From positions 62,001-126,000 of the forward strand of contig CAIZZF010000026.1 of NCBI GenBank assembly GCA_903937385.1: a stretch of 64,000 nucleotides of DNA, given 5' to 3'. Under the pieces are notes generated by a model. It searched no databases. It had not been told where the DNA came from and was given only the letters and a program-made list of their open reading frames with translations. Positions 1-64,000 of the stretch are shown here, piece after piece. The position numbers and the translations under genes were made by a program. Positions within the stretch are counted from its first letter, which is position 1, and every line of letters begins with the position of its first letter. The stretch comes from an uncultured Holophagaceae bacterium. Lineage in GTDB: Bacteria > Acidobacteriota > Holophagae > Holophagales > Holophagaceae.

Positions 1-2
1 GT

Positions 3-83
3 GCCAAGCGCAAGCGCAAGATGCTCGCCGCCCGTAAGAAGACCCTCAAGCGGCTCGCACAGGAACGGCGCATGATCGGTTGA
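3..83 (+). CDS. C-terminal end of a small basic protein, possibly ribosomal protein S21
   Basis: Only the last 26 codons are inside the window. The reading frame is very rich in Lys and Arg (AKRKRKMLAARKK, then KRLAQERRMIG) and stops at TGA 81-83. A short, strongly basic, Ala-rich helical tail just before a strong terminator fits a small ribosomal protein, and bS21 tails look like this. Other small ribosomal proteins are possible because the diagnostic N-terminal part is missing. The identity is an inference from composition and position. Confidence 0.45.
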   Translation, partial: AKRKRKMLAARKKTLKRLAQERRMIG

Positions 84-135
84 GATAAAGCTCCGCTTTA
101 TCTATATAAGGGCCCGCGAGAGCGGGCCCTTTTGA
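84..135 (+). terminator. Two tandem hairpins, the second a Rho-independent terminator
   Basis: Right after the stop codon there is a perfect 8-bp hairpin (GATAAAGC at 84-91, loop TCC, GCTTTATC at 95-102). A second hairpin follows with a 10-bp stem (AAGGGCCCGC at 108-117, loop GAGA, GCGGGCCCTT at 122-131) and a short T tract. The second has the form of an intrinsic terminator and separates the upstream small gene from mutS2. Confidence 0.85.
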
Positions 136-167
136 TTTACTGGTAGGGAAAGGCTGTCACGTCACCC

Positions 168-2585
168 ATGAACTCTGAACTGCAGGTGCTTGAATTTCCG
201 GAGGCGGTCCGGCTCATCCAGGGCGAGGCGCGGACGGCGTCGGCGCGGGCGGCGCTGGGGGCCATGGATCCCTGGGATGGGCTGGCGGGACTACGACGCC
301 TCTACCAGCTGGAGCTGCAGGAAGCCTGGGCGGCCTCGCCGGACCAGCTGCCGGTGCTGCCCATGGACGGGGCCCTGGAGGAGCTGCTCAACCCTGCGGG
401 CTGGCTGCTGCCGGAGCACTGGCGGGAGCTGCGCGAGGGTCTGCGGGCCCTGTCCCGGCTGCTGCAGACCCTCGCGGGGCTGCCCTGGCCCGAGTCGCGG
501 TCGGCCCCGGCGGGCACCCACCTGGGCATCGACCGGCTCCAGGTGACGGCGGCCCTGCTGCCGGATCCCGCGCCCCTGGCGGAGCGCCTGGCAAAGAGCT
601 TCACCCTCGACGGCCAGCTGGACCCCCTGCGCGTGCCGGCCCTGGCCAGCCTCCATCGCCAGCGCCAGGACGCCTTCCAGTCCGTGCAGGCCAAGCTGCA
701 GAAGATCCTCCGGGGCGCGCCTGAGGCCTGCAACGAGGCCATGGTGGTGGAGCGCAACGGCCGCTACTGCCTGCCGGTGCGCTCCGAGCGCCGGAGCCAG
801 GTGCCGGGCCTGGTGCTGGATCGCAGCGGCAGCGGCGCCACAGTCTTCATCGAGCCCATGGAGGCTGTGCCCCTCAACAACGCCTTCGTGGAGGCGGACA
901 GCGAGTACAGCCAGGCGGTGCAGGCCTTCCTGCGCGAGCTGCTGGCGGATCTGCGGGCCCGCCGGGAGGACTTCGTGAGCTGGCGGGACCTCCAGGGCCG
1001 CACGGACCAGGGCCTGGCCCTGTTGCGCTGGGCCAGCCTCTGCGGTGGCCTGCTGCCGGAGCTGGCGCCGAACCCCCGGGAGGGCCGGCTGTGCCTGCTT
1101 GAGGCCCGGCATCCACTGCTGCTGCCCGCCGTGCGTGAGGCGCTGGGTCTGGAGCCCCTGCCCCACCCCGTGGTGCCCCTGAATCTGGTGCTCGAGGCCG
1201 GACGGCCGGGACTGATCATCTCCGGCTCCAACACCGGCGGGAAAACCGTGGTCCTCAAGACCGTCGGCCTGCTCTCGGCCCTCGCCGCCGCAGGTTGCGC
1301 CGTACCCGCCCGGGAAGGCTCCAGCTTTCCCGCCCTGCCCAGCCTCCACGCGGACATCGGCGACCACCAGACGATCACGGGAAGCCTCTCGACCTTCAGT
1401 AGCCATATATTGCATCTGAAAGACATCCTGGAAAACCATCACGTCGGCGGGCTGGTGCTCCTGGACGAGCTGGGCACCGGCACGGACCCCAAGGAGGGCG
1501 CCGCCCTGGGCATCGCGCTGCTCCAGACCCTGTCGCGCCGCCACTGCTGGATCCTCTGCTCCACGCACCTGGGCGACATCAGCCAGTGGGGCCTGCGGCA
1601 CACCCGCTTCCAGAACGCCTCGGTGCAGTTCGACGAGGCGCGCCTGGCTCCCACCTACCGCCTGCTGCTGGGCCAGCCGGGCCAGAGCCGGGCCCTCACC
1701 ATCGCCGCCCGCCTGGGGCTGCCCCGCCCGGTCCTGGACCACGCGGACAAGGTTCTGGGCCAGCGCGAGCAGGACTGGCGGGACTTCCTCCGGGAGCTGG
1801 AGGCCGAGCGGGCCCGGCTGCTGGAGGAAGCCGAAGTCCTGCGCTCCCAGCAGGCGGCGGCCCAGAAGGACCGCGAGATCCTCCGGCAGCGTGAGGAAAA
1901 GCTGCGCACCGAGCGCGAGACCTTCCAGCAGGAATCCCGGGAGAAGGTGGCGCGGGTGCTGGACTTCCTCGACCACGAGGCGAAGCGCCTGGTGAAGGAC
2001 CTGAAGGAGCGCCAGAAGGCCACTGAGGTGAACGCCGACCGCCTGGGCACCGAGGCCCACGAGCGGGTGAAGCAGCTGACCCGGCTGGCCGAGGCGGAGC
2101 TGGGCGGGCGGCGGAAGCCCGCCGGGCCCCCGGCAGAGGTGCGCGAGGGCGGCTATGCCCGGCACCGGGGCCTCGGAGTCGAAGGCAAGGTCATCAGCCT
2201 GAAGGGCGACCGGGTCAGCCTGGAGACCCCCCAGGGCCGCCGCCTGGAGTGCCGGACCGGGGAGCTGGAGCCCATCGGCGCCCGGGAGGCAGCCCCCAAG
2301 GCCAGCGGCAAGGTCCGAATCCGGGCCGAGGTCCAGGAGCTCGACTCGGAGATCAACCTCATCGGCCGGGCCAGCGATGACGTGGACAGCGAGATCTACC
2401 GCTTCGTGGAGGAGGGCTTAGCCGCTGGGCGCAAGTATCTGCGCATCGTCCACGGCCATGGTACCGGGCGGCTCAAGGCCGCCGTGCGGGAGGCCCTGCG
2501 GGGGCACCCTGGCATCATCCGGGTGGAGGATGCGCCCCAGGCCCAGGGGGGGGCCGGTGCCACGGTCATCACTCTGAGGACTTAG
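168..2585 (+). CDS. mutS2: Endonuclease MutS2 (MutS-family ATPase with Smr domain)
   Basis: The 805-residue product has the MutS2 layout: an N-terminal core/clamp region, an ABC-type ATPase with Walker A SGSNTGGKT near residue 351 and Walker B LVLLDELGTGTDP near 427, a long charged coiled coil (about 530-650), and a C-terminal Smr nuclease domain. MutS2 proteins act on branched DNA to limit homeologous recombination and in some bacteria rescue collided ribosomes; they lack the mismatch-recognition domain of MutS. The Smr domain keeps HGHGTG near residue 761, but the usual LDLRG motif is altered to INLIGRASDD. The length is normal for the family. The start ATG 168 has only a weak upstream purine stretch. 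Confidence 0.95.
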   Translation: MNSELQVLEFPEAVRLIQGEARTASARAALGAMDPWDGLAGLRRLYQLELQEAWAASPDQLPVLPMDGALEELLNPAGWLLPEHWRELREGLRALSRLLQTLAGLPWPESRSAPAGTHLGIDRLQVTAALLPDPAPLAERLAKSFTLDGQLDPLRVPALASLHRQRQDAFQSVQAKLQKILRGAPEACNEAMVVERNGRYCLPVRSERRSQVPGLVLDRSGSGATVFIEPMEAVPLNNAFVEADSEYSQAVQAFLRELLADLRARREDFVSWRDLQGRTDQGLALLRWASLCGGLLPELAPNPREGRLCLLEARHPLLLPAVREALGLEPLPHPVVPLNLVLEAGRPGLIISGSNTGGKTVVLKTVGLLSALAAAGCAVPAREGSSFPALPSLHADIGDHQTITGSLSTFSSHILHLKDILENHHVGGLVLLDELGTGTDPKEGAALGIALLQTLSRRHCWILCSTHLGDISQWGLRHTRFQNASVQFDEARLAPTYRLLLGQPGQSRALTIAARLGLPRPVLDHADKVLGQREQDWRDFLRELEAERARLLEEAEVLRSQQAAAQKDREILRQREEKLRTERETFQQESREKVARVLDFLDHEAKRLVKDLKERQKATEVNADRLGTEAHERVKQLTRLAEAELGGRRKPAGPPAEVREGGYARHRGLGVEGKVISLKGDRVSLETPQGRRLECRTGELEPIGAREAAPKASGKVRIRAEVQELDSEINLIGRASDDVDSEIYRFVEEGLAAGRKYLRIVHGHGTGRLKAAVREALRGHPGIIRVEDAPQAQGGAGATVITLRT

Positions 2586-2697
2586 AACGAAGGCCCCTGA
2601 TCACCCGGAAGAAGACGTTCTAGCGCCCCAGGTGGTCTGATATTCAACCCAGTCAGCCTCAAGCCCGATGCAGCGGCATACCTGCTCAGGGGCACCC

Positions 2698-4251
2698 ATG
2701 GTCTTCTGGATCAACCTCAACATCCGCAAGAAGCTGCTCTACTCGATTCTCGCGCTGGCGGCCGTGCTCTGCGTGGCCTCCACCGCCTTCTCGCTCTGGC
2801 GCCTCAACTCCGCCCTCAATGACGGGTTGCAGCTGAAGGCCGCGAGCCTTGCCAACCTGGTCTCCGATGGCATCCAGTCCGGCGTCCAATTCGAGGACCT
2901 GGGCCTGGTGGAACGAGGCCTGGACGGCATGCGGGAGGACACCGACATCTCCCAGGCGGCGCTGGTGACCCAGGATCCCGCGACCCGGGCCGCCAAGGTG
3001 ATGACCAAGTCCAAGGCCAAGAACAGCCAGCTGGACCTGCAGCCCTTCGCCGAGGCCTTCCTCAAGGCGACCTCCGGCAAGGACCTGTCCAAAAACCACC
3101 TCGAGCTGGAACAGGACGGCTATCTGCTGGTGGGGGAGCTCGTCAAGGTCGAGAACGCGCCGGTGAAGTCCTACCTGCTGCTCATCGTCAACCGGGACCG
3201 CCTGCATCGCAACCAGCTCAGCGCCTTCGTGGGCCTGGCCCTGCTGGGGCTGGTCATGCTGGGCATCGGCTTCGCCTTCGCCTACTTCCTGGGCAATGCC
3301 CTGGTCACGCCGCTGGAGAACATCCAGAAGCGCATGCGGGACATCTCTGAAGGCGAGGGCGACCTCACGGCCCGCCTGGACGTGCAGGGCAACGACGAGA
3401 TTGCCGCCCTGGCCGGGCACTTCAACCGCTTCGTGGAGAACATCCACCACATCGTCCAGCAGGTGATGGCCATCTCCACCAACATCGCCTCGGGTTCCCT
3501 GCAGATGTCGGCGGGCATGTCCGAGATGCACAGCACCGCCCAGAGCATCGCCCAGGCTGCCGAGAACCAGAAGGCCAGCGTCGGCAGCACCACCAGCAGC
3601 GTCCAGGGCATTGCCGGCGCCTCCCAGGTGGTGAATGCCAGCGTGGCGGGCGCGCTGCAGGTCTTCGAGCAGGCCCAGCAGGCCGCCGGCAAGGGCGGCA
3701 CTGCCGTGGGCAGCGCCATCACGGGCATGCAGGCCATCAACCAGAACTCCAAGCAGATCGGCAACATCCTGACGGTGATCACCGAGATCGCCAACCAGAC
3801 CAACCTGCTGTCCCTGAACGCCGCCATCGAGGCTGCCAAGGCCGGTGAGCACGGCAAGGGCTTCGCGGTGGTTGCCGAGGAAGTCCGCAAGCTGGCCGAG
3901 CGCAGCGCCACCGCCGCCAAGGAGATCACGGCCCTGATCCAGACCTCCAACCGCGCCATCAACGATGGCACCAAGATGGTGAACACCGCCGGCGAGGCCC
4001 TGGCCAGCATCCAGAGCGCCATCACCGACTCCGCCGAGCGCATGAAGACCATCGGCGGCCAAAGCGAAGCCCAGAGCCACGACAGCCAGTACGTCGTCTC
4101 CGCCATGGGCGAGCTCACCTCCATCGCCGAGCAGAACGCCGCGGCCATGGAGGAAATGGCCGCCACCATTAAGGAGTCCACGCGCACCGTGGACGAGCTG
4201 AGCCAGCTGGCCGAGCAGCTGAACGCCATCGTGGCCCGCTTCAGGATCTGA
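2698..4251 (+). CDS. Methyl-accepting chemotaxis protein, first of a tandem pair
   Basis: This is a membrane chemoreceptor of 517 residues. It has a first membrane segment at about 13-33, a periplasmic sensor of roughly 140 residues, a second membrane segment at about 175-198, a HAMP linker (about 199-252) and a long cytoplasmic signalling hairpin with the conserved tip [20 protein letters not shown]. It should relay ligand binding to CheA/CheW, but no che genes lie nearby. I chose ATG 2698 rather than the longer frame from 2668 because CAGGGG lies 5 nt upstream, and because the neighbouring paralogue then has exactly the same length with the same leader. No C-terminal CheR-binding pentapeptide is visible. 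Confidence 0.93.
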
Positions 4252-4270
4252 GCCCCCAGCCCACCCCCGA

Positions 4271-4303
4271 GCCCGGCCCCGCACCCGCGGGGCCGGGCTT
4301 CTT
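4271..4303 (+). terminator. Intrinsic terminator between the tandem chemoreceptor genes
   Basis: A perfect 12-bp GC stem (GCCCGGCCCCGC at 4271-4282, loop ACCC, GCGGGGCCGGGC at 4287-4298) is followed by TTCTTT. The hairpin sits 20 nt after the stop of the first receptor, so the second receptor probably has its own promoter in 4304-4417. Confidence 0.85.
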
Positions 4304-4417
4304 TAAGGACCAAGGGGTCCTCACTCAAAAATCTCGACAAGGCCGATAAGGCCCTCTCAGCACTCACACCCCCCTGCCAGCGAACCGATCCAGCGCAGAA
4401 CGCATTCAGGGGTGGCC

Positions 4418-5971
4418 ATGAAGTATTTCAACAACCTTAGCATTCGCAAGAAGTTACTTTATTCCATCCTGATCCTGGCCATGGTCCTCGGTGGCGCCGC
4501 GAATCTCTTCTCCCTCTGGCGCCTGAACTCGGCACTCAATGACGGGCTGAAGCAGAAGGCCGCCAGCCTCGCAAGCCTCATGGCCGAGAGCCTCCAGAGC
4601 GGGGTGCAGACCAATAATGCAGCGCTCATGGAGCGGGGCCTGGATGGCCTGAGGGATGACACCGAGATCAGCCAGGCCATGGTGGTCACCCTGGATCCTG
4701 TCACCAGAGGCCCCCGTGTTCTGGCGCAGGCGAAGAGCAAGGGCAGCCAGCTTGAGCTGACGCCCTTCGCCGAGGCCTTCCTGAAGGAGGCAGCCGCCAA
4801 GGACTTTCCCAGGGGCAACCTGTTCCTGGAAAAGGGGAGCTTCCTGCTGGTGGGGGGACCGGTCAGGACCGAGAACGCGGCAGAGAAACCCTACCTCGTG
4901 CTGCTGGTCAACCGGGACCAGCTCCGGGGCAGCCAGGTCAGCGCCCTCGTGGGCATGGCCTTGCTGGGCGTGCTGATGCTGGCCGTCGGCTTCGGCTTCG
5001 CCCACGTCCTCGGCAACGCCCTGGTCACACCACTGGAAGTCATTCAGCGGCGCATGCGGGACATCTCCGAGGGCGAGGGGGACCTCACGGCCCGCCTGGA
5101 CGTGAGCGGGAACGATGAGATCGCCGCGCTCTCGAGGCACTTCAACCGCTTCGTGGAGAACATCCAGCAGATCATCCAGCAGGTGATGGCCATCTCTACG
5201 AACCTGGCCTCCGGTTCCCTGCAGATGTCCTCGGGCATGTCCGAGATGCACAGCACTGCCCAGAACATCGCCCAGGCCGCCGAGAAGCAGAAGGCCAGCG
5301 TGGCCACCACTACCACCAGCGTCCAGGGCATCGCCGGCGCCTCCCAGGTGGTGAATGCCAGCGTCGCGGGGGCGCTCCAGGTCTTCGAGCAGGCCCAGCA
5401 GGCCGGCACCCAGGGCGACACCGCCGTGGGCAGCGCCATCAGTGGCATGCAGGCCATCAACGACAACTCCAAGCAGATCGGCAACATCCTCTCGGTGATC
5501 ACCGAGATGGCCAACCAGACCAACCTGCTCTCCCTGAATGCCGCCATCGAGGCCGCCAAGGCCGGCGAGCACGGCCGGGGCTTCGCGGTGGTCGCGGAGG
5601 AGGTCCGCAAGCTGGCCGAGCGCAGCGCCGCCGCCGCCAAGGAGATCACCTCCCTGATCCTGAGGTCCAACCGCGCCATCACCGACGGCACCAAGATGGT
5701 GAACACCGCCGGCGAGGCCCTGGCCAGCATCCAGAGCGCCATCACCGATTCGGCGGAGCGCATGCAGACCATCGGCGGCCAGAGCGAAGCCCAAAGTCAT
5801 GACAGCCAGTCCGTCGTGACCGCCATGGGCAACCTTACCTCCATTGCCGAGCAGAACGCCGCGGCCATGGAGGAAATGGCCGCCACCATTAAGGAGTCCA
5901 CCCGCACGGTGGACGAGCTGAGCCATCTGGCCGAGCAGCTCAACGCCATCGTGGCCAGGTTCAGGGTCTAG
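4418..5971 (+). CDS. Methyl-accepting chemotaxis protein, second of a tandem pair
   Basis: This 517-residue receptor is a close paralogue of the one at 2698 and has the same segments: membrane, periplasmic sensor, membrane, HAMP, signalling hairpin. The cytoplasmic half is almost identical between the two, while the periplasmic sensor differs at many positions, so the pair probably feeds different ligands into one pathway. ATG 4418 is preferred over GTG 4412 because the purine-rich AGGGG lies just upstream, as in the first copy. Its stop (5969-5971) overlaps the stop of the convergent membrane-protein gene inside the palindrome CTAG. Confidence 0.93.
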
Positions 5972-6492
5972 CCAGCAGGCCTCAGCCTGCCGCGCAGGCG
6001 CCGGACCAGCACCGGCACCAGGACCATGGCAACCAGGACCGTCGCCTCCGGGTTCTGGATGTACGTGTTCAGGCGCAGGGTCACCACCGCGATGACGGCG
6101 TAGTAGAGCATGTCGCCCGCGATCGCGATGGCCCAGCCCGCGAGGAATCCATGTCCTGCCGCCAGCGCCGAGGCGCGCCCGGTCATGGGATCCACGCCGA
6201 AGGCGATCAGCACGAGGCTGAGGGGGCCCGCCCCAGGACTGCTGACCTGGGCGGCGGTGCGGGCCATGACCTCCCTCATCGCCACGCGGAGGCGGGCGAG
6301 AAATGGAACCTTGCCTGCCAGGAGCACCAGCAGTCGCAGAATGGGCTCGAAGGCCAAGGCCAGGATTACGTCGGAGACCAGGTACAGCCCCGCCGTCGCG
6401 GGCCAGGCCAAGCCCTGGGTCCGGGCCAGGAGGACCCCTGCGGGAATGCCGCCCCCGATGGGCAGCAGGAAGAGCAACAGCACCGACAGCAT
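5968..6492 (-). CDS. Multi-pass membrane protein of unknown function
   Basis: The 174-residue product is dominated by hydrophobic stretches, with about four to five membrane segments (around 1-20, 30-60, 85-100, 110-135 and 145-165) and a basic C-terminus ([12 protein letters not shown]). I do not recognise a family with confidence; it loosely recalls small membrane-transport proteins, but no signature motif is visible. It converges on the second chemoreceptor with overlapping stops. It lies just downstream of the outer-membrane protein gene and could be co-transcribed with it across a 40-nt gap. Confidence 0.75.
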
Positions 6493-6532
6493 GCTGGATG
6501 GTAACCCGGCGGACGCCCTGCCTTCCTGAAAC

Positions 6533-7078
6533 CTAGAAGCGGTAGGTGATCCCCAGGCTGGTGGTGTTGGCCGTGAAATTTGGTTCGACCTTTCCGGCCA
6601 GAACCTTCAGCTCGACATCGAAATGCGGGTTGAGGCGATACCCGAACCCGACATCCACGCAGGCTTTGGTCGAGCGCAGCGGTGTGGTGCGCGACTGGGC
6701 ATCCGCGCCGATGGCCCAGGTGTAGCCTGCCAGTCCGGCCATGACATAGGGGCCCTGGACATAGTCCCGGCCTTCATCCCGGAGGAAGTAGCCCACGTCG
6801 ATGCCAACGTGATAGGCCTGCACGGCACGGTTCTGGGTGGCGCCCTTCGGCCGCCAGTCGTCGGCCCCCATCAGCAGACGCAGGCTGAGGACGGATTCGA
6901 AGTGCAGCTCTGCCTGGAGGCTGGCCCCGATCCCCGCATTCCGACTTCCGGTGGCATCCGGGAGATTGCCCCCCGGCAGGCTCAGGCGGGCCTGTACGCC
7001 GATGCTGTTCGGTTCCGGAGCCTGGGCCGCCAGCGGCAGCGCCAGGAGCAGGGTCGGAAGCGTGATCCATGGGCGCAT
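6533..7078 (-). CDS. Small outer-membrane beta-barrel protein
   Basis: The 181-residue product starts with a Sec signal peptide (RPWITLPTLLLALPLAAQA), so the mature protein begins near residue 20. The rest alternates polar and hydrophobic residues as in an eight-stranded barrel and ends in LGITYRF. A terminal aromatic residue is the usual signal for BAM-mediated insertion. It resembles OmpW/OmpX-type porin-like proteins in size, but no specific family is clear. It follows the Ig-repeat lipoprotein gene by 7 nt, suggesting one transcript from about 9437 down to 5968. Confidence 0.8.
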   Translation of the reverse strand: MRPWITLPTLLLALPLAAQAPEPNSIGVQARLSLPGGNLPDATGSRNAGIGASLQAELHFESVLSLRLLMGADDWRPKGATQNRAVQAYHVGIDVGYFLRDEGRDYVQGPYVMAGLAGYTWAIGADAQSRTTPLRSTKACVDVGFGYRLNPHFDVELKVLAGKVEPNFTANTTSLGITYRF

Positions 7079-7085
7079 GAAGACC

Positions 7086-9437
7086 TCAGGGCAGGGGTTT
7101 GAAGAAGGCCTGGATGGTGTGGGTGGCCGTGACGGGTGCAGGGAAGGTGTAATTAAGAAGGGTAATGACCACCGGCACAGTGTCGATCAGGACCTGATCA
7201 AGCCTGTAGCCGGAATTTGGGATGAACGTGTAGGAGGGGATCTGGCCGTAGGCGACCGAACCCGGCCCCCCGATGCTCCCGTTCCCCTCTGGGATCAAGG
7301 TGATCACCAAGGTCCTCAGCTGGGCCGTAACAGTGAGACTTCGGGCCAGGTGCATGTCGAGGTTGCCGCTGGGTTCCGATGAGCCGCCCGTTTCGTTGAC
7401 CAGCGTCAGCGCCACATAACCGGGCAGGGCCCAGAAGGAATAGGGGACCGGCCGATCCACCCGATAGTCACCGGTGGCGGGGTAGCCGGCCACGCCCGCG
7501 CCCATGGTGATGGTGAGCCGGTTGGTCTGGACGAAGGTGGCGGTAAGGGTGCGATTGCCGGTCACGCTGCGGATGGTGTAGCTTCCAACCTGACCGACCG
7601 AGATCCCATCCAGCTGGACATCATTGATGACGTAACCAGGAGAGGGCGTGATGGTGAACGTGGGGGAGTCGGCACCATAAGGAACAGAGCTGACCCCGCC
7701 TGGCGTGATGGAGCCATTGGGACCGGCCGTGGCCGTGACGGTGAGGACCTGGCGCTGGGCCCGGGCCCTGAGGACATGGTCACCGGCCATGACAATGGTC
7801 CCTGCAGCGGGCACGGGTTGCCCGTCAACGGTCACCAGGAGATTCATGAAGCCGGGAGCGGTGGCAACGCTGTAGTCCACGATCGCGCCCTGGAGGTAGG
7901 CGTGGTTGCCGCTGGAGGGCAGGCTCGACGTGCTGATGCTGGCGTCGAAGTCCACCGTCAGCTGCTGACTGGAGACAGCGTTCACGGTCAGCGGGGTGGT
8001 GGCGGTCTTGATGCCGGCACCATTGGTGGCAATCAGGGTGTAGTTCAGCAGACCCGCCTGCGTGGGTATGACGACCTTGCTGGTGCTCCCGGTGACATCC
8101 CCCACCCCGTGATCAAGGACAAGGGTCCGGGCAGCGGTGACGTTCCAGCTCAGAGTCGTGGGCTGGCCCAGGACGATCTCGGTGGGATTCGCGGCGAAGC
8201 TGGCGATGACCGGCGGATTGGGCGAAGGCAATACGGTCAGGGTGGAAGGCGTGGAATAGACCCCCGCCGGAGCCACCGCATTAGAGATCCGGCAGCGGAA
8301 CTGCGCGCCGCTATCCGCCAGCGTCAGGGCGGTCAGCACCAGGGTCGAAGTGCCAGCCGTGGCATTGCTGGAGGCCGGGATGTCCAACCCATTGCGCTGC
8401 CACTGGTAGCTCAGGCTGGGCGTGCCCGTCGCCACCACCTGGAAGCTGGCCTGGTTCCCTTCGGTCACGGCAAGACTCGGGGTCTGCGTGGAGATGCTGG
8501 GCGGCAGCTGGGCCGCGGTCACGCTGAGCGAGGCGAAACGGGAGGTCCGGGGCACATTGACGGGGTTGTTCACCACCACGTAGTAGGTCCCGGCATCCGA
8601 GCTCTGGACCTTCGAAAAGGAAAGCGTGGCGCTGGTGGCGCCGGAGATCGCGGTGGCATTCCCGACGGAGCCCTTGTACCACTGGTAGCTCAGCGGTGCC
8701 GTCCCTGTCGCGACCACATCAAACTGCGTGGATTGCCCCTCCAGGACCCCGGGCAGGTCCAGGGGGGTGCTGGAGTCCAGGCTGACGGCGATCGGCAGGG
8801 GCAGGACCGTGAGGGTGGCGGCGTTGCTCTGGGCGGTCCCCACCGTATTGGTGAGCAGCGCCAGGTAGGTGCTGCCGTTGTCCGTGGAGGACCCCGCCAG
8901 GCTGGTGGCCGGCGTGGTGTAGGAGAGGGCATTGCCATTCAAGGTGATGTTCTGGCCGTTCCTCTGCCACTGGATGGACGGGGTGGGAACGCCTTCCACC
9001 GCCACCGTGAACGTGGCCGCACTGGTCGCGGTCACCGTCTGGTTCTGGGGGTGGGCGATGATGGCCGGGGCCCACTGGACCGCGAGCGGCACGGCCGGGC
9101 TGGAGGTGACCGTGCCCGAGGCGTTGGTGACCACCACGGTGAACAGGGCGCCTTGGTCCGCCTTGGTGGTGGCGGGGGTGTGGTAGCTGGCCGAAGTGCC
9201 ATCGGCGATCGCGACGCCATTCTTCAACCACTGGTAGGTTGGCGCCGGACTCCCTGTGGCCACCACCAAGAAGACGGCTGCCTGGCCCAGGATCGCCGTC
9301 TGGGCCGTGGGCTGAGTGGTGATGGCCGGAGCTGCCGCAGTTGGCTGGACGGTCGCACTGTCCGTGCCCCCGCCACCGCAGGAGGCCAGGAAGACACCCA
9401 GCAACACCGCCAGCAGGGTGGGTCTGAAGGAAAGCAT
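7086..9437 (-). CDS. Large Ig-repeat surface lipoprotein
   Basis: The 783-residue product begins with a lipoprotein signal peptide whose lipobox ends at Cys20 (LASC followed by four Gly). It then carries four tandem Ig-like domains of about 90 residues (roughly 37-400), each with a YQW core and a V-T-S/L end strand, and a fifth related beta domain (about 405-490). The C-terminal third contains repeats of the type GNGSI-PGS-V-YG-TFIPNSGY, similar to InlB B-repeat/glycine-rich domains of bacterial adhesins. It is likely anchored to the outer membrane and involved in adhesion or surface binding; the ligand cannot be read from sequence. It heads the minus-strand group 9437-5968. Confidence 0.88.
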   Translation of the reverse strand: MLSFRPTLLAVLLGVFLASCGGGGTDSATVQPTAAAPAITTQPTAQTAILGQAAVFLVVATGSPAPTYQWLKNGVAIADGTSASYHTPATTKADQGALFTVVVTNASGTVTSSPAVPLAVQWAPAIIAHPQNQTVTATSAATFTVAVEGVPTPSIQWQRNGQNITLNGNALSYTTPATSLAGSSTDNGSTYLALLTNTVGTAQSNAATLTVLPLPIAVSLDSSTPLDLPGVLEGQSTQFDVVATGTAPLSYQWYKGSVGNATAISGATSATLSFSKVQSSDAGTYYVVVNNPVNVPRTSRFASLSVTAAQLPPSISTQTPSLAVTEGNQASFQVVATGTPSLSYQWQRNGLDIPASSNATAGTSTLVLTALTLADSGAQFRCRISNAVAPAGVYSTPSTLTVLPSPNPPVIASFAANPTEIVLGQPTTLSWNVTAARTLVLDHGVGDVTGSTSKVVIPTQAGLLNYTLIATNGAGIKTATTPLTVNAVSSQQLTVDFDASISTSSLPSSGNHAYLQGAIVDYSVATAPGFMNLLVTVDGQPVPAAGTIVMAGDHVLRARAQRQVLTVTATAGPNGSITPGGVSSVPYGADSPTFTITPSPGYVINDVQLDGISVGQVGSYTIRSVTGNRTLTATFVQTNRLTITMGAGVAGYPATGDYRVDRPVPYSFWALPGYVALTLVNETGGSSEPSGNLDMHLARSLTVTAQLRTLVITLIPEGNGSIGGPGSVAYGQIPSYTFIPNSGYRLDQVLIDTVPVVITLLNYTFPAPVTATHTIQAFFKPLP

Positions 9438-9840
9438 GGATGACTCCGTTCATCTCGGGCCAGTCGCCTCCTGCGACCGGACAGACCGTTTGGGGCCATT
9501 TCGTCCGGGACCAGCATTTACTTGAGTTCCACTCACCGAGTGTCGGAAAAAACCAATTGCCCTGCTCGGCACGGCATTCCCCCAACTGGGAGTCAAATCT
9601 CCCGTCCATTTGGGGGGAACGGAGTCTGAGTTGGCCCCGGGGATGACGAGAAGGAACAGCTAAAAGTAAAAAATATTCGTGTTTGTTTATATATTTTGCT
9701 TAAATTTTGAATATTTACATCTTTAATTGCTATTTCATCAATTAATACAGAATTGTTCAGAAAAAATTCTAGCTATTTGTTGTGATCCATGTCACCAACA
9801 AGGAAGCTAAAAATCTATTGAAAACAAAGCTGAGGTGACG
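9438..9840. other. Intergenic region between two divergent lipoprotein genes
   Basis: No convincing coding frame is present. The first half (to about 9650) has normal GC content and should hold the promoter of the leftward Ig-repeat lipoprotein. The second half (about 9655-9830) is strikingly AT-rich and should hold the promoter of the rightward lipoprotein. I could not pick a single -35/-10 pair with confidence. The change in composition near 9655 marks the left edge of the AT-richer block. Confidence 0.6.
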
Positions 9841-10797
9841 ATGCGATCGGTACAATTATATTTCCTGGTTTTTCTTAGTTTCTTATTCTTGACTGTAGGT
9901 TGTGGAGGGGGTGGTGGGGGAAGTTCGGCGCCACCAGCAGCTGTCATTCATGCCCCAGGTATTTCAAACTTGCAATTTTCACCAAGCACTACAACCAAGG
10001 GCGCTGGTGGGGGCGCTATCAGTGTCACGGGTTCATTCAATTTTACAGATAGTGGCGGCGACCTAACTGGTTTTACTATTACGAATTATTATTCAAATGG
10101 CCAAGTCGCCTCTGCCGCAACAGTACCAATCAGCGGAACCGGTGGAGTGACCGTAGGTAGTGTCGCTCTCTACCTAAATGTTGCGACGACCGTTGCAGAT
10201 AATTTTAGATTCGAAGCCTATGCAACCGATACAGCTGGTTCAAAATCCAACCTGCTCTCAGGCACCTTCCTGATTACTGATAATACTCCGACAACACATC
10301 CACCTAGCATCTCCAACTTTCAATTTACTCCTGCCAGTGTAACCCAGGGGTCATCTGGTGGTTATGCTAGTGTTATTGGTAAATTTAACTTCATAGATGC
10401 CGGTGGAGATATGCTCACCGCGACATTTACTTTTTACAATTCAGCTGGCGCGATCACTGGAACCAATACTGGTTCAATTAGCGGTATAGCTGGCATTACC
10501 TCCGGCTGGGTGCAATCTACTTTCACCGCGTCCACCAGTTCGGCTGGCAGCCTTCGCATGGACGTGTATACGACCGATTCTAAGGGGTCCAATTCCAATA
10601 CTCTATCTCAGGTGTTCATAATCTCCCCAGCCGCATCAGCCACACCGACAGGCGAGAGTGAGAGCGCCATTACGACAAAGAGTGGAGTTGGATATCAGTT
10701 CATGACGGTTCAAGGTGCATGGCTTATCTCGAATACGCCGCCGACGTCGGGCGATACAATGGAAATTCAGGCCAATTCTTCAACCTTGATTAAGTAG
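9841..10797 (+). CDS. AT-rich two-repeat lipoprotein of unknown function
   Basis: The 318-residue product has a lipoprotein signal peptide with Cys21 (FLTVGC then a Gly run). It carries two tandem beta-rich repeats of about 105 residues, each starting ISN-QF-P and ending with T(D)S-GSKSN-L or T(D)SKGSNSN-L, followed by a short tail. The repeats look like Ig/cadherin-like folds, but I do not recognise the family. ATG 9841 is chosen over GTG 9835 because GAGG lies just upstream. The base composition is clearly lower in GC than the neighbours and codon choice includes many A/T-ending codons, which suggests recent acquisition. Confidence 0.82.
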   Translation: MRSVQLYFLVFLSFLFLTVGCGGGGGGSSAPPAAVIHAPGISNLQFSPSTTTKGAGGGAISVTGSFNFTDSGGDLTGFTITNYYSNGQVASAATVPISGTGGVTVGSVALYLNVATTVADNFRFEAYATDTAGSKSNLLSGTFLITDNTPTTHPPSISNFQFTPASVTQGSSGGYASVIGKFNFIDAGGDMLTATFTFYNSAGAITGTNTGSISGIAGITSGWVQSTFTASTSSAGSLRMDVYTTDSKGSNSNTLSQVFIISPAASATPTGESESAITTKSGVGYQFMTVQGAWLISNTPPTSGDTMEIQANSSTLIK

Positions 10798-11321
10798 GGA
10801 TCTTCCGGGATTTTCGGGAAGGATATCTCACCGCAGAGAGCGCTGAGAAAAAAACGCGAGCAAGGGGATACCCCTAGGCATGGTGAACCTCGGGAGAAAA
10901 CTCTGTAGCCGGGGATGAACAGTGATGGACGGTGATCAACTGTCGTGAGTTGAGTTACACGTGGCATGGGCCCCCTCCCAAGGCGCCGCTGAAGCGCCTT
11001 TTGGGGGGCGGGCCCATGCCCGGTGGGTCGGCGCCTCTGCGGTCTCTGCGGTTGGCGGCTCTTCTTCCTCGGAATTCACGGATGGCCGCGGCCGGACTGC
11101 AAAGCCCCGCAGGACGCGGAGCCGGCCAGCTGGCAACCAACCGTCCACCGATTCTTGCCATTCACAGCCTGAATTTTGCAATTGGCCGATAGCCCTGGTA
11201 GGCCTTGGGACATGGTGACTGAATAAATTATTGACGTTGATATTTAGCTTTGGTTTGTGTCATTCGTCTGTTAGATATTGCGTAATTTCCATATGACCTC
11301 TGTTTCTTCTATGGGTGGGAA
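10798..11321. other. Intergenic region with repeat fragments and a long hairpin
   Basis: No supported gene is seen; the short open frames here overlap on both strands and show no domain or ribosome site. From 10801 the sequence matches the block at 30424 (TCTTCCGGGATTTTCGGG) and continues into a CCGCAGAGAGCGCTGAGA-type repeat. A GC-rich hairpin occupies 10963-11020, and CTGCGGTCTCTGCGG near 11037-11055 looks like the degraded opposite arm of the CGCAGAG repeat. The remainder is unremarkable. Confidence 0.6.
10963..11020. repeat. 58-nt imperfect palindrome (long GC-rich hairpin)
   Basis: The outer arms are a perfect 10-bp match (GGCATGGGCC at 10963-10972 and GGCCCATGCC at 11011-11020). The inner part pairs imperfectly (CCCTCCC with GGGGGG, AGGCGC at 10981-10986 with GCGCCT at 10994-10999). 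There is no T tract, so it is not a classical terminator. It could be a REP-like or small mobile-element remnant. Confidence 0.65.
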
Positions 11322-11846
11322 ATGCCATTCGGGCCCAATGTTCCTTACCTGGGCAATACCGTTTCTCAAGACGGTTTGGTGACATCTCGCCTTCGAATTA
11401 CTTGCTTCAGCGGAAGGTGGGCAGTTCCGACGCTTGAACTCATGAGTTATCCCGATATTGGAAGCATTTTTCAACTAGGTAAAATCACGAAAGAAGAGGT
11501 CATGCAGACAGGGCCAAGCAGAAGGGAATGCGTCCTGTTGCTCCGAGGGGATGATCGACTTATTGGTTATGCAGCCGTGGCAGACAGCGATTATTTTCCT
11601 CAATGGCTCGATCTCAGATATGCAATGCATCCTGACTTCCGGCGTCAAGATTACTGTTCTGAGGGGCTATCCAAGCTGGTTCATCACCTCTTGGAGGTAA
11701 GGGGTATCCCAGGAATAACAGCCATCATTTCAGACCACAATGCGGCAAGCCGTGCAACAGCGCGGTCGATAGGCATGGAGCAAGTCTGGTTTCAACCCGT
11801 CCATGCCCAAGGAAATGGACTTTTCGTGATAAAGCGGCAAGGCTGA
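11322..11846 (+). CDS. GNAT-family N-acetyltransferase
   Basis: The 174-residue product shows the C-terminal half of a GNAT fold: a beta strand (LDLRYAMHPDFRR), a helix (SEGLSKLVHHLLE), a strand (GITAIISDHN) and the common N-AASR-A--IGM motif before the last strands. GNAT enzymes move an acetyl group from acetyl-CoA to an amine. The acetyl-CoA loop (RRQDYCSEG) departs from the usual Q/RxxGxG/A, so activity is uncertain. ATG 11322 has GGGTGGGA just upstream; a shorter start at 11442 is possible. GC content is lower than in surrounding genes, as for the lipoprotein at 9841. The substrate is unknown. Confidence 0.75.
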   Translation: MPFGPNVPYLGNTVSQDGLVTSRLRITCFSGRWAVPTLELMSYPDIGSIFQLGKITKEEVMQTGPSRRECVLLLRGDDRLIGYAAVADSDYFPQWLDLRYAMHPDFRRQDYCSEGLSKLVHHLLEVRGIPGITAIISDHNAASRATARSIGMEQVWFQPVHAQGNGLFVIKRQG

Positions 11847-11929
11847 AGGCAATTGATGAGTCGGAACCCAATGCCCGACCCGGGGGCTACCTGCGCGCCA
11901 TCCGCGACTTCGAGCCCGACCCCCGAACG

Positions 11930-11951
11930 AAGAAGAGCCCCTGCGGGGCTC
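11930..11951 (-). terminator. Intrinsic terminator downstream of tRNA-Leu(CAA)
   Basis: Read on the minus strand, GAGCCCC (11951-11945), loop GCA, GGGGCTC (11941-11935) forms a 7-bp stem followed by TTCTTC. It lies just past the tRNA 3' end and is a plausible terminator for that transcript. Confidence 0.7.
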
Positions 11952-11955
11952 GCCT

Positions 11956-12042
<87 letters not shown>

Positions 12043-12076
12043 CAGAAGGGTCAGGATACCGTGCTGGCGCGGTGGT

Positions 12077-13786
12077 TCAAAGCGCCGTGAGGGGAATGCG
12101 CCGACCGGCGCCGAAGGCCTTGGGGCTCACCTTGAAGGCGAAGGGCAGCTGGCGGCGCTTGAACTCGGTGCGGCGCAGCAGCGCGAGGATGCGCGGCAAC
12201 GCGGCGCGGGCCTGGTCCAGGGCGGCGCCATCGAGCAGCAGGGCCAGGTCTTCTGCCAGCCCCTCCTCGGGCCGCTGGGCCTCCAGGGCCGCGCCCAGGA
12301 TGGCGTCCAGCTGGGCGTAGGGCAGCAGGCTGGCCTCGTCGGTCTGGCCCGGCCGCAGCTCTGCGGTGGGCGGGCGCTCCAGCACGCCGCGGGGGACGGC
12401 CTCGCCCAGGTCCCGCGCCACGGCGTAGACCCGCGCCTTGAGGCAGTCGCCCAGGGGCGCGAAGGCGCCGATGCCATCGCCGTAGAGGGTGAAGTAGCCC
12501 GTGGCGGCTTCGCTCTTGTTGCCGGTGTTGAGCACGGCCACGCGCTCCGTGCCCAGGCGCCGCTGGATCTCGGGTTCGGAAGTCAGGGCCAGCAGCAGGC
12601 TGCCCCGGCAGCGGCTCTGGAGATTCTCGTCCGTGAGGCCGAAGCTACGGCCCGGCAGGGCGCGCTCCAGGGACGCAGTGAATCCGGCGAAGGGGGCTTC
12701 CGCATCGAGGCTCAGGTAGCCGATGCCCAGGTGCCGCGCCTGCTGCTCGGCCAGGGCGGAGCTCTCGGCGCTGCTGAAACGGGTGGGGAGGGCCGCGCCG
12801 AAGACCCGGTCCGTGCCCAGGGCCTCCACGGCCAGGGCCGCGGCCACAGCGCTGTCGATGCCGCCGGACAGACCCAGCACCACCGCCTCCAGGCCCTGCT
12901 TGGCCAGGTTGTCGCGGATGCCCGTCACCAGGGCCTTCCGGAGCCAGGGGCCTTCCTCGGCGGGGGTCCAGGCCTCGCCCGGCGCGCCGGGATCCACCAT
13001 CAGCAGGCCCTCCTGGAAGGCCGCGCAGCCCTGCCAGCGGCCGTCCGGCAGGGCCAGGCCCGAGCCGCCGTCGAAGAGCAGCCAGCTCTCGGCCCCCACG
13101 CGGCTGGCATAGGCGATGGCCAGGCCGTGCTTCTGCGCCAGACCCGGCAGCAGGCGGCGGCGCTGGGCGTCCTTGGAGGGAATGGCCCAGGTGGCGCTGC
13201 GGCCCGGCGGCACAAAGCTGCCCAGGGCGCTGGGGCTGGCGCTGGCGTTGAGGATCAGGGTGGCGCCCGCCGCCGACAGGTCCGCGATGGGGTCCACGCC
13301 GTAGCCCACGGGCACGTTGCCGAGCTGAGGATCGGCCCAGAGGTCCTCGCAGATAGACAGGCCGATGCGGTGGCCGCCGAAGCTCACCAGGGGCTGGGGC
13401 CGATCGTCCGGCTCGAAGTAGCGGTGCTCGTCGAAGACGTCATAGCTGGGCAGCACGCGCTTGTGGGCGCAGTGCCGCAGGACGCCGCCCTCGCACCACC
13501 AGAGCTCGTTCCAGAGGCGGCCCGAAGGCGCGGGGCGGGCGGTGCCGAACACCAGCGGGACCGCCCCGGTCAGCGCGGCCAGCCGGTGGGATTCCGCCTC
13601 GATGCGCCGCCGCATGGCGGGCTCCCAGAGGCGGTCCTCCAGCAGGTAGCCGGGGATGGCCAGCTCCGGCGCCAGCGCCAGCTGCGCCCCCGCAGCCACG
13701 GCAGCCGCGTAGGCCGCCTCCAGGCTGCGGCCGTTTCCCTCGGGATCTCCGAGGCGGGCATTGAGCTGGAGCAGGGCGATCTTCAT
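12077..13786 (-). CDS. nadE: Glutamine-dependent NAD+ synthase
   Basis: The 569-residue product fuses an N-terminal nitrilase-type glutaminase with a C-terminal NAD synthetase. The glutaminase half shows the Glu of APELAIPGYLLED, a Lys region (HKRVLPSYDVFDE) and the nucleophile Cys in LSICEDLW. The synthetase half has the PP-loop LGLSGGIDSAVAAALA and the downstream NTGNKSEAATGY motif. The enzyme amidates nicotinic acid adenine dinucleotide to NAD+ using ATP and ammonia from glutamine, the last step of NAD synthesis. It lies 9 nt downstream of a histidine-kinase gene on the same strand and just upstream of tRNA-Leu, so the three may be co-transcribed. Confidence 0.96.
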   Translation of the reverse strand: MKIALLQLNARLGDPEGNGRSLEAAYAAAVAAGAQLALAPELAIPGYLLEDRLWEPAMRRRIEAESHRLAALTGAVPLVFGTARPAPSGRLWNELWWCEGGVLRHCAHKRVLPSYDVFDEHRYFEPDDRPQPLVSFGGHRIGLSICEDLWADPQLGNVPVGYGVDPIADLSAAGATLILNASASPSALGSFVPPGRSATWAIPSKDAQRRRLLPGLAQKHGLAIAYASRVGAESWLLFDGGSGLALPDGRWQGCAAFQEGLLMVDPGAPGEAWTPAEEGPWLRKALVTGIRDNLAKQGLEAVVLGLSGGIDSAVAAALAVEALGTDRVFGAALPTRFSSAESSALAEQQARHLGIGYLSLDAEAPFAGFTASLERALPGRSFGLTDENLQSRCRGSLLLALTSEPEIQRRLGTERVAVLNTGNKSEAATGYFTLYGDGIGAFAPLGDCLKARVYAVARDLGEAVPRGVLERPPTAELRPGQTDEASLLPYAQLDAILGAALEAQRPEEGLAEDLALLLDGAALDQARAALPRILALLRRTEFKRRQLPFAFKVSPKAFGAGRRIPLTAL

Positions 13787-13795
13787 CCCACCAAG

Positions 13796-14932
13796 TTACC
13801 AGCGGATCTCCGCGCGGGTGCCCCCCTCGGGGCGGGGCCGGAGGTGCAGGTCCGCTCCCTGGGCGTTCAGCCACTTCAGGGCCAGGGGCAGGCCCAGCCC
13901 GGTGCCCTCCGGCCTGCCGCTCTCGAAAGGCCGCAGCATGCGGATGACCGCGTCCTCAGACATGCCCGGCCCGCCGTCCTCAATGTCCAGGCGGCCCTCG
14001 CCGATGTGCAGCACCACCCGGCCCCCCACGGGGGTTGCCTGGCAGGCATTTTCAAGCAGGTTGACCAGGGCCTGGTGCAGCAGCACCGGGTCGCCGTTGG
14101 CACTGCCCTGGCCTTCGCTGAGCAGCGTGCGCCCCTGGCTCACGGGGCGGCGCTTCAGCTCCGCCAGGGCTTGGCCCGCCACCTCCTCGAGCCGCAGCAC
14201 CTCCAGGACCGGATCCAGTGGCTTTGCCCACTGCAGGAAGCGCTGCACCAGCCGCTCCAGGTCCTCGGTCTCCTCCAGCAGGGCGCGGGCGGCCTCGCCG
14301 TGGCCCGCCCGCTGCAGCAGCTGACCCTGGCCCTTGAGCACCGCCAGCCCGTTCTTGAGCTGGTGGGCCACGCCGGCGGTCATCTCCCCCAGCTCCGCGA
14401 AGCGCTCCCGCAGCTGCCGGCGGCGTTCCTCCAGCTCGGCTTCGGTGACGTCCTCGAACAGGACCAGCGCCCCGATGCGGTTCGGCGCCTCGATGCGCTG
14501 CAGCCGCCAGCGGCGCCCGGCGGCCTCCAGCCGGTGGGGCGGGCCCGGGTCCCGGCCCAGGGCCTCCCGCAGCCAGGGGAAGGGCTCCAGCACGAAGGCC
14601 GCCTCCAGGCCCAGCACACCCGGCGTGACCCCCAGCAGCTCCCGGCCCCGGAGGTTCAGGGCGGCCAGCCGCTGGCGCTGGTCCACCCACACCAGACCCA
14701 GGGGCAGGGCGTCCAGCAGGCGCTCGTGGACCGTGCGCAGCTCCCCCAGCGAGGCGGCCAGCTCGCCCCGCTCCCGCAGGCTGCCGGACACTGCGGACAG
14801 CAGCAGGGCCTCGGGATCGGCCGGGGTCCGGCGGCGGGATTTGGCCCAGCGCACGAGCAGCAAGACCAGCCCGAAGAGCACCGCCCCGAGGGGGAGGGCC
14901 AGGAGCAGCCAAGTCAGGACGCGGGGATTCAT
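13796..14932 (-). CDS. Membrane-anchored sensor histidine kinase, NtrB/AtoS type
   Basis: The 378-residue product has one N-terminal membrane helix (about 6-28), a PAS-like sensor region (LLDALPLGLVWVDQRQR onward), and a kinase core with H-box AGVAHQLKN, N-box NLLENACQA, G1 EDGGPGMS and G2 GTGLGLPLAL. This order is typical of cytoplasmically sensing kinases that pair with sigma54-type regulators. No response regulator lies next to it, so the partner must be elsewhere. It is divergent from ppsR with only 22 bp between start codons. What it senses is unknown. Confidence 0.92.
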   Translation of the reverse strand: MNPRVLTWLLLALPLGAVLFGLVLLLVRWAKSRRRTPADPEALLLSAVSGSLRERGELAASLGELRTVHERLLDALPLGLVWVDQRQRLAALNLRGRELLGVTPGVLGLEAAFVLEPFPWLREALGRDPGPPHRLEAAGRRWRLQRIEAPNRIGALVLFEDVTEAELEERRRQLRERFAELGEMTAGVAHQLKNGLAVLKGQGQLLQRAGHGEAARALLEETEDLERLVQRFLQWAKPLDPVLEVLRLEEVAGQALAELKRRPVSQGRTLLSEGQGSANGDPVLLHQALVNLLENACQATPVGGRVVLHIGEGRLDIEDGGPGMSEDAVIRMLRPFESGRPEGTGLGLPLALKWLNAQGADLHLRPRPEGGTRAEIRW

Positions 14933-14935
14933 GCC

Positions 14936-14951
14936 ATCAGGTTAATCTGAT
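14936..14951. promoter_or_regulatory. Inverted repeat in a 22-bp divergent gap
   Basis: ATCAG (14936-14940), GTTAAT, CTGAT (14947-14951) forms a small dyad in the only space between the histidine-kinase start (14932) and the ppsR start (14955). It could be an operator or simply part of overlapping promoter elements. There is no room for conventional leaders on both sides. Confidence 0.35.
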
Positions 14952-14954
14952 TGG

Positions 14955-15782
14955 ATGGAGAGACAGCCCATCTACATCGTTTCCGGAGGATCTGGCGAGA
15001 CCGCCCAGCGGATGGTCCAGGCCGCCCTCACCCAGTTCACCAAGGGCGAGAGCTCCTCCCTGGTGCGCCGCTTCCAGAACGTGCGGTCCTTCGAGGACCT
15101 CGACCGCGTGCTGGGCATGGCCGGCGACAAGCGGGCCGTCATCGTCCACACCACGGTCTCGCAGGAGCTGCGCACCTACCTGGCGGTCCGCTGCGCCGAG
15201 CTGCGCATCACCCAGGTGGACCTCTTCGGGAACCTGCTGGACACCCTCACCCTCTACCTGCGGGAGCGCCCCGAAGAGAAGGCCGGCAGCTTCCACGCCG
15301 TGGGCGACAAGTATTTCCGCCGCATCGAGGCCATCGAGTTCGCCCTCAAGTTCGACGACGGCATCGACATGACCGGCCTGGCGAGCGCCGACATCGTGCT
15401 GGTGGGCATCAGTCGCACCAGCAAGACGCCACTGTCCATGTATCTGGCCATGGAAGGCTTCAAGGTGATGAATGTGCCCCTGGTGCCCGGGGTGCCCCTG
15501 CCGCCGGAGCTGGCGCCCATCCCCCAGGGCCGCATCGTGGGCCTGACCATCCAGGCAGACCGCCTGCAGGAGATCCGCGCCTACCGCCTGAAGCGCCTGG
15601 GCGCCACGGGCAGCGCGGACAGCTACAGCGACCTGGGCCGCATCATGGACGAGCTGGCCTACGCCGACGAGGTCTTCAAGACCCACCGCCGCTGGCCCGT
15701 GCTGGACGTCACCGGCCGCAGCATCGAAGAGACCGCCGGCCTGGTGCTGGACCGCGTCTTCGGCAAAGAACGGGCGGTCTAG
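14955..15782 (+). CDS. ppsR: Pyruvate,water/phosphate dikinase regulatory protein (kinase/pyrophosphorylase)
   Basis: The 275-residue product matches the DUF299/PSRP family over its full length. The N-terminus carries the SGGSGETAQ motif and the P-loop-like signature GISRTSKTP lies near residue 151. These bifunctional proteins use ADP to phosphorylate, and phosphate to dephosphorylate, a Thr next to the catalytic His of PEP synthase or pyruvate phosphate dikinase, so they switch gluconeogenic PEP synthesis off and on. The target gene is not in the window. No clear Shine-Dalgarno site precedes ATG 14955, and the promoter must lie in or beside the divergent kinase gene. The stop directly abuts the stop of the convergent polyphosphate kinase gene. 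Confidence 0.92.
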   Translation: MERQPIYIVSGGSGETAQRMVQAALTQFTKGESSSLVRRFQNVRSFEDLDRVLGMAGDKRAVIVHTTVSQELRTYLAVRCAELRITQVDLFGNLLDTLTLYLRERPEEKAGSFHAVGDKYFRRIEAIEFALKFDDGIDMTGLASADIVLVGISRTSKTPLSMYLAMEGFKVMNVPLVPGVPLPPELAPIPQGRIVGLTIQADRLQEIRAYRLKRLGATGSADSYSDLGRIMDELAYADEVFKTHRRWPVLDVTGRSIEETAGLVLDRVFGKERAV

Positions 15783-17255
15783 CTAGAGCTCATCCTCGAG
15801 GCGCTGCACCAACGTTCGCAGGATCTTGAGGCGGCCGTAGCGCTTGTCTTCGCTCTCGACGAGGGTCCAGGGGGCGATCTCGGTGCTGGTGCGGTCGATC
15901 ATGTCGCAGATGGCCCGCTCATACTGGGGCCACTTCTCGCGGTTGCGCCAGTCCTCGTCGGTGATCTTGAAGCGCTTGAAGGGCGTGGCCTGCCGCTCCT
16001 CGAAGCGGCGCAGCTGCTCCTCCTGGCTGATGGACAGCCAGAACTTCAGCAGCAGGGTCTGGCTGCGCACGATCTGGTCTTCGAAGTCGTTGATCTCGCT
16101 GTAGGCCCGCTGCCAGTCGGCCTCGGCGCAGAAGCCCTCCACCCGCTCCACCAGCACCCGGCCGTACCAGCTGCGGTCGAAGATCATCACCTTGCCCCGC
16201 CGGGGCAGGTGCCGCCAGAAGCGCCAGAGGTAAGGCTGGGCGCGCTCCTCCTCCGTGGGCGCGGCCACGGGCTGGATGTGGTAGGTCCGGGCGTCCAGGG
16301 CCTGGGTGATGCGCCGGATGCCGCCGCCCTTCCCCGCCGCGTCCACCCCCTCGAAGACCAGCACCACCGAGTGCTTCTTGAAGTTCTTGTGCCGGGTCAG
16401 GAGGTTCAGGCGGCCCTGCAGGGTGAGCAGCTCCTCCTCGTAGTCCTTCTTCTCCAGGGTCCGGGTGAGGTTCAGGGCCCTAAGGACGTTCATCTCGTCG
16501 AGGCTCGCCACCGGCTGGGGGGCGGGCGGCGGCAGCGGCGGCGCGGGGTTGTCCAGGCGGGCGCGCAGCTTCTCGAGCAGGATCTTGCCCACGGTGAGCC
16601 GCTGGTAGCGCCAGTCTGAGGCTTCCACCACGATCCAGGGGGAGGCGGCAGTGCTGGTGGCGCGCAGGGCCCGTTCGGATACCTGGCGGAAGCTGTCGTA
16701 GAGCTCGAAGTGCTTCCAGTCCCGGGGCGTCACCCGCCAGCGGGTCTTGGGATCCTTCTCCAGCAGCTTCAGGCGCTTCTTCTGGGCGTCCTTGCTGAGG
16801 TGCATCCAGAACTTCAGCACCAGGGCGCCCTCCTGGATGAGCATCTGCTCGAAGCGGGCCACGCGGCCCATGTCCTGGTCCAGCTCCGAGGTCTTGATGC
16901 GGCCCGAGGTGCGCTCGAGGATGGGCCAGGTGTACCAGGAGCCGTCGAAGATGCCGATCTTCCCCTTGGGCGGCAGCATGCGCCAGTAGCGCCACATGTG
17001 GGGCCGCTCGCGCTCCTCGTCCGAGGGCACGTCGAGGCCATGGGTCTGGATGTGGCGGGGGTCCAGCCACTCGTTGAGGGTGTTCACCGTCTCGCTCTTG
17101 CCGGCGCCATCCACACCCGCCACCAGGATCACCACCGGGAACTTCGCCGCGGCCAGGTCGAACTGCGCATCCAGCAGCGCCTCCCGCAGGGCCGGCAGCT
17201 CCCGGTCCCAGACTTCCTTCTCCAGCTTGTGGCCGAGTTCCGCGGATTCGAACAT
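15783..17255 (-). CDS. pap: Polyphosphate:AMP phosphotransferase (two-domain PPK2)
   Basis: The 490-residue product contains two PPK2 domains. The first (about 15-245) has Walker A GVDGAGKSETVNTL and the second (about 255-490) has GVDAAGKGGGIRRI, each followed by a DRSWY- or DGSWY-type Walker B/lid region. Fused two-domain PPK2 proteins make ADP from AMP using polyphosphate as donor, in contrast to single-domain NDP kinases. The N-terminal domain has the more divergent nucleotide loop. The length is as expected for the class II enzymes. It converges on ppsR without any spacer. Confidence 0.9.
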   Translation of the reverse strand: MFESAELGHKLEKEVWDRELPALREALLDAQFDLAAAKFPVVILVAGVDGAGKSETVNTLNEWLDPRHIQTHGLDVPSDEERERPHMWRYWRMLPPKGKIGIFDGSWYTWPILERTSGRIKTSELDQDMGRVARFEQMLIQEGALVLKFWMHLSKDAQKKRLKLLEKDPKTRWRVTPRDWKHFELYDSFRQVSERALRATSTAASPWIVVEASDWRYQRLTVGKILLEKLRARLDNPAPPLPPPAPQPVASLDEMNVLRALNLTRTLEKKDYEEELLTLQGRLNLLTRHKNFKKHSVVLVFEGVDAAGKGGGIRRITQALDARTYHIQPVAAPTEEERAQPYLWRFWRHLPRRGKVMIFDRSWYGRVLVERVEGFCAEADWQRAYSEINDFEDQIVRSQTLLLKFWLSISQEEQLRRFEERQATPFKRFKITDEDWRNREKWPQYERAICDMIDRTSTEIAPWTLVESEDKRYGRLKILRTLVQRLEDEL

Positions 17256-17344
17256 GGTTCCTCCGGGATGGATGCCCTGCTCTTTCGGTGCAAGGCCTAC
17301 ATTAGCTTATTTTCGACCTGGATTTCGCAGGCAGCCGAGGGACC

Positions 17345-18988
17345 TCAGTATTCGGTAGCCAGATCCCCGGCCCGGGCGGCTTTGGCGAAGGGCTGGAACT
17401 CGGGGGCACCCGCGGCCTGGGCGATCCACTCGGCCACGCGGATGCCGTCCACGGCGGCGGAGGTGATCCCCCCGGCGAAACCCGCACCCTCGCCGCAGGG
17501 GTAGAGGCCGGGATGGGACACGGACTGTCCATCCTCGCCGCGGAGCAGCTGGAGGGGGCTGCTGGTGCGGCTCTCGATGCCCAGCAGGATGGCCTCGCGG
17601 CTGGCGAAGCCGTGCAGCTTCTGGTCGAAGACCGGGAGGGCCCCGGCCAGCTGCTCCTGGACGAAGTCCGGCAGGCAGGTCCGGAGGTCCGCGGCCACGG
17701 CGAAGGGCCGGAAGCTGGTGCGCGGCAGCCGGCCCGTGGCGCGGCCCTTGAGGAAGTCCTGCACGGCCATGGCCGGGGCGCCGTAGGTCTCCCCCGCCGC
17801 CCGGAAGGCCGCCTGCTCCCACTTCCGCTGGAAGTACATGCCGCCCAGGGGGTGGTCGCTGCCGAAGTCCGCGGTGCCCACCTTGGCCACCAGGCCCGAG
17901 TTGGCGAAGCCCGAGTCCCGCTTCTCCAGGCTCATGCCGTTCACCACCACGCCGCCCGGCTCGCTGGCGCACTGGATCACTTCGCCGCCGGGGCACATGC
18001 AGAAGCTGTAGGCAGCGCGGTTCAGGCCGAAGTTGCAGACCAGCCGGTAGTCTGCCGCGGGCAGCGAGGGGTGCCCGGCGCCGGGTCCATACTGGGAGCG
18101 GTCGATGAGGTCCTGGGGGTGTTCCACCCGGACGCCCATGGCGAAGGGCTTCTGCCGCAGGGCCACGCCCCGGCGGTGCAGCATCTCGAAGGTGTCGCGG
18201 GCGCTGTGCCCCGGGGCCAGCACCAGGGCCTCGCAGGGCAGCTCCTCGCCGCTGTCCAGCACCGCCGCGCAGACGCGTCCCTGATCGTCGAAGCGCACAT
18301 CTTCAAGGCGGGCGCGGAACCGGTATTGCGCCCCCCGGGCCTCGGCGTCCTTGCGGATCAGCACCGCGCAGCGCCGGATCACATCCGTGCCCACGTGCGG
18401 CTTGGCCAGGTAGAGGATCCGAGGGTTCGCGCCGAAGCGCACGAAGGCCTCCAAGACATAGCGGGTGGCCGGGTGGCCGATGCGCGTGGTGAGCTTGCCG
18501 TCGCTGAAGGTGCCCGCCCCGCCCTCCCCGAACTGGGCATTTGCCTCAGGATCCAGGACTCCCTCCTGCCACAGGCCCGAGACGGCCTTCACCCGCTCAC
18601 CCATGGCGGGGCCGCGCTCCAGCACGATGGGCTCGATGCCGTAGTCCAGCAGGCGCAGGGCGCAGAAGGTGCCGGCGGGGCCGCTGCCCACCACCACCAC
18701 CCGGGGCCGCCGCAGAACCGGGGCCACCGCGTGGGAAGTCGGCTCCGGCGCCGCATCGAGCTTCAACCCGCCTGGCAGCGGGCCGCAGACCAGGGGCAAG
18801 GTGGTCTCGAAGGTCAGGGCCGTCAGGAACCGGATCGACCCCTTGTGCCGCGCGTCCAGGCTGCGGCGCTCCAGCACCACACCCACGAAGTCCGTGGGCA
18901 AGCCCCCCAGGCTCCGGGCCAGAGGCTGCGTCAGGTCCAGCGCTTCCTCGCCCAGGTTCAGCGGCAGGTTCGACAGGAGGTAGCGCAT
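17345..18988 (-). CDS. FAD-dependent dehydrogenase, COG2509 type
   Basis: The 547-residue product has an N-terminal extension (about 1-95), then an FAD-binding Rossmann motif VVVGSGPAGTFCALRLLDYG with a following E of LERG. Further on are the AQFGEGGAGTFSDGKLTTR segment and a C-terminal GEGAGFAGGITSAAVDGI FAD-contact motif. These are hallmarks of the uncharacterised FAD dehydrogenases related to glutamate synthase small subunit and BFD-like oxidoreductases. The substrate is not known. It lies upstream of pheA on the same strand but is separated by 48 nt. Confidence 0.88.
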   Translation of the reverse strand: MRYLLSNLPLNLGEEALDLTQPLARSLGGLPTDFVGVVLERRSLDARHKGSIRFLTALTFETTLPLVCGPLPGGLKLDAAPEPTSHAVAPVLRRPRVVVVGSGPAGTFCALRLLDYGIEPIVLERGPAMGERVKAVSGLWQEGVLDPEANAQFGEGGAGTFSDGKLTTRIGHPATRYVLEAFVRFGANPRILYLAKPHVGTDVIRRCAVLIRKDAEARGAQYRFRARLEDVRFDDQGRVCAAVLDSGEELPCEALVLAPGHSARDTFEMLHRRGVALRQKPFAMGVRVEHPQDLIDRSQYGPGAGHPSLPAADYRLVCNFGLNRAAYSFCMCPGGEVIQCASEPGGVVVNGMSLEKRDSGFANSGLVAKVGTADFGSDHPLGGMYFQRKWEQAAFRAAGETYGAPAMAVQDFLKGRATGRLPRTSFRPFAVAADLRTCLPDFVQEQLAGALPVFDQKLHGFASREAILLGIESRTSSPLQLLRGEDGQSVSHPGLYPCGEGAGFAGGITSAAVDGIRVAEWIAQAAGAPEFQPFAKAARAGDLATEY

Positions 18989-19036
18989 GGTCGCCTCGGC
19001 GGAAGGAGTCCACGGGACTCAAGGCCAGGACTAAGC

Positions 19037-19849
19037 CTACCCCCGAAACCGGGGATAGGACCCCAGCACTCGCAGCATGGTGGCGTATTCGCCCAGGTGG
19101 TCCAGAGCGCGCCGGACAGTCTCCTCGCGGGTGTCGCCGATGAGGTCCACGTAGAAGAGGTATTCCCAGGGGCTCCCCTGCAGGGGACGGGACTCGATCT
19201 TGGTCAGGTCGATGTCGCGCAGCGCGAACACGCTCATGGCCTTGAACAGCGCCCCCGGCTGGTTCTTCAGGGTGAACACGATGGAGGTCTTGGCCTCGCC
19301 CTGGAAGGCCTTCGGCTCCCGCTGGATGGCCAGGAAGCGCGTGAAGTTCTCGGGGTCGTCCTCGATGCCTTCCTCCAGGATCTGCATCCCGTTCAGCTCC
19401 GCCGCCCGCCGGGAGGCGATGGCCGCGGTGTCCCGGTCGCCGGACTCCTTTAGCAGCCGCACGCTGCCGGCGGTGTCGAAGGCCTGCTCCGCGATGATGC
19501 CGTGGCGCTGCAGGTAGTCCGCACACTGGCCCAGGGCCTGGGGATGGCTGCGGGCCTTCCGGATCTCACTCCGGTCCACACCGGGCAAGGCGATCAGGCA
19601 GTGGCGGACCCGCAGGGACCACTCGCCGACGATGACCAGGTCATGCCGCAGGAGCAGGTCGTAGTTCTGGTGGATGCTGCCCGCGAGGGAGTTCTCGATG
19701 GGCACCATGGCCGCGTCGCAGGCCCCGGCATGGACCGCCTCGAAGACGCGATCGAAGGACTCGCAGGGCAGCGTCTCGACCTCGCCGAAGTGGCCCAGCA
19801 GCGCCTGCTCGGAGTAGGCTCCGGGCTCGCCTTGGAATGCGATCTTCAT
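19037..19849 (-). CDS. pheA: Prephenate dehydratase
   Basis: The 270-residue product has the two-lobed prephenate dehydratase domain (GEPGAYSEQA at the start, the ENSLAGSIHQNYDLL loop, and the catalytic Thr region NFTRFLAI) followed by an ACT domain with ESRP near residue 226. The ACT domain binds Phe for feedback inhibition. It converts prephenate to phenylpyruvate in Phe synthesis; there is no chorismate mutase domain. Start ATG 19849 overlaps the stop of the preceding aminotransferase as ATGA, with GGGGAG just upstream, which indicates translational coupling. The longer frame from 19870 is rejected for this reason. Confidence 0.94.
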   Translation of the reverse strand: MKIAFQGEPGAYSEQALLGHFGEVETLPCESFDRVFEAVHAGACDAAMVPIENSLAGSIHQNYDLLLRHDLVIVGEWSLRVRHCLIALPGVDRSEIRKARSHPQALGQCADYLQRHGIIAEQAFDTAGSVRLLKESGDRDTAAIASRRAAELNGMQILEEGIEDDPENFTRFLAIQREPKAFQGEAKTSIVFTLKNQPGALFKAMSVFALRDIDLTKIESRPLQGSPWEYLFYVDLIGDTREETVRRALDHLGEYATMLRVLGSYPRFRG

Positions 19850-21033
19850 CCGTTCTCCCCTTCGGCCCACCCGATGATCTTCCGGAAGCCCGCCGCCACA
19901 TCTTCATCGGAAGCTGCGATGGTCATGCGCACGAAGCCTTCACCCTGGGCTCCGAAAGCGGAGCCGGGCACCAGGCCCACCTGGGCCTTCTCGAGAATGC
20001 TTTCGCAGACCTCCACCGAGGACCTCCGCAGCGGGCGGACATCCAGGAAGAAGTAGAAGGCCCCCATGGGCGGGGTCACGAGGAGCTTGGCGCTGCCCAG
20101 CTCCCGAGCGATGTCCAGGACCAGGCTCCGGCGCTTCGCGTAGGCGCTGCGCATCCGGGCCGTGGCCTCCTGGACCTCCGGGTCCACCAGGGCGAAGGCC
20201 GCAGCCTTCTGGACGAAGGGCGCCACGCAGGTGATGGAGTTCTGGCTGGCCTTCAGGGCATTCGCAATGACCCGGGCGGGTGCCGCCAGAAACCCCACGC
20301 GCCAGCCGGTCATGGCGTAGGTTTTCGACAGGCTGTTGACGATCAGGGTCCGCTCCTTGGCGCCCGGCAGCGCCGCCGCGCTGGTCGGCCGCTCACCGTA
20401 GTACAGGCTGCCGTAGACCTCATCGCTGACCACCCACAGGTCGTGGGCCTGGGCGAAGGCCTGCAGGGCCTCCAGGTAGTCGCGGGACGGATAGGCTCCG
20501 GTGGGGTTGGAGGGATAGTTCAGCACGATGGCGCGGGTCTTCGGCGTGAGCACCTGCTCCCAGGCTTCCAGCGGGGGGATGAACCCGTGCTCGGCCGGCG
20601 CGGGAACGCGCACGGCGTTGCCCCGCAGCATCACCACCATGTTGGCGTGCGTGGCCCAGGTCGGATCCGGGATCAGGACGTCATCGTCCGGGTTCAGGAT
20701 GGCCTGCAGGGCGGTGTAGTAGGCGTGGATGCCACCGTGGGTGACCAGGATCTCGGCCCCCGGGTCGTAGGCCACGCCCTCGTCCCGCCGCAGCTTGGCG
20801 GCGATGGCCTGCCGGAGGTCCAGATAGCCGCTGGAGGGCCCGTAGTGCGTCAGGCCGGCCTGCAGGGCCCGGGTGGCCGCCTCCAGCACCGGGGCGGGGG
20901 TCCCGAAGTCGGGGTCGCCCACCTGGAGCCCAAGAATGGGCTGCCCGCTGGCTTTCAGGGCCAGGATCCGGTCCGCCATGGCCACTGTGGCGGACTGGCG
21001 GATGAGCTCGAATTGTCGGTTCAGTGCGTTCAT
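19846..21033 (-). CDS. Class I/II pyridoxal-phosphate aminotransferase (aspartate/aromatic type)
   Basis: The 395-residue product is a fold-type I aminotransferase. It shows GDPDF near the N-terminus, NYPSNPTGAYPS, the SDEVYGSLYY segment and the PLP-lysine motif SLSKTYAMTGWRVGF. It belongs with AspC-like enzymes of the I-gamma group. Because its stop overlaps the start of pheA, it may well transaminate prephenate or phenylpyruvate rather than only aspartate; that is inference from context. ATG 21033 has AGGGAA upstream and gives the normal family N-terminus; the frame continues to 21060 but adds residues without homology. Confidence 0.88.
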   Translation of the reverse strand: MNALNRQFELIRQSATVAMADRILALKASGQPILGLQVGDPDFGTPAPVLEAATRALQAGLTHYGPSSGYLDLRQAIAAKLRRDEGVAYDPGAEILVTHGGIHAYYTALQAILNPDDDVLIPDPTWATHANMVVMLRGNAVRVPAPAEHGFIPPLEAWEQVLTPKTRAIVLNYPSNPTGAYPSRDYLEALQAFAQAHDLWVVSDEVYGSLYYGERPTSAAALPGAKERTLIVNSLSKTYAMTGWRVGFLAAPARVIANALKASQNSITCVAPFVQKAAAFALVDPEVQEATARMRSAYAKRRSLVLDIARELGSAKLLVTPPMGAFYFFLDVRPLRRSSVEVCESILEKAQVGLVPGSAFGAQGEGFVRMTIAASDEDVAAGFRKIIGWAEGENG

Positions 21034-21188
21034 GGGGTTCCCTAACCCCCATGTTCGCATCCCCAGCCGCTGGATTGCAGGGGGCCGGCCAATATTCCGG
21101 ATGAGCCTTTATGTGGGCCAACGCTTCCCCGGCTGGGATCATCAGAGGGTCATCGGCAGCATGAGATGCACGGGAATGGGAGCAGGGC

Positions 21189-22106
21189 ATGGCGACAGCA
21201 GAGCTGAAGCGGGTGGTGGTGGCCGGAGGCACGGGCCTGGTGGGGCGGCCCCTGGTGCGGGCGCTGCTCGACCTCGGGGCGGAGGTGACGGTGCTGACCC
21301 GGAATCCCGGTCGCACGGAGCTGCCTGCGGGCGCCACGGCCCGCACCTGGGAGGACCTGGCCGCCGCGCTGGACGGGGCCGATGCAGTCATCAACCTGGC
21401 GGGCGAGGGCATCGCGGACAGGCGCTGGAGCGCCGCCCGCAAGGCCATCCTCCTGGCCAGCCGCGTCGAGACCACCCGCAAGCTGGTGGAGGCCATGCGA
21501 GCCTGCCCGCGGCCTCCCGCCGCCCTGGTGAACGCCTCGGCCATCGGCTTCTACGTCCCGGCGGGCGAGGAACCCGTGGACGAGTTCTCGGACTCGGGCC
21601 TGGGGTTCCTGGCGGAGGTCTGCCGTGCCTGGGAGGTCGAGGCCATGGCGGTGGCGGCCTTCGGCGTCCGGGTGGCCCTGGTCCGCATCGGTGTGGTGCT
21701 GGCCCGGGAGGGCGGCGCCCTCCCCAAGATGGCCCTGCCCGTGCGCTGGTTCCAGGGCTGCAAGCTGGGCACCGGCGCCCAGGGACTCAGCTGGATCCAC
21801 CTCGACGACCTCGTGGCCCTGTTCGTGGAGGCGACGCGAAATCCAGCCTGGCGCGGCGCCTTCAACGGCACGGCCCCGAAGCCGCTCTCCAACGAGGCCT
21901 TCACCCGCGCCCTCGCCCGGCGGCTGCACCGGCCCCTGCTGCCGGTACCCGGCTTCGTCACCGCCGCCGCCACCAAGCTGGTGCTGGGCGAGCTGGCCGA
22001 GGCCCTGCTGCTGCAGGGGGCCTTCGTACAGCCCACCCGGGTCCTGGCACAGGGCTTCACCTTCAGCTTTCCGACCGCAGAGAAGGCCCTGGAGGACTTG
22101 CTCTGA
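21189..22106 (+). CDS. TIGR01777-family NAD-dependent epimerase-like protein
   Basis: The 305-residue product has an N-terminal dinucleotide-binding motif VAGGTGLVGRPLVRALLDLG, the INLAGEGIADRRW segment, the NASAIGFY motif and a C-terminal DUF1731-like end (GELAEALLLQGAFVQPTRVLAQGF). These are the features of the YfcH/SulA-like short-chain reductase-related family. No substrate is established. The SRPBCC protein 226 nt downstream is a common partner, since the two are often adjacent or fused, so they may act on the same hydrophobic ligand. GGGAGCAGGG lies just before ATG 21189. Confidence 0.9.
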   Translation: MATAELKRVVVAGGTGLVGRPLVRALLDLGAEVTVLTRNPGRTELPAGATARTWEDLAAALDGADAVINLAGEGIADRRWSAARKAILLASRVETTRKLVEAMRACPRPPAALVNASAIGFYVPAGEEPVDEFSDSGLGFLAEVCRAWEVEAMAVAAFGVRVALVRIGVVLAREGGALPKMALPVRWFQGCKLGTGAQGLSWIHLDDLVALFVEATRNPAWRGAFNGTAPKPLSNEAFTRALARRLHRPLLPVPGFVTAAATKLVLGELAEALLLQGAFVQPTRVLAQGFTFSFPTAEKALEDLL

Positions 22107-22119
22107 GCCGTTCTTCGTT

Positions 22120-22169
22120 ATCCCCTTCGTCCCTGTTTTAACAAACGAAGGAACAGGGCTGAAGGGGAT
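22120..22169. repeat. Inverted repeat with 18-bp arms downstream of the epimerase gene
   Basis: ATCCCCTTCGTCCCTGTT (22120-22137) pairs with AACAGGGCTGAAGGGGAT (22152-22169) at 16 of 18 positions around a 14-nt loop. It begins 14 nt after the epimerase stop and could act as a terminator or processing site. There is no T tract. Its layout resembles the other post-stop palindromes in the window. Confidence 0.75.
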
Positions 22170-22331
22170 GACTGAAAAGGCCGGTGGGGGGCCCTGTTTC
22201 ACACCTGTTTCTCTCGCCGCCCCTCCGCCTTCCCGTCCTTTCTCCGCGAGAGTTGTTTTCTTTTCATTCAGCCCTGTCAGGTCCTGTAATCACCTACCGA
22301 AGTCGCGCCACATGAGAGGACACATAGCCCC

Positions 22332-22796
22332 ATGAAAGAGGAACTCTTCGTCTCTGTCCAGGACCTCCCCGTGCCCCGGTCAGAGGTGTTCCCCTTCTTC
22401 GCGGACCCCGCGAACCTGGAGGCCCTGACGCCACCCTGGCTGGGCTTCGAGGTTCTGACGCCGCGCCCCCTGCCCCAGGGCGAGGGCGCCCTCTTCGACT
22501 ACCGGGTCCGGGTGCGCGGGCTGCCCCTCCGCTGGCGCACCCTCATCGAGACCTTCGTGCCCGGCGAGTGCTTCGTGGACCGCCAGCTCAAGGGCCCCTA
22601 TGCCCTCTGGCACCACACCCACACCTTCGAGGACCTCCCTGGCGGCGGCACCCGCATGACCGACACCGTCCGCTACCGGGTCGGGTGGGGCTTCCTAGGC
22701 GCCCTCGTCACCACCCTCTGGGTCCGCCACGACATCCAGCGCATCTTCGACTACCGCAGACAAGTCCTCGCCGAGAAGTTCCCCGGGAAGACCTAA
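22332..22796 (+). CDS. SRPBCC-family ligand-binding protein
   Basis: The 154-residue product fits the START/Bet v1-like SRPBCC fold. It begins with a strand followed by the VPRSEVFPFFADPANLEALTP helix and loop, continues through alternating strands (FDYRVRVRGLPLRWRTLIETF), then GPYALWHHTHTFEDL, and ends in a long C-terminal helix (RHDIQRIFDYRRQVLAEKF). Such proteins bind hydrophobic ligands such as lipids or quinones. It follows the TIGR01777 epimerase, with which related proteins are often fused. The CACGAAGA palindrome begins 13 nt after its stop. Confidence 0.87.
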   Translation: MKEELFVSVQDLPVPRSEVFPFFADPANLEALTPPWLGFEVLTPRPLPQGEGALFDYRVRVRGLPLRWRTLIETFVPGECFVDRQLKGPYALWHHTHTFEDLPGGGTRMTDTVRYRVGWGFLGALVTTLWVRHDIQRIFDYRRQVLAEKFPGKT

Positions 22797-22809
22797 AGAG
22801 AAGACCTCA

Positions 22810-22876
22810 CCACGAAGACGATAAGACCACGAAGGAAGACCGACTGCTTTTCTTCGTGGTCTTTCCGTCTTCGTGG
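22810..22876. repeat. CACGAAGA-type palindromic element, copy 1
   Basis: The left arm (22810-22834) and right arm (22852-22876) are reverse complements at 23 of 25 positions around a 17-nt loop. Each arm holds two copies of the word ACCACGAAG about 16 nt apart. The right flank continues as TTAAC. It begins 13 nt after the SRPBCC stop codon and lies between two convergent genes. Confidence 0.9.
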
Positions 22877-22909
22877 TTAACGCTTTTTCGCCGAGCTGCC
22901 CCCCTGCAC

Positions 22910-25900
22910 TCACCCCCGCTGGAGGCCTCCGAAGCGGGCCAGGATGCGCTTGTCGCCGCCGTGGTCGAAGCGGATGGTGTAGGTCAGGCCGTCGCCGCTG
23001 CCGGAGGCGGCCAGCACGGTGCCACTGCCGAAGCGCGCGCTCTGCACCCGGGTGCCCGGAGGAAAAGCAGCAGGATCTTGACTCTCGGCAGGCTCGGAGA
23101 GCCTGCCGTCGGCCTGGCCGCCGGCTGGAACCGACGCCTCCTTAACGCGGTCGAAGAAGCCGCGGATGCGCTGCAGCTCCGTGGCCACGGAGGCGCCCCC
23201 GGCGCCGCGGGTGAAGGAGGCCCCGGGCCGGATGCCCTCGCCCGCCTGGTAGAGCTCCGTGCCCCAGCGGATCGGCGCCGTGAGCACCGCGGCCGGAAGC
23301 TCCCGCAGGAAGCGGCTGGGCATGGACATCATCTCGGTGCCCATCACGCGGCGGCGGCGCGCGGCGCTGAGCGTGAGGCGCCGCTGGGCGCGGGTGATCG
23401 CCACGTAGAAGAGGCGGCGTTCCTCTTCCAGGCCGTCCGGCGTCTCGCGAGCGTTGCGGTTGGGGAAGACGTCCTCTTCCATGCCGATGACGAAGACGTG
23501 GGGGAACTCCAGCCCCTTGGCGCAGTGGATGGTCATGAGGCTGAGGTGGGAGGCCTCCTCCAGGTTGTCCGTGTCCGAGGCGAGGGTGATGCGGTCCAGG
23601 AACTCCGAGAGGCGCAGGCCCAGGGCCTCGGACTCGGCGGCGGCGCTGAGGAACTCCTCCAGGTTGCGGATCCGGCCTTCGGACTCCAGGGTGGCCTCGT
23701 CCTCCAGGCTCTGGAGGTAGCCGCTCTCCTGAAGCACCCACTTCACCACGCCCGCCAGACCCATGGCGTCGCGCTCCTTCTCGGCCCGGGCGAACAGGTC
23801 CAGGAACTTGATCAGCTCCCGCTGGGCGCGGCCTTTCAGGTCGCCGGAGCGCAGCAGCCGCTCCAGCCCCGCCAGGGGCGTGCCGCCCTCGGGGATGGCG
23901 GCCTCGATCTTGCCCAGGGTGGTGGGGCCGACGCCCCGGGTGGGCGCGTTCACGCAGCGGCGGAAGCTGACCAGGTCGAAGGGATTCGAGATGAGCCGCA
24001 GGTAGGAGATGAGGTCCTTCACCTCCTGCCGCTCGTAGAACTTCACGCCGCCCACCAGGCGGTAGGGCATGTTCTGGGCGCGCAGCGCCTCTTCCATCTG
24101 CCGGGACTGCCAGTTGGCGCGATAGAGCACCGCCACCTTGCCCTCGGGATCCCGGTAGCGCAGCTCCTGGATGCGCTGGGCCACCCACTCGGCCTCCTGG
24201 CGACCCTCGTCCAGCAGCTTGAACACGAGGGCCTCGCCATCGCCCAGCTCCGTGATCAGGGCACCCTTCCCGGCCACGCGCTGGGAGTTGTTGGCGATGA
24301 CTTCCGAGGCCGCGTCGAGGATCTTCTTCGTGGACCGGTAGTTCTGCAGCAGCTCGATGCGCACCGCCTCCGGGAAGTCCTGCTGGAAGTCGAGGATGTT
24401 GCGGATGTCAGCACCCCGCCACCCGTAGATCGAGTTGTGGGTGACCAGCCCTTCGGCCACGAAGTTGTGCACACCCTCCACGTCCAGGTCGTACACCTGG
24501 GTCGGCGCGGCCACCCGCTCCACGCGCTCCACCAGATCCAGGCCGCCGTCGGCATCGAAGATCGCCATGCCGGGCTTGACGTTGCAGGCAGGCAGGAAGG
24601 GCAGGCTGCAGGTGTCCTTCCCGGGACTGGCGCCGAGGCGCGCCTGGAGCTGGATCTCCGCATCCAGGTGCTGTCGGATGCGGTCTGCGGCACGCCGGAC
24701 CTCGCCGTAGGAGACGGCGCAGGTCTCCATGCGCCAGCTGGCGGTCCCGGCCCTGGCTGGGCGCACCGAGTGGCCCAGCCCTTCGAGGAGGCTGCGGGCT
24801 TCGGGATCCTGACCCACCATGGAGATCCGGTGCATGGGCCGCCGGCCCCGGCGGTCCCCACAGAGGGTGACGGTCACCACGCGGCGGAACCCCGTGGCGG
24901 CCTGGGCCCGGTGGTGCGGGAAGGCTGCGGCCATGCCCAGGTCGCCCAGCAGGCGCTCGGCCCCGGCCCCGGAATCCACGGCCGCAAACACCTTCCGGAT
25001 GGCTTCCTCATCGTGCACGAGACCCCGGGTGGAGGCCCCTTTGCGCGGCACGAAGGGCAGCGTCGGCAGCTGGTATTGGAGCGACCAGACCGCTTCCTGG
25101 AGCCGCGCCTCCTGCTCGCTCGCATGGGTGGACAGCACCCACAACTCGTCGGCGTGCTCCTGCCGGGCGCGCTGCAGGAAGCCCACCACCGGCTTCACCT
25201 GTCCTCGCGTGTGGGTCTGGCTGGTGCCCACTCGCCACCCGATGCCCTGCTTGCGCATGAGGTAGACAAAGTGGAGCTGGGGCGAGACGCCCAGGCGGTA
25301 GCCGGCGAAGTGGATGTGCTCGGGGGTGCTGGTGAGCACTCGTCCGGACTGGGTGGTGATGCGGATGGCCAGACCCTTCCCAGGCCGGGCCGCGGCCTTG
25401 ACCACCGGGGCCGGCCGGAAGTCACCGCTGCCGTGGGCCGCCAGGACGAGGTCCCCGGCCACCACCTGCTCGATGGGGCGGTCCCCACCATCGGCCATGC
25501 GGACCCGGGTGCCCGGGATGAGGCACTGGTCCTCGTCGCCCACCACGCACAGGTTGTGGTGCCGCCGCGCGAGGTGCTGCACCAGGAGGTACTGCGCGCG
25601 GTTGGTGTCCTGGTACTCGTCCACCAGGATGAACTTGAAGCGCTCGCCGTAGGTGGCCTGCAGCACGGGGTCGCGGAAGAGTCGCTCGGTCCAGAGCAGC
25701 AGGTCGTCGAAGTCGCAGGCACGGTGGTTCTTCAGGCCCTTCTGGTAGAGCTCGTAGGCGTCCAGCACCTTGCGGGTCCAGGGATCCAGGGCCTCCTCGC
25801 GGGCCTCGTCGGGCAGCAGGCAGCGGTTCTTGAAGTCGCTGATCACCTCCAGCACTTTCTTGGGGTGGAACTGCTTCTCCGGCAGCTTCAGCTCCGCCAG

Positions 25901-26299
25901 CACCTGCTTGACGAGGCTCTTCTGGTCTGCGGGATCAAAGATGACGAAGTCCCGGCCCACGGGCGTGCGCTCGCCCTCCCGGCGCAGGATGCGCGTGCAG
26001 AAGCTGTGGAAGGTGCTCACCCACATCTGCGCCGCGGGCATGGAGACCAGACGCTGCACGCGGTCGCGCATCTCCTCTGCGGCCTTGTTGGTGAAGGTCA
26101 TGGCCAGGATAGAACCCGGGTGCACGCCCTCCTCCTCGATGAGCCAGGCGATGCGCCGCGTGATCACGGTGGTCTTGCCGGAGCCGGCGCCCGCCAGGAT
26201 CAGCAACGGGCCCCGGGCATGGCGGACCGCCTCCCGCTGGGGCTCATTCAGGTTATGGAGCAGTGGGTGGTCGAGGGGTTCCGAGGGGTGGCCGGGCAT
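22910..26299 (-). CDS. pcrA: PcrA/UvrD-type DNA helicase interrupted by an intein
   Basis: The precursor is 1129 residues; without the intein (259-622) it is 765, the usual size for PcrA/UvrD. Walker A (GAGSGKT, 37-43), the VDEYQD Walker B (226-231), the interrupted motif GDEDQ/SIYGWRGAD, and downstream helicase motifs (LLQNYRST, VMTIHCAKGLEFPHVFV-like, YVAITRAQ) are all present. The enzyme unwinds DNA 3' to 5' in repair and replication restart. The C-terminus has the small PcrA-type tail domain (GTRVQSARFGSGTVL). The intein must splice out for activity, because it splits a catalytic motif. It is followed after 9 nt by the cytochrome gene's stop on the same strand. Confidence 0.95.
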   Translation of the reverse strand: MPGHPSEPLDHPLLHNLNEPQREAVRHARGPLLILAGAGSGKTTVITRRIAWLIEEEGVHPGSILAMTFTNKAAEEMRDRVQRLVSMPAAQMWVSTFHSFCTRILRREGERTPVGRDFVIFDPADQKSLVKQVLAELKLPEKQFHPKKVLEVISDFKNRCLLPDEAREEALDPWTRKVLDAYELYQKGLKNHRACDFDDLLLWTERLFRDPVLQATYGERFKFILVDEYQDTNRAQYLLVQHLARRHHNLCVVGDEDQCLIPGTRVRMADGGDRPIEQVVAGDLVLAAHGSGDFRPAPVVKAAARPGKGLAIRITTQSGRVLTSTPEHIHFAGYRLGVSPQLHFVYLMRKQGIGWRVGTSQTHTRGQVKPVVGFLQRARQEHADELWVLSTHASEQEARLQEAVWSLQYQLPTLPFVPRKGASTRGLVHDEEAIRKVFAAVDSGAGAERLLGDLGMAAAFPHHRAQAATGFRRVVTVTLCGDRRGRRPMHRISMVGQDPEARSLLEGLGHSVRPARAGTASWRMETCAVSYGEVRRAADRIRQHLDAEIQLQARLGASPGKDTCSLPFLPACNVKPGMAIFDADGGLDLVERVERVAAPTQVYDLDVEGVHNFVAEGLVTHNSIYGWRGADIRNILDFQQDFPEAVRIELLQNYRSTKKILDAASEVIANNSQRVAGKGALITELGDGEALVFKLLDEGRQEAEWVAQRIQELRYRDPEGKVAVLYRANWQSRQMEEALRAQNMPYRLVGGVKFYERQEVKDLISYLRLISNPFDLVSFRRCVNAPTRGVGPTTLGKIEAAIPEGGTPLAGLERLLRSGDLKGRAQRELIKFLDLFARAEKERDAMGLAGVVKWVLQESGYLQSLEDEATLESEGRIRNLEEFLSAAAESEALGLRLSEFLDRITLASDTDNLEEASHLSLMTIHCAKGLEFPHVFVIGMEEDVFPNRNARETPDGLEEERRLFYVAITRAQRRLTLSAARRRRVMGTEMMSMPSRFLRELPAAVLTAPIRWGTELYQAGEGIRPGASFTRGAGGASVATELQRIRGFFDRVKEASVPAGGQADGRLSEPAESQDPAAFPPGTRVQSARFGSGTVLAASGSGDGLTYTIRFDHGGDKRILARFGGLQRG
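24434..25525 (-). mobile_element. Intein within the PcrA/UvrD helicase (364 residues, Cys259-Asn622)
   Basis: The insertion begins with Cys directly after GDEDQ and ends in VTHN directly before SIYGWRGAD, so removing it restores a perfect UvrD motif. Block A (CLIPGTRVRMADGG), block B (RVLTSTPEHIHF, with the TxxH residues), block F (VYDLDVEGVHNFVAEG) and block G (THN, then Ser as the +1 residue) are all recognisable. Cys1, the penultimate His, terminal Asn and +1 Ser are what class 1 splicing needs. The central 200 or so residues are larger than a mini-intein, but I see no clear LAGLIDADG or HNH motif. Base composition matches the host gene. Confidence 0.93.
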
Positions 26300-26308
26300 G
26301 GGTCCATG

Positions 26309-26644
26309 CTAACCCGCCTGGGCCGCCCGTCCCTTCCCGGCCCGCCGGAGGATGTCCTTGGCCAGCCGGAGGGCCTCCTCCTGGGACAGCTGGCGCCGGA
26401 AGCCCGGCATGGCGCCCCGGCCCTGGAGGATGATGCCGGCCAGGTCCGCGGCCTCCTGGCCCGTCAGCCGCCGGCTGTCCAGCAGGTTCGAGCCGCCAAG
26501 CGCCCCGCTGGGGCCCCGCCCGGAACCGTCCTGGCCATGGCAGCTGGCGCAGCGCTGCTGGAAGAATGCCTTCAGGTCCCGGACCTCGGCGGACAGGGAT
26601 GCAGACAGGAGCGCCAGCAGCAGCGCCAGGGGACGCGGGGCCAT
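26309..26644 (-). CDS. Small secreted c-type cytochrome
   Basis: The 111-residue product has a signal peptide (PRPLALLLALLSASLSA), then a single haem c site CASCH near residue 32, and a candidate distal Met ligand in GAMPGFR near residue 81. This is the layout of a class I cytochrome c domain of about 90 residues, a periplasmic electron carrier. It lies 9 nt beyond the pcrA start on the same strand and so directly upstream of pcrA, but the pairing is probably incidental. Confidence 0.88.
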   Translation of the reverse strand: MAPRPLALLLALLSASLSAEVRDLKAFFQQRCASCHGQDGSGRGPSGALGGSNLLDSRRLTGQEAADLAGIILQGRGAMPGFRRQLSQEEALRLAKDILRRAGKGRAAQAG

Positions 26645-26691
26645 GGGTCGAACCTACCACGCCGGGCCCGCTCCCGTTAGGCTGGAGCCGC

Positions 26692-26775
26692 GCGCCCGTG
26701 GCGGAATGGCAGACGCACCGGACTTAAAATCCGTTGCCGCAAGGCGTGGGGGTTCGAGTCCCCCCGGGCGCACCA
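26692..26775 (+). tRNA. tRNA-Leu (anticodon TAA)
   Basis: The acceptor GCGCCCG pairs with CGGGCGC, followed by A and encoded CCA. The anticodon stem CGGA/TCCG encloses loop CTTAAAA, giving anticodon TAA. A variable arm of the leucine type (TGCCGCAAGGCG) and the T loop GGTTCGAGTCC are present. It is the second leucine tRNA of the window. Confidence 0.95.
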
Positions 26776-26779
26776 ACCT

Positions 26780-26810
26780 CGGTCCCTGGGGGACCGCAGT
26801 TGGTTGTTGC
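26780..26810 (+). terminator. Probable terminator after tRNA-Leu(TAA)
   Basis: CGGTCCC (26780-26786), loop TGG, GGGACCG (26790-26796) forms a perfect 7-bp stem just after the tRNA and is followed by a T/G-rich stretch (TTGGTTGTTGC). The T tract is not continuous, so the call is moderate. Confidence 0.55.
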
Positions 26811-26817
26811 TTCGTCG

Positions 26818-27135
26818 TCAGTTCTTGGGCGCTGGGGCGGGCGCGGGGGAGACCCAGATGCCGTCCATGTCGAAGGCGACGACCTTGCCTGCCGTCACGT
26901 GGACATGCCAGTCATAGCGGTGGCTGGGGTTCCCGTGCAGGTTGTTGGTCCAGGTCTGATAGCGGAGGAGCTTCCCTTCGCCGGCCTCCTCGACGGAGAC
27001 CGGGGGGCCAAGGGCCTCCAGGAGCAGCTTCTCCGACATGCCCAGAGACACCCGGAACATGACGGGCTCGGGCTTCGTACACCCCACAGACCCGGCCAGA
27101 GCCAGGATCGTCCACGCCAGAACTAGGCTTTTCAT
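26818..27135 (-). CDS. Small lipoprotein with SmpA/BamE-like domain
   Basis: The 105-residue product has a lipoprotein signal peptide ending at Cys19 (LALAGSVGC). It then shows a segment of the pattern V-LGMSEKLLLEALGPPVSVE, which resembles the GMs-eqV---lG-P motif of SmpA/OmlA/BamE-like domains, and an aromatic strand (RYQTWTNN) with a His-rich loop. ATG 27135 is preferred because the signal peptide then starts at residue 1. A structural role at the outer membrane is plausible. It is too divergent to call BamE itself. Confidence 0.7.
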   Translation of the reverse strand: MKSLVLAWTILALAGSVGCTKPEPVMFRVSLGMSEKLLLEALGPPVSVEEAGEGKLLRYQTWTNNLHGNPSHRYDWHVHVTAGKVVAFDMDGIWVSPAPAPAPKN

Positions 27136-27246
27136 GGTTTTCGCTCGCTGGAGTTGTTGCGACAAGCATAGGCCCCCCGGCCCACCTCGCAAGGGCGCCC
27201 GGCCAAACGGGCGTTCCGCGTGATCTGTCGAGCAGCCAGGATCCGG

Positions 27247-28836
27247 CTAGGTCTTGAACCGCCCCACCAGCGCGGCGAGGCCTTCAGCGGTGCGGGACAG
27301 CTGCTCCGTGACGGCCACGTTGCTGTCCACGGTGCTGGAGAGCTGGATGCTGGCGCTGGCATTCTGCTCCGCCTGCTGGGCGCCGAGTTCCACCTGGCGG
27401 GCCACCTCCTCGCTCACCTTGGCCTGTTCGCCCGAGGCGGTCTCGATCTGGGTGGACATGGAGGCCACCTCGGACACGTGGTCGCGGATGGTCTCCAGGG
27501 CTTGCACCACCTCCAGGACCGTCGCCTTGCCCTGGGCCACGGCCTGGTTGCTGCCGTGGATCAGCGCGGCGATCTCCCGGGCGGAGCCATCGCTGCGCTC
27601 GGCCAGCTTGCGGACTTCCTCGGCGACCACGGCGAAGCCCTTGCCCAGCCGCCCGGCTGTGGCCGCTTCGATGGCCGCGTTCAAGGACAGCAGGTTGGTC
27701 TGCCGGGCGATCTCCTGGATCACCTGCACCGCCTCCACCATCTGTCCCGTGGCCTCCTCGACCCGGGCCATGGCGCGGATGGCCGCCTGCCCCGCGGAAT
27801 CAGCGCTCTGGGCGGTCCTGGCCGCCTCCAGGGACCGGCCATGGCTGGCCCGGACGTGGTCTGCCACCTCGCGAACCGAGGCGGAGAGCTCCGTGATGGC
27901 CGAGGCCATCTGCTCAGTGGAGTGTCGCTGGCCATCGGCGTTCCGAGCCAGCTCGTGGCTGGTGCTGGCGATCTCGTGGGTGGCCACGGCGATCTCGCTG
28001 CTGTTCAGGCTCACCCGCTGCGCATCGAAGCGGATGCGGTTGATGGTGTTGCGCAGGCTGGCCTGCATCTGCCAGATGTTGGCCATCAGGCTGCTCCGAT
28101 CCCCGGAGCGCAGGGGAATGTCGGCACGCAGGTTGCCCTTGGCAAGGGCCCGGCTGGCCTCCAGGGCCGCCATGGGATCGCCGCCAAGCTGGTGGTCCAG
28201 GATCTGGATCAGCTTACCGAAGATGAGCCCCCCCGTGATCGCCGTCAGGAGCATGCCGCCCCCCAGAATCCCGAGGGCCTGGGGAGTGAAGGTGCCGGTG
28301 GTGACGCCGAGCAGAGCCACCAGCAGGAAGAGCCCCAGCACCACGCCTGCCGCGGCCCAGAGCCGCTGTCGGAACCCCATCTCCGGGCCCGGGATCCAGA
28401 TCTTCTTTTCGGGCTCAACCATGGGCTGACCGGCCCGGGCCCTGGCGTACATCAGCTCCGCTTCCGCGATCTGCGTGGGGGAGGGCTTGCTGCGGATGGA
28501 GACGAAGCCGATGATGGTGCCCTTCTCCTCGATGGGCGTGACGCTGGCATCGACCCAGTAGAAGTCGCCGTTCTTGCAGCGGTTCTTGACCATGCCCTGC
28601 CAGGGCTGGCCGGTCTTGACCGTGCGCCACAGGTCCTCGAAGGCCGCCGGGGGCATGTCCGGGTGCCGGACCAGGTTGTGGGGCTGACCGATCAGCTCAT
28701 CCGGGGTGAAGCCGCTGATCCGGATGAACTCCTCGTTCACGTAGGTGATCACGCCCCGCAGGTCGGTGGTCGAGACGATGAAGGCCCCTTCCTGGAGGTG
28801 ACGCTCGACCCGGGTGACCGGCTGATTGACGCGCAT
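27247..28836 (-). CDS. Aer-like PAS-containing chemotaxis/aerotaxis receptor
   Basis: The 529-residue product starts with an Aer-type PAS domain (about 10-125: [19 protein letters not shown], the [15 protein letters not shown] segment, [13 protein letters not shown]). Two adjacent membrane helices (about 155-200) follow, then a short linker and a methyl-accepting signalling domain with [19 protein letters not shown]. Aer-like receptors sense redox or oxygen through FAD in the PAS domain and have almost no periplasmic part. ATG 28836 is chosen because GGGAG lies 6 nt upstream; the frame stays open far beyond this but without homology. It differs clearly from the two receptors at 2698-5971. Confidence 0.92.
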
Positions 28837-28943
28837 GGGTGACTCCCGCGCACTGCAGCCGAGTGCCCGGCCGCGGACGGGACCTCTGGCTACACTGCTG
28901 TCCCCTGATTCGGGAGCCGGGGCAGCCTCCTTGATTTTCGCGC

Positions 28944-29477
28944 CTAGGGGAGCAGCTTCTGAAGCGGAATCAGGATCCCGTTGAACCGCTTCCACCCGGC
29001 CAGGTCGCCGTGGACCAGACGCCGGACCTTGACCCAGTCCCCCTCGGCCGTCGCCTTGGGCACACCCTTCAGCATGAAGTCGTAGGCGAGGATCCGGGCC
29101 GCCACGGCCGGGTCCATGGCCAGGTCCGGCTGCTCCACCAGGTCCACCCCCAGCAGCTTGCCGAAGCGGGCATAGGCCGTGCGACCCACCAGAGGCAGGA
29201 AGCCCCGGCCGCAGTACTTGCTGGCGTCCCCGGGCTCCACGTTGCCCAGCGCCCGGTCGAACTCGTACATCCGACGGAAGTAGGCGACACTGCCGACCTC
29301 CTTCTCCGGGGCGAAGCGATAGCTCTCGGCACCGATGCTGGCGATGGCTGCGGCCTCCACGCCGGGATCCAGGATCTGAAGCGCCGCAAGGGCCTCGACG
29401 ATCAGCGGCCAGTGGGCCTCCACGCTCGCCTGGGGGGCATGGAGGATGGTCGCGATGGCGTCCACCTGGAAGTGCAT
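28944..29477 (-). CDS. GH19 chitinase/lysozyme-like protein
   Basis: The 177-residue product resembles the catalytic core of glycoside hydrolase family 19 and related phage endolysins. [10 protein letters not shown] matches the position of the first catalytic Glu (HESGGF in chitinases), [23 protein letters not shown] matches the YEGR-LGNTQPGDG-KYKGRG segment, and [18 protein letters not shown] matches the TGR-NY block. The substrate-loop residues differ, so activity is not certain. No signal peptide is seen from ATG 29477, which has AGGGAG upstream. It could be a domesticated endolysin. It is divergent from the aldose epimerase gene. Confidence 0.78.
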
Positions 29478-29538
29478 GGCTGGCTCCCTGAAGGAAGGCA
29501 CGGGAGGCCAATCTACCACAGCCAGGTATTCTTTCCCC

Positions 29539-30411
29539 ATGGACTTCCAGACACTGGAACGGAACGGCTCCCGGGCGGTCATCGCCCGGCAGGGGGCAGA
29601 GCTGACGGCCCTCCATCTTGGTGGGAGCGACCTCCTCTGGGACGCAGGCCCACTCTGGCCGCGCCGCGCGCCCCTGCTGTTCCCGGTAGTGGGCGCCCTG
29701 GCCGGGGATACCCTGCGCCACCAAGGGGCGGCCTACTCCATGCCCAAGCACGGCTTCGCCCGGGACCGGGCCTTCGACTGGCAAGAGGGTTCGGCAACCG
29801 CCTGCGCCCTGGCGCTGCGGGACGACGACCGCACCCGCGCAGCCTACCCATTCCCCTTCGTCCTGACGGTCCGCTACACCCTGGAGACCGCCGCGCTGCG
29901 CATGGACCTGGCGCTGCACAACCCCGGGCCAGCCCCCCTGCCCGCCAGCCTGGGCTTGCACCCGGCCTTCCGCTGGCCCCTGGCGCCGGGCGTGCCCAAG
30001 GCCGCCCATCGGCTGGTGTTCGAGACGGACGAGCCTGGCCCGCTGCGGCGCATCGATGCCGGCGGCCTCCTGACGCCGATCCTCCACCCCACGCTCATCC
30101 AGGGCCGGGAGCTACCCCTGCGGGAGGGCCTCTTTATCGAGGACGCCCTGCTCTTCCTGGAACCCTGCAGCCGCCGCGTGCGCTTCGAGGCCCCCGGGGC
30201 GCCCAGCCTGGTCCTGACCTGGGAGGGCTTCCCCCACCTGGGCATCTGGACCAAGCCCGACCCGGCCCCCGCCTTCCTCTGCATCGAGCCCTGGGAGGGC
30301 TACGCCAGCCCCGCGGGCTGGGACGGCGAGATCAGCGACAAGCCCGGCAGCTTCCTCGTCGAACCCGGCGCCACCCGGCAGTGGAGCCTCACCGTCAGCG
30401 TCGAAGACTGA
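29539..30411 (+). CDS. Aldose 1-epimerase family protein (galactose mutarotase-like)
   Basis: The 290-residue product is a beta-sandwich mutarotase-like protein. It shows [16 protein letters not shown] near the N-terminus, the [10 protein letters not shown] segment, the [10 protein letters not shown] motif with the catalytic His, a central [12 protein letters not shown] with the second His, and a C-terminal FLCIEPW with the catalytic Glu. The family interconverts alpha and beta sugar anomers or acts on hexose-6-phosphates (YeaD-like). The exact sugar cannot be told. ATG 29539 gives the family N-terminus. A palindromic repeat block begins 13 nt after its stop. Confidence 0.9.
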
Positions 30412-30423
30412 AGAAAAACAGGC

Positions 30424-30601
30424 TCTTCCGGGATTTCGGGGAGTGCCAACTCTCCGCGGATTCATCCAGCTCGTGGGGGAAGAGCAACCCCTCTCGCAGA
30501 GGGCGCGGAGAGGGCCGAGGTTCGCAGAGCACAGCGGGTAACCCGCAACCCTCAGCGCCCCTCCGCTCCCCTCATCCATTCTCTGCGAGAGTGGTTGCTT
30601 T
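30424..30601. repeat. CGCAGAG-type palindromic element with shared leader
   Basis: The block starts with TCTTCCGGGATTTCGGG (30424-30440), which repeats the sequence at 10801-10818. The palindrome proper runs from AGAGCAACCCCTCTCGCAGA (30481-30500) to its reverse complement TCTGCGAGAGTGGTTGCTT (30582-30600). Degenerate copies of GCAGAG/GCGGAG words lie inside, along with a small hairpin GCGGGTAACCCGC near 30534-30546. It occupies the gap between the convergent aldose epimerase and miaB genes; no gene is seen in this 261-nt gap. Confidence 0.8.
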
Positions 30602-30672
30602 CCCCTGAGCGTGCGGAGAACACCCAGGGTGTGGGGTTGGCGTGTCTTGGTGGCGTCCTTTGTTGTTCCCGT

Positions 30673-31977
30673 CTACACCAGCTCAGCGCCCAGGAAGTGG
30701 GGGCTGGCGAGGGTGATGCGAGCCTGGACGAGCTCGCCGAAGGGCAGCTGGCGGCCGGGGCCCACGGCCAGGTGCACGGTCTTCCACTCGCCGCTGTGGG
30801 CCAGCCACCAGCCGTGCTCCGTGGGCTCGTGCATCTCCACCCGCACCGGGATCTCGCGGCCCAGGAAGCGCTCGTTGCTGGCCCGGGTGAGGGCCGTCTG
30901 CCGCTGCTGGAGCGCCGCCAGACGCTCGGCCTTCACGGTCATGGGCAGGTCGTCCCGGAGCCGCAGGGCGGGGGTGCCGGGCCGGGGCGAGTAGATGAAG
31001 CTGAAGGAGCCGTCGAAGGCGACCTCGTCCAGGACGCGAAGGGTGGCCTCGAAGTCCGCGTCGGTCTCACCGGGAAAGCCCACGATGAAGTCCGTGCTCA
31101 GGGCGATGCGCCCGCGCGCCTCGCCGAGATAGCCCAGGCGCTCCAGATACTCGGCCACGGTGTATTCCCGCCGCATGAGGCGCAGCACGCGGTCGCTGCC
31201 GCTCTGCAGGGGCAGGTGCAGGAAGGGCGCCACCTTGGGGTTGGTGACCAGCACCTGGGCCAGCTCCCGGGTGAAGTTCATGGGGTGGCTGGTGGTGAAC
31301 CGGATCCACTCGATCCCCTCGATCTCCGAGACCCGCTCCAGCAGCTCCGCGAAGCTGCAGCCGCCCGCGTAGCTGTTCACGTTCTGGCCCAGCAGCTCCA
31401 CCTCGCGGGTGCCCGTGGCCGCCAGCCCGCGCACCTCCGCCAGCACGTCCGCGAAGGGCCGGTGGCGCTCGGCGCCCCGGGTGGTGGGAACAATGCAGTA
31501 GGTGCAGGCGTGGTCGCAGCCCTCGGTGATGGTCACCAGGGCCTTGGCCAGCTCCCGGCGGCGGGTGACCGCGGGCGGAAAGAGGTGGTTGTCCGGATAC
31601 TCGCCCGTGTCCATGACGCGGGTCTTTCCGGCCTGGGCCTCGGCCACCAGCCGGGGCAGCTGCTTCAGGGCCATGGTGCCCAGCACGAAGTCAATGTGCG
31701 GCGCCCGCTTGAACAACGCCGCCTGCTCCTGCTGGGCCAGGCAGCCCGTGACGCCCACCAGCAGGGGGCGCCGCAGCTTCTCCTTACGCAGGCGGCCCAG
31801 CTCCGAGTAGACCTTGTGCACGGCCTTCTCACGGATGGAGCAGGTGTTCAGCAGCACCAGGTCCGCGTCCTCGGCGCTCGCCGCGCACTCAAAGCCCTCG
31901 GCCGACAGCAGCCCCGACAGCTTCTCGCCATCGTGGTCGTTCATCTGGCAGCCCCAGGTCTCGATGTGGTACTTCAT
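30673..31977 (-). CDS. miaB: tRNA-2-methylthio-N6-dimethylallyladenosine synthase
   Basis: The 434-residue product has the full methylthiotransferase layout. The N-terminal UPF0004 domain carries three Cys (ETWGCQMN, NTCSIR, GVTGCLAQQ) for the second iron-sulfur cluster, the radical-SAM core has CDHACTYCIVP near residue 157, and the C-terminal TRAM domain begins about 370. It adds a methylthio group at C2 of i6A37 in tRNAs that read UNN codons. The GCQMN start and overall length point to MiaB rather than RimO or MtaB. Confidence 0.95.
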   Translation of the reverse strand: MKYHIETWGCQMNDHDGEKLSGLLSAEGFECAASAEDADLVLLNTCSIREKAVHKVYSELGRLRKEKLRRPLLVGVTGCLAQQEQAALFKRAPHIDFVLGTMALKQLPRLVAEAQAGKTRVMDTGEYPDNHLFPPAVTRRRELAKALVTITEGCDHACTYCIVPTTRGAERHRPFADVLAEVRGLAATGTREVELLGQNVNSYAGGCSFAELLERVSEIEGIEWIRFTTSHPMNFTRELAQVLVTNPKVAPFLHLPLQSGSDRVLRLMRREYTVAEYLERLGYLGEARGRIALSTDFIVGFPGETDADFEATLRVLDEVAFDGSFSFIYSPRPGTPALRLRDDLPMTVKAERLAALQQRQTALTRASNERFLGREIPVRVEMHEPTEHGWWLAHSGEWKTVHLAVGPGRQLPFGELVQARITLASPHFLGAELV

Positions 31978-32032
31978 GGCACCTTCGAAACCTTCGATTC
32001 TAGCTTGAACCCACGGGAATGCCCCGGCGGGT

Positions 32033-34123
32033 TCAGAACCGGCAGGTGAGGCGCAAGGAAAGCTGCCGCCCCGGCAGCAGGTAGTACTGCGCGTCGCCTA
32101 GCTCGCTCTCGGAGACGGGCTTGCGCTGGTCCGTGAGGTTCTGGCCGCTGAGGCGGAGCTCCCAGCCGCGCTCGCGCCAGCCGAGGCTGGCGGCATAGGT
32201 GGCGTAGCCTGGGGATGGTGCGGTGTTGCGCTGGTTGAGGAGGACCGCGCCGGTGTAGCTCAGCTCCGCGGTGGCCGTGAGGCCCCGGGCCGGTGCGTAG
32301 GCGAGGCCCAGGGCCCCCAGGTGGTAGGGGGACATCTCCAGGCGCTTGCCCGCCAGCTGGGTGAGGGTGCCGTCCCCGAAGTCCTTCGCGTAATCCCGGA
32401 AGCGCGTGTCGTGATAGCTGTAGGCGAGGCGGGCCGTGAGGTCCCGGTCGAAGTGCCAGCGCGCGCCCAGCTCCACGCCCTGGAACCGCTCGGTCCCGGC
32501 GTTGGCCAGCACCGGCGCGCCATTCACGGACTGGGGCACGACGAGGTTCTTGAAGTCCATGAGGAAGGCGCTCACCTCGAGGCTGAGGCGGCGGCCCAGC
32601 AGGTCCGCCTTCACCCCCAGGTCGTAGCTGGTGGCGGTCTCCGGCTTCAGGATCCCGGCTTGGCTGTCGAGGCCCAAGTCCACGGCCGCGGGCTTGAAGG
32701 TGCTGCGGACGCCGGTGAAGAGGTTCACCCGGTCCCCGCCGGCCTGCCAGACGGTCCAGACGGCGCCAGCGCTGCCCGAGAGGGCCGTGGTAGTGCGGGC
32801 GTCTCCGCTGGTCGCGGGCACCGTGGCGCCCAGGTCCAGCAGCGAGGTGCTGCGGGTCTCCTTCGCCCGGGTCAGGCGCAGGCCCCCCTCAAGCACCAGC
32901 CGCGGTGCGACCTGCCACTGGGCGAAACCGTAGACCCCGGTGAAGTCCCGCTGGTCGTCCACGCGGATGGCGGCCTGGCTGGGCGTGGCGGCGCTATTCG
33001 GGGCGCCGGAGCCGTCGAGCTTCACGAAGTAGTCGAAGTCCCCGCCACGTCCCGTGCCCTGGCCGTGGAGGTGGTCCACACCCGCCACCACCTTGAGCGA
33101 GGCCGCCGGCGTCCAGGTGAGGTGCGTGTCGAAGTAGAGGTCCGTGAGATCCACGCGCTCCCGGAAGCCATGGGCGTTGGGGGCGGAGGTGGTGACGTCC
33201 GTGAGGAAGCCCCGGAACACGTCCTGGCTGGCCCGGGAGCCCGACAGGGTGGTGGACCAGAGCGCCGAGCCACCCGCCGCGCGGTCGTAGCCCAGGGTCA
33301 GCGCGGTGCGCCGGTCATTGAGGAAGGCCCCGGCGGGATTGTGGTTGGCGTCCAGGGGCACCAGGGTGGTGAGCGCCTTGCCCACCCGCACGAAGGGGCT
33401 CGCGGGCTGCTGGTCCACAGCCGTGGCCTCCAGGTTCACACGGAACACGCCGTCCAGCGCCTGGATGCGGTTCTGCCAGAGCAGGTGGCTGCGCTTGAAG
33501 TCCGTGCGGGTATCCGCGAAGCCCTGCTTGTCGTGGTCGACGATGAGGCTGGAGTCCACGCCGACCGCCGCGGGCAGCCGGAGGGCCACCGCCGCGCCGC
33601 CGCTGCCGTGGGTGCCCAGGGAGAGGCGGGCCGAGCCCTGGGTGTCCTGGGGGACGCCGCGGATGACGTGGATCACGCCCACGAAGGAGGTGGCCCCATA
33701 CAGGACAGGCGCGGCGCCGCGCTGGACTTCGATGCGCTCGATGCCCTCCAGGCTCAGGGTCGAGAGGGCCGGGTTGAAGGCGCCGCCCCAGGGCACGCCA
33801 TCCACCACCAGCAGGAAGGCGTCGAACTCCTTCAGGCCCCAGAACTCGGGCACGCTGGAGGCCGGGCCGCCGTCACCGCCGGGAGCCACATAGACGCCCG
33901 CAGCCATGGCCAAGGCGCTGCGCAGGTCCGTGGCGCCCCGGTCCGCCAGCTCCTTGGCGGAGGTGACCGTGATAGAGGCCGGCACCTTGGCGGGGTCCTC
34001 GGGGAAGCGCGTGGCCGTCACTTCCACCACCGCCGAGGGCGGCACCGGGGTCTGGGCCCCCAGCCCCGAGGCAACCAGGCAGAGGGCGAGCAGCGGCAGC
34101 GGGGGTTGGATGCGGAAGGCCAT
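32033..34123 (-). CDS. TonB-dependent outer-membrane receptor
   Basis: The 696-residue product has a signal peptide (about 1-23, ending LGAQ), a TonB-box-like VVEVTATR segment, a plug domain (about 30-160, with GVYVAPGG, VLLVVDGVPWGG-like and IERIEVQRGAAPVLYG) and a 22-strand-type barrel ending in LRLTCRF. Such receptors import siderophores, cobalamin, metals or other scarce ligands using TonB energy. The ligand cannot be assigned. ATG 34123 has CTGGAG upstream. The gene follows the two-component cluster 36793-34178 by 54 nt on the same strand, which suggests that the cluster regulates uptake through it. Confidence 0.92.
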   Translation of the reverse strand: MAFRIQPPLPLLALCLVASGLGAQTPVPPSAVVEVTATRFPEDPAKVPASITVTSAKELADRGATDLRSALAMAAGVYVAPGGDGGPASSVPEFWGLKEFDAFLLVVDGVPWGGAFNPALSTLSLEGIERIEVQRGAAPVLYGATSFVGVIHVIRGVPQDTQGSARLSLGTHGSGGAAVALRLPAAVGVDSSLIVDHDKQGFADTRTDFKRSHLLWQNRIQALDGVFRVNLEATAVDQQPASPFVRVGKALTTLVPLDANHNPAGAFLNDRRTALTLGYDRAAGGSALWSTTLSGSRASQDVFRGFLTDVTTSAPNAHGFRERVDLTDLYFDTHLTWTPAASLKVVAGVDHLHGQGTGRGGDFDYFVKLDGSGAPNSAATPSQAAIRVDDQRDFTGVYGFAQWQVAPRLVLEGGLRLTRAKETRSTSLLDLGATVPATSGDARTTTALSGSAGAVWTVWQAGGDRVNLFTGVRSTFKPAAVDLGLDSQAGILKPETATSYDLGVKADLLGRRLSLEVSAFLMDFKNLVVPQSVNGAPVLANAGTERFQGVELGARWHFDRDLTARLAYSYHDTRFRDYAKDFGDGTLTQLAGKRLEMSPYHLGALGLAYAPARGLTATAELSYTGAVLLNQRNTAPSPGYATYAASLGWRERGWELRLSGQNLTDQRKPVSESELGDAQYYLLPGRQLSLRLTCRF

Positions 34124-34177
34124 GAAAGCTCCAGAAGGCAGGCAATCCAACAACCTTACATTAACCTGAACACCCCC

Positions 34178-35530
34178 TCAAGCCACCGGCAGCCGGATCT
34201 CCACCCGGGTGCCCTGGCCCAGGCTGCTGCTGATGATCATCTCGCCGCCCAGCATGGTTGCGATGCGCTTCACGATGGCCAGGCCGAGGCCGTGGCCCTC
34301 GGACGGGCGTGCCGACGGCGGACGCTGGAAGGGCGTCCCCAGGCGGGAAAGCCAGGCCTCGGGAATGCCGGCGCCATCGTCGGCCACGAACAGCCAGATG
34401 GCCCCGGGCTGGCCCTCGGCGCCCAGCCGGACCTGACCTCCACGCGGGGTGTGGCGCAGGGCGTTGGCGGTGAGGTTGTGCAGGGCCCGCGTCAGCAGCA
34501 GGCGGTCCCCGGGAACCAGGAGGCCCGGCTCTGCCTGGACCCGCAGATCCACGCCGGCCTCCTCGGCGGCGGCCTCGAAGAAACCTCGGACCTCCTCCAA
34601 GAGCTCCTCTGCGGGCATGCGGGTCTGGCTCAGCTCAGCGGGAGAATGCTCGGACCGGGCGAGGAAGAGGATCTGTTCAATGAGCGCCGCCATGCGGTCA
34701 CAATCCTCGACGAGCAGGCCCAGTTCTGCGGCATCCATGGGGGCAGCGGCGCCCTGCAGCGCGCGATTCTCGAGGGTGCTGCGCAGATTCTGCAGCGGCG
34801 TCCGCAGCTCGTGGGCCAGCTCGGCCCCCAGGTTGCCCAGGCGCTCGAAGGCCTCCTGGAGCCGGGACAGCGTGGCATTGAGGGTGGCCACCAGCTCCTG
34901 CAGCTCCAGCGGGAAGTGCTCCGAGGCCAGACGGTGGCCGAGGTTCTGATCGCTGATGGCGCCGGTTTCCCGAATGATCGCGCCCAGGGGCGCCAGTCCC
35001 CACCGGGCGATGGCGCGTGCCAGGAGGGCCGCCGCGACCATGGCGGCGACCACCGCCAGGAGCAGCGTCCGCCGGAAGCCCTGGATCAGGGCCTCCTCGT
35101 GGGTGCGGTCCATCACCAGCTGCAGCAGGCCCCGCTCGGCCCCGCGGGACCAGGGTCTCACCAGCACGGAGTAGACGGCCCCGCCGGCTCCCGCCACTTC
35201 CAGGGCCTCGCCCCCCGGGTCGGTCAGCGGCAGGGCCGGAAGGCCCACGATGTCCTGGCTCTGGGCGAGGATCCTGCCATCCAGGGCCAGGACCCGCCAG
35301 GAAGCCTTCTCGGGCCGGGGTCCGACCTCGCCATCCTGCAGTGGCTGACCCGCGGCCAGCTGCTGCTGCAGCGAGCGGGCATGCCCGGCCATCACCTGGG
35401 CATCCTCCGCTTCCAGGGAGCGGTGGAGGGCCCGGTCCATGAACAGGGCCATCAGCCCCGCCAGCAGCATGGCCGCGAGGACAAAGCCCGCCTGCAGCTT
35501 GCGGAGGATGCTGCCGCTATGCGGGGCCAC
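34178..35530 (-). CDS. Sensor histidine kinase, CusS/QseC-like
   Basis: The 450-residue product has a membrane helix at about 13-32, a periplasmic sensor of about 120 residues, a second helix near 155-180, HAMP, an H-box ELAHELRTPLQNL, N-box NLTANALRHTP, G1 VADDGAGIP and G2 GHGLGLAIVKRI. The domain order and H-box are like heavy-metal or envelope-sensing kinases. Its start overlaps the end of the response-regulator gene by 14 nt, so the two are translated together. Its role with the adjacent TonB receptor is inferred from position. Confidence 0.92.
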   Translation of the reverse strand: MAPHSGSILRKLQAGFVLAAMLLAGLMALFMDRALHRSLEAEDAQVMAGHARSLQQQLAAGQPLQDGEVGPRPEKASWRVLALDGRILAQSQDIVGLPALPLTDPGGEALEVAGAGGAVYSVLVRPWSRGAERGLLQLVMDRTHEEALIQGFRRTLLLAVVAAMVAAALLARAIARWGLAPLGAIIRETGAISDQNLGHRLASEHFPLELQELVATLNATLSRLQEAFERLGNLGAELAHELRTPLQNLRSTLENRALQGAAAPMDAAELGLLVEDCDRMAALIEQILFLARSEHSPAELSQTRMPAEELLEEVRGFFEAAAEEAGVDLRVQAEPGLLVPGDRLLLTRALHNLTANALRHTPRGGQVRLGAEGQPGAIWLFVADDGAGIPEAWLSRLGTPFQRPPSARPSEGHGLGLAIVKRIATMLGGEMIISSSLGQGTRVEIRLPVA

Positions 35531-36200
35531 GGGGTTCCAGCAGGAGGCCCACGCCGCGGAGGGTGTGGATGAGCTTGATGGGATAGGGGTCGTCCACCTT
35601 GCGGCGGAGGCGGAGAACCTGCACGTCCACGGCGTTGGGATCCACCGCGCAGTCCATGCCCCAGACCACTTGCACCATCTGGCTGCGCGGCACCACTTCG
35701 CCGATGTGCTCCAGCAGCAGGATCATGATCGCGTATTCCTTCGGCGTGAGGTCGATGCGGTCCCCGGACCTGGCGATGTGGCGGGTGTGCGGATCCCAGA
35801 CCAGATCGGCGACCTGCTGGACGCCGGGCACCGGCGGCACCTGCAGGCGACGCAGGATCGAGCGCAGCCTCGCGGCCACTTCGAGAACGCTATAGGGCTT
35901 GGCCAGGTAGTCGTCCCCGCCGACGGCCAGGCCCTGCAGGCGATCCTCCAGGTTGCCCTTCGCCGAGAGAAACAGGGCCGGGATGACCCGCCCCTCGTCA
36001 CGCAGGCACCGGACCAGGTCCAGGCCCGACAGGCCGGGCAGCATGACATCCACCACTAGGGCCTCGAAGGACTCCGCCTGGAGCAGCTGCAGCGCCTCTT
36101 CACCACTCGCGGCCACGCGAGCCACGATGCCTGAGGCCGCCAGCCCCTTCTGCAGCTCCCGGGCCGTCCGGGCCTGGTCCTCGATGATCAGGATGCGCAC
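35517..36200 (-). CDS. OmpR-family response regulator
   Basis: The 227-residue product has a receiver domain (about 1-115) with acidic pocket ED at 7-8, the phosphorylated Asp in ALVVDVMLPG near residue 51, and Lys in LAKPYS. A winged-helix DNA-binding domain follows (about 130-222), with IDLTPKEYAIMILLLEHIGEVV and the recognition segment DPNAVDVQVLRLRRKVDD. It should be the partner of the overlapping kinase. Its start overlaps the end of the upstream phosphotransferase-like gene by 13 nt. Confidence 0.94.
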   Translation of the reverse strand: MRILIIEDQARTARELQKGLAASGIVARVAASGEEALQLLQAESFEALVVDVMLPGLSGLDLVRCLRDEGRVIPALFLSAKGNLEDRLQGLAVGGDDYLAKPYSVLEVAARLRSILRRLQVPPVPGVQQVADLVWDPHTRHIARSGDRIDLTPKEYAIMILLLEHIGEVVPRSQMVQVVWGMDCAVDPNAVDVQVLRLRRKVDDPYPIKLIHTLRGVGLLLEPRGPA

Positions 36201-36793
36201 GGCCGGTCCAGGCGCGCAGATAAGCCCGCGGGCGAGCTCTCCACCTGCACCCCCATGCGCCCAGTCATCTCCCGCAGCCAGAGGGAGGGCAGGTTCATGG
36301 GGGAGTCCGGCGGCAGCTCTGGCTGGAGGGCCGCGGGAAAGGGGGCGTCACCGGGCCAGCTGAGGGTCCAGGCACCCTCCTGGATCCGGGCCTCGAGGCG
36401 CAGGGGACCCGGCGCGGCCCAGGGAAGGATCTGCCGGGTGAAAGCCGCCGCCCAGTCCTGCAGGAGCGGGGCGGGCCAGGGGCCCTCCGAGGCGCCCTTA
36501 TCCACAATTTCAATTGGACATTTATAGAGCATGGCCATGGGCTGGAGGCGCTCATCAAGACCCGCGCGCCACTCGGGCCAGGAGAGCATCCCCTCGGCGT
36601 AGGGTCGGCTGAGCGCCATGGCCCGGGCCATGGCAATGAGGACTTTCCCATCCTCCAGGGTGCACTCCAGGCGGGCCCGGCTCCGGGCGTCGAGGGGGAG
36701 GCGAGGGTCGCTCAGGTCCAGCACGCCCTGAAGGCCGGCCAGCAGGTTGCTGAAGTCATGGAGCGTCGCCCGCCAGAGTGACTCGGAATTCAT
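36188..36793 (-). CDS. ChpT-like histidine phosphotransferase / kinase-core-like protein
   Basis: The 201-residue product begins with a helix carrying LHDFSNLLAGLQGVLDL, which resembles the dimerisation helix of histidine phosphotransferases such as ChpT, with His where the phospho-site would be. The C-terminal half resembles a degenerate HATPase fold (PLRLEARIQEGAWTLSWPG then LPSLWLREMTGRMG) without clear N, G1 or G2 boxes. It may relay phosphate to the regulator whose gene overlaps its end, or it may be a regulator of the kinase. ATG 36793 has GGGGAG just upstream. It is the first gene of the cluster. The assignment is a pattern judgement. Confidence 0.6.
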   Translation of the reverse strand: MNSESLWRATLHDFSNLLAGLQGVLDLSDPRLPLDARSRARLECTLEDGKVLIAMARAMALSRPYAEGMLSWPEWRAGLDERLQPMAMLYKCPIEIVDKGASEGPWPAPLLQDWAAAFTRQILPWAAPGPLRLEARIQEGAWTLSWPGDAPFPAALQPELPPDSPMNLPSLWLREMTGRMGVQVESSPAGLSARLDRPCAS

Positions 36794-36880
36794 GTCTGCT
36801 CCCCGCATGCACAAAACACTTGAATGAAGTTACCTTGGAGTTGACCCTCAGTGCATCACAGGACGGCGACGGGACCCCTC

Positions 36881-37747
36881 ATGCAGCAACCAACAAAACG
36901 GCTGGGCGAACTGCTTGTTGAGGGCGGCCTCATCACCCCTGCCCAGTTGCAGAGCGCCATCACCCACCAGAAGATCGCCCGGGGTCGCCTCGGCAGCAAT
37001 CTCGTGGCGCTGGGCTACATCTCCGAGGAGGTCCTCATGGACTTCCTCAGCCAGCAGACCGGTGTGCCGCAGATGGATGTGCGGAACATCGAGGTCTCGC
37101 CCCAGGTGCTCAAGCTGGTGCCGCACCGCCTTGCGGACCAGTTCACCGTGCTGCCCATCGCCACGCGGGAGCCGAAGTTCCTGGTGCTGGCCATGTCCGA
37201 CCCCTCGGATCTCAACGCCATCGACAGCACCCGGTTCGCCTCCGGCCTCCACATTGAACCCGTGGTCGCCTCCCACAGCGCGCTCCGGAAGGCCATCGCG
37301 GACCTCTACCGGCGCCTCGATGCCCCCACGGGCTCCTTGACTGTAGAGGTGGGCCAAGGCAACGGGACGGATGATGCACTGCCCGTCACCTTCTCTTTTG
37401 ACCCCCTGCCGATGCCCAAATCCGCACCGCAACCCACGAACCTGCCAAGGGATCCCTTCTTCGGTGGCGCCAGTGGACCTACCCAGCCCATCAACGTCGA
37501 TCCCTTCGGCCTGCTCGACAGCGCCCCGCCCCGCCCCGCCCAGGCCCCAGCGAACACCGAGCTGGTGCACAGCCGCACCCTGGGGGGCAACACCCAGCGC
37601 CTGGAGTCCTACCAGACCCGCACCCTCGTGCTGGGCCTCATCCGGCTCTTCCAGCGGCGCGGCATCATCGGGCCCGATGAGTTGCAGCGCCTGCTGGCCA
37701 ACCTGATCGAGTCCGGCGAGCTCAAGGACAACGACAAGCTCGGCTAG
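36881..37747 (+). CDS. MshEN (GspE N-terminal) domain protein
   Basis: The 288-residue product starts with a GspE/MshE N-terminal domain (about 5-150): RLGELLVEGGLITPAQLQSAI, RLGSNLVALGYISEEVLMDFLSQQTGVP, and LVPHRLADQFTVLPIA with VLAMSDPSDLNAID. Such domains bind c-di-GMP or mediate contacts in type II secretion and type IV pilus ATPases. Here there is no ATPase domain; a Pro-rich linker (about 165-235) leads to a short helical C-terminal part (about 240-288). It may be a stand-alone adaptor in motility or secretion. The stop codon lies inside the duplicated lepA end, so the original C-terminus may have been changed. Confidence 0.82.
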   Translation: MQQPTKRLGELLVEGGLITPAQLQSAITHQKIARGRLGSNLVALGYISEEVLMDFLSQQTGVPQMDVRNIEVSPQVLKLVPHRLADQFTVLPIATREPKFLVLAMSDPSDLNAIDSTRFASGLHIEPVVASHSALRKAIADLYRRLDAPTGSLTVEVGQGNGTDDALPVTFSFDPLPMPKSAPQPTNLPRDPFFGGASGPTQPINVDPFGLLDSAPPRPAQAPANTELVHSRTLGGNTQRLESYQTRTLVLGLIRLFQRRGIIGPDELQRLLANLIESGELKDNDKLG

Positions 37748-37807
37748 TTGTCGACCTTCAGGATGGCCAGGAAGGCCTCTTGAGGGATCTCCACGTTGCC
37801 GATGGAC
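37744..37807. repeat. Duplicated 3' end of lepA (displaced copy)
   Basis: These 64 nt match the lepA end at 37923-37986 at 63 of 64 positions (one G/A difference at the CCAGGAAGG/CCAAGAAGG site). On the minus strand the copy encodes the LepA tail [20 protein letters not shown] and its stop. Its first bases also supply the TAG stop of the MshEN gene on the plus strand. The 115-nt spacer to the real lepA end contains small GC hairpins (CCCC-TGC-GGGG at 37833-37843, CGCGC-TTC-GCGCG at 37847-37859). Confidence 0.92.
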
Positions 37808-37922
37808 CTGACTCGGCCCCTCCTGGGCCTCGCCCCTGCGGGGTCACGCGCTTCGCGCGCGGTCGGCCTCCGCTCCTGCTTCGGCCTCATCCGGAAGGCG
37901 GTCCATCGGGGCCGTTTGGGCC

Positions 37923-37986
37923 CTAGTTGTCGACCTTCAGGATGGCCAAGAAGGCCTCTTGAGGGATCTCCACGTTGCCGATGGAC
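37923..37986. repeat. Duplicated 3' end of lepA (copy inside the gene)
   Basis: This is the matching partner of 37744-37807, in the same orientation, forming the last codons and stop of lepA. The similarity ends abruptly on both sides, marking the duplication breakpoints. Confidence 0.92.
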
Positions 37987-39740
37987 TTCATTCTTTTCTT
38001 GCCCTCTTTCTGCTTGTTGAGCAGCTTTTTCTTGCGGCTGATGTCGCCGCCGTAGCACTTGGCGAGGACATCCTTGCGGCGGGCCTTGACGTTGGTGCGG
38101 GCGATGATCTTGCTGCCGATGGCGGCCTGGATGGCCACGTCAAACATCTGCTGGTGGATCACTTCCTTCATCTTCTGACAGAGGGCCAGACCCAGGAACT
38201 GACTCTTGCTGCGGTGCACGAGGATGGAGAGCGCGTCCACGGCCTCCGAGTTCACCAGGATGTCCATCTTCACCAGGTCGGATTCCGCGTAGTGCTTCAT
38301 GTGGTAGTCGAGGCTGGCGTAGCCCTTGGAGATGGACTTGAGCTTGTCGTAGAAGTCCAGCACCACCTCGTTCAGGGGCAGCTCGTAGACCAGCATCACG
38401 CGGTCCTGGCTCACGTATTCGATCTTCTGCTGGAGTCCGCGGCGCTCTTCGCAGAGCTTGATCAGACCGCCCACAAAGTCCGTGCGCGTCAGGATCGTGG
38501 CCTCGATGATGGGCTCCTCGATCTTGGCGATCTTCTGGAGCGGCGGCAGCTTGGAGGGGTTGTCGACGGAGACCTCCGTGCCGTCGGTCAGGTGCACGTG
38601 GTAGCGCACGCTGGGGGCGGTAATGATGAGATCGAGGTCATGCTCACGCTCCAGCCGCTCCTGCACGATCTCCATGTGGAGCAGGCCCAGGAAGCCGCAG
38701 CGGAAGCCGAAGCCCAGGGCCGTGGAGGTCTCCGGCTCGTAGGTGAAGCTGCTGTCGTTGAGACGCAGCTTCTCCATGGCGTTGCGCAGGTTCTCGAAGT
38801 CGTCGCTGGAGGTGGGGAAGATGCCGGCGAAGACCACCGGCTGGATCTCCTTGAAGCCCTTGAGCATCACGGTGGAGGGCTTGGTGTTGTGGGTCAGGGC
38901 GTGGGTGAGGGTGTCCCCCACCTTCACATCCGCCAGCTGCTTGATGCTGGCCACCAGATAGCCCACCTCGCCCACGGAGAGGCTGTCCTGCTTGGCCATC
39001 TTGGGATCGAAGATGCCGATCTCGTCCACGCGGTATTCGCCGCCGGTGGCCATGAAGCGGATCTGGTCACCCGCCTTGATCGTGCCGTTGACCACGCGGA
39101 TGAGGCTCACCACGCCCCGGTAGGAGTCGTAGTAGCAATCGAAGATCAGGGCCTGGAGCAGCGCCTTCGGATCGCCCTGGGGGGGCGGGATGCACTTCAC
39201 GATCTGCTCAAGCACCTGGCCGCAGTTCTCGCCGGTCTTGGCGCTCACGTTCACGGCGTGGGCCGTGTCCACCAGGCCGATGACGGTGTCGATCTGCTCG
39301 AGGACCCGCTCAGGATCCGCGCTGGGCAGGTCGGTCTTGTTGAGGACCGGGAACACCTCCAGGCCGTTCTCCAGCGCCAGGTAGGTGTTGGCCAGGGTCT
39401 GGGCCTCCACGCCCTGGGTGGCATCCACCACCAGGATGGCGCCCTCGCAGGCCGCCAGGCTGCGGCTCACCTCGTAGGTGAAATCGACATGACCTGGCGT
39501 ATCGATGAGATTCAGGGTGTAGATCTTGCCGTCCAGGGCGGGGTATTTCAGCGTGACCGCGTGGGCCTTGATGGTGATGCCGCGCTCCCGCTCGAGGTCC
39601 ATGTCATCCAGGATCTGCGCCTGCATGTCGCGACCAGCCACGGTCTTGGTCAGCTCAAGCAGGCGATCCGCCAGCGTGGACTTGCCATGATCAATGTGGG
39701 CGACGATGGAAAAATTGCGAATAAGGGCTGGATCTGGCAC
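37923..39740 (-). CDS. lepA: Elongation factor 4 (ribosome back-translocating GTPase LepA)
   Basis: The 605-residue product has the LepA layout: G1 AHIDHGKST near residue 14, the RERGITI switch, [16 protein letters not shown], then EF-G-like domains II, III and V, and the LepA-specific C-terminal domain ending in the conserved [15 protein letters not shown]. The protein binds ribosomes and helps 30S assembly or resolves stalled states. Length and all GTPase motifs are normal. Its last 64 nt are duplicated downstream, with no effect on the gene itself. Confidence 0.97.
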
Positions 39741-39915
39741 TGAGGAACCTCGAACCCGTCATTGTACCGTTGGAATCCTTTCACGTCCCGGGAATTTCCC
39801 CAGGAATGCGTATTAGAATCCAGAAAGCCACGACGGGGCGGTGTGGATCTTCAACCTGCAGTTGCCCGTAACCGATAGGCCTCATACCCTTGAATCTCCC
39901 CTCCAAGGAGTTCGC

Positions 39916-40722
39916 TTGCCTCAGTCTGTGCCCCCGATGACGATCCTGATGGTGGAGGATAACGCCCTCCAGCGTCGTGAGATCGAGGCCCAGCTGCAGC
40001 CCCTGGGGCATCGCGTCATCTCCGCTAACAACGGGCAGGAGGCGCTGGACCGCATGGAGAAGGAGCTCCCCGATCTCATCGTCATGGACGCCGTGATGCC
40101 CTCCATGGATGGCTTCAAGGCCTGCGAACTGATCCGGGCCAACAGCCGGACTGCCGGCATTCCCATCCTGGTGCTGACCGCCCTCAGCCGCGACGCCAAG
40201 GACCGCAGCTACGCAGCCGGCGCCGACGACTTCATCCGCAAGCCCGCCAACACGCTGCTGCTGCAGGTGCGGGTGCAGACCCACCTGCGGATCCATAACC
40301 TCGTGCAGAAGCTGGGCGATCCCGCCCCCCTCCGCCCCAAGGTGCTCGTAGCCTCGGCCAGTCCCCTGGTGCGGTCCCAGGTGCAGAACCACTTCGGCAA
40401 AGACCAGGGCACCTTTCTGGAAGCCACCGGCGAGATCCAGGCCCGCGCCCAGGTCATGGCCCACCGCCCCGACATCCTCGTGCTCGACACGGACCTGGTG
40501 GAAGGCAGTGCCCAGCACCTGGCGGTCGCCATCCACCAGTCCGAAGAGCTGCGGACCATGCCGGTGCTGCTGCTGCACAGTCCAGGGGAGCTGGAGACGT
40601 GGTCCCGGCTGAAGGAGCCCGTTTCGGATGCGCTGGACAAGCCCCTGGTGGCCCGGGAGACCCGCCGCCGCCTGCTCCTGCTGGCGCGTCTGTCCCAGCT
40701 GCAGAAGCTAGCCGAGGCGTGA
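39916..40722 (+). CDS. Tandem two-receiver response regulator (TTG start)
   Basis: The 268-residue product has a complete receiver domain (about 8-125) with ED at the acidic pocket, phospho-Asp in LIVMDAVMPSMDG, Thr in VLTALS and Lys in IRKPAN. A second, degenerate receiver follows (about 145-262), in which LVLDTDLVEG keeps an Asp but the rest is eroded. No output domain is present, so it likely acts through protein contacts. I place the start at TTG 39916 because AAGGAG lies exactly 5 nt upstream; the next ATG at 39937 has no comparable site. The stop overlaps the GTG start of the metalloprotease gene as GTGA. Confidence 0.88.
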   Translation: MPQSVPPMTILMVEDNALQRREIEAQLQPLGHRVISANNGQEALDRMEKELPDLIVMDAVMPSMDGFKACELIRANSRTAGIPILVLTALSRDAKDRSYAAGADDFIRKPANTLLLQVRVQTHLRIHNLVQKLGDPAPLRPKVLVASASPLVRSQVQNHFGKDQGTFLEATGEIQARAQVMAHRPDILVLDTDLVEGSAQHLAVAIHQSEELRTMPVLLLHSPGELETWSRLKEPVSDALDKPLVARETRRRLLLLARLSQLQKLAEA

Positions 40723-42209
40723 GCAGCGGGCCGGGCCTCCGGGCACTCGCCCTCGGCCTGGCGGCGACCACCCTCTTCGCCCTCGCCACCGAAGGCCGGG
40801 TCACCGATGGCCGCCACGGGCTGCCCGGGGTGCGGGTCTCGGCGGACCGGTTGCCGCGGGTTCACCCCACCGGGCAGGTCCCCACCACCCTCACCGATGC
40901 CGAAGGCCGCTTCCGCCTGGATCTGCAGCCGTCGGACACGGTCCTCGCCGTGGAGAAGGATGGCTGGCGCCGCGACCTGGTCCCCGCCCCCGAGTGGTCC
41001 CGCGAGATCGTGCTCCGCGCCGAGCCCGGCTTCCACGAGGAGGCCGTCTGCGTGGTCCGCCTGGACTTCCCGGATGAGCCCTCGCAGCTGCCGGACGGTG
41101 AGCTCCGGGAGCTGCTCTTCTCCCGCCGCCCTGGCGTTGCCAGCGCGGCGAACTACCTCTACGAAGTCAGCAAGGGCGCCCTCTCCCTGGTCGAGGGTCG
41201 GCTGGTGAAGCTGCGGAGCGCCGCCTTCCCCGCCCCCCGCCGGGATGAGCACAAGTCCGCCCTGGCGCGCTGGGTGCTGGAGCAGCTGCGGGGCCAGGAC
41301 TGGGGCAGCTGCGACCGCGTGGACAACCGGACGGGCGCCCCGCAGCCCGATGGCAAGCCGGACCACCTGTGGGTGTTCATGCCGGGTCCCCCCCAGTCCC
41401 TCACCGCCGACGAGGGGCACTTCAAGGCCGTGAGCCTGCTGGAACCGCTGCCCTGGGACCGGCACCAGCGGTGGCCCCTGCTCTTCCTGACCGAGGAGGT
41501 GCCCCTGGGCAACATCGTTCACGAGGCCTTCCACGCCATGGGCGAGCACCGGGTGGACGACCTCTACGTAGACTGCCAGGACCCCACCACTGCGGGCATC
41601 TGGGACCTCATGGACGCGGGCCAGTACCGCGGCTGGGATCGCTCCCACCCCGAAGCAGGCCCCTGGCGCGAAGACACCGGCTACAGCCCCTCCCATCCCC
41701 TGGCCTGGGTGCGCTCCGAGCTCTGGTACCGGGGCCGCTTTCGCACCGCCGTCCGCCGCCTGGCCGTGACCGGCCGCAGCTGGGAGGGCTGGATCGCCCC
41801 CGCCAGCCGGGCGCCGGGCGCGGATTCCCACTGGGTCACGCTGCCCGATCCCCGGAAGAAGGGTCGCTTCTTCAGCCTGGAGGTGCGCCGACCCTGGGGC
41901 TTCGAGCGCGGCCTCGTGGGCGGCCGCACGGGCCCCGGCCGAGAGGGCCTGATCGTGGCCCGCATCGACCCCAGCCTGCTCACCCACGGCGATCCCAAGG
42001 GCCCCGTGCGGGTGGTGGACGCCCACCCGGGCAGCCCCGAGCCGCCCAAGCCCCGCTTCCCCTGCCGCATGTGGGAGCTCGACGACGCCGCCTTCAACCT
42101 CGGCCCCGGCGAGAACCCCAAAGGCCGCAGCGGCCCCCTGGCCTGGGAAGTGCTTGAGACCGATGCCAGTGGCCGCATGAGGGTGCGCGTACGGTTGGAG
42201 CGGCGCTGA
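40719..42209 (+). CDS. M6-like zinc metalloprotease with carboxypeptidase-regulatory-like domain
   Basis: The 496-residue product starts at GTG 40719, overlapping the regulator stop as GTGA. A hydrophobic N-terminus (LRALALGLAATTLFALA) suggests export. A small beta-sandwich domain follows (about 25-100: GRVTDGRHGLPGVRV, TLTDAEGRFRLDL), then a protease domain with HEAFHAMGEH near residue 267, which fits HExxHxxGxxH, and a downstream DLMDAGQYRGWD. This pattern resembles immune-inhibitor-A/M6 peptidases. The C-terminal part (about 330-496) is beta-rich. The coupling to a receiver protein is unusual for an exported protease. The substrate is unknown. Confidence 0.8.
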   Translation: MSSGPGLRALALGLAATTLFALATEGRVTDGRHGLPGVRVSADRLPRVHPTGQVPTTLTDAEGRFRLDLQPSDTVLAVEKDGWRRDLVPAPEWSREIVLRAEPGFHEEAVCVVRLDFPDEPSQLPDGELRELLFSRRPGVASAANYLYEVSKGALSLVEGRLVKLRSAAFPAPRRDEHKSALARWVLEQLRGQDWGSCDRVDNRTGAPQPDGKPDHLWVFMPGPPQSLTADEGHFKAVSLLEPLPWDRHQRWPLLFLTEEVPLGNIVHEAFHAMGEHRVDDLYVDCQDPTTAGIWDLMDAGQYRGWDRSHPEAGPWREDTGYSPSHPLAWVRSELWYRGRFRTAVRRLAVTGRSWEGWIAPASRAPGADSHWVTLPDPRKKGRFFSLEVRRPWGFERGLVGGRTGPGREGLIVARIDPSLLTHGDPKGPVRVVDAHPGSPEPPKPRFPCRMWELDDAAFNLGPGENPKGRSGPLAWEVLETDASGRMRVRVRLERR

Positions 42210-42232
42210 CCCACGGGGGGGCTGAGCCTCTG

Positions 42233-42266
42233 CTCGGTATCGGCTGCGCCGATACGCGAGATAAAC
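42233..42266 (-). repeat. 34-nt REP-like palindromic repeat, copy 1
   Basis: Read on the minus strand, this segment matches 59246-59279 at 32 of 34 positions. The core ATCGGC-GCA-GCCGAT is a perfect hairpin flanked by conserved tails (GTTT and CTCGCGT on one side, CCGAG on the other). It lies 23 nt downstream of the metalloprotease stop. The size and hairpin-with-tails form are like REP sequences, but no RAYT transposase is seen in the window. Confidence 0.8.
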
Positions 42267-42326
42267 AGATTTCTACCTGATCCGGTTGTCTCTTGGCCCA
42301 TCCTTGGCCATGCCCCGGGAGCCCCC

Positions 42327-42803
42327 ATGCGCCTTGCCCTGCTTTTCTGCGCAACCCTGACCCTGACGGCCCAGACGCCCGCCCACCGAGCCGTGGCGGC
42401 GGTGCTGGACGACTGGCACCTGGCGGCGGCCCAGGCGGACGAGGTCCGCTATTTCTCGCACCTGACGGAAGGTGCCGTGTTCCTGGGCACGGACGCCACG
42501 GAGCGCTGGGCCAAGCCCGCCTTCCAGGCCTGGGCTCACCCCATCTTCCAGCGGGGCAAGGCCTGGTCCTTCAAGGCCACGCGCCGGGTGGTGACCCTCT
42601 CCAAGAACGGAGAGGTCGCCTGGTTCGACGAGGACCTCGCCACCCCGAACCTGGGGCCCTCCCGCGGCAGCGGCGTGCTCTCGAAGCAGGGCGGCCACTG
42701 GCGCATCGAGCAATACAACCTCAGCGTGCCCATCCCCAACGCGCTCATGAAAGCCGTGAAGGCCCAGATCGAGGCCCTGCCAAGGATCCCCGCGAATCCT
42801 TGA
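42327..42803 (+). CDS. Secreted SnoaL-like (NTF2-fold) protein
   Basis: The 158-residue product has a signal peptide (RLALLFCATLTLTAQ). It then shows an NTF2-like fold of the SnoaL_3 type: a first helix (AVAAVLDDWHLAAAQADEVRYFSHL), a loop with FLGTDATERWAKPAF, strands (RRVVTLSKNGEVAWFDEDL) and a final strand GHWRIEQYNLSVPIPN. The conserved FLGTDA and W residues match this subgroup, usually found as periplasmic or secreted proteins of unknown role. It is followed after 59 nt by an M28 peptidase gene in the same direction. Confidence 0.87.
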   Translation: MRLALLFCATLTLTAQTPAHRAVAAVLDDWHLAAAQADEVRYFSHLTEGAVFLGTDATERWAKPAFQAWAHPIFQRGKAWSFKATRRVVTLSKNGEVAWFDEDLATPNLGPSRGSGVLSKQGGHWRIEQYNLSVPIPNALMKAVKAQIEALPRIPANP

Positions 42804-42862
42804 ACCAGCTCGGCGCGAATCGGAAAGGGCTGACGCCCCGCGCCTACCAAGTAAGATGAGAC

Positions 42863-44230
42863 ATGCGACCCTTCCCTGCCCTGCTCCTGACCTGCTCCTG
42901 CGCCCTGCTCGGCGCCCAGACTGCGCCCCCGGGCCTGACTGCCGCGGCCGAGCGCTTCCGGACCGAGGAGGCGCGCACCCACGGTGCCTACACAGACCTG
43001 GCCTGGCTCTGTGACCGCATCGGCCACCGGCTGTCGGGCTCGCCGCAGCTGGACCAGGCCATCGCCTGGGCTCAGTCCCGACTGAAGGCCGCGGGCCTGG
43101 TCAACGTCCATGCGGAGCCCGTCATGGTGCCCCACTGGGTGCGGGGCCATGAAGCTGCCGAGCTGCTGCTGCCGACGGCCCACCGGCTGAACATCCTGGG
43201 TCTGGGCGGCACCGTGGGCACGCCGCCAGGGGGCCTCACCGCCGACGTGGTGGTGGTGGGCTCCTTTGACGAACTGGAGAAGCTGGGCGCGGCCGTGAAG
43301 GGGAAGATCGTCCTCTATGACGTGCCCTTCAAGAGCTATGGCCACACGGTGGTCTACCGGCACGACGGCGCCGCCCGGGCGTCCAAGCTGGGCGCCGCGG
43401 CGGCCCTGGTGCGGTCCGTGGGCCCCGTGAGCCTGGACACACCCCACACCGGCGTCATGGACTACGATCCCGCCTTCCCGAAGATCCCCACCGCCGCCGT
43501 CACCATCGAGGCCGCCACCCAGATGCGTCGCATGCAGGACCGCGGCGAGCGCATCCAGCTGCGCCTGGAGATGGGCGCCCAGACCCTGCCGGACGCCCCC
43601 TCGGCCAACGTGGTGGGCGAGATCCGGGGCACCGAGAAGCCCGAGGAAGTGATCATCCTCAGCGGCCACCTGGACAGCTGGGATGTGGGCCAGGGCGCTC
43701 AGGATGACGGCGCGGGCAGCGTGATCGCCATGGAGGCCGCCCGCCTCATCCAGACCCTGGGCCTGAAGCCGAAGCGTACTGTGCGCGTGGTGCTCTGGAC
43801 CAACGAAGAGAACGGCCTGCGCGGCGGCAAGGGCTACCGGGACGCCCACGCCGCGGAGCTGAAGCAGATCATCGCCGCCGTGGAGACGGACTCCGGCAGC
43901 GAGCGGGTGAAGGCGTTCAGCCTGGATCTGCCGAAGGCTTCACCTCAGGCCAAAGCGGACGCTTTGGCCTCGTTGAAAAGCCTTGGCAAGGAGCTGGAAG
44001 GACTTGGGGTGACGTTCCGGCTGGGGGGCTCGGGGGCAGATGTGGGACCCATCGTTGGTGCCGGAGTCCCGGGCATCGGCATGCACCACGCCGCCACCCA
44101 CTACTTCGACGTGCACCACACCCACGCGGACACCTTCGACAAGGTCGACCGCGAGGACCTGGACTTCAACGCCGTCACCCTGGCCGCCTTCGCCTACGCC
44201 CTGGCGCAGTCGGACGTGTCGTTCCGGTAG
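42863..44230 (+). CDS. Secreted M28 family zinc metallopeptidase
   Basis: The 455-residue product has a signal peptide (about 1-19), a PA-like insert (about 90-230), and the M28 catalytic domain. Candidate zinc ligands are visible in order: His/Asp of SGHLDSWD, Asp of QDDGAG, Glu-Glu of WTNEENG, Asp of VETDSG and His of YFDVHHTHADTFD. Enzymes of this group are aminopeptidases or carboxypeptidases acting on peptides outside the cytoplasm. All key residues are in place and the length is typical. It lies downstream of the SnoaL-like gene, possibly in one transcript. Confidence 0.92.
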   Translation: MRPFPALLLTCSCALLGAQTAPPGLTAAAERFRTEEARTHGAYTDLAWLCDRIGHRLSGSPQLDQAIAWAQSRLKAAGLVNVHAEPVMVPHWVRGHEAAELLLPTAHRLNILGLGGTVGTPPGGLTADVVVVGSFDELEKLGAAVKGKIVLYDVPFKSYGHTVVYRHDGAARASKLGAAAALVRSVGPVSLDTPHTGVMDYDPAFPKIPTAAVTIEAATQMRRMQDRGERIQLRLEMGAQTLPDAPSANVVGEIRGTEKPEEVIILSGHLDSWDVGQGAQDDGAGSVIAMEAARLIQTLGLKPKRTVRVVLWTNEENGLRGGKGYRDAHAAELKQIIAAVETDSGSERVKAFSLDLPKASPQAKADALASLKSLGKELEGLGVTFRLGGSGADVGPIVGAGVPGIGMHHAATHYFDVHHTHADTFDKVDREDLDFNAVTLAAFAYALAQSDVSFR

Positions 44231-44296
44231 GCTCCGCACGCCACCGGTATAGGAGCGGCTGCTCCTGGACGGGGCGGCTCCGCCTGCGGGAGTAGA

Positions 44297-45094
44297 GTGG
44301 CTGTCATGGCCATGCTGCTGCGGGACGGAAGCGAGCTTTACTACGAGGTCCATGGAGAAGGGACGCCCCTGCTGCTCATCCCGGGGCTGGGCTCCGATGT
44401 CCTGAGCTGGGGGGGCCTCGTCGCCCCCCTGGTCCAGAGCTTTCGCGTGATCCTGCTCGACAACCGTGGCGCGGGCCGCACGCGGGGGCCCGCCCCGCTC
44501 ACCATCGCAGCCATGGCGTCGGATGCGCTGGCCCTGCTGGAGCACCTGGGCCACCCCAGGGTCCACGTCCTCGGCCACTCCATGGGCGGCCTCGTCACCC
44601 TCGCCCTGGCGAGCCTGGCCCCGGCCCGGCTGGACCGGCTGATCCTGGCCGGCAGCTTCGCGGCGATCCAGCCCAGCAACCTCGAGCTCTTCCGGGGCAT
44701 GGCCACCGCCCTGGAACAGGGCGCGGATCGGGTGGAGTGGTACCAGGAGCTGTTCACTTGGATCTTCTCGCATGGCTTCCTTGGTTCCGCCGAGGCCGTG
44801 CGCGCCGCCGCGCAGATGGCAGCGGACTACCCGCTGGCCCCGACGCCTGCCGAGTTCCGCGGCCAGGTGGAAGCCCTGGCGGCCTGGGATGCCACCGCTG
44901 GGCTGAGGGCCGTGACCCACCCGACCCTGGTGCTGGCCGCGCAGGATGATCGCCTGGTGCTGACGAGCGAAGGCCAGGCCCTCGCCGCCGCGCTGCCCTG
45001 CGGCACCTACCAGGAGCTGCCCCGGGCCGCCCACGCCATGCACCTGGAACAGCCCAAAGCCTTCCTGACCGCTGTGCGGGGCTTTCTTTCCTGA
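44297..45094 (+). CDS. Alpha/beta hydrolase
   Basis: The 265-residue product has the classic alpha/beta hydrolase fold: an oxyanion region LLLIPGLGSDVLSW, the DNRGAGRT strand-turn, the nucleophile elbow GHSMGG near residue 95, the acid in LVLAAQDDRLV and the His in RAAHAMHLEQP. Sequence alone cannot tell whether it is an esterase, lactonase or other hydrolase. GTG 44297 has GGGAG 4 nt upstream and is taken as the start; ATG 44306 is possible but is 13 nt from that site. It converges on motB. Confidence 0.9.
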   Translation: MAVMAMLLRDGSELYYEVHGEGTPLLLIPGLGSDVLSWGGLVAPLVQSFRVILLDNRGAGRTRGPAPLTIAAMASDALALLEHLGHPRVHVLGHSMGGLVTLALASLAPARLDRLILAGSFAAIQPSNLELFRGMATALEQGADRVEWYQELFTWIFSHGFLGSAEAVRAAAQMAADYPLAPTPAEFRGQVEALAAWDATAGLRAVTHPTLVLAAQDDRLVLTSEGQALAAALPCGTYQELPRAAHAMHLEQPKAFLTAVRGFLS

Positions 45095-45115
45095 CGCCCA
45101 TCCCCTCCGGACGGG

Positions 45116-45805
45116 CTAACGCTCCGCCAACCGCTGGTAGCGGAAGGTGACCCGGCGCTGGAGGGCGCGGCCCTCGAGGCTGCTGCCGTCGCCTTCGGGC
45201 TGGCTGTCGCCGTGGGCCTCGGAGGCCAGCCGCGCGGCGGGCAGGCCCATGCCGGCCAGGAAGCGCTGGGCGGCAACCGCCCGCTGGGCACTGAGATCCA
45301 GGGCATCGCCACCGCCCCGACCCTGCTCACCCGGCGCCGCATGGCCTTCGCAGACGAGCGTGAAGCCTTCGTAGCGAAGGGCCAGCTCCGACAGCCTCAC
45401 CAGCATCACATCGCTGCCGGGCTCCAGGCTCGCCGACCCCTCGGCAAAGAGCATGGCGCCGCGAAAGCTCACGAAGCGCAGGCGAGTCCCGGCATCCTGG
45501 CCCTCGCTGGCCTGGGCCGCGTTGAGCAGCTTCTCCAGGTCGCTGGCCTTGGTGGGGTCCAGGCCGGTGGAGCCCGGCAGGATACCGTCCCCGGAGGTGG
45601 GCAGCCCGGGCGCCGGCTGGACGCCGAGGGCCTTCTGGATGGAGGCCACCGCCACCTGGAGCTTGGCCTGGTCCGCCACGGAGAAGGAATACAGCAGCGC
45701 GAAGAAGGCCATGAGCTGGACCATCAGGTCCGCGAAGGTCATCAGCCAGAGGGATTCCAGGTCCGCCTTGCGCCGTTGGAAGCGGAGCGGGGACTGGCTA
45801 GCCAC
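45116..45805 (-). CDS. motB: MotB-like stator protein with OmpA domain
   Basis: The 229-residue product has a short basic N-terminus, one membrane helix (about 22-42) with TFADLMVQLMAFFALL that keeps the essential proton-binding Asp, a linker, and an OmpA-type peptidoglycan-binding domain (about 105-225: LFAEGSASLEPGSDVML, then VCEGHAAP and LSAQRAVAAQRFL). It forms the stator with the MotA-like protein whose gene overlaps by 8 nt. No flagellar genes are in the window, and related pairs also serve gliding or other motors, so the exact machine is open. Confidence 0.88.
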   Translation of the reverse strand: MASQSPLRFQRRKADLESLWLMTFADLMVQLMAFFALLYSFSVADQAKLQVAVASIQKALGVQPAPGLPTSGDGILPGSTGLDPTKASDLEKLLNAAQASEGQDAGTRLRFVSFRGAMLFAEGSASLEPGSDVMLVRLSELALRYEGFTLVCEGHAAPGEQGRGGGDALDLSAQRAVAAQRFLAGMGLPAARLASEAHGDSQPEGDGSSLEGRALQRRVTFRYQRLAER

Positions 45806-46565
45806 GAATTCTCCGGTCCGGGACCCGCTTGCGGGGGGCCAGGAAGGCGTTCAGCTGAGCCTCGAGGACCGTGGGATGCATCTCCGCCTGGATGCCCAGC
45901 ACCCCCTCCAGCATGATGTTCTTGAGCTGCATCTCCTCCCGGCTGCGCAGCTCCAGCTTGCCGGCGATGGGAATGGCCAGCAGGTAGGCGATAACGGCGC
46001 CGTAGAGGGTGGAGAGCAGGCAGAGGGCCATGGCACTGCCGATGCCCGAGGGGTCCTTGAGGCTGGCGAAGAGCTGCACCATGCCGATGAGCGTGCCCAC
46101 CATGCCAAAGCTGGGGGCGCTCAGGGCGATGAAGCGGAAGATCTCCTGGCCCTGGTGGTGGCGGTCCTGGGTGGCGTGCAGCTCCTGGACCAGCACGGCG
46201 TGGATGTGCTCCCGCTCGGACTGGTCCACGACCATGCGGAGGCCCTTGGCCAGGAAGCCCTCCACGTCCATGGCCTTTTCCATGTTGAGCAGGCCCTCGC
46301 GCCGGGCGCGCTGGGACAGGCTCACGATCTGGGTCACCAGGACCTGGGTCTCCGGCGCCCGGGTGAAGAAGGCCCGGGAGGCGATGGAAAAGGCGTAGCG
46401 CACGTGCTCCAGGGGAAAGCGGATCATCGTCGCCGCGATGACGCCCCCGATCACCACGATGGTGCTGGCCGGGTGGAAGAAGATGCGCGGGTTGGGCCCC
46501 AGCCCGATGGCCACCACAAGCAGCGCCACCCCCAACAACACCCCCAGGAAGCTTCCTCGATCCAT
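45798..46565 (-). CDS. motA: MotA-like flagellar stator protein
   Basis: The 255-residue product has four membrane segments (about 5-25, 30-48, 145-165 and 180-200), a large cytoplasmic loop (about 55-140) with the LSQRARREGLLNME motif, and the conserved SAPSFGMVGTLIGMVQLF segment in the third helix. This is a MotA proton-channel subunit. ATG 46565 is chosen because GAGGGTAGG lies just before it. The end overlaps motB by 8 nt. Confidence 0.92.
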   Translation of the reverse strand: MDRGSFLGVLLGVALLVVAIGLGPNPRIFFHPASTIVVIGGVIAATMIRFPLEHVRYAFSIASRAFFTRAPETQVLVTQIVSLSQRARREGLLNMEKAMDVEGFLAKGLRMVVDQSEREHIHAVLVQELHATQDRHHQGQEIFRFIALSAPSFGMVGTLIGMVQLFASLKDPSGIGSAMALCLLSTLYGAVIAYLLAIPIAGKLELRSREEMQLKNIMLEGVLGIQAEMHPTVLEAQLNAFLAPRKRVPDRRIRG

Positions 46566-46697
46566 GGACCTACCCTCGAGGGACCTATCGGCAGCTCGGG
46601 ACAACCACCCCAGAATTGGTTAGCTGCGCCCAGACGGTTGCTCCGAACCCCTACCTGGGGAGGCCTCCTACCGATTGGCATTCAAGGGAAAAGGGAT

Positions 46698-46771
46698 CCC
46701 ACCAAGACACCAGGAACGGCAAGGTCAAAGTGCTTTGTCTTTTCTTGGTGTCTTGGTGCCTTGGTGGTGAA
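46698..46771. repeat. ACCAAGACA-type palindromic element
   Basis: The left arm has CCACCAAGACACCAGGAAC (from 46699), and the right arm has CTTGGTGTCTTGGTGCCTTG (from 46744) followed by GTGGTGAAC. The words CACCAAGACACCA and TGGTGTCTTGGTG are reverse complements. The layout is like the CACGAAGA elements, with a different core word. It lies in the 234-nt gap between the motA start and the methyltransferase stop; no gene is seen there. Confidence 0.8.
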
Positions 46772-46799
46772 CATCTTTGGGTTTAATTCCGGAGGACTC

Positions 46800-47660
46800 T
46801 CACAGCCCCGGCGGGAACCCCACGGCCAGGCGGACCCGGGCGATGCCACCGTCGACGCTGCCATCGGCGCGGCGGATGAGGATGGGTGGCTCGGCCTCGG
46901 GGCACTGGGCCCGGGCCTCGAAGTCCTCGGGCAGGTCCTGGCGGCGAGCGGCCGCAAAGACATCCAGGCCATAGGGCTCGCCCTCCTTGAAGACGATCTC
47001 CCGGCGGTGCAGGCAGAGCAGCCCCGCGCCAGCCAGGGCGGCCAGGGCACGGTCCCGCTGGTCGTTGGGGAAGACGCAGGCGAAGAGGCCTCCGGGGGCC
47101 AGCAGGCGGGCCGCGGCCAAGGCGTAGTCGGCGATGCTGCCCCGCACCTCGAGCCGGGCGGGCACAGACTGGGGGTGCGAAGCGGCCAGGCGCTGCCCCT
47201 CGGGCCAGTAGGGGGGTGTACCCAGCACCAGGTCGAAGGGCGCCTGGTCCGCGAAGAGCTCTGGGTCCCGCAGGTCCCCGAGCCGCGGGAAGACCCGGTG
47301 CCCCTGGCCGTTGTAGCGGATGCTCTTTTCGGCCAGCCGCAGGCTCTCCACCTGGGCCTCCACGGTGTGCACCTCGGCCCCGGGGCAGCGCCAAGCCGCC
47401 ATGAGGGCCACGCTGCCGATGCCCGAGCCCAGGTCCGCAATGCGGTCAGGTCGGGGACACCAGCTGGTGCCATACCAGGCCGTGACCAGGTCATCCGTGC
47501 TGAAGCGGTTGCCCTTGAGCAGCTGGAAGATGCGCCAGCGGCCGCAGAGACCGTCCAGGGACTCCCCCGGCTCCAGTTCCACCCCGCCGGGAGGCACAGG
47601 CCCCGGGCGCACCCAGCCCTTGTAGCTGGCGGCATCTCCGGAGGTCGTGGGGCGCGGCAT
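46800..47660 (-). CDS. TrmN6-like class I methyltransferase
   Basis: The 286-residue product has the SAM-binding motif RIADLGSGIGSVALM near residue 90, the acidic VEAQVESLRLAEKSI strand-end, and the catalytic GTPPYWPEG (NPPY-type) motif near residue 154. This is the pattern of N6-adenine methyltransferases of the TrmN6/YfiC family, which modify A37 of tRNA-Val. The substrate remains an inference. ATG 47660 is used; the upstream GAAGG is too close to be a normal ribosome site and the frame is open to 47786, so the start is uncertain. Confidence 0.82.
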   Translation of the reverse strand: MPRPTTSGDAASYKGWVRPGPVPPGGVELEPGESLDGLCGRWRIFQLLKGNRFSTDDLVTAWYGTSWCPRPDRIADLGSGIGSVALMAAWRCPGAEVHTVEAQVESLRLAEKSIRYNGQGHRVFPRLGDLRDPELFADQAPFDLVLGTPPYWPEGQRLAASHPQSVPARLEVRGSIADYALAAARLLAPGGLFACVFPNDQRDRALAALAGAGLLCLHRREIVFKEGEPYGLDVFAAARRQDLPEDFEARAQCPEAEPPILIRRADGSVDGGIARVRLAVGFPPGL

Positions 47661-48068
47661 CCTTCGAGTGTCGGCGGAACCGGGGGTCCATGGCAAAGCC
47701 CCCAGGGGAAAAGCAAACCACAGATGACGCGGATGGGCGCAGCAGAGCGTCCCCTTTGCCACGGCAAAATGGAAAAGATTTAACACCGATGAATACCGAT
47801 AAATACTGATTAATAGCTGAAAAATAAATGCTTAATAATGTATGTTGTTATTTTTATCATGTCTTTATCGGTGTTCATCGGTGGTTAATTTTCCCTTTGC
47901 TTGAATTGAGCCTCAGCCGGTGCCTCCAGCGATGGGTCGCCGCTCACCCTGCGCAGATCTGCGGCATCGGCGGTTCTGCTCTTGAGCTTGCATCGAACCC
48001 AACGCCATGCCGTTATCTTCCGAAGATCCACGCTGGCATCTGGGGCTTCCCTGCGCGACACTCGAATC
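47661..48068. other. Intergenic region between divergent methyltransferase and rel genes
   Basis: No supported gene is seen. The region contains the ACCGATGAA-type palindrome at 47780-47888 with an AT-rich loop. The remainder (47889-48068) is ordinary GC-rich sequence that should hold the rel promoter; no clear Shine-Dalgarno site precedes ATG 48069. Confidence 0.6.
47780..47888. repeat. ACCGATGAA-type palindromic element, copy 1
   Basis: The left arm begins TTAACACCGATGAATACCGA (47780-47799) and continues with another degenerate word. The right arm is ATCGGTGTTCATCGGTGGTT (47867-47886), ending in AA. The arms are near reverse complements around an AT-rich loop of about 65 nt. The same word family recurs at 60202-60308. 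Confidence 0.85.
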
Positions 48069-50294
48069 ATGGTCGCTGCTGGCAGAGCCCCGGAGCCCGT
48101 CCTCCGCGAGGGGGAAGGTTCAGCGTGCGGCGATGAATCCTGCCTGACCCTGGAAGGGGCCTTCGATCGGGTCAAGGCCTCCTTCCTGAAGCACCACCCC
48201 AACGGGGATGTGGCCCTGCTGAACCGGGCCTACCTGGTGGGCCGGAACATGCACGCCACCCAGCTCCGCAAGAGCGGTGAGCCCTACTTCTTCCACCCCC
48301 TGGCCGTGGCCCAGAGCCTCGCGGACTGGCGGCTGGACGCGGCCAGCGTGGCCTGCGGCATGCTGCACGACGTGGTCGAGGACACCCTCATGACCCAAGT
48401 GCAGGTGAAGGCCCAGTTCGGCGAGGAGATCTCCGAGATCGTGGACGGCCTCACCAAGATGAGCAAGCTGGCCTTCACGGACCGGCACCTGCTCAACGCC
48501 GAGAACGTCCGCAAGCTGCTGGTGGCCATGGGCAAGGACGTGCGGGTGCTGCTGGTGAAGCTGGCGGACCGGCTGCACAACATGAAGACCCTGGGCGTCA
48601 TGGAGGAGGAGAAGCGCCGCCGCATCTCCCGGGAGACCCTGGAGCTCTACGCGCCCCTGGCCAACCGGCTGGGCATGGGCACCGTGCGGCTGGAGCTCGA
48701 GGACCTCGCCTTCCGCCAGCTGGAGCCGGAGCAGCACGCCGAGCTGTGCAGCGCGGTGGAGCGCAAGCGGGCCAAGCTCTCGGCCACCATCCAGGAGATC
48801 CATGGCTCCCTGCAGGCCATCCTCCGCCAGCAGGGGATCCAGGCCCAGGTCTACGGGCGCATCAAGCACCTCTACGGCATCTACCGGAAGATGGGCACCC
48901 AGGCCAAGGGCTTCGAGGACATCCACGACTGGCTGGCCTACCGCATCATCTGTCCGGACCGCGCCAGCTGCTACACAGCCCTGGGCCTGGTGCACGGCCT
49001 CTACAAGCCCGTGCCCGGCAAGTTCAAGGACTACATCAGCCTGCCCAAGGAGAACGGCTACCAGAGCATCCACACCACGGTGCTGATGACCTCTGGGGAC
49101 ATCTTCGAGGTCCAGATCCGCACCGAGGAGATGCACCTGCACTCGGAAGCGGGTATCGCCAGCCACTGGACCTACAAGGACGGGCGCATCGCCAACCGCG
49201 CCGAGATCAACCAGGTCTCCTTCCTGCGCCGCATGGTGGAGCTGCACCAGGACTCCCAGGACAGCCGGGAGCTGGTGGCCAACCTCCGGGGCGAGCTGAC
49301 CTTCAACCGCATCCAGGTCTTCACGCCCAAGGGCGACCTCCGCAGCCTCGTGGAGGGCAGCACGCCCGTGGACTTCGCCTACGCCATCCACACCGAGGTG
49401 GGCCACCGCTGCGTGGGCGCCAAGGTGAACGGCCGCATCGTGCCCCTGAAGCACACCCTGCTGAACGGTGACCGCGTGGAGATCCTCACCCGGCCCAACC
49501 ACAAGCCCAGCCGCGACTGGCTCGGCTTCGTGAAGTCCGCCGGCGCCAAGGGCCGCATCCAGGCCTTCATCCGCGAGGAGAAGCGCGCCCACGCCATCCA
49601 CCTGGGCCGCGAGCGGCTGGAGCGCGAGTCCCGCGCCATGGGCGTGCGCCTGGATGACGCCGACTCGAAGGCGAAGCTCGACGCGCGCCTGGTCGAGATG
49701 AAGCTCCCGGGCTGGGATGCAGCCTACGCGGCCCTGGGCTTTGGCCGGATGACGGTGCACAAGCTCATCGAGCCCCTGATCCCCGAGCTGGAGCGGGCCA
49801 AGCCCAAGGAGAACACCTCCAACCTCCTGGATTCCGTGGTGGTGGGCGACACCACGGGGATCCTCTACACCCTGGCAGCCTGCTGCAAGCCCATCTGGGG
49901 CGACGAGGTCATCGGCTACATCACCCGCACCCGGGGCACGGCCATCCACCGCGCGGACTGCCCCCAGCTCAACACCGCCACCCTGCTGCCCGAGCGCCGG
50001 GTCAGCGTGGCCTGGGGCAAGCACGGGACCGAGCTCTACGACACCGAGCTGACGCTCACCTCCGAGGACCGGCCGGGCATGGTGGCCGCCATCTCCGAGA
50101 GCATTCAGCGCGTCGGCATCAACGTGCAGCGCTTCCACGGCTCGGCCACCGAGGAAGGCGCCGGACTCTTCCACATCGCCCTCCGGGTGCGCGACCGCGC
50201 CCACCTGGTGGAGCTCATGGCGAGCCTCCGCCGCACCCGCGGCGTCTACACCGTCGAGCGGGTGAAGGGCTCGGTGTTCGGGAAGGTCAAGTGA
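48069..50294 (+). CDS. rel: Bifunctional (p)ppGpp synthetase/hydrolase Rel
   Basis: The 741-residue product has all parts of long Rel/SpoT proteins. The HD hydrolase domain includes the HDVVEDT motif (about residue 100). The synthetase domain has YGRIKHLYGIYRKM, the FKDYISLPKENGYQSIHTTV segment and FEVQIRTEEMH. TGS follows (RIQVFTPKGDLRSL), then a helical region with the CCKPIWGDEVIGY zinc-finger-like motif, and a C-terminal ACT domain. Intact HD and synthetase motifs suggest both activities. It controls the stringent response. ATG 48069 is the best start near the domain, but no clear ribosome site is visible. A NUDIX gene follows after 16 nt. Confidence 0.94.
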   Translation: MVAAGRAPEPVLREGEGSACGDESCLTLEGAFDRVKASFLKHHPNGDVALLNRAYLVGRNMHATQLRKSGEPYFFHPLAVAQSLADWRLDAASVACGMLHDVVEDTLMTQVQVKAQFGEEISEIVDGLTKMSKLAFTDRHLLNAENVRKLLVAMGKDVRVLLVKLADRLHNMKTLGVMEEEKRRRISRETLELYAPLANRLGMGTVRLELEDLAFRQLEPEQHAELCSAVERKRAKLSATIQEIHGSLQAILRQQGIQAQVYGRIKHLYGIYRKMGTQAKGFEDIHDWLAYRIICPDRASCYTALGLVHGLYKPVPGKFKDYISLPKENGYQSIHTTVLMTSGDIFEVQIRTEEMHLHSEAGIASHWTYKDGRIANRAEINQVSFLRRMVELHQDSQDSRELVANLRGELTFNRIQVFTPKGDLRSLVEGSTPVDFAYAIHTEVGHRCVGAKVNGRIVPLKHTLLNGDRVEILTRPNHKPSRDWLGFVKSAGAKGRIQAFIREEKRAHAIHLGRERLERESRAMGVRLDDADSKAKLDARLVEMKLPGWDAAYAALGFGRMTVHKLIEPLIPELERAKPKENTSNLLDSVVVGDTTGILYTLAACCKPIWGDEVIGYITRTRGTAIHRADCPQLNTATLLPERRVSVAWGKHGTELYDTELTLTSEDRPGMVAAISESIQRVGINVQRFHGSATEEGAGLFHIALRVRDRAHLVELMASLRRTRGVYTVERVKGSVFGKVK

Positions 50295-50310
50295 GCCCGG
50301 GACGTGCGGC

Positions 50311-50934
50311 ATGACCGCCTGGCGCCCCCCCACCGAGGCCCCGCCTGTACCCTGGGCCCAGGTCGCGGAGAGCCTCCGCCTCCCCCAGCTCGGCCCGAAT
50401 CCGCACAAGCTCAGCCCCCGCATGGCCGAGGATCCGCGCCGCGCCGCCGTGGGCGTCATCCTCTGGGGCGACCCCGCCGGGGCCCGCAAGATTGTCCTGG
50501 TCCAGCGCGGTTTCGGCGCGCCCCAGCACGCCGGTGAGCTCGCCTTCCCCGGCGGTATGGTCGAGCCCCGGGACCGGGACCTGCCCGCCACCGCCCGTCG
50601 CGAGGTGGCCGAAGAACTCGGCGTCATCGGCGGCCTCTGGGAACTGGGCTGCTTCCCTGACGGCGTGGCCAAGGCCCGGGTGCGCTTCACGCCCGTCTTC
50701 TTCCGCTGGGAGGAGCCCGAGCCGCGCTTCCACCTGGACCACGAGCTGGAGCAGGTGCTCCTGCTGCCCTTGGCGCCCCTCCTGGCGGCCCCCTGGACTG
50801 TGGAGCGCCTGGAGCGCTACGGCTTCACCCTGGACGTCCCCCGCCTCGAGTTGCCCCAGGCCCCCCTCTGGGGCGCCACCGCCTTCATCCTCAAGTCCTG
50901 GCTGGACGTCCTGCGGGACTGCGGCGAAGCCTGA
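50311..50934 (+). CDS. NUDIX hydrolase, CoA-pyrophosphatase-like (NudL type)
   Basis: The 207-residue product carries a Nudix box in GGMVEPRDRDLPATARREVAEELGV (split here as GGMVEP and TARREVAEELG, about 93-115). The preceding HAGELAFPGG segment is typical of CoA and acyl-CoA diphosphatases of the YeaB/NudL group. It would split CoA into phosphopantetheine and 3',5'-ADP. It starts 16 nt after rel and is probably co-transcribed. A CACGAAGA palindrome begins 9 nt after its stop. Confidence 0.9.
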   Translation: MTAWRPPTEAPPVPWAQVAESLRLPQLGPNPHKLSPRMAEDPRRAAVGVILWGDPAGARKIVLVQRGFGAPQHAGELAFPGGMVEPRDRDLPATARREVAEELGVIGGLWELGCFPDGVAKARVRFTPVFFRWEEPEPRFHLDHELEQVLLLPLAPLLAAPWTVERLERYGFTLDVPRLELPQAPLWGATAFILKSWLDVLRDCGEA

Positions 50935-50943
50935 AAAGAGCTC

Positions 50944-51019
50944 AACCACGAAGACGGAAAGACCACGAAGAAAAGCGAAGGCCTTGACTTCCTTCGTGGT
51001 CTTGGTGGTCTTCGTGGTT
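50944..51019. repeat. CACGAAGA-type palindromic element, copy 2
   Basis: The left arm (50944-50970) holds AACCACGAAGACGG and a second ACCACGAAG word. The right arm (50992-51019) is its near reverse complement with one extra base. The right arm plus its TTAA tail is identical over 30 nt to 59338-59367. It begins 9 nt after the NUDIX stop and ends shortly before the stop of the convergent small metal-binding protein. Confidence 0.9.
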
Positions 51020-51037
51020 AACCGTTTTCCCGAAAAG

Positions 51038-51274
51038 CTACTTCGCGCCCTTGACGCTGCCGTCCTTCTCGAGGTACTTATCGGGATCCTTCTGCAGGGT
51101 GTTCGCGCAGTGCTTGCTGCAGACACGGTATTCCTGGCCACGGACCACGACGATCTGGTCCTTGGGCGTGGTCTTCATGCGGCAGATGGGGTCGATGGTG
51201 TTGGTGGCGGGCTTGGCCTTGTCCGCCGCGGGCGCGGCGAGGACGGCGAGGCAGAGCAGGGCGGCGTGAAGCAT
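51038..51274 (-). CDS. Small exported YHS-like metal-binding protein, copy A
   Basis: The 78-residue product has a signal peptide (about 1-17) and a short mature domain with Cys31 in DPICRM, then VVVRGQEYRVCSKHC with Cys52 and Cys56, and DPDKYLEKDG. The spacing of the Cys residues and the DP-K--EKDG end resemble YHS/TRASH-type metal-binding domains. Together with its paralogue at 51353 and the efflux genes it is likely a periplasmic metal chaperone or buffer. GGAGG lies just before ATG 51274. It is the last gene of the metal-efflux group. Confidence 0.8.
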   Translation of the reverse strand: MLHAALLCLAVLAAPAADKAKPATNTIDPICRMKTTPKDQIVVVRGQEYRVCSKHCANTLQKDPDKYLEKDGSVKGAK

Positions 51275-51352
51275 GGGACCTCCAGAGAGGACCCAGTGTA
51301 GCGGATCGCCCCGCGACAATACGTCGCAGGGCGGCGGAGCGGGCCGCTCGAC

Positions 51353-51586
51353 CTACTTCTTGGCGTTTTTGGGGGTGCCGTCCTTCTGAAGGAACTTGTC
51401 GGGATCCTTGAGCATCTGCGTGTCGCAGCCGCCGCAGCAGATGCGGTACTCGTGGCCCCGGACCACGACGGTCTTGGACTTGGGATTGACCTTGCCGCCG
51501 AGGACGGGGCAGATCGTGTTGTTGGCCGGGATGGGTTTGTCCGCTGGCGCGGCCAAGATCAGCAAAGAAAGCAGAGGTGAGAGCAT
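51353..51586 (-). CDS. Small exported YHS-like metal-binding protein, copy B
   Basis: The 77-residue product is a paralogue of the protein at 51038. It has a signal peptide (about 1-15), Cys26 in NTICPVLGGKV, and RGHEYRICCGGCDTQ with Cys50, Cys51 and Cys54, followed by KDPDKFLQKDG. The extra adjacent Cys and different spacing suggest a different metal preference from copy A. It lies 29 nt after the cusA-like stop on the same strand, so the two small genes are probably expressed with the efflux pump. Confidence 0.82.
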   Translation of the reverse strand: MLSPLLSLLILAAPADKPIPANNTICPVLGGKVNPKSKTVVVRGHEYRICCGGCDTQMLKDPDKFLQKDGTPKNAKK

Positions 51587-51615
51587 GTTGACTCCTTGTT
51601 TTGTCAGTAGTTATC

Positions 51616-54600
51616 TCAGGCTTCGACAGAAGCCTGAGCCGGTACGAGCGAGCGTCGCTTCCACAAATAATAAATCGCCGGATAGACCAGCAGCTCCAGC
51701 AGGAAGCTGGTGGTGAGGCCGCCCACCATGGGCGCGGCGATGCGCTTCATGAGGTCCGCGCCGGAGCCCGTGCTCCACATGATGGGCAGCAGGCCCATGA
51801 AGGCCGCGGCCACGGTCATGGCCTTGGGCCGCACCCGCTTCACGGCGCCGTGGATGATGGCCTCGATGAGGTCGCCGTCCGTGTTCAGCCGGCCTTTGCG
51901 CTGGGCCTCGTCGTGACTGAGGTCCAGGAACAGCAGCATGAACACGCCCGTCTCGGCGTCCAGGCCCATGAGGGCGATGAGGCCCACCCAGACGGCGATG
52001 CTCATGTTGTAGTCCAGGCCCCAGAGCAGCCAGAAGGCACCGATGGCGCTGAAGGGCACCGCCAGCATCACGATGCCCGCCTTGAAGGCCGACCGGGTGT
52101 TGGCGTAGAGCAGGCCGAAGATCAGCACCAGCGTGATGGGCAGGATGAGCTTCAGCCGCTCCTTCACGCGGATCATGTTCTCGTATTGGCCGCTCCAGGT
52201 GAGGCTGTAGCCGGGGGGCAGCTTCAGCTCCGCCACGGCGGCCTTGGCGCGATGGACATAGGTGCCCACATCCACCAGGGAGGTGTCGAAGTCCAGCAGC
52301 ACGTAGCCGTTCATGAGGCCGTTCTCGTCGCGGATCATGGCGGGGCCCGTGGTCCACTTCAGGTCCGCCAGCTCCTCCATGGCGACGGTGCCGCCTCCCG
52401 GCAGGGACACCAGCACCCGACCCAGGGCCGCCGTGGATTCCCGGAAGTCCCGCTGGTAGCGCACGTTCACGGGATACCGCGCCCGGCCGTCGAAGACCGT
52501 GGCCTGGGTGTCCCCACCGATGGCCGTCATCACCATCATGTTGGCCTGTTCCACGCTGAGCCCGTAGCGGGCCAGGCGGTCGCGCCTGAGCACGAAGTCA
52601 AGAAAGTAGCCTTCGTTGGTGCGCTCCGCGAAGGCGCTGCGGGTGCCCGGCACCTTGGCCAGGGCCGCTTCGGCCTGCACGGCAAGGCGTTCGATCACCG
52701 CCAGGTCGGGCCCGTTGACCTTGAGCCCCACCGGCGTGCGGATGCCCGTGCTGAGCATGTCCAGCCGGGCCTTGATGGGCATGGTCCAGGCGTTGGGGAT
52801 GGCGGGCAGGCGCACCGCGTGGTCCAGGTCCCGGACGATGTCCTCCTGGGTGACCCGGTCCCGCCAGAAGGGGCGCAGCAGGCCCTTCACCCAGCCCGGA
52901 GCCCAGCTCGAGAACCAGCGGGGCTTCTCGCGCCACTGGTCCTCGGGCTTGAGCACGATGACCGTCTCCATCATGGAGAAGGGCGCGGGATCCGTAGCGG
53001 TGTCGGCGCGGCCGGCCTTGCCATAGACCCGCGCCACCTCGGGCACCGTGCGGATGAGGCGGTCCTGCACCTGGAGGATCCGCTGGGCCTCGGTCTGGCT
53101 GAGGCCCGGCAGGGTCGAGGGCATGTAGAGCAGCGTGCCTTCATTGAGGGGCGGCATGAACTCGCTGCCCAGCTTCAGGAACACCGGCACCGTCGCCAGC
53201 ACCAGGAGGAAAGCCACGGCGATCGTGGCCTTCGCGTGCTTCAGGACGAAGCGGCAGGGGCGCTCGTAGATCCGGTGGAGGAACACCGAGATGGGGTGCT
53301 TCTCCTCCGGATAGTAGGTGCCCACCAGGGCGTGGGAGCCCAACTTCGCCAGCCACCGGGGCTTGAAGGTGAAGGGGTCCATCCGCGCGAACATCATGCG
53401 CAGGGCGGGATCCAGCGTGATGGCCAGCAGCGCCGCGATGGCCATGGCCAGGTTCTTGGAGTAGGCCAGGGGCTTGAAGAGCCGACCTTCCTGGTCCACC
53501 AGGGTGAACACGGGCATGAAGGCCACGGCCACCACCAGCAGGCTGAAGAACACCGACGGGCCCACCTCCAGCAGGGCGTCGAGGCGCACCTTGTGGAAGT
53601 CGCCGGGACGACCGGAGCTGTTCCATTCTTCGAGTTTCTTGTAGGCGTTCTCCACCTCCACGATGGCGCCATCCACCAGCACGCCGATGGAGATGGCGAT
53701 GCCAGCCAGGCTCATGAGGTTCGCGTTGAGGCCCGCCGCCTGCATGGGGATGAAGGCCAGGGCCACGCTCACGGGGATGGTGACGATGGGCACGATGGCC
53801 GAAGGGATGTGCCACAGGAAGACCAGGATCACCAGGGAGACGATGAGCATCTCCTCGATGAGCTTCCAGGACACGGTGCTGATGGCCTTCTGGATCAGCT
53901 CGGAGCGGTCGTAGGTGGTGACCACCTCGACGCCCTCGGGCAGGGAGGCCTTCAGGTCCTTCAGCTTCTCCTTCACGGCGGTGATGACGTTCAGGGCGTT
54001 CTCGCCCTGGCGCATGATGACGATGCCACCCACAGCGTCGCCCTGCCCGTCCAGGTCCGCCAGGCCCCGGCGGATATCTGGCCCCAGGGTCACGGTGGCC
54101 ACGTCCCCCAGGCGGATGGGCGTGCCGTTCTCAGACTTCAGCACGGCCTCCTCGAGGTCCTTCAGTGTCTTCACGTAGCCCCGGCCCCGCACCATGTACT
54201 CGCGACCCGACACTTCGATGAGGCGGCCCCCGGCCTCGTTGTTGGCGGCCTTCACCGAGGCGATCACCGCCTCCAGGGGCAGCCGGTAGGCGGACAGCTT
54301 GTTGGGGTTCACCGCCACCTGGAACTGCCGAGCCTGGCCACCCACGGTGGCCACCTCGGCCACCCCGGGCACGCTCTGCAGGGCGTAGCGCAGGAACCAG
54401 TCCTGGTGGCTGCGCAGCTCGTCGCTGCGGTGCTTGCCGGCGCGGTCCACCAGGGCGTACTGGAAGATCCAGCCCACGGAGGTGGCGTCCGGCCCAAGCT
54501 CGGTCTTCACCCCGGGCGGCAGGTTCGCGGTGATCTTGCTGAGGTACTCCAGCACGCGGCTGCGGGCCCAGTAGATGTCCGTGCCATCCTCGAAGATCAC

Positions 54601-54879
54601 GTAGACGTAGGAGTAGCCGAAGTCCGAGAGGCCGCGCACGGCCTTGACCTTGGGCGCGCCCAGCAGGCTGGTGATGATCGGATAGGTGACCTGGTCCTCC
54701 ACCAGGTCGGGGCTGCGGTCCCACTTGGAGTAGACGATCACCTGGGTGTCGCTGAGGTCCGGCAGCGCGTCCAGGGGGATGCGCTGCATGGACCAGAAAG
54801 AGAGGCCCAGCAGCAGCAGGCTGGCGGCCACCACCAGGAAGCGGTTCTCGGCGGAGAAGCGGATGATCTTCCGGATCAT
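51616..54879 (-). CDS. cusA: CusA/CzcA-type heavy-metal RND efflux pump
   Basis: The 1087-residue product is an inner-membrane RND transporter of the heavy-metal (HME) class. It has twelve membrane segments (one near the N-terminus, groups around 340-500 and 900-1060) and two large periplasmic loops. The HME signature GVLVDGAIVEVENAYKKLE lies in helix 4 (about residue 401). These proteins export Cu/Ag or Zn/Co/Cd with a membrane-fusion and outer-membrane partner. The motif context favours the monovalent (CusA) group, but the metal is not certain. Its ATG overlaps the end of cusB (ATGA), which shows tight coupling. Confidence 0.93.
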   Translation of the reverse strand: MIRKIIRFSAENRFLVVAASLLLLGLSFWSMQRIPLDALPDLSDTQVIVYSKWDRSPDLVEDQVTYPIITSLLGAPKVKAVRGLSDFGYSYVYVIFEDGTDIYWARSRVLEYLSKITANLPPGVKTELGPDATSVGWIFQYALVDRAGKHRSDELRSHQDWFLRYALQSVPGVAEVATVGGQARQFQVAVNPNKLSAYRLPLEAVIASVKAANNEAGGRLIEVSGREYMVRGRGYVKTLKDLEEAVLKSENGTPIRLGDVATVTLGPDIRRGLADLDGQGDAVGGIVIMRQGENALNVITAVKEKLKDLKASLPEGVEVVTTYDRSELIQKAISTVSWKLIEEMLIVSLVILVFLWHIPSAIVPIVTIPVSVALAFIPMQAAGLNANLMSLAGIAISIGVLVDGAIVEVENAYKKLEEWNSSGRPGDFHKVRLDALLEVGPSVFFSLLVVAVAFMPVFTLVDQEGRLFKPLAYSKNLAMAIAALLAITLDPALRMMFARMDPFTFKPRWLAKLGSHALVGTYYPEEKHPISVFLHRIYERPCRFVLKHAKATIAVAFLLVLATVPVFLKLGSEFMPPLNEGTLLYMPSTLPGLSQTEAQRILQVQDRLIRTVPEVARVYGKAGRADTATDPAPFSMMETVIVLKPEDQWREKPRWFSSWAPGWVKGLLRPFWRDRVTQEDIVRDLDHAVRLPAIPNAWTMPIKARLDMLSTGIRTPVGLKVNGPDLAVIERLAVQAEAALAKVPGTRSAFAERTNEGYFLDFVLRRDRLARYGLSVEQANMMVMTAIGGDTQATVFDGRARYPVNVRYQRDFRESTAALGRVLVSLPGGGTVAMEELADLKWTTGPAMIRDENGLMNGYVLLDFDTSLVDVGTYVHRAKAAVAELKLPPGYSLTWSGQYENMIRVKERLKLILPITLVLIFGLLYANTRSAFKAGIVMLAVPFSAIGAFWLLWGLDYNMSIAVWVGLIALMGLDAETGVFMLLFLDLSHDEAQRKGRLNTDGDLIEAIIHGAVKRVRPKAMTVAAAFMGLLPIMWSTGSGADLMKRIAAPMVGGLTTSFLLELLVYPAIYYLWKRRSLVPAQASVEA

Positions 54880-56183
54880 GGCTTGGCCTCGTGCTTGGAC
54901 TCGGCCTTGGCGCCCAGGGAGGCCAGGGCGGCCCGCAGGCGGGACTCGGAGTCCACCAGGAAGGCGGCGCCGGTGACGACTTCCTCACCGGCCTCAAGGC
55001 CCTTGCGGACCTCCACCAGATCACCAGTCGCGGGGCCGGTCTCCACCTCGCGGGGCTCGAACTTGCCATCGCCCAGGGCCACGAAGACCACCTTGCGGGT
55101 GCCGGAGTCCAGCACCGCGTCCAGGGGCACCAGCAGCCCCTTGCGGGTGCCGGTCTTGAGCACCGCGTCGCCGAACATCTCCGGCTTCAGCTCACCCCGG
55201 GGGTTGGCCACCTCGATGCGCACCTTGGCGGTGCGCGTCTTGGGGTCCAGCACCGCGTCCACGAAGGCCACGCGGCCCGGGAAGGCCCGACCGTCGCCGC
55301 CGTTGATCCGAAGCTCCGCAGCCCCGCCCACCTTCACCCGGGCCAGCTCGGACTCGGTGACCTCCGCCTGGGCCCAGAGGTGGCCCAGGTCCGTGATCTC
55401 CAGCGGGGCCTCACCCGGTGAGACCCTGGAGCCTTCCACCACGGTCTTGGCCGTGATGATGCCGCTGAGGGGCGAGCGCAGGGTGAGCGTCTTCTGGACC
55501 TCGCCGGTCTTCTCCAGCTGCTCCAGGGCCTCCGCGGGCACGTCCCACAGCTGCAGGCGGCGGCGGGCTGAGTCCAGCAGGTCGCCGCCGGACTGTTTGA
55601 GGGCGCCGCCGCTCAGGGCCTTCTGGGTGCGCAGGGCCAGCAGGTACTCCCGCTGGGCGCTGACGAACTCGGGGCTGTAGAGGCTGAAGAGGGGCTGCCC
55701 CTTGGCCACCGCCTTGCCCACGAAGTCCGCGTAGAGCTTCTCCACAAAGCCCTCCACCTTGACGTTGATCTTCCGGATGCGGGTCTCATCCGGGGCCAGT
55801 CGGACCACCGCGCGGATCTCGCCGCCGGTGGCGCCCAGAACCACCTTGGCGGTGCGCAGGCCGATGAGCTGCTGGCGGGCGGGATCGATGGTGATGGCGG
55901 CCAGGCCGTCCACGCTGGAGGCGCCGCCCTGGATCTCCTCGATGGGCACCAGGTCCATGGCGCAGATGGGGCAGGTGCCGAAGTGATCCTGAAGAATCTG
56001 CAGGTGCATGGGGCACTGGTACATCTGCTTCTTCGCCGCCGGGGCCGGGGCAGCGGGGCTCGGACGGCGCACCAGCAGGGTGCCGCCCACGCCGACCGCG
56101 AGGCCGAGGGCCAGCAGGGCCAGGGAGCGGACGGAGGAGCCGGCGCGGGTTGGCTGTTCGGGTGAGGTCTGTTCGTTGCTCAT
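54876..56183 (-). CDS. cusB: CusB-type membrane-fusion protein with heavy-metal-binding domain
   Basis: The 435-residue product has an N-terminal membrane anchor (about 18-38), a small heavy-metal-binding domain (about 53-80: YQCPMHLQILQ, then GTCPICAMDL), and the lipoyl, hairpin and beta-barrel domains of an RND adaptor (about 90-420). The metal-binding domain is of the YxCPMHP-CPxCGM type but with Leu for Pro after CPMH and Ala for Gly before Met. The adaptor links CusA to the outer-membrane channel. ATG 56183 has AGGAG upstream. It lies 8 nt after the cusC stop. Confidence 0.92.
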   Translation of the reverse strand: MSNEQTSPEQPTRAGSSVRSLALLALGLAVGVGGTLLVRRPSPAAPAPAAKKQMYQCPMHLQILQDHFGTCPICAMDLVPIEEIQGGASSVDGLAAITIDPARQQLIGLRTAKVVLGATGGEIRAVVRLAPDETRIRKINVKVEGFVEKLYADFVGKAVAKGQPLFSLYSPEFVSAQREYLLALRTQKALSGGALKQSGGDLLDSARRRLQLWDVPAEALEQLEKTGEVQKTLTLRSPLSGIITAKTVVEGSRVSPGEAPLEITDLGHLWAQAEVTESELARVKVGGAAELRINGGDGRAFPGRVAFVDAVLDPKTRTAKVRIEVANPRGELKPEMFGDAVLKTGTRKGLLVPLDAVLDSGTRKVVFVALGDGKFEPREVETGPATGDLVEVRKGLEAGEEVVTGAAFLVDSESRLRAALASLGAKAESKHEAKP

Positions 56184-56191
56184 GGGATCTC

Positions 56192-57571
56192 CTACATCTT
56201 CATCGAGGCGGGGCCGCTGTCCTGGGCCTTGCCCGGGGCCTTGGCAGTGGAACGAACGGCAGGGGCGGCGCCACCCGCGGCGATGCTGGCGGAGCCCAGA
56301 GACCCGCCGGCCACGGGGACCGTGGGGCCGAGGGCGCACTCCGCCAGGGCGATGTACTGGGCCTGGAGCTGGGCCTGGGTCTGCAGGAAGGCGGCCTGGT
56401 CACCCACCCAGCCATTGAGTGCCTCCAGGGCGCCCAGGAAGGGGGCGCGGCCTGCCTCGTACTGGGCCAGGGCGGCCCGGAAGCTGGCCTCGCTCTGCAC
56501 CAGCAGGCCTTCGCGATAGAGGTCGCGGATCTTGTGCAGGGCCTGGATCTGGAGGGTGCGCTCCTCGGTGCGCTGCCGCAGCAGGCTGCGCACGGACTCC
56601 ACCTCGGAGCCCTGGCCCTGGCGGTGGTGCTCATGCTCGGCCACGGCGCGCTGCTGCTTGGAGCGGCCATAGATGGGCAGGGAGATGCTCACGCCCACCT
56701 GCCACATGGGATCGAAGGCGCCCCGGGGCATGATGCCCGCGGTGACGGCGAAGTCGGGCCGCCGGTCCAGCTTCGCCAGCTCCAGCTGCTTCTCGGTCTG
56801 CTTCACGGTAGCGCGGGCCGAGGCCAGCTCGGGACTGCGGGCCTCGACCACCTCGGGGGCCAGGAGGGCGGGCTCCGGCAAGTCCGCAAGGGTGGCGGTG
56901 GTGGGGATGGGGTCCGCAGGCTCGTGCTGCCGCAGGCGGTTGAGGCCGGCCACGGCGGACCGCTCCTCGGCCTCCAGGGACCAGACCGCCTGCTGCAGCC
57001 GCGTGCGCTCGAGCTGGGCGCGCAGCAGGTCGCCCTGGCTGCCCTGCCCCACCTCGTAGCGGGTGCGGGCCAGCTGCTCGGCCTGCTCCAGGAAGAGGGC
57101 CTGCTGCCCCTGCAGCTGCCGCTGCTCGCGGATCAGCAGCAGGGCCGCGTAGCCCCGGCGCACATCGGCCTCCAGGCCCAGCTGAACCCGGACGCGGGTG
57201 GCATCCGAGAAGTCCACGGCCAGGGCCGCCACGTCCTTGCGGAGGGCGCGCTTGCCGGGCCAGGGCAGCGGCTGGGTGAAGGCCACGCTGTAGAAGCTGG
57301 TCTCCATGCGGCCAATCTGCAGCTTCTGGAAGCCGTCGTTCTGCAGCCCCAGGGAGATCGACGGATCCGGCAGCACCCCCGCCTGGGGCACGCGCTCCTC
57401 GTCCATGCGCACGGCCGCGTCGGCCCGCCGCAGGTCCGGGTGCTCCGCCAGGGCCTCGCGGATGAGGCCGGACAATACCGGGTCGGGAGAGAAGGGATCG
57501 GGTTGGGGAACCTGGGCCAGGCCCGATGCGGTGAGCACCAGGGCCGGAACCAGACGCGAAAAGGCGCGCAT
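56192..57571 (-). CDS. cusC: CusC/TolC-type outer-membrane efflux channel
   Basis: The 459-residue product has a signal peptide (about 1-20) and two repeated outer-membrane efflux (OEP) halves, with long amphipathic helices (QLGLEADVRRGYAALL, then SLEAEERSAVAGLNRLRQHE and KQTEKQLELAKLDR) and the conserved barrel-like segments. It forms the exit duct of the CusCBA pump. ATG 57571 is preferred over 57577 because GGAG lies at proper spacing. The operon order here is Cys-rich protein, cusC, cusB, cusA, then the two YHS-like genes. Confidence 0.92.
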   Translation of the reverse strand: MRAFSRLVPALVLTASGLAQVPQPDPFSPDPVLSGLIREALAEHPDLRRADAAVRMDEERVPQAGVLPDPSISLGLQNDGFQKLQIGRMETSFYSVAFTQPLPWPGKRALRKDVAALAVDFSDATRVRVQLGLEADVRRGYAALLLIREQRQLQGQQALFLEQAEQLARTRYEVGQGSQGDLLRAQLERTRLQQAVWSLEAEERSAVAGLNRLRQHEPADPIPTTATLADLPEPALLAPEVVEARSPELASARATVKQTEKQLELAKLDRRPDFAVTAGIMPRGAFDPMWQVGVSISLPIYGRSKQQRAVAEHEHHRQGQGSEVESVRSLLRQRTEERTLQIQALHKIRDLYREGLLVQSEASFRAALAQYEAGRAPFLGALEALNGWVGDQAAFLQTQAQLQAQYIALAECALGPTVPVAGGSLGSASIAAGGAAPAVRSTAKAPGKAQDSGPASMKM

Positions 57572-57638
57572 GGGCATCTCCGGAACAAAGGGGTCAGGCC
57601 CGCCCGGACGGGCAGGCAGGGCTACGCCAGGGCGGCCC

Positions 57639-58025
57639 TCAGATCCGGAACGCGCTCAACAGGGCCAGGTGTCGGCCCAGGTCCGGGTCGCGGCCCCGGA
57701 GGAACGACACCAGCTCCGGCAGGTTCCTCAGCAGGGGCTGTGCCTCAGCCCAGCCTGTGGGTGCGGGCGCGGCTTCCACGCGTCGCTGGGCCTGCTCGCC
57801 CCGGCGCGGGGCCTGGAGGGCAACGGCACCGGGGCGCTGCTGGCAGCTGTTCTGCTGGGGGCCCCGGTTGCTCTCGGGCTTGGGGCAGGGGCAGGTATCC
57901 TCGACACCGGCGGCCTCGCCGCAGCAGCAGCTGTGGGGTGCGGTGGCGTCACCTGGCGTCCAGTCCAGGGCCCCGCCGCCCAGGAGCAGCGCGAAAGCCA
58001 GGATGAAACGCAGGAGCGATCGCAG
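57639..58025 (-). CDS. Cys-rich exported protein of unknown function, probable CTG start
   Basis: This frame has no ATG, GTG or TTG at its beginning; an in-frame TGA lies just upstream. A CTG codon at 58025-58023 has a perfect GGAGG 6 nt before it. From there the 128-residue product has a signal-like helix (RSLLRFILAFALLLGGGAL), then a Cys-rich part with HSCCCGE (about 31-37), TCPCPKP (44-50) and SC near 60. A Gln/Arg-rich linker and a helical end (PELVSFLRGRDPDLGRHL) complete it. It lies 67 nt upstream of cusC on the same strand and is probably its leader gene. I do not recognise the family; a metal-binding role is inferred. Confidence 0.65.
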   Translation of the reverse strand: MRSLLRFILAFALLLGGGALDWTPGDATAPHSCCCGEAAGVEDTCPCPKPESNRGPQQNSCQQRPGAVALQAPRRGEQAQRRVEAAPAPTGWAEAQPLLRNLPELVSFLRGRDPDLGRHLALLSAFRI

Positions 58026-58147
58026 GGGAAACCTCCGAAGCTCCCATCATAGGGCCGGTTCCTGTGTGGCGACAGGCAATCCTTGACCCGGGTCACAGCG
58101 GCGCGGCGAGGAGGCGGGTCCAGCGTGGGGCAGCGTAGGATGGAGCC

Positions 58148-59209
58148 ATGACGGAAACCTTGGAACTGGCGATCATCGGCGGCGGCGTGGCCGGCCTGAG
58201 CCTGGCCTACCACCTGGCCCGCGCGGGCCAGCGGGGCATTGTCCTCCTGGAGCGGGAGGATCAGGCCGGCACCTACGCCAGCGGCCACAACGCCGCCGTG
58301 GCACGGTCCCTCACCGGACGCCTGGAGCACACCTCCCTGACCGTGGAAGGCTGCCGCCGCCTGGCGGAGGTGGGCCTCCTCGCCCGGACCGGGGGCCTCC
58401 TGGCCAGCGTGGAGCCCGGCCCCCTGGATGAGTTCGAGGCCGAGGCCCGGCGGCACGGCGTGGCCGTGACCCGAGGCGAAGGCATCCCCCTGCCCGGCCT
58501 CCGGGCCGCGGAGCATCTGGCCATCCCCGGCGATGGCGTCATCGACATCGCGGGCCTGCTGCGCACCTGCGCCGACGGCGCCCGGGCCGGGGGCGTGAGC
58601 CTCCGCTTCGGCTGCGGCGTGCGAGGTGTCCAGCCCACCGCCGACGGCTTCGAGCTCGACACCGATGCGGGTCCCCTTCACACCCGGCAGCTCGGCATCG
58701 CCGCCGGCGCCTGGGCGGGGGAGCTGGGCGCCCAGGCCGGTTCCCGCATCGCCTTCACCCCCCTGCGGCGCACCCTGGTCTGGAGCGGCGCGCCGCATCC
58801 CCAGGTCGAGCCCTGGGCCTGGTGGGTGGACCGCCCCTTCTATTTGCGCCCCGAGAGCGGCGGCCTGCTCCTGTGTCCCTGCGAAGAGGTCGCGGTGCCG
58901 CTGCCCCCCCGGGGCCGGCAGCCGGACACGGACCCCGCGGTGCTGGACAGCCTCTTCACCAGCCTCCGAGAGCTGGCACCCCACCTGGCGGACCGTCCCG
59001 TCACCCGGTACTGGACCGGCCTGCGGACCTTCGCCCCGGACCGCCGCTTCGTCCTCGGCTGGGACCCCTGGAACCCGCGCCTCTTCTGGTCCGCGGGCCT
59101 CGGCGGCCACGGCATGACCAGCGGCCTCGCCGTCGGCGCCCTCGCCGCCGCCGCCTACCAGCGCAAGGCCGACACCGGCGTGCTGGACCCCGGGCGGTTC
59201 AGGGTCTGA
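58148..59209 (+). CDS. FAD-dependent oxidoreductase, D-amino-acid oxidase (DadA-like) family
   Basis: The 353-residue product has an FAD-binding N-terminus (LAIIGGGVAGLSLAYHLARAG with LLERE after it), the S-HNAAVARSL segment, and a C-terminal end (FWSAGLGGHGMTSGLAVGALAA) typical of the DAO family. Family members oxidise amines such as glycine, sarcosine or D-amino acids, or act on glycerol-3-phosphate. The substrate is not clear. GGATGGAG lies upstream of ATG 58148. It is divergent from the Cys-rich/cus operon. Confidence 0.9.
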   Translation: MTETLELAIIGGGVAGLSLAYHLARAGQRGIVLLEREDQAGTYASGHNAAVARSLTGRLEHTSLTVEGCRRLAEVGLLARTGGLLASVEPGPLDEFEAEARRHGVAVTRGEGIPLPGLRAAEHLAIPGDGVIDIAGLLRTCADGARAGGVSLRFGCGVRGVQPTADGFELDTDAGPLHTRQLGIAAGAWAGELGAQAGSRIAFTPLRRTLVWSGAPHPQVEPWAWWVDRPFYLRPESGGLLLCPCEEVAVPLPPRGRQPDTDPAVLDSLFTSLRELAPHLADRPVTRYWTGLRTFAPDRRFVLGWDPWNPRLFWSAGLGGHGMTSGLAVGALAAAAYQRKADTGVLDPGRFRV

Positions 59210-59221
59210 GGAAGAACTTTT

Positions 59222-59367
59222 TCACCACGAAGACAGAAGGATTCAGTTTGTCTCGCGTATCGGCGCAGCCGATGCCGAGAAGACCACGAAGGAAGAGAAG
59301 GCGTTCCAAACGCCTTCCGACTTTTCTTCGTGCTCTTCTTCGTGGTCTTGGTGGTCTTCGTGGTTAA
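59222..59367. repeat. CACGAAGA-type palindromic element, copy 3, with nested insert
   Basis: The left part starts with TTCACCACGAAGACAGAAGG, then is interrupted by the REP-like unit at 59246-59279, then resumes as AGACCACGAAGG. A perfect 8-bp hairpin (AAGGCGTT, CCA, AACGCCTT at 59298-59316) forms the tip. The right arm (59338-59367) equals copy 2 over 30 nt. The element starts 12 nt after the FAD-oxidase stop and lies before the nitrilase gene, filling most of the 186-nt gap. Confidence 0.88.
59246..59279 (+). repeat. 34-nt REP-like palindromic repeat, copy 2, nested in a CACGAAGA element
   Basis: This unit matches 42233-42266 (opposite strand) at 32 of 34 positions, with the core hairpin ATCGGC-GCA-GCCGAT. 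In copies 1 and 2 of the CACGAAGA element the left arm is continuous at this point, so the unit appears inserted into it. Confidence 0.82.
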
Positions 59368-59395
59368 GCCTTTCCCTTTCTCCTAATATCACCTC

Positions 59396-60223
59396 ATGTC
59401 CACCATCCTTCGCGTTGCTCTGGTCCAGCAGGACACGGTCTGGCAGGACCCGGGCGCGAACCTCGCCCGGGCGCAGGGGTTTGTGGAACAGGCTGCGCGG
59501 GCGGGAGCCCGGGTGGCGGTGTTTCCGGAGCTGTTCACGCTGGGCTTCACCATGGCGCCAGAACCTTTCGCGGAGGCCCTGCCTGGCCCCACCACGGATG
59601 CCCTGGGGGCGCTGTCCCGGGAGTTCGGGCTCTACCTGATCGGTTCGGCGGTGGAGACCCACGCGCCGCACCCACGCAACGCGGCCTTCGTCACGGGCCC
59701 GGACGGCGCCCTGATTGCCGTTTACCGCAAGCTGCATCCCTTCACCTACGGCGACGAGCACCAGCACTACACCGGCGGGGACGACTGCCCGCTGTTCGAG
59801 CTCGACGGCATCCCCTGCGGCCTGCAGATCTGCTACGACCTCCGCTTTCCCGAGCCCTTCCGCGCCCTGGCGGCGAAGGGCGCCGAGGTCATCTTCGTGC
59901 CCGCCAACTGGCCCGCCCGGCGCATCTCCGCCTGGTCCACCCTGCTGGCGGCCCGCGCCATCGAGAACCAGGTGGCCCTCTGCGGCGTCAATCGCGTGGG
60001 CCGCGACGGCGCCGGCCTGGACTACCCCGGGGCGTCCGCGCTCCACGACTGCTTCGGCGAAGTCATCGCCCAGGGCGATGCCACCGAGGGTCTGGTGGTC
60101 GGCGACCTCGACCTCACCCAGCTCCGCGCCTGGCGCCAGCGCTTCCCCGCCCTGCAGGACCGGCGGCCGGAGGTCTACGCGGCCCTGGAGCGCAAAGCTG
60201 GAACACCGATGAACACCGATTAA
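59396..60223 (+). CDS. Carbon-nitrogen hydrolase (nitrilase/omega-amidase family)
   Basis: The 275-residue product has the Glu-Lys-Cys triad of nitrilase-fold amidases: Glu in FPELFTLGF, Lys in YRKLHPFTYGDE, and nucleophile Cys in GLQICYDLRFPE. The similarity is to omega-amidases such as YafV/Nit2, which hydrolyse alpha-keto-glutaramate-type compounds. The last residues (about TPMNTD) and the stop are encoded by the left arm of the ACCGATGAA palindrome, so this C-terminus was probably altered by the element. No clear ribosome site precedes ATG 59396. Confidence 0.9.
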   Translation: MSTILRVALVQQDTVWQDPGANLARAQGFVEQAARAGARVAVFPELFTLGFTMAPEPFAEALPGPTTDALGALSREFGLYLIGSAVETHAPHPRNAAFVTGPDGALIAVYRKLHPFTYGDEHQHYTGGDDCPLFELDGIPCGLQICYDLRFPEPFRALAAKGAEVIFVPANWPARRISAWSTLLAARAIENQVALCGVNRVGRDGAGLDYPGASALHDCFGEVIAQGDATEGLVVGDLDLTQLRAWRQRFPALQDRRPEVYAALERKAGTPMNTD

Positions 60224-60308
60224 GAGCGGATGAAGACAGGGTCCTCGGGAACTTCAAAGTGGCTCATTTATCCTGCTTATATCGGTGTTACTCGGTGTGT
60301 ATCGGTGG
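60202..60308. repeat. ACCGATGAA-type palindromic element, copy 2, overlapping the nitrilase end
   Basis: The left arm AACACCGATGAACACCGATT (from 60202) lies inside the nitrilase frame and includes its TAA stop. The right arm carries ATCGGTGTTACTCGGTG and ATCGGTGG (60281-60308). The word family is the same as at 47780-47888. Confidence 0.85.
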
Positions 60309-60546
60309 CCAATCCCTTATTGCCGGGTCCCTGGCCCGGCGGACCAACGCCGCACCTAAATGCCCCATCCCCTTCATCCGCAGTTTCCCCGTCCAATTGC
60401 CAATTTTTGACCGGGAGGGAAGGCGCGCTGGGTATGTAAAAAATCTAGACTTCAACCGTTTGTACCTACCTGACGTCGCCATCGGCCGTACATTGCCCAC
60501 TGATGACCCCTAGGCATCACGCTGCGTTGAACTCTCGGGAGACCTA
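60224..60546. other. Intergenic region downstream of the nitrilase gene
   Basis: Up to 60308 this holds the loop and right arm of the palindromic element. From 60309 to 60546 no gene is convincing. The stretch near 60400-60470 is AT-richer and may contain the promoter of the small gene at 60547, but I could not fix a -35/-10 pair with normal spacing. Confidence 0.55.
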
Positions 60547-60825
60547 ATGCCTCGCATTGACATCAACCGGACAGATTACGGTTGCAGCATCTACTGTGAT
60601 GGCGAATTTCTAGGCTCCGTCCTGAAAAGCGGCGAGCTGGTCTTTGAGGCCTCCAAAGAAGGCCATTGCGTGAAGGACATCCCGACCTTTGAGGCTGCGG
60701 TCCAATGGATCCTCGATCCTGAAAATCCCAGCATGGATACGACCGTGGCGCCAGGGACAAGCGCCGGTTCTGAGCGTCCGGCCTACTGGCCCGACAGCCC
60801 ACGGGCTTTCAGCGCTCACGCCTGA
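60547..60825 (+). CDS. Small protein of unknown function
   Basis: The 92-residue product has no signal peptide or recognisable domain. It begins with alternating strands (IDINRTDYGCSIYCDGEFLGSVLKSGELVFEA), followed by a helix (IPTFEAAVQWIL) and a polar tail with many Ser, Pro and Ala. GGGAG lies 4 nt before ATG 60547, which supports translation. Codon use is a little less GC-biased than in the neighbours. It is probably a real cytoplasmic gene with unknown function. Confidence 0.65.
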   Translation: MPRIDINRTDYGCSIYCDGEFLGSVLKSGELVFEASKEGHCVKDIPTFEAAVQWILDPENPSMDTTVAPGTSAGSERPAYWPDSPRAFSAHA

Positions 60826-60877
60826 TCCATCGGCCAGGTCAGGCCTCCACGGCCCTGAACCGGGCTAGGATCGTAGG

Positions 60878-62134
60878 ATGATCGCTCTTCCGGAGGCCCT
60901 GCGCGCCTTTCGCTACCGCAACTTCCGGCTCTTCTTCTCCGGGCAGCTGATCTCGCTCATCGGCACCTGGATGCAGATCGTGGCGCAGTCATGGCTGATC
61001 TACCGGCTGACGGGCAAGGCCTCCATGCTGGGCCTCGTGGCCTTTGCGGGGCAGTTCCCGGTGTTCCTGCTGGCCCTGGTGGGGGGCATGACCGCCGACC
61101 GGATGCGGCCCCACACCCTCATCGTGATCACCCAGGCCAGCTCCATGGGGCTGAGCCTGGTCCTGGCCCTGCTGACCCTCACCGGGCACGTGCAGGTCTG
61201 GCACATCGTCGTCATCTCCATGCTGCTGGGCGTGGTGAATGCCTTCGACATTCCGGCCCGGCAGGTCTTCGTGGCGCAGACCGTGTCCCGGCCGGACCTC
61301 ATGAACGCCATCGCCCTGAATTCGTCCATGTTCAACGGGGCCCGCATCGTCGGCCCCGCCCTGGGCGGCCTGCTGGTGGCGGCCGTGGGGGAGGGCTGGT
61401 GCTTTCTGGCCAACGGCCTGAGCTACCTGGCGGTGCTCGCGGGGCTCATGGCCATGCACCTGGAAGCGCGGCCAGCGGTCCCTCACGGCCCCCCCGTCCA
61501 GGGCGTGCTGGAGGGCCTCCGCTTCATCCGAGAGGCCACGCCGGTCCGCGACCTGCTGTTTCTGCTGGGCCTGCTGAGCCTCATGGGCATGCCCTACACC
61601 ACCCTGATGCCCATCTTTGCGGACCAGATCCTCCATGGCGGCGCCAAGGCCATGGGCGTGCTCATGGGCCTCTCCGGCGTGGGCGCACTGGCCGGCGCCC
61701 TCAGTCTCACCCTGCGCCAGAGCCCCAAGGGCCTCGGCCGCTGGATCGCGGCGAGCGCCTGCGGGTTCGGCGTGGCCCTGGCCGCCTTCTCCCTGTCTCG
61801 CAGCTACACGCTGAGCGCCGTGCTCATGCTGCCGCTGGGCTTTTCGCTCATGGTCGAGATGGCCTCCAGCAACACGCTCATCCAGATGATGATCCCCGAT
61901 GCCCTGCGGGGCCGGGTCATGTCGGTCTACTCCATGATGTTCATGGGCATGGCACCCGTTGGCGCTCTCATCGGCGGCACCCTCGCCCACAACCTGGGCG
62001 CGCCCCTCACCGTGGCCCTGGGTGGTGGCGGCTGCCTGGCCGTGGGCCTGCTCTTCACGCTCCGCCTGCCCCAATGGAAGCAGGGAGCGCACGCCCTCTT
62101 CCGCACCGAAGAAGCCGCGCGAAAGGCCGAGTAG
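60878..62134 (+). CDS. MFS exporter of the DHA3/EntS-like group
   Basis: The 418-residue product has about twelve membrane segments. The N-terminal ALPEALRAFRYRNFRLFFSGQ and GMTADRMRP motifs are characteristic of the MFS_3/EntS-like subfamily, whose members export siderophores or drugs. There is no soluble domain. The substrate is unknown and there are no siderophore genes nearby. It converges on the MEKHLA gene with a 16-nt gap. Confidence 0.9.
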   Translation: MIALPEALRAFRYRNFRLFFSGQLISLIGTWMQIVAQSWLIYRLTGKASMLGLVAFAGQFPVFLLALVGGMTADRMRPHTLIVITQASSMGLSLVLALLTLTGHVQVWHIVVISMLLGVVNAFDIPARQVFVAQTVSRPDLMNAIALNSSMFNGARIVGPALGGLLVAAVGEGWCFLANGLSYLAVLAGLMAMHLEARPAVPHGPPVQGVLEGLRFIREATPVRDLLFLLGLLSLMGMPYTTLMPIFADQILHGGAKAMGVLMGLSGVGALAGALSLTLRQSPKGLGRWIAASACGFGVALAAFSLSRSYTLSAVLMLPLGFSLMVEMASSNTLIQMMIPDALRGRVMSVYSMMFMGMAPVGALIGGTLAHNLGAPLTVALGGGGCLAVGLLFTLRLPQWKQGAHALFRTEEAARKAE

Positions 62135-62150
62135 GCGGCTGTCTGCGGCT

Positions 62151-62624
62151 TTACAGCGGGCGCCAGTGGTGGAAGCAGGCGGCCTGGCCCTGCAGAGTTC
62201 CAACCTCGTCCAGCAGGTTCCACACCACCGCCTGCTCGATGCGGAAGCGGCGGCCGTCTGCTGCCACCCGCACGCCGGCGTAGTCGTCGATGAAGCCCTG
62301 GTCGGCAACCCGCCGCAGCAAGCGGTCCCGCTCCTCGCGGGCCACGGGCTCAGCGGAGAGCCGGGACGGCAGGCCCACGAAGGTCTGCCAGGAATAGCCA
62401 AAGAGGTCCTGGGCCGCCCGGTTGGCGTAGTTGAAGCGAGGGTCGGGTTCGGTGCCATGGGACAGCAACACGAAGTCCGCCTCATACAGCAGACGACCCA
62501 GGTCGGCCCCGGGGGCGGGCTCAATCAGGGGCAGACCCAGGAGGCGGTGGTAGCTGTCCGCCAGCAGAGCCGCGTGGGCCCCGCAGAATCCATTGGCGGC
62601 GCTGGGGGGATGGGAAGCGTCCAT
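62151..62624 (-). CDS. MEKHLA-domain (PAS-related) protein
   Basis: The 157-residue product matches the MEKHLA domain: a helix (LADSYHRLLGLPL), VLLSHGTEPDPRFNYANRAAQDLFGY, the SWQTFVGLPSRLSAEP segment with an R-E-RDRLL helix, and VRVAADGRRFRIEQAVVWNLLDE. This is a PAS-like fold found in plant homeobox proteins and in stand-alone bacterial proteins. It may bind a small molecule. It lies directly downstream of the aldo-keto reductase gene (9 nt) and is likely co-transcribed. Confidence 0.88.
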   Translation of the reverse strand: MDASHPPSAANGFCGAHAALLADSYHRLLGLPLIEPAPGADLGRLLYEADFVLLSHGTEPDPRFNYANRAAQDLFGYSWQTFVGLPSRLSAEPVAREERDRLLRRVADQGFIDDYAGVRVAADGRRFRIEQAVVWNLLDEVGTLQGQAACFHHWRPL

Positions 62625-62633
62625 CTTCTGCGG

Positions 62634-63692
62634 CTACTTCGGCGGGTTGGCCGGCGCGTCGCGCTTGAACCACTGGGCCTGGCCGTAGACGGGCTTCACC
62701 TTCTGCTCGAGGGCCTCGAGCTGGCGCTGGTTCAGCGGCAAGAAGTCCCGGGCGATGCGGACGTTCTCCTCCAGCTGGGCGACATTGTCCACGCCGATGA
62801 TGACGGTGCTCACCGGGTGGCTCAGGGTCCAGCGCATCGCCTCCTTGATGGTCAGGGTGCCGGGTCGGTCGTACTTGGCGGGGCCCCGCTGCTTGTCCGG
62901 CGGCGGCGGCGGCACGCCCTCCAAGATGCGGCCCCGGGCGGGAATTTTCATGGCGATGATGCCCATCTCCTTCTCGACCGCCAGGGGCAGCAGCGTCTTC
63001 TTGAAGGGCAGGTGCCAGCTGTCCGCGGCGTTGAAGGCCATGAGCACCGTGTCGAAGGGGAAGCGGCGGATGGCCTCGGCCAGCACATCCGGATCTGTGT
63101 GGCCGCTGAGGCCCAGGAAGCGCACCAGCTTCTGGTCCCGCGCCTTCACGAAGGCCTCCAGGGCGCCGCCCTTGGCGCAGACCTGCTCCACGTCCTCCAT
63201 GGTGCTCATGGCATGCAGCTGCCAGAGGTCCACGTGATCCGTGTTCAGCAGCTTCAGCGAGATCTCCAGCAGGCGCAGGGAGCCGTCGGCGGTGCGGTCG
63301 TGGGTCTTGGTGGCCAGGAAGGCCTCGCGCCGGCGGTGTTTCATGACCTGCCCGAAGTACTGCTCGCTCCAGCGGGCCGGGCCGCCGTAGCGCGCGGAAG
63401 TGTCCAGGTAGTTCACGCCCAGGTCCAGGGCCCGCTCAATCAGGGGAATGGCCACCTTCTCGTTGTTGGGCTGTTCGATGCTGGCCTGGCCGCCCAGGCT
63501 GAAGAGCCCGACCCGATGCCCCGTGCGGCCGAGGTTGCGGGTCGGCATGGCCGTGGCGGGGTTGAAGGGCGCCGGCGGCAGCGGGCGCAGGCCCACGGGC
63601 TCTGTGCCCTCGATGGCGCCCAACCGGGTGGCGACCAGGCCCGCGGCGGTGGCGGCGCCCAGCTTGAACAGATCACGACGGGTGGTGGCCAT
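62634..63692 (-). CDS. Aldo-keto reductase with Tat signal
   Basis: The 352-residue product starts with a twin-arginine signal (TTRRDLFKLGAATAAGLVATRLGA), followed by an (alpha/beta)8 aldo-keto reductase barrel. The tetrad is visible as Asp in NYLDTSARYG, Tyr in the same segment, Lys in LATKTHDR and His in LWQLHAM. Tat-exported reductases of this kind occur in several environmental bacteria; the substrate is not known. GAGGAGG lies just before ATG 63692. It is followed by the MEKHLA gene. Confidence 0.9.
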   Translation of the reverse strand: MATTRRDLFKLGAATAAGLVATRLGAIEGTEPVGLRPLPPAPFNPATAMPTRNLGRTGHRVGLFSLGGQASIEQPNNEKVAIPLIERALDLGVNYLDTSARYGGPARWSEQYFGQVMKHRRREAFLATKTHDRTADGSLRLLEISLKLLNTDHVDLWQLHAMSTMEDVEQVCAKGGALEAFVKARDQKLVRFLGLSGHTDPDVLAEAIRRFPFDTVLMAFNAADSWHLPFKKTLLPLAVEKEMGIIAMKIPARGRILEGVPPPPPDKQRGPAKYDRPGTLTIKEAMRWTLSHPVSTVIIGVDNVAQLEENVRIARDFLPLNQRQLEALEQKVKPVYGQAQWFKRDAPANPPK

Positions 63693-63719
63693 GGGGCCCT
63701 CCTCTAGGGGGAAGTGGAC

Positions 63720-64000
63720 CTAGTATCGCGCCAGGAAGGCTTCCATGCAGGCGAGGGCTTCCGCGGGGGTGCCGTAGGTGCCCACCTCGAAGCCTGGCGC
63801 ACGGAGACCCGTGAGCATCTTGCTGACGCGGACCTCGGCCCGGGCCAGGCAGAGCACGGGCTTGCCGCGCTCCAGGGCGTAGGCCACCTCGTAGCCCACG
63901 CCGTGGGACGGCGTGCTGACCTCCGCGATGACCGCGTCGCAGGCTCGCAGCCAGGCCGTGTCCCGCTGGTAGACAGCCTCGGGCGCCAGGGCGCTGTCCG
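63720..64000 (-). CDS. Nucleoside 2-deoxyribosyltransferase / DNPH1-like protein (partial)
   Basis: Only the C-terminal 93 residues are in the window; the gene continues past 64000. The visible part includes CDAVIAEVSTPSHGVGYEVA and YALERGKPVLCLAR, then SKMLTG, and ends in EAFLARY. The ADVVVAEVTxPSLGVGYE motif with its Glu is a signature of DNPH1/Rcl-type 2'-deoxynucleoside 5'-phosphate N-glycosidases and nucleoside deoxyribosyltransferases. Which of these it is cannot be decided without the N-terminus. The stop TAG is at 63722-63720. Confidence 0.82.
   Translation of the reverse strand, partial: DSALAPEAVYQRDTAWLRACDAVIAEVSTPSHGVGYEVAYALERGKPVLCLARAEVRVSKMLTGLRAPGFEVGTYGTPAEALACMEAFLARY

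Follow-up and report, generated by a model that had tools for sequence, protein, structure and literature searches.

Dispersed intergenic palindromes of CACGAAG words in a Holophagaceae genome and their relation to GxxExxY genes

Word palindromes in the window and across the genome

Three palindromes made of CACGAAG words lie in the window (the whole analysed stretch of 64,000 nucleotides from an uncultured Holophagaceae bacterium), and their sequences read as the original prediction had described them at 22810-22876, 50944-51019 and 59222-59367; no strand is assigned to these or to the other mapped palindromes of the window. Element 1, of the period-9 type, occupies 22809..22877 between convergent genes, 12 bases past a stop codon, and its arms (22809-22837 and 22849-22877) are 90% complementary. 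Element 2 (50944..51019) also lies between convergent genes, 9 bases past a stop codon. Element 3 (59222..59367) is located between co-directional genes, 12 bases past a stop codon, and has about 40 extra bases in its left arm; these bases break the arm at 59233-59280 and hold a small inner palindrome. The upstream ORFs end at 22796, 50934 and 59209, and the resulting gaps of 9-12 bases agree with the predicted start 9-13 nt past a stop codon. Elements 2 and 3 have exactly 30 bases in common in their right arms, as had also been claimed.

The sequence CCACGAAG occurs 27 times in the window, compared with 2.07 expected and a maximum of 6 in 100 shuffles, some of the 27 matches being lone words outside the elements. 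RNA folding of elements 1, 2 and 3 (the last represented by 59272-59385 only) was better than that of all 200 shuffles in each case, with z-scores of -8.6, -5.0 and -3.7, respectively.

Palindromes of other words are present in the window as well. An outer palindrome of CACAGATG/CGCAGAT words (CAGATG-type; 47716..47985), situated between divergent genes, carries in its loop a CACCGATG palindrome (47775..47892), whose word family is the one found beside the only GxxExxY gene of the own genome. A second CACCGATG palindrome (60202..60309) overlaps with its left arm the 3' end of the ORF at 59396-60223. A further inverted repeat at 30477-30605 consists of CGCAGAG/CGCGGAG-like words, probably another word family, and a short palindrome of the GGGGATGAAGGG type at 22117-22172 resembles in style the words beside the gene in locus L236. 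A strict scan of the window for paired word arrays yielded 3 pairs, compared with 0 in two controls; it missed elements 1 and 3 and hence was not used for counting.

The genome-wide count proposed with the original prediction extends the family well beyond the three copies of the window. The sequence ACCACGAAGAC has 34+34 matches on the two strands of the own genome (G000), compared with 0+2 for the reversed control; these 68 matches group into 43 places, and both orientations are present at 21. One place (L019) was dropped by eye as coding, and four of the remaining 42 fell inside predicted genes. This leaves 38 intergenic sites, counting the three in the window, as a lower bound, since additional sites carry a mismatched word. 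At 34 of the 38 sites CACGAAG is present in at least two exact copies, and at the other four in one exact copy plus degenerate neighbours. The elements form two sub-types, with period 9 (ACCACGAAG) and period 8 (ACACGAAG). The outer ends (n=54, both sides pooled) loosely follow AAAARGATTC-ACCACGAAGA, and the two ends of period-8 copies differ slightly. The arms are preceded by A-rich and followed by T-rich sequence. Among 47 genus genomes, the own genome has the most CACGAAG-word copies.

According to a simple purpose-built gene finder, the flanking genes are co-directional at 19 of the 38 sites, convergent at 18 and divergent at none, one site being at a contig edge; 33 sites have a stop codon within 48 bases. 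The lack of divergent gaps (0 of the 37 placed sites vs. 12 of 39 background gaps of at least 60 bases) is significant (Fisher p 0.0002). This pattern is not absolute, as shown by the palindrome of the other word family between divergent genes at 47716-47985. The CACCGATG family sites that could be placed (five co-directional, four convergent, two at an edge) are too few for a test.

Turnover and nesting at syntenic sites

Presence or absence at syntenic sites, also proposed earlier as a check, was analysed at the site of element 1 in relatives with flank identity of about 78-92%. The site harbors CACGAAG words in G000, CACCAAG words in G003, CGCCAAG words in G036 and CGAG/AGAG words in G004, and it is empty in, for example, G022, G030, G010 and G063. 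Since relatives are empty or otherwise worded at this site, the elements are not, as judged from the sequences, ordinary conserved terminators. In G023 the same site (L430) is occupied by a MITE-like insert, which has CCTGRTTATCGGCC as inverted ends and encloses a word element; relative to the empty site of G030, this insert shows an 8-base duplication (AAAGAGAT). A copy resembling it is also present in G000 (L491, G000:C26:170500-171500).

A second site lies between carA and carB and was fetched from 30 species. Classification by eye gave 15 empty alleles, five of the AGAG type, six of the AGAT type and four of the GAAG type that also contain a gene. On the carB tree these states require 15 changes, compared with 13.8 for shuffled labels; the changes are thus no fewer than by chance, and even sister species differ. 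By eye, the filled AGAG and GAAG alleles have a common flank that is absent from the empty allele, which suggests that the alleles may have been exchanged at the site, beyond fresh insertion alone. At this junction (L258-L287), the carA stop overlaps the carB start in the alleles without an element; in those with an element, the end of carA and the spacer before carB are different, which means that the element alters the end of a core gene.

Elements of different families are also nested in each other: the loops of two CACCGATG palindromes hold a CACGAAG palindrome (L490) and a CGCCAAG palindrome (L489), respectively, and one CACGAAG palindrome contains a palindrome of CGGTGAG words (L002). 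No target-site duplication was seen for the word elements, the flanks of filled and empty sites being too diverged for reading.

GxxExxY genes framed by the same words

The sequence ACCACGAAGACACGAAG, a double word of 17 bases, was found in at least 120 stretches. The 80 listed loci, with phyla taken from record titles, come from Cyanobacteria, Gamma-, Alpha- and other Proteobacteria, Planctomycetes, Chloroflexi, Acidobacteria, Bacteroidetes, Lentisphaerae, Nitrospirae and more. Among 93 occurrences in these loci, 48 had an inverted partner at most 300 bases away on the inner side vs. 7 on the outer side, so that only about half of the cross-phylum occurrences are recognisable palindromes by this 300-base test.

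Partner genes were searched for by clustering the ORFs that lie no more than 1.2 kb from the words at the 80 listed loci, GxxExxY having been suspected beforehand. Three clusters comprised at least three loci: GxxExxY (three loci) and two very common large families, which from their sequences we take to be an ABC ATPase (four loci) and a dihydrolipoamide-dehydrogenase-like protein (three loci). No transposase-like family, the DDE type included, was noticed among these recurrent neighbours (at least three of 80 loci, 1.2 kb). GxxExxY (PF13366/TIGR04256) is a widespread, named but functionally blank family of PD-(D/E)XK nuclease-like proteins. The assignment of four scanned proteins is clear (129-156 bits for TIGR04256 with a cut-off of 35; 132-153 bits for PF13366 with a cut-off of 22). 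The putative active-site residues D63 and K75 are invariant in 154 of 154 domains, as is E23, and E73 is present in 150. An AF2 model built from three sequences reached pLDDT 68 and pTM 0.64 (single-sequence model, pLDDT 35); its weak similarity to BglII, BstYI, EcoRV, the archaeal Holliday-junction resolvase Hjc and XisH (Z 4.2-5.6) would at most indicate a common fold. Foldseek with this model returned no match at E 0.001 or better, and the one sequence match to solved structures, T7 endonuclease I (E 2.1), was rejected as non-significant.

PF13366 is present in 40 of 47 genus genomes, with up to 10 copies per genome, and in 43 of 50 genomes picked for the 17-base word vs. 86 of 247 genomes of the phylum sample. 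In the genus the framing words vary from gene to gene, and one genome can contain several GxxExxY genes, each with its own words. To describe the framing, we compiled 154 loci, which are not a random sample: 40 from the genus (20 top-scoring, and 20 hand-chosen from five genomes), 24 top-scoring ones from the phylum, and 90 from genomes with the 17-base word (50 of 55 genomes picked among the 80 listed loci). Three loci with less than 150 bases on one side were dropped, leaving 151. The inverted match between the two flanks exceeded the 99th percentile of 564 random placements within the same loci at 132 of them (37/40, 20/24, 26/29 and 49/58 by subset) and the maximum at 110; 135 loci were better than all 100 block shuffles. 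When considered separately, 35 of the 40 genus loci had a match above every one of 261 random placements. Randomly paired flanks of different loci had a higher 99th percentile than random placements (22 vs. 16.9), because the loci have words in common. The words C[A/G]C-NRA(G/T/A) were found 471 times upstream and 538 times downstream in the expected orientation, compared with 171 and 198 times in the opposite one. GxxExxY genes are thus associated with the words; the 19 of 151 loci below the 99th percentile of the control speak against a nuclease that moves the elements.

The window's own word family is also linked to this gene: the four relatives with a gene between carA and carB carry a GxxExxY gene framed by it, and in three of these species the arms of the gene-bearing element have 15-18 exact bases in common with each element of the window (maximum of 12 in 276 random pieces). 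In several species GxxExxY genes occupy one genomic place, before what we take, from the protein starts, to be carB or pyrG.

The words covary with the protein. A domain-only tree was built for 95 of the 114 non-genus loci, after removal of 19 (one duplicate, loci lacking a word repeat, and loci whose domain was broken or short). On this tree the 3-letter word class changes 24 times, compared with 47.9 times after shuffling. For nearest neighbours in another phylum or proteobacterial class (assigned from record titles), the 3-letter class is the same in 66 of 95 cases (shuffled mean 26.5, maximum 46) and the 4-letter class in 42 of 95 (shuffled mean 11.9, maximum 25). Agreement is modest for the GAAG class alone, several GAAG genes having AGAG neighbours.

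In the own genome, the single PF13366 match (G000:C8:225028) adjoins a CACCGATG palindrome, which lies on one side only; this resident gene is therefore unframed, an observation against the nuclease reading. The word beside it, CACCGATGNNCAC, has 45+39 matches (0 for the reversed control) at 42 places, 18 of them with both orientations, and some arms consist of seven to nine tandem words. In L492 and L493, CACCGATGAA words are repeated in seven or more tandem copies in one arm only. A search of the long CACCGATG elements of G000 for a decayed GxxExxY gene (20 stretches, L002 and the window) scored only the known gene. No CACGAAG-worded GxxExxY gene was found in the own genome despite its many word copies, which would speak against the nuclease reading; carB, the place of such a gene in four relatives, was likewise not found in its assembly. 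In the 42 species with the carAB site seen, word copies were weakly more numerous in the presence of a gene at that site (median 27, n=4) than in its absence (median 10.5, n=38; one-sided p 0.03). Against the nuclease reading, G019 has 35 words yet an empty carAB site.

Outside cellular genomes, ACCACGAAGACACGAAG was found in 24 stretches of a viral collection. In the same collection, GxxExxY sequence patterns matched one locus, a second pattern search found none, and scans with single GxxExxY proteins gave no match; TBLASTN against plasmids identified GxxExxY in 8 of 72,556 records. With so few matches in these viral and plasmid collections, a phage or plasmid origin was rejected. In L507 (Bacteroides finegoldii, NZ_OY725952.1, labelled plasmid), the GxxExxY gene is framed by CACAGAG-type words and adjoins radA.

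A possible two-part mobile system

We consider it fairly probable that gene-free palindromes and GxxExxY genes framed by the same words form a two-part system, in which the nuclease would spread the palindromes by cutting and repair. The autonomous form would be a short GxxExxY gene (PD-(D/E)XK fold) with inverted arrays of a short word on its two sides, and the common non-autonomous form would consist of the two arms alone, folding into a hairpin; the three palindromes of the window would belong to the latter. Every gene lineage would have its own word, CACGAAG in the case of the window elements. The nuclease may read tandem words, as a duplex or an extruded hairpin, and cut there, and repair from another copy could then fill an intergenic site behind a stop codon with the same element or another one, similarly to the presumed spread of REPINs by RAYT transposases, albeit with a different enzyme chemistry. 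Copies would persist mainly behind stop codons, where a hairpin may be harmless or act as a two-way terminator. Mobility itself is well supported. We infer that the nuclease moves the elements, and that it does so by binding and cutting the words, with repair copying the element; framing by linked words could also reflect shared descent rather than recognition. Among the roles offered in the original prediction (terminators, RNA-stability elements or mobile units), the 38 sites, the turnover, the nesting and the gene-bearing relatives favor mobile units, with a terminator-like side effect being possible; the link to GxxExxY genes, the central finding here, was beyond the reach of that prediction.

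It is unlikely that the palindromes are miniature elements moved by an unseen transposase of the REP/RAYT or DDE type, with GxxExxY as a passenger or a frequent insertion target. Such movement could account for the insert of G023 at the element 1 site, with its 8-base duplication and inner word element, and Y1 transposases do occur in 5 of the 47 genus genomes; they are absent from the other 42, and PF01797 (Y1) has 0 matches in the own genome, whose assembly is 97.8% complete. The recurrent neighbours in the 80 listed loci contain no transposase-like family, and passenger status would leave unexplained why the word class tracks the GxxExxY tree across phyla. The Y1 matches include seven in G020 and five in G068. 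A RAYT/Y1 partner was rejected for the own genome on the basis of the PF01797 result.

Ordinary two-way intrinsic terminators, which arise and change locally and whose words are similar due to convergence on a good hairpin, would explain the strong hairpins, the A-rich and T-rich flanks, the proximity of most sites (33 of 38) to a stop codon and the lack of divergent gaps. We regard this explanation as improbable: close species are filled or empty, and with different words, at the same sites; an identical 17-base string is found in many phyla; one protein family has its genes framed by words of this kind; and the elements are nested. A simple terminator scan of 50500-60500 was uninformative (7 vs. 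4.2 expected). We give very little credence to GxxExxY acting as a resident nuclease in regulation or defence, for which the words would be sites of binding or processing and the palindromes targets and not offspring, since the carAB turnover without tree signal, the nesting and the several own-word genes per genome fit a mobile system better and PADLOC matches are weak (E 0.003-0.006), although the presence of the genes at one genomic place in several species and their rarity in the viral and plasmid collections searched would agree with it. A defence system was rejected as a candidate, the PADLOC library giving those weak matches only.

The two-part mobile system was compared with known ones. 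REP/REPIN sequences, as described in PMC3733652, are dispersed extragenic palindromes that in many cases follow a gene; they frame a small nuclease gene, that of the RAYT (TnpA-REP) transposase, and their repeat type matches the gene lineage. Here too, dispersed extragenic palindromes are numerous, the partner gene is framed by repeats and the repeat type follows the gene lineage, though the partner is GxxExxY, a PD-(D/E)XK protein, and not a Y1/HUH transposase as in RAYT. No Y1 (HUH) transposase gene was found in the own genome, and the consensus of the 54 repeat ends carries no GTAG or CGTC tetranucleotide. Unlike the REP sequences of that description, with 20-40 bases, most elements have about 60-160 bases, and their arms are word arrays with a period of 8-10 bases. 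TIRtrons/TIRYT, as presented in the same source, are genes for tyrosine transposases flanked by long terminal inverted repeats. As at our loci, inverted repeats that in part belong to repeat families enclose a small nuclease gene; the enzyme superfamily is a different one, and the repeats here obey a common word grammar.

MITEs of DDE insertion sequences are also short gene-free inverted-repeat elements with rarer gene-bearing relatives, and terminal inverted repeats are present in both; unlike MITEs, the word elements have arms of tandem words, and one site can hold different families in different species; no transposase was noticed among their recurrent neighbours, and no target-site duplication was seen for them. 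Homing endonuclease genes are small nuclease genes at fixed genomic places with patchy presence among close species, as are the GxxExxY genes; in contrast to them, dispersed gene-free palindromes of the same words occur here, and no intron or intein was seen. Rfam gave 0 matches at the gathering score for 47600-60400 and 22600-23100, which cover all three elements, and literature searches by sequence, name or topic showed no paper that connects dispersed palindromes with GxxExxY or with these words; two papers contain the name GxxExxY, each in a single mention. The earlier statement that the palindromes cannot be assigned to a named class thus holds within Rfam and the literature searched.

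We read the arrangement as REPIN/RAYT-like, a PD-(D/E)XK protein apparently standing in for the usual enzyme and word arrays for the usual repeat. Two defining features of REP/RAYT were looked for and not found, and no other named class considered fits. More tentatively, and with some doubt, we propose that GxxExxY may found a class of mobile DNA chemically distinct from the DDE, HUH, serine and tyrosine systems, in which each word lineage would have a single small PD-(D/E)XK nuclease that spreads its palindromes over many bacterial phyla by cutting and repair-copying, and one word family could take the place of another at a site. If the nuclease moves the palindromes, this class would have its own enzyme chemistry and a spread comparable to that of REPINs. 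A large named family would gain a testable role, and common unnamed intergenic palindromes would gain a partner gene. The grammar of the words, which covaries with the protein, provides a ready recognition code for testing, and the rapid turnover at sites like carA-carB is a natural experiment in which selfish DNA would be reshaping operons and gene ends. In a Methylococcales bin (L145, 4313-4976), a GxxExxY gene lies between two near-identical complete CACGAAG palindromes, in an arrangement resembling a composite element.
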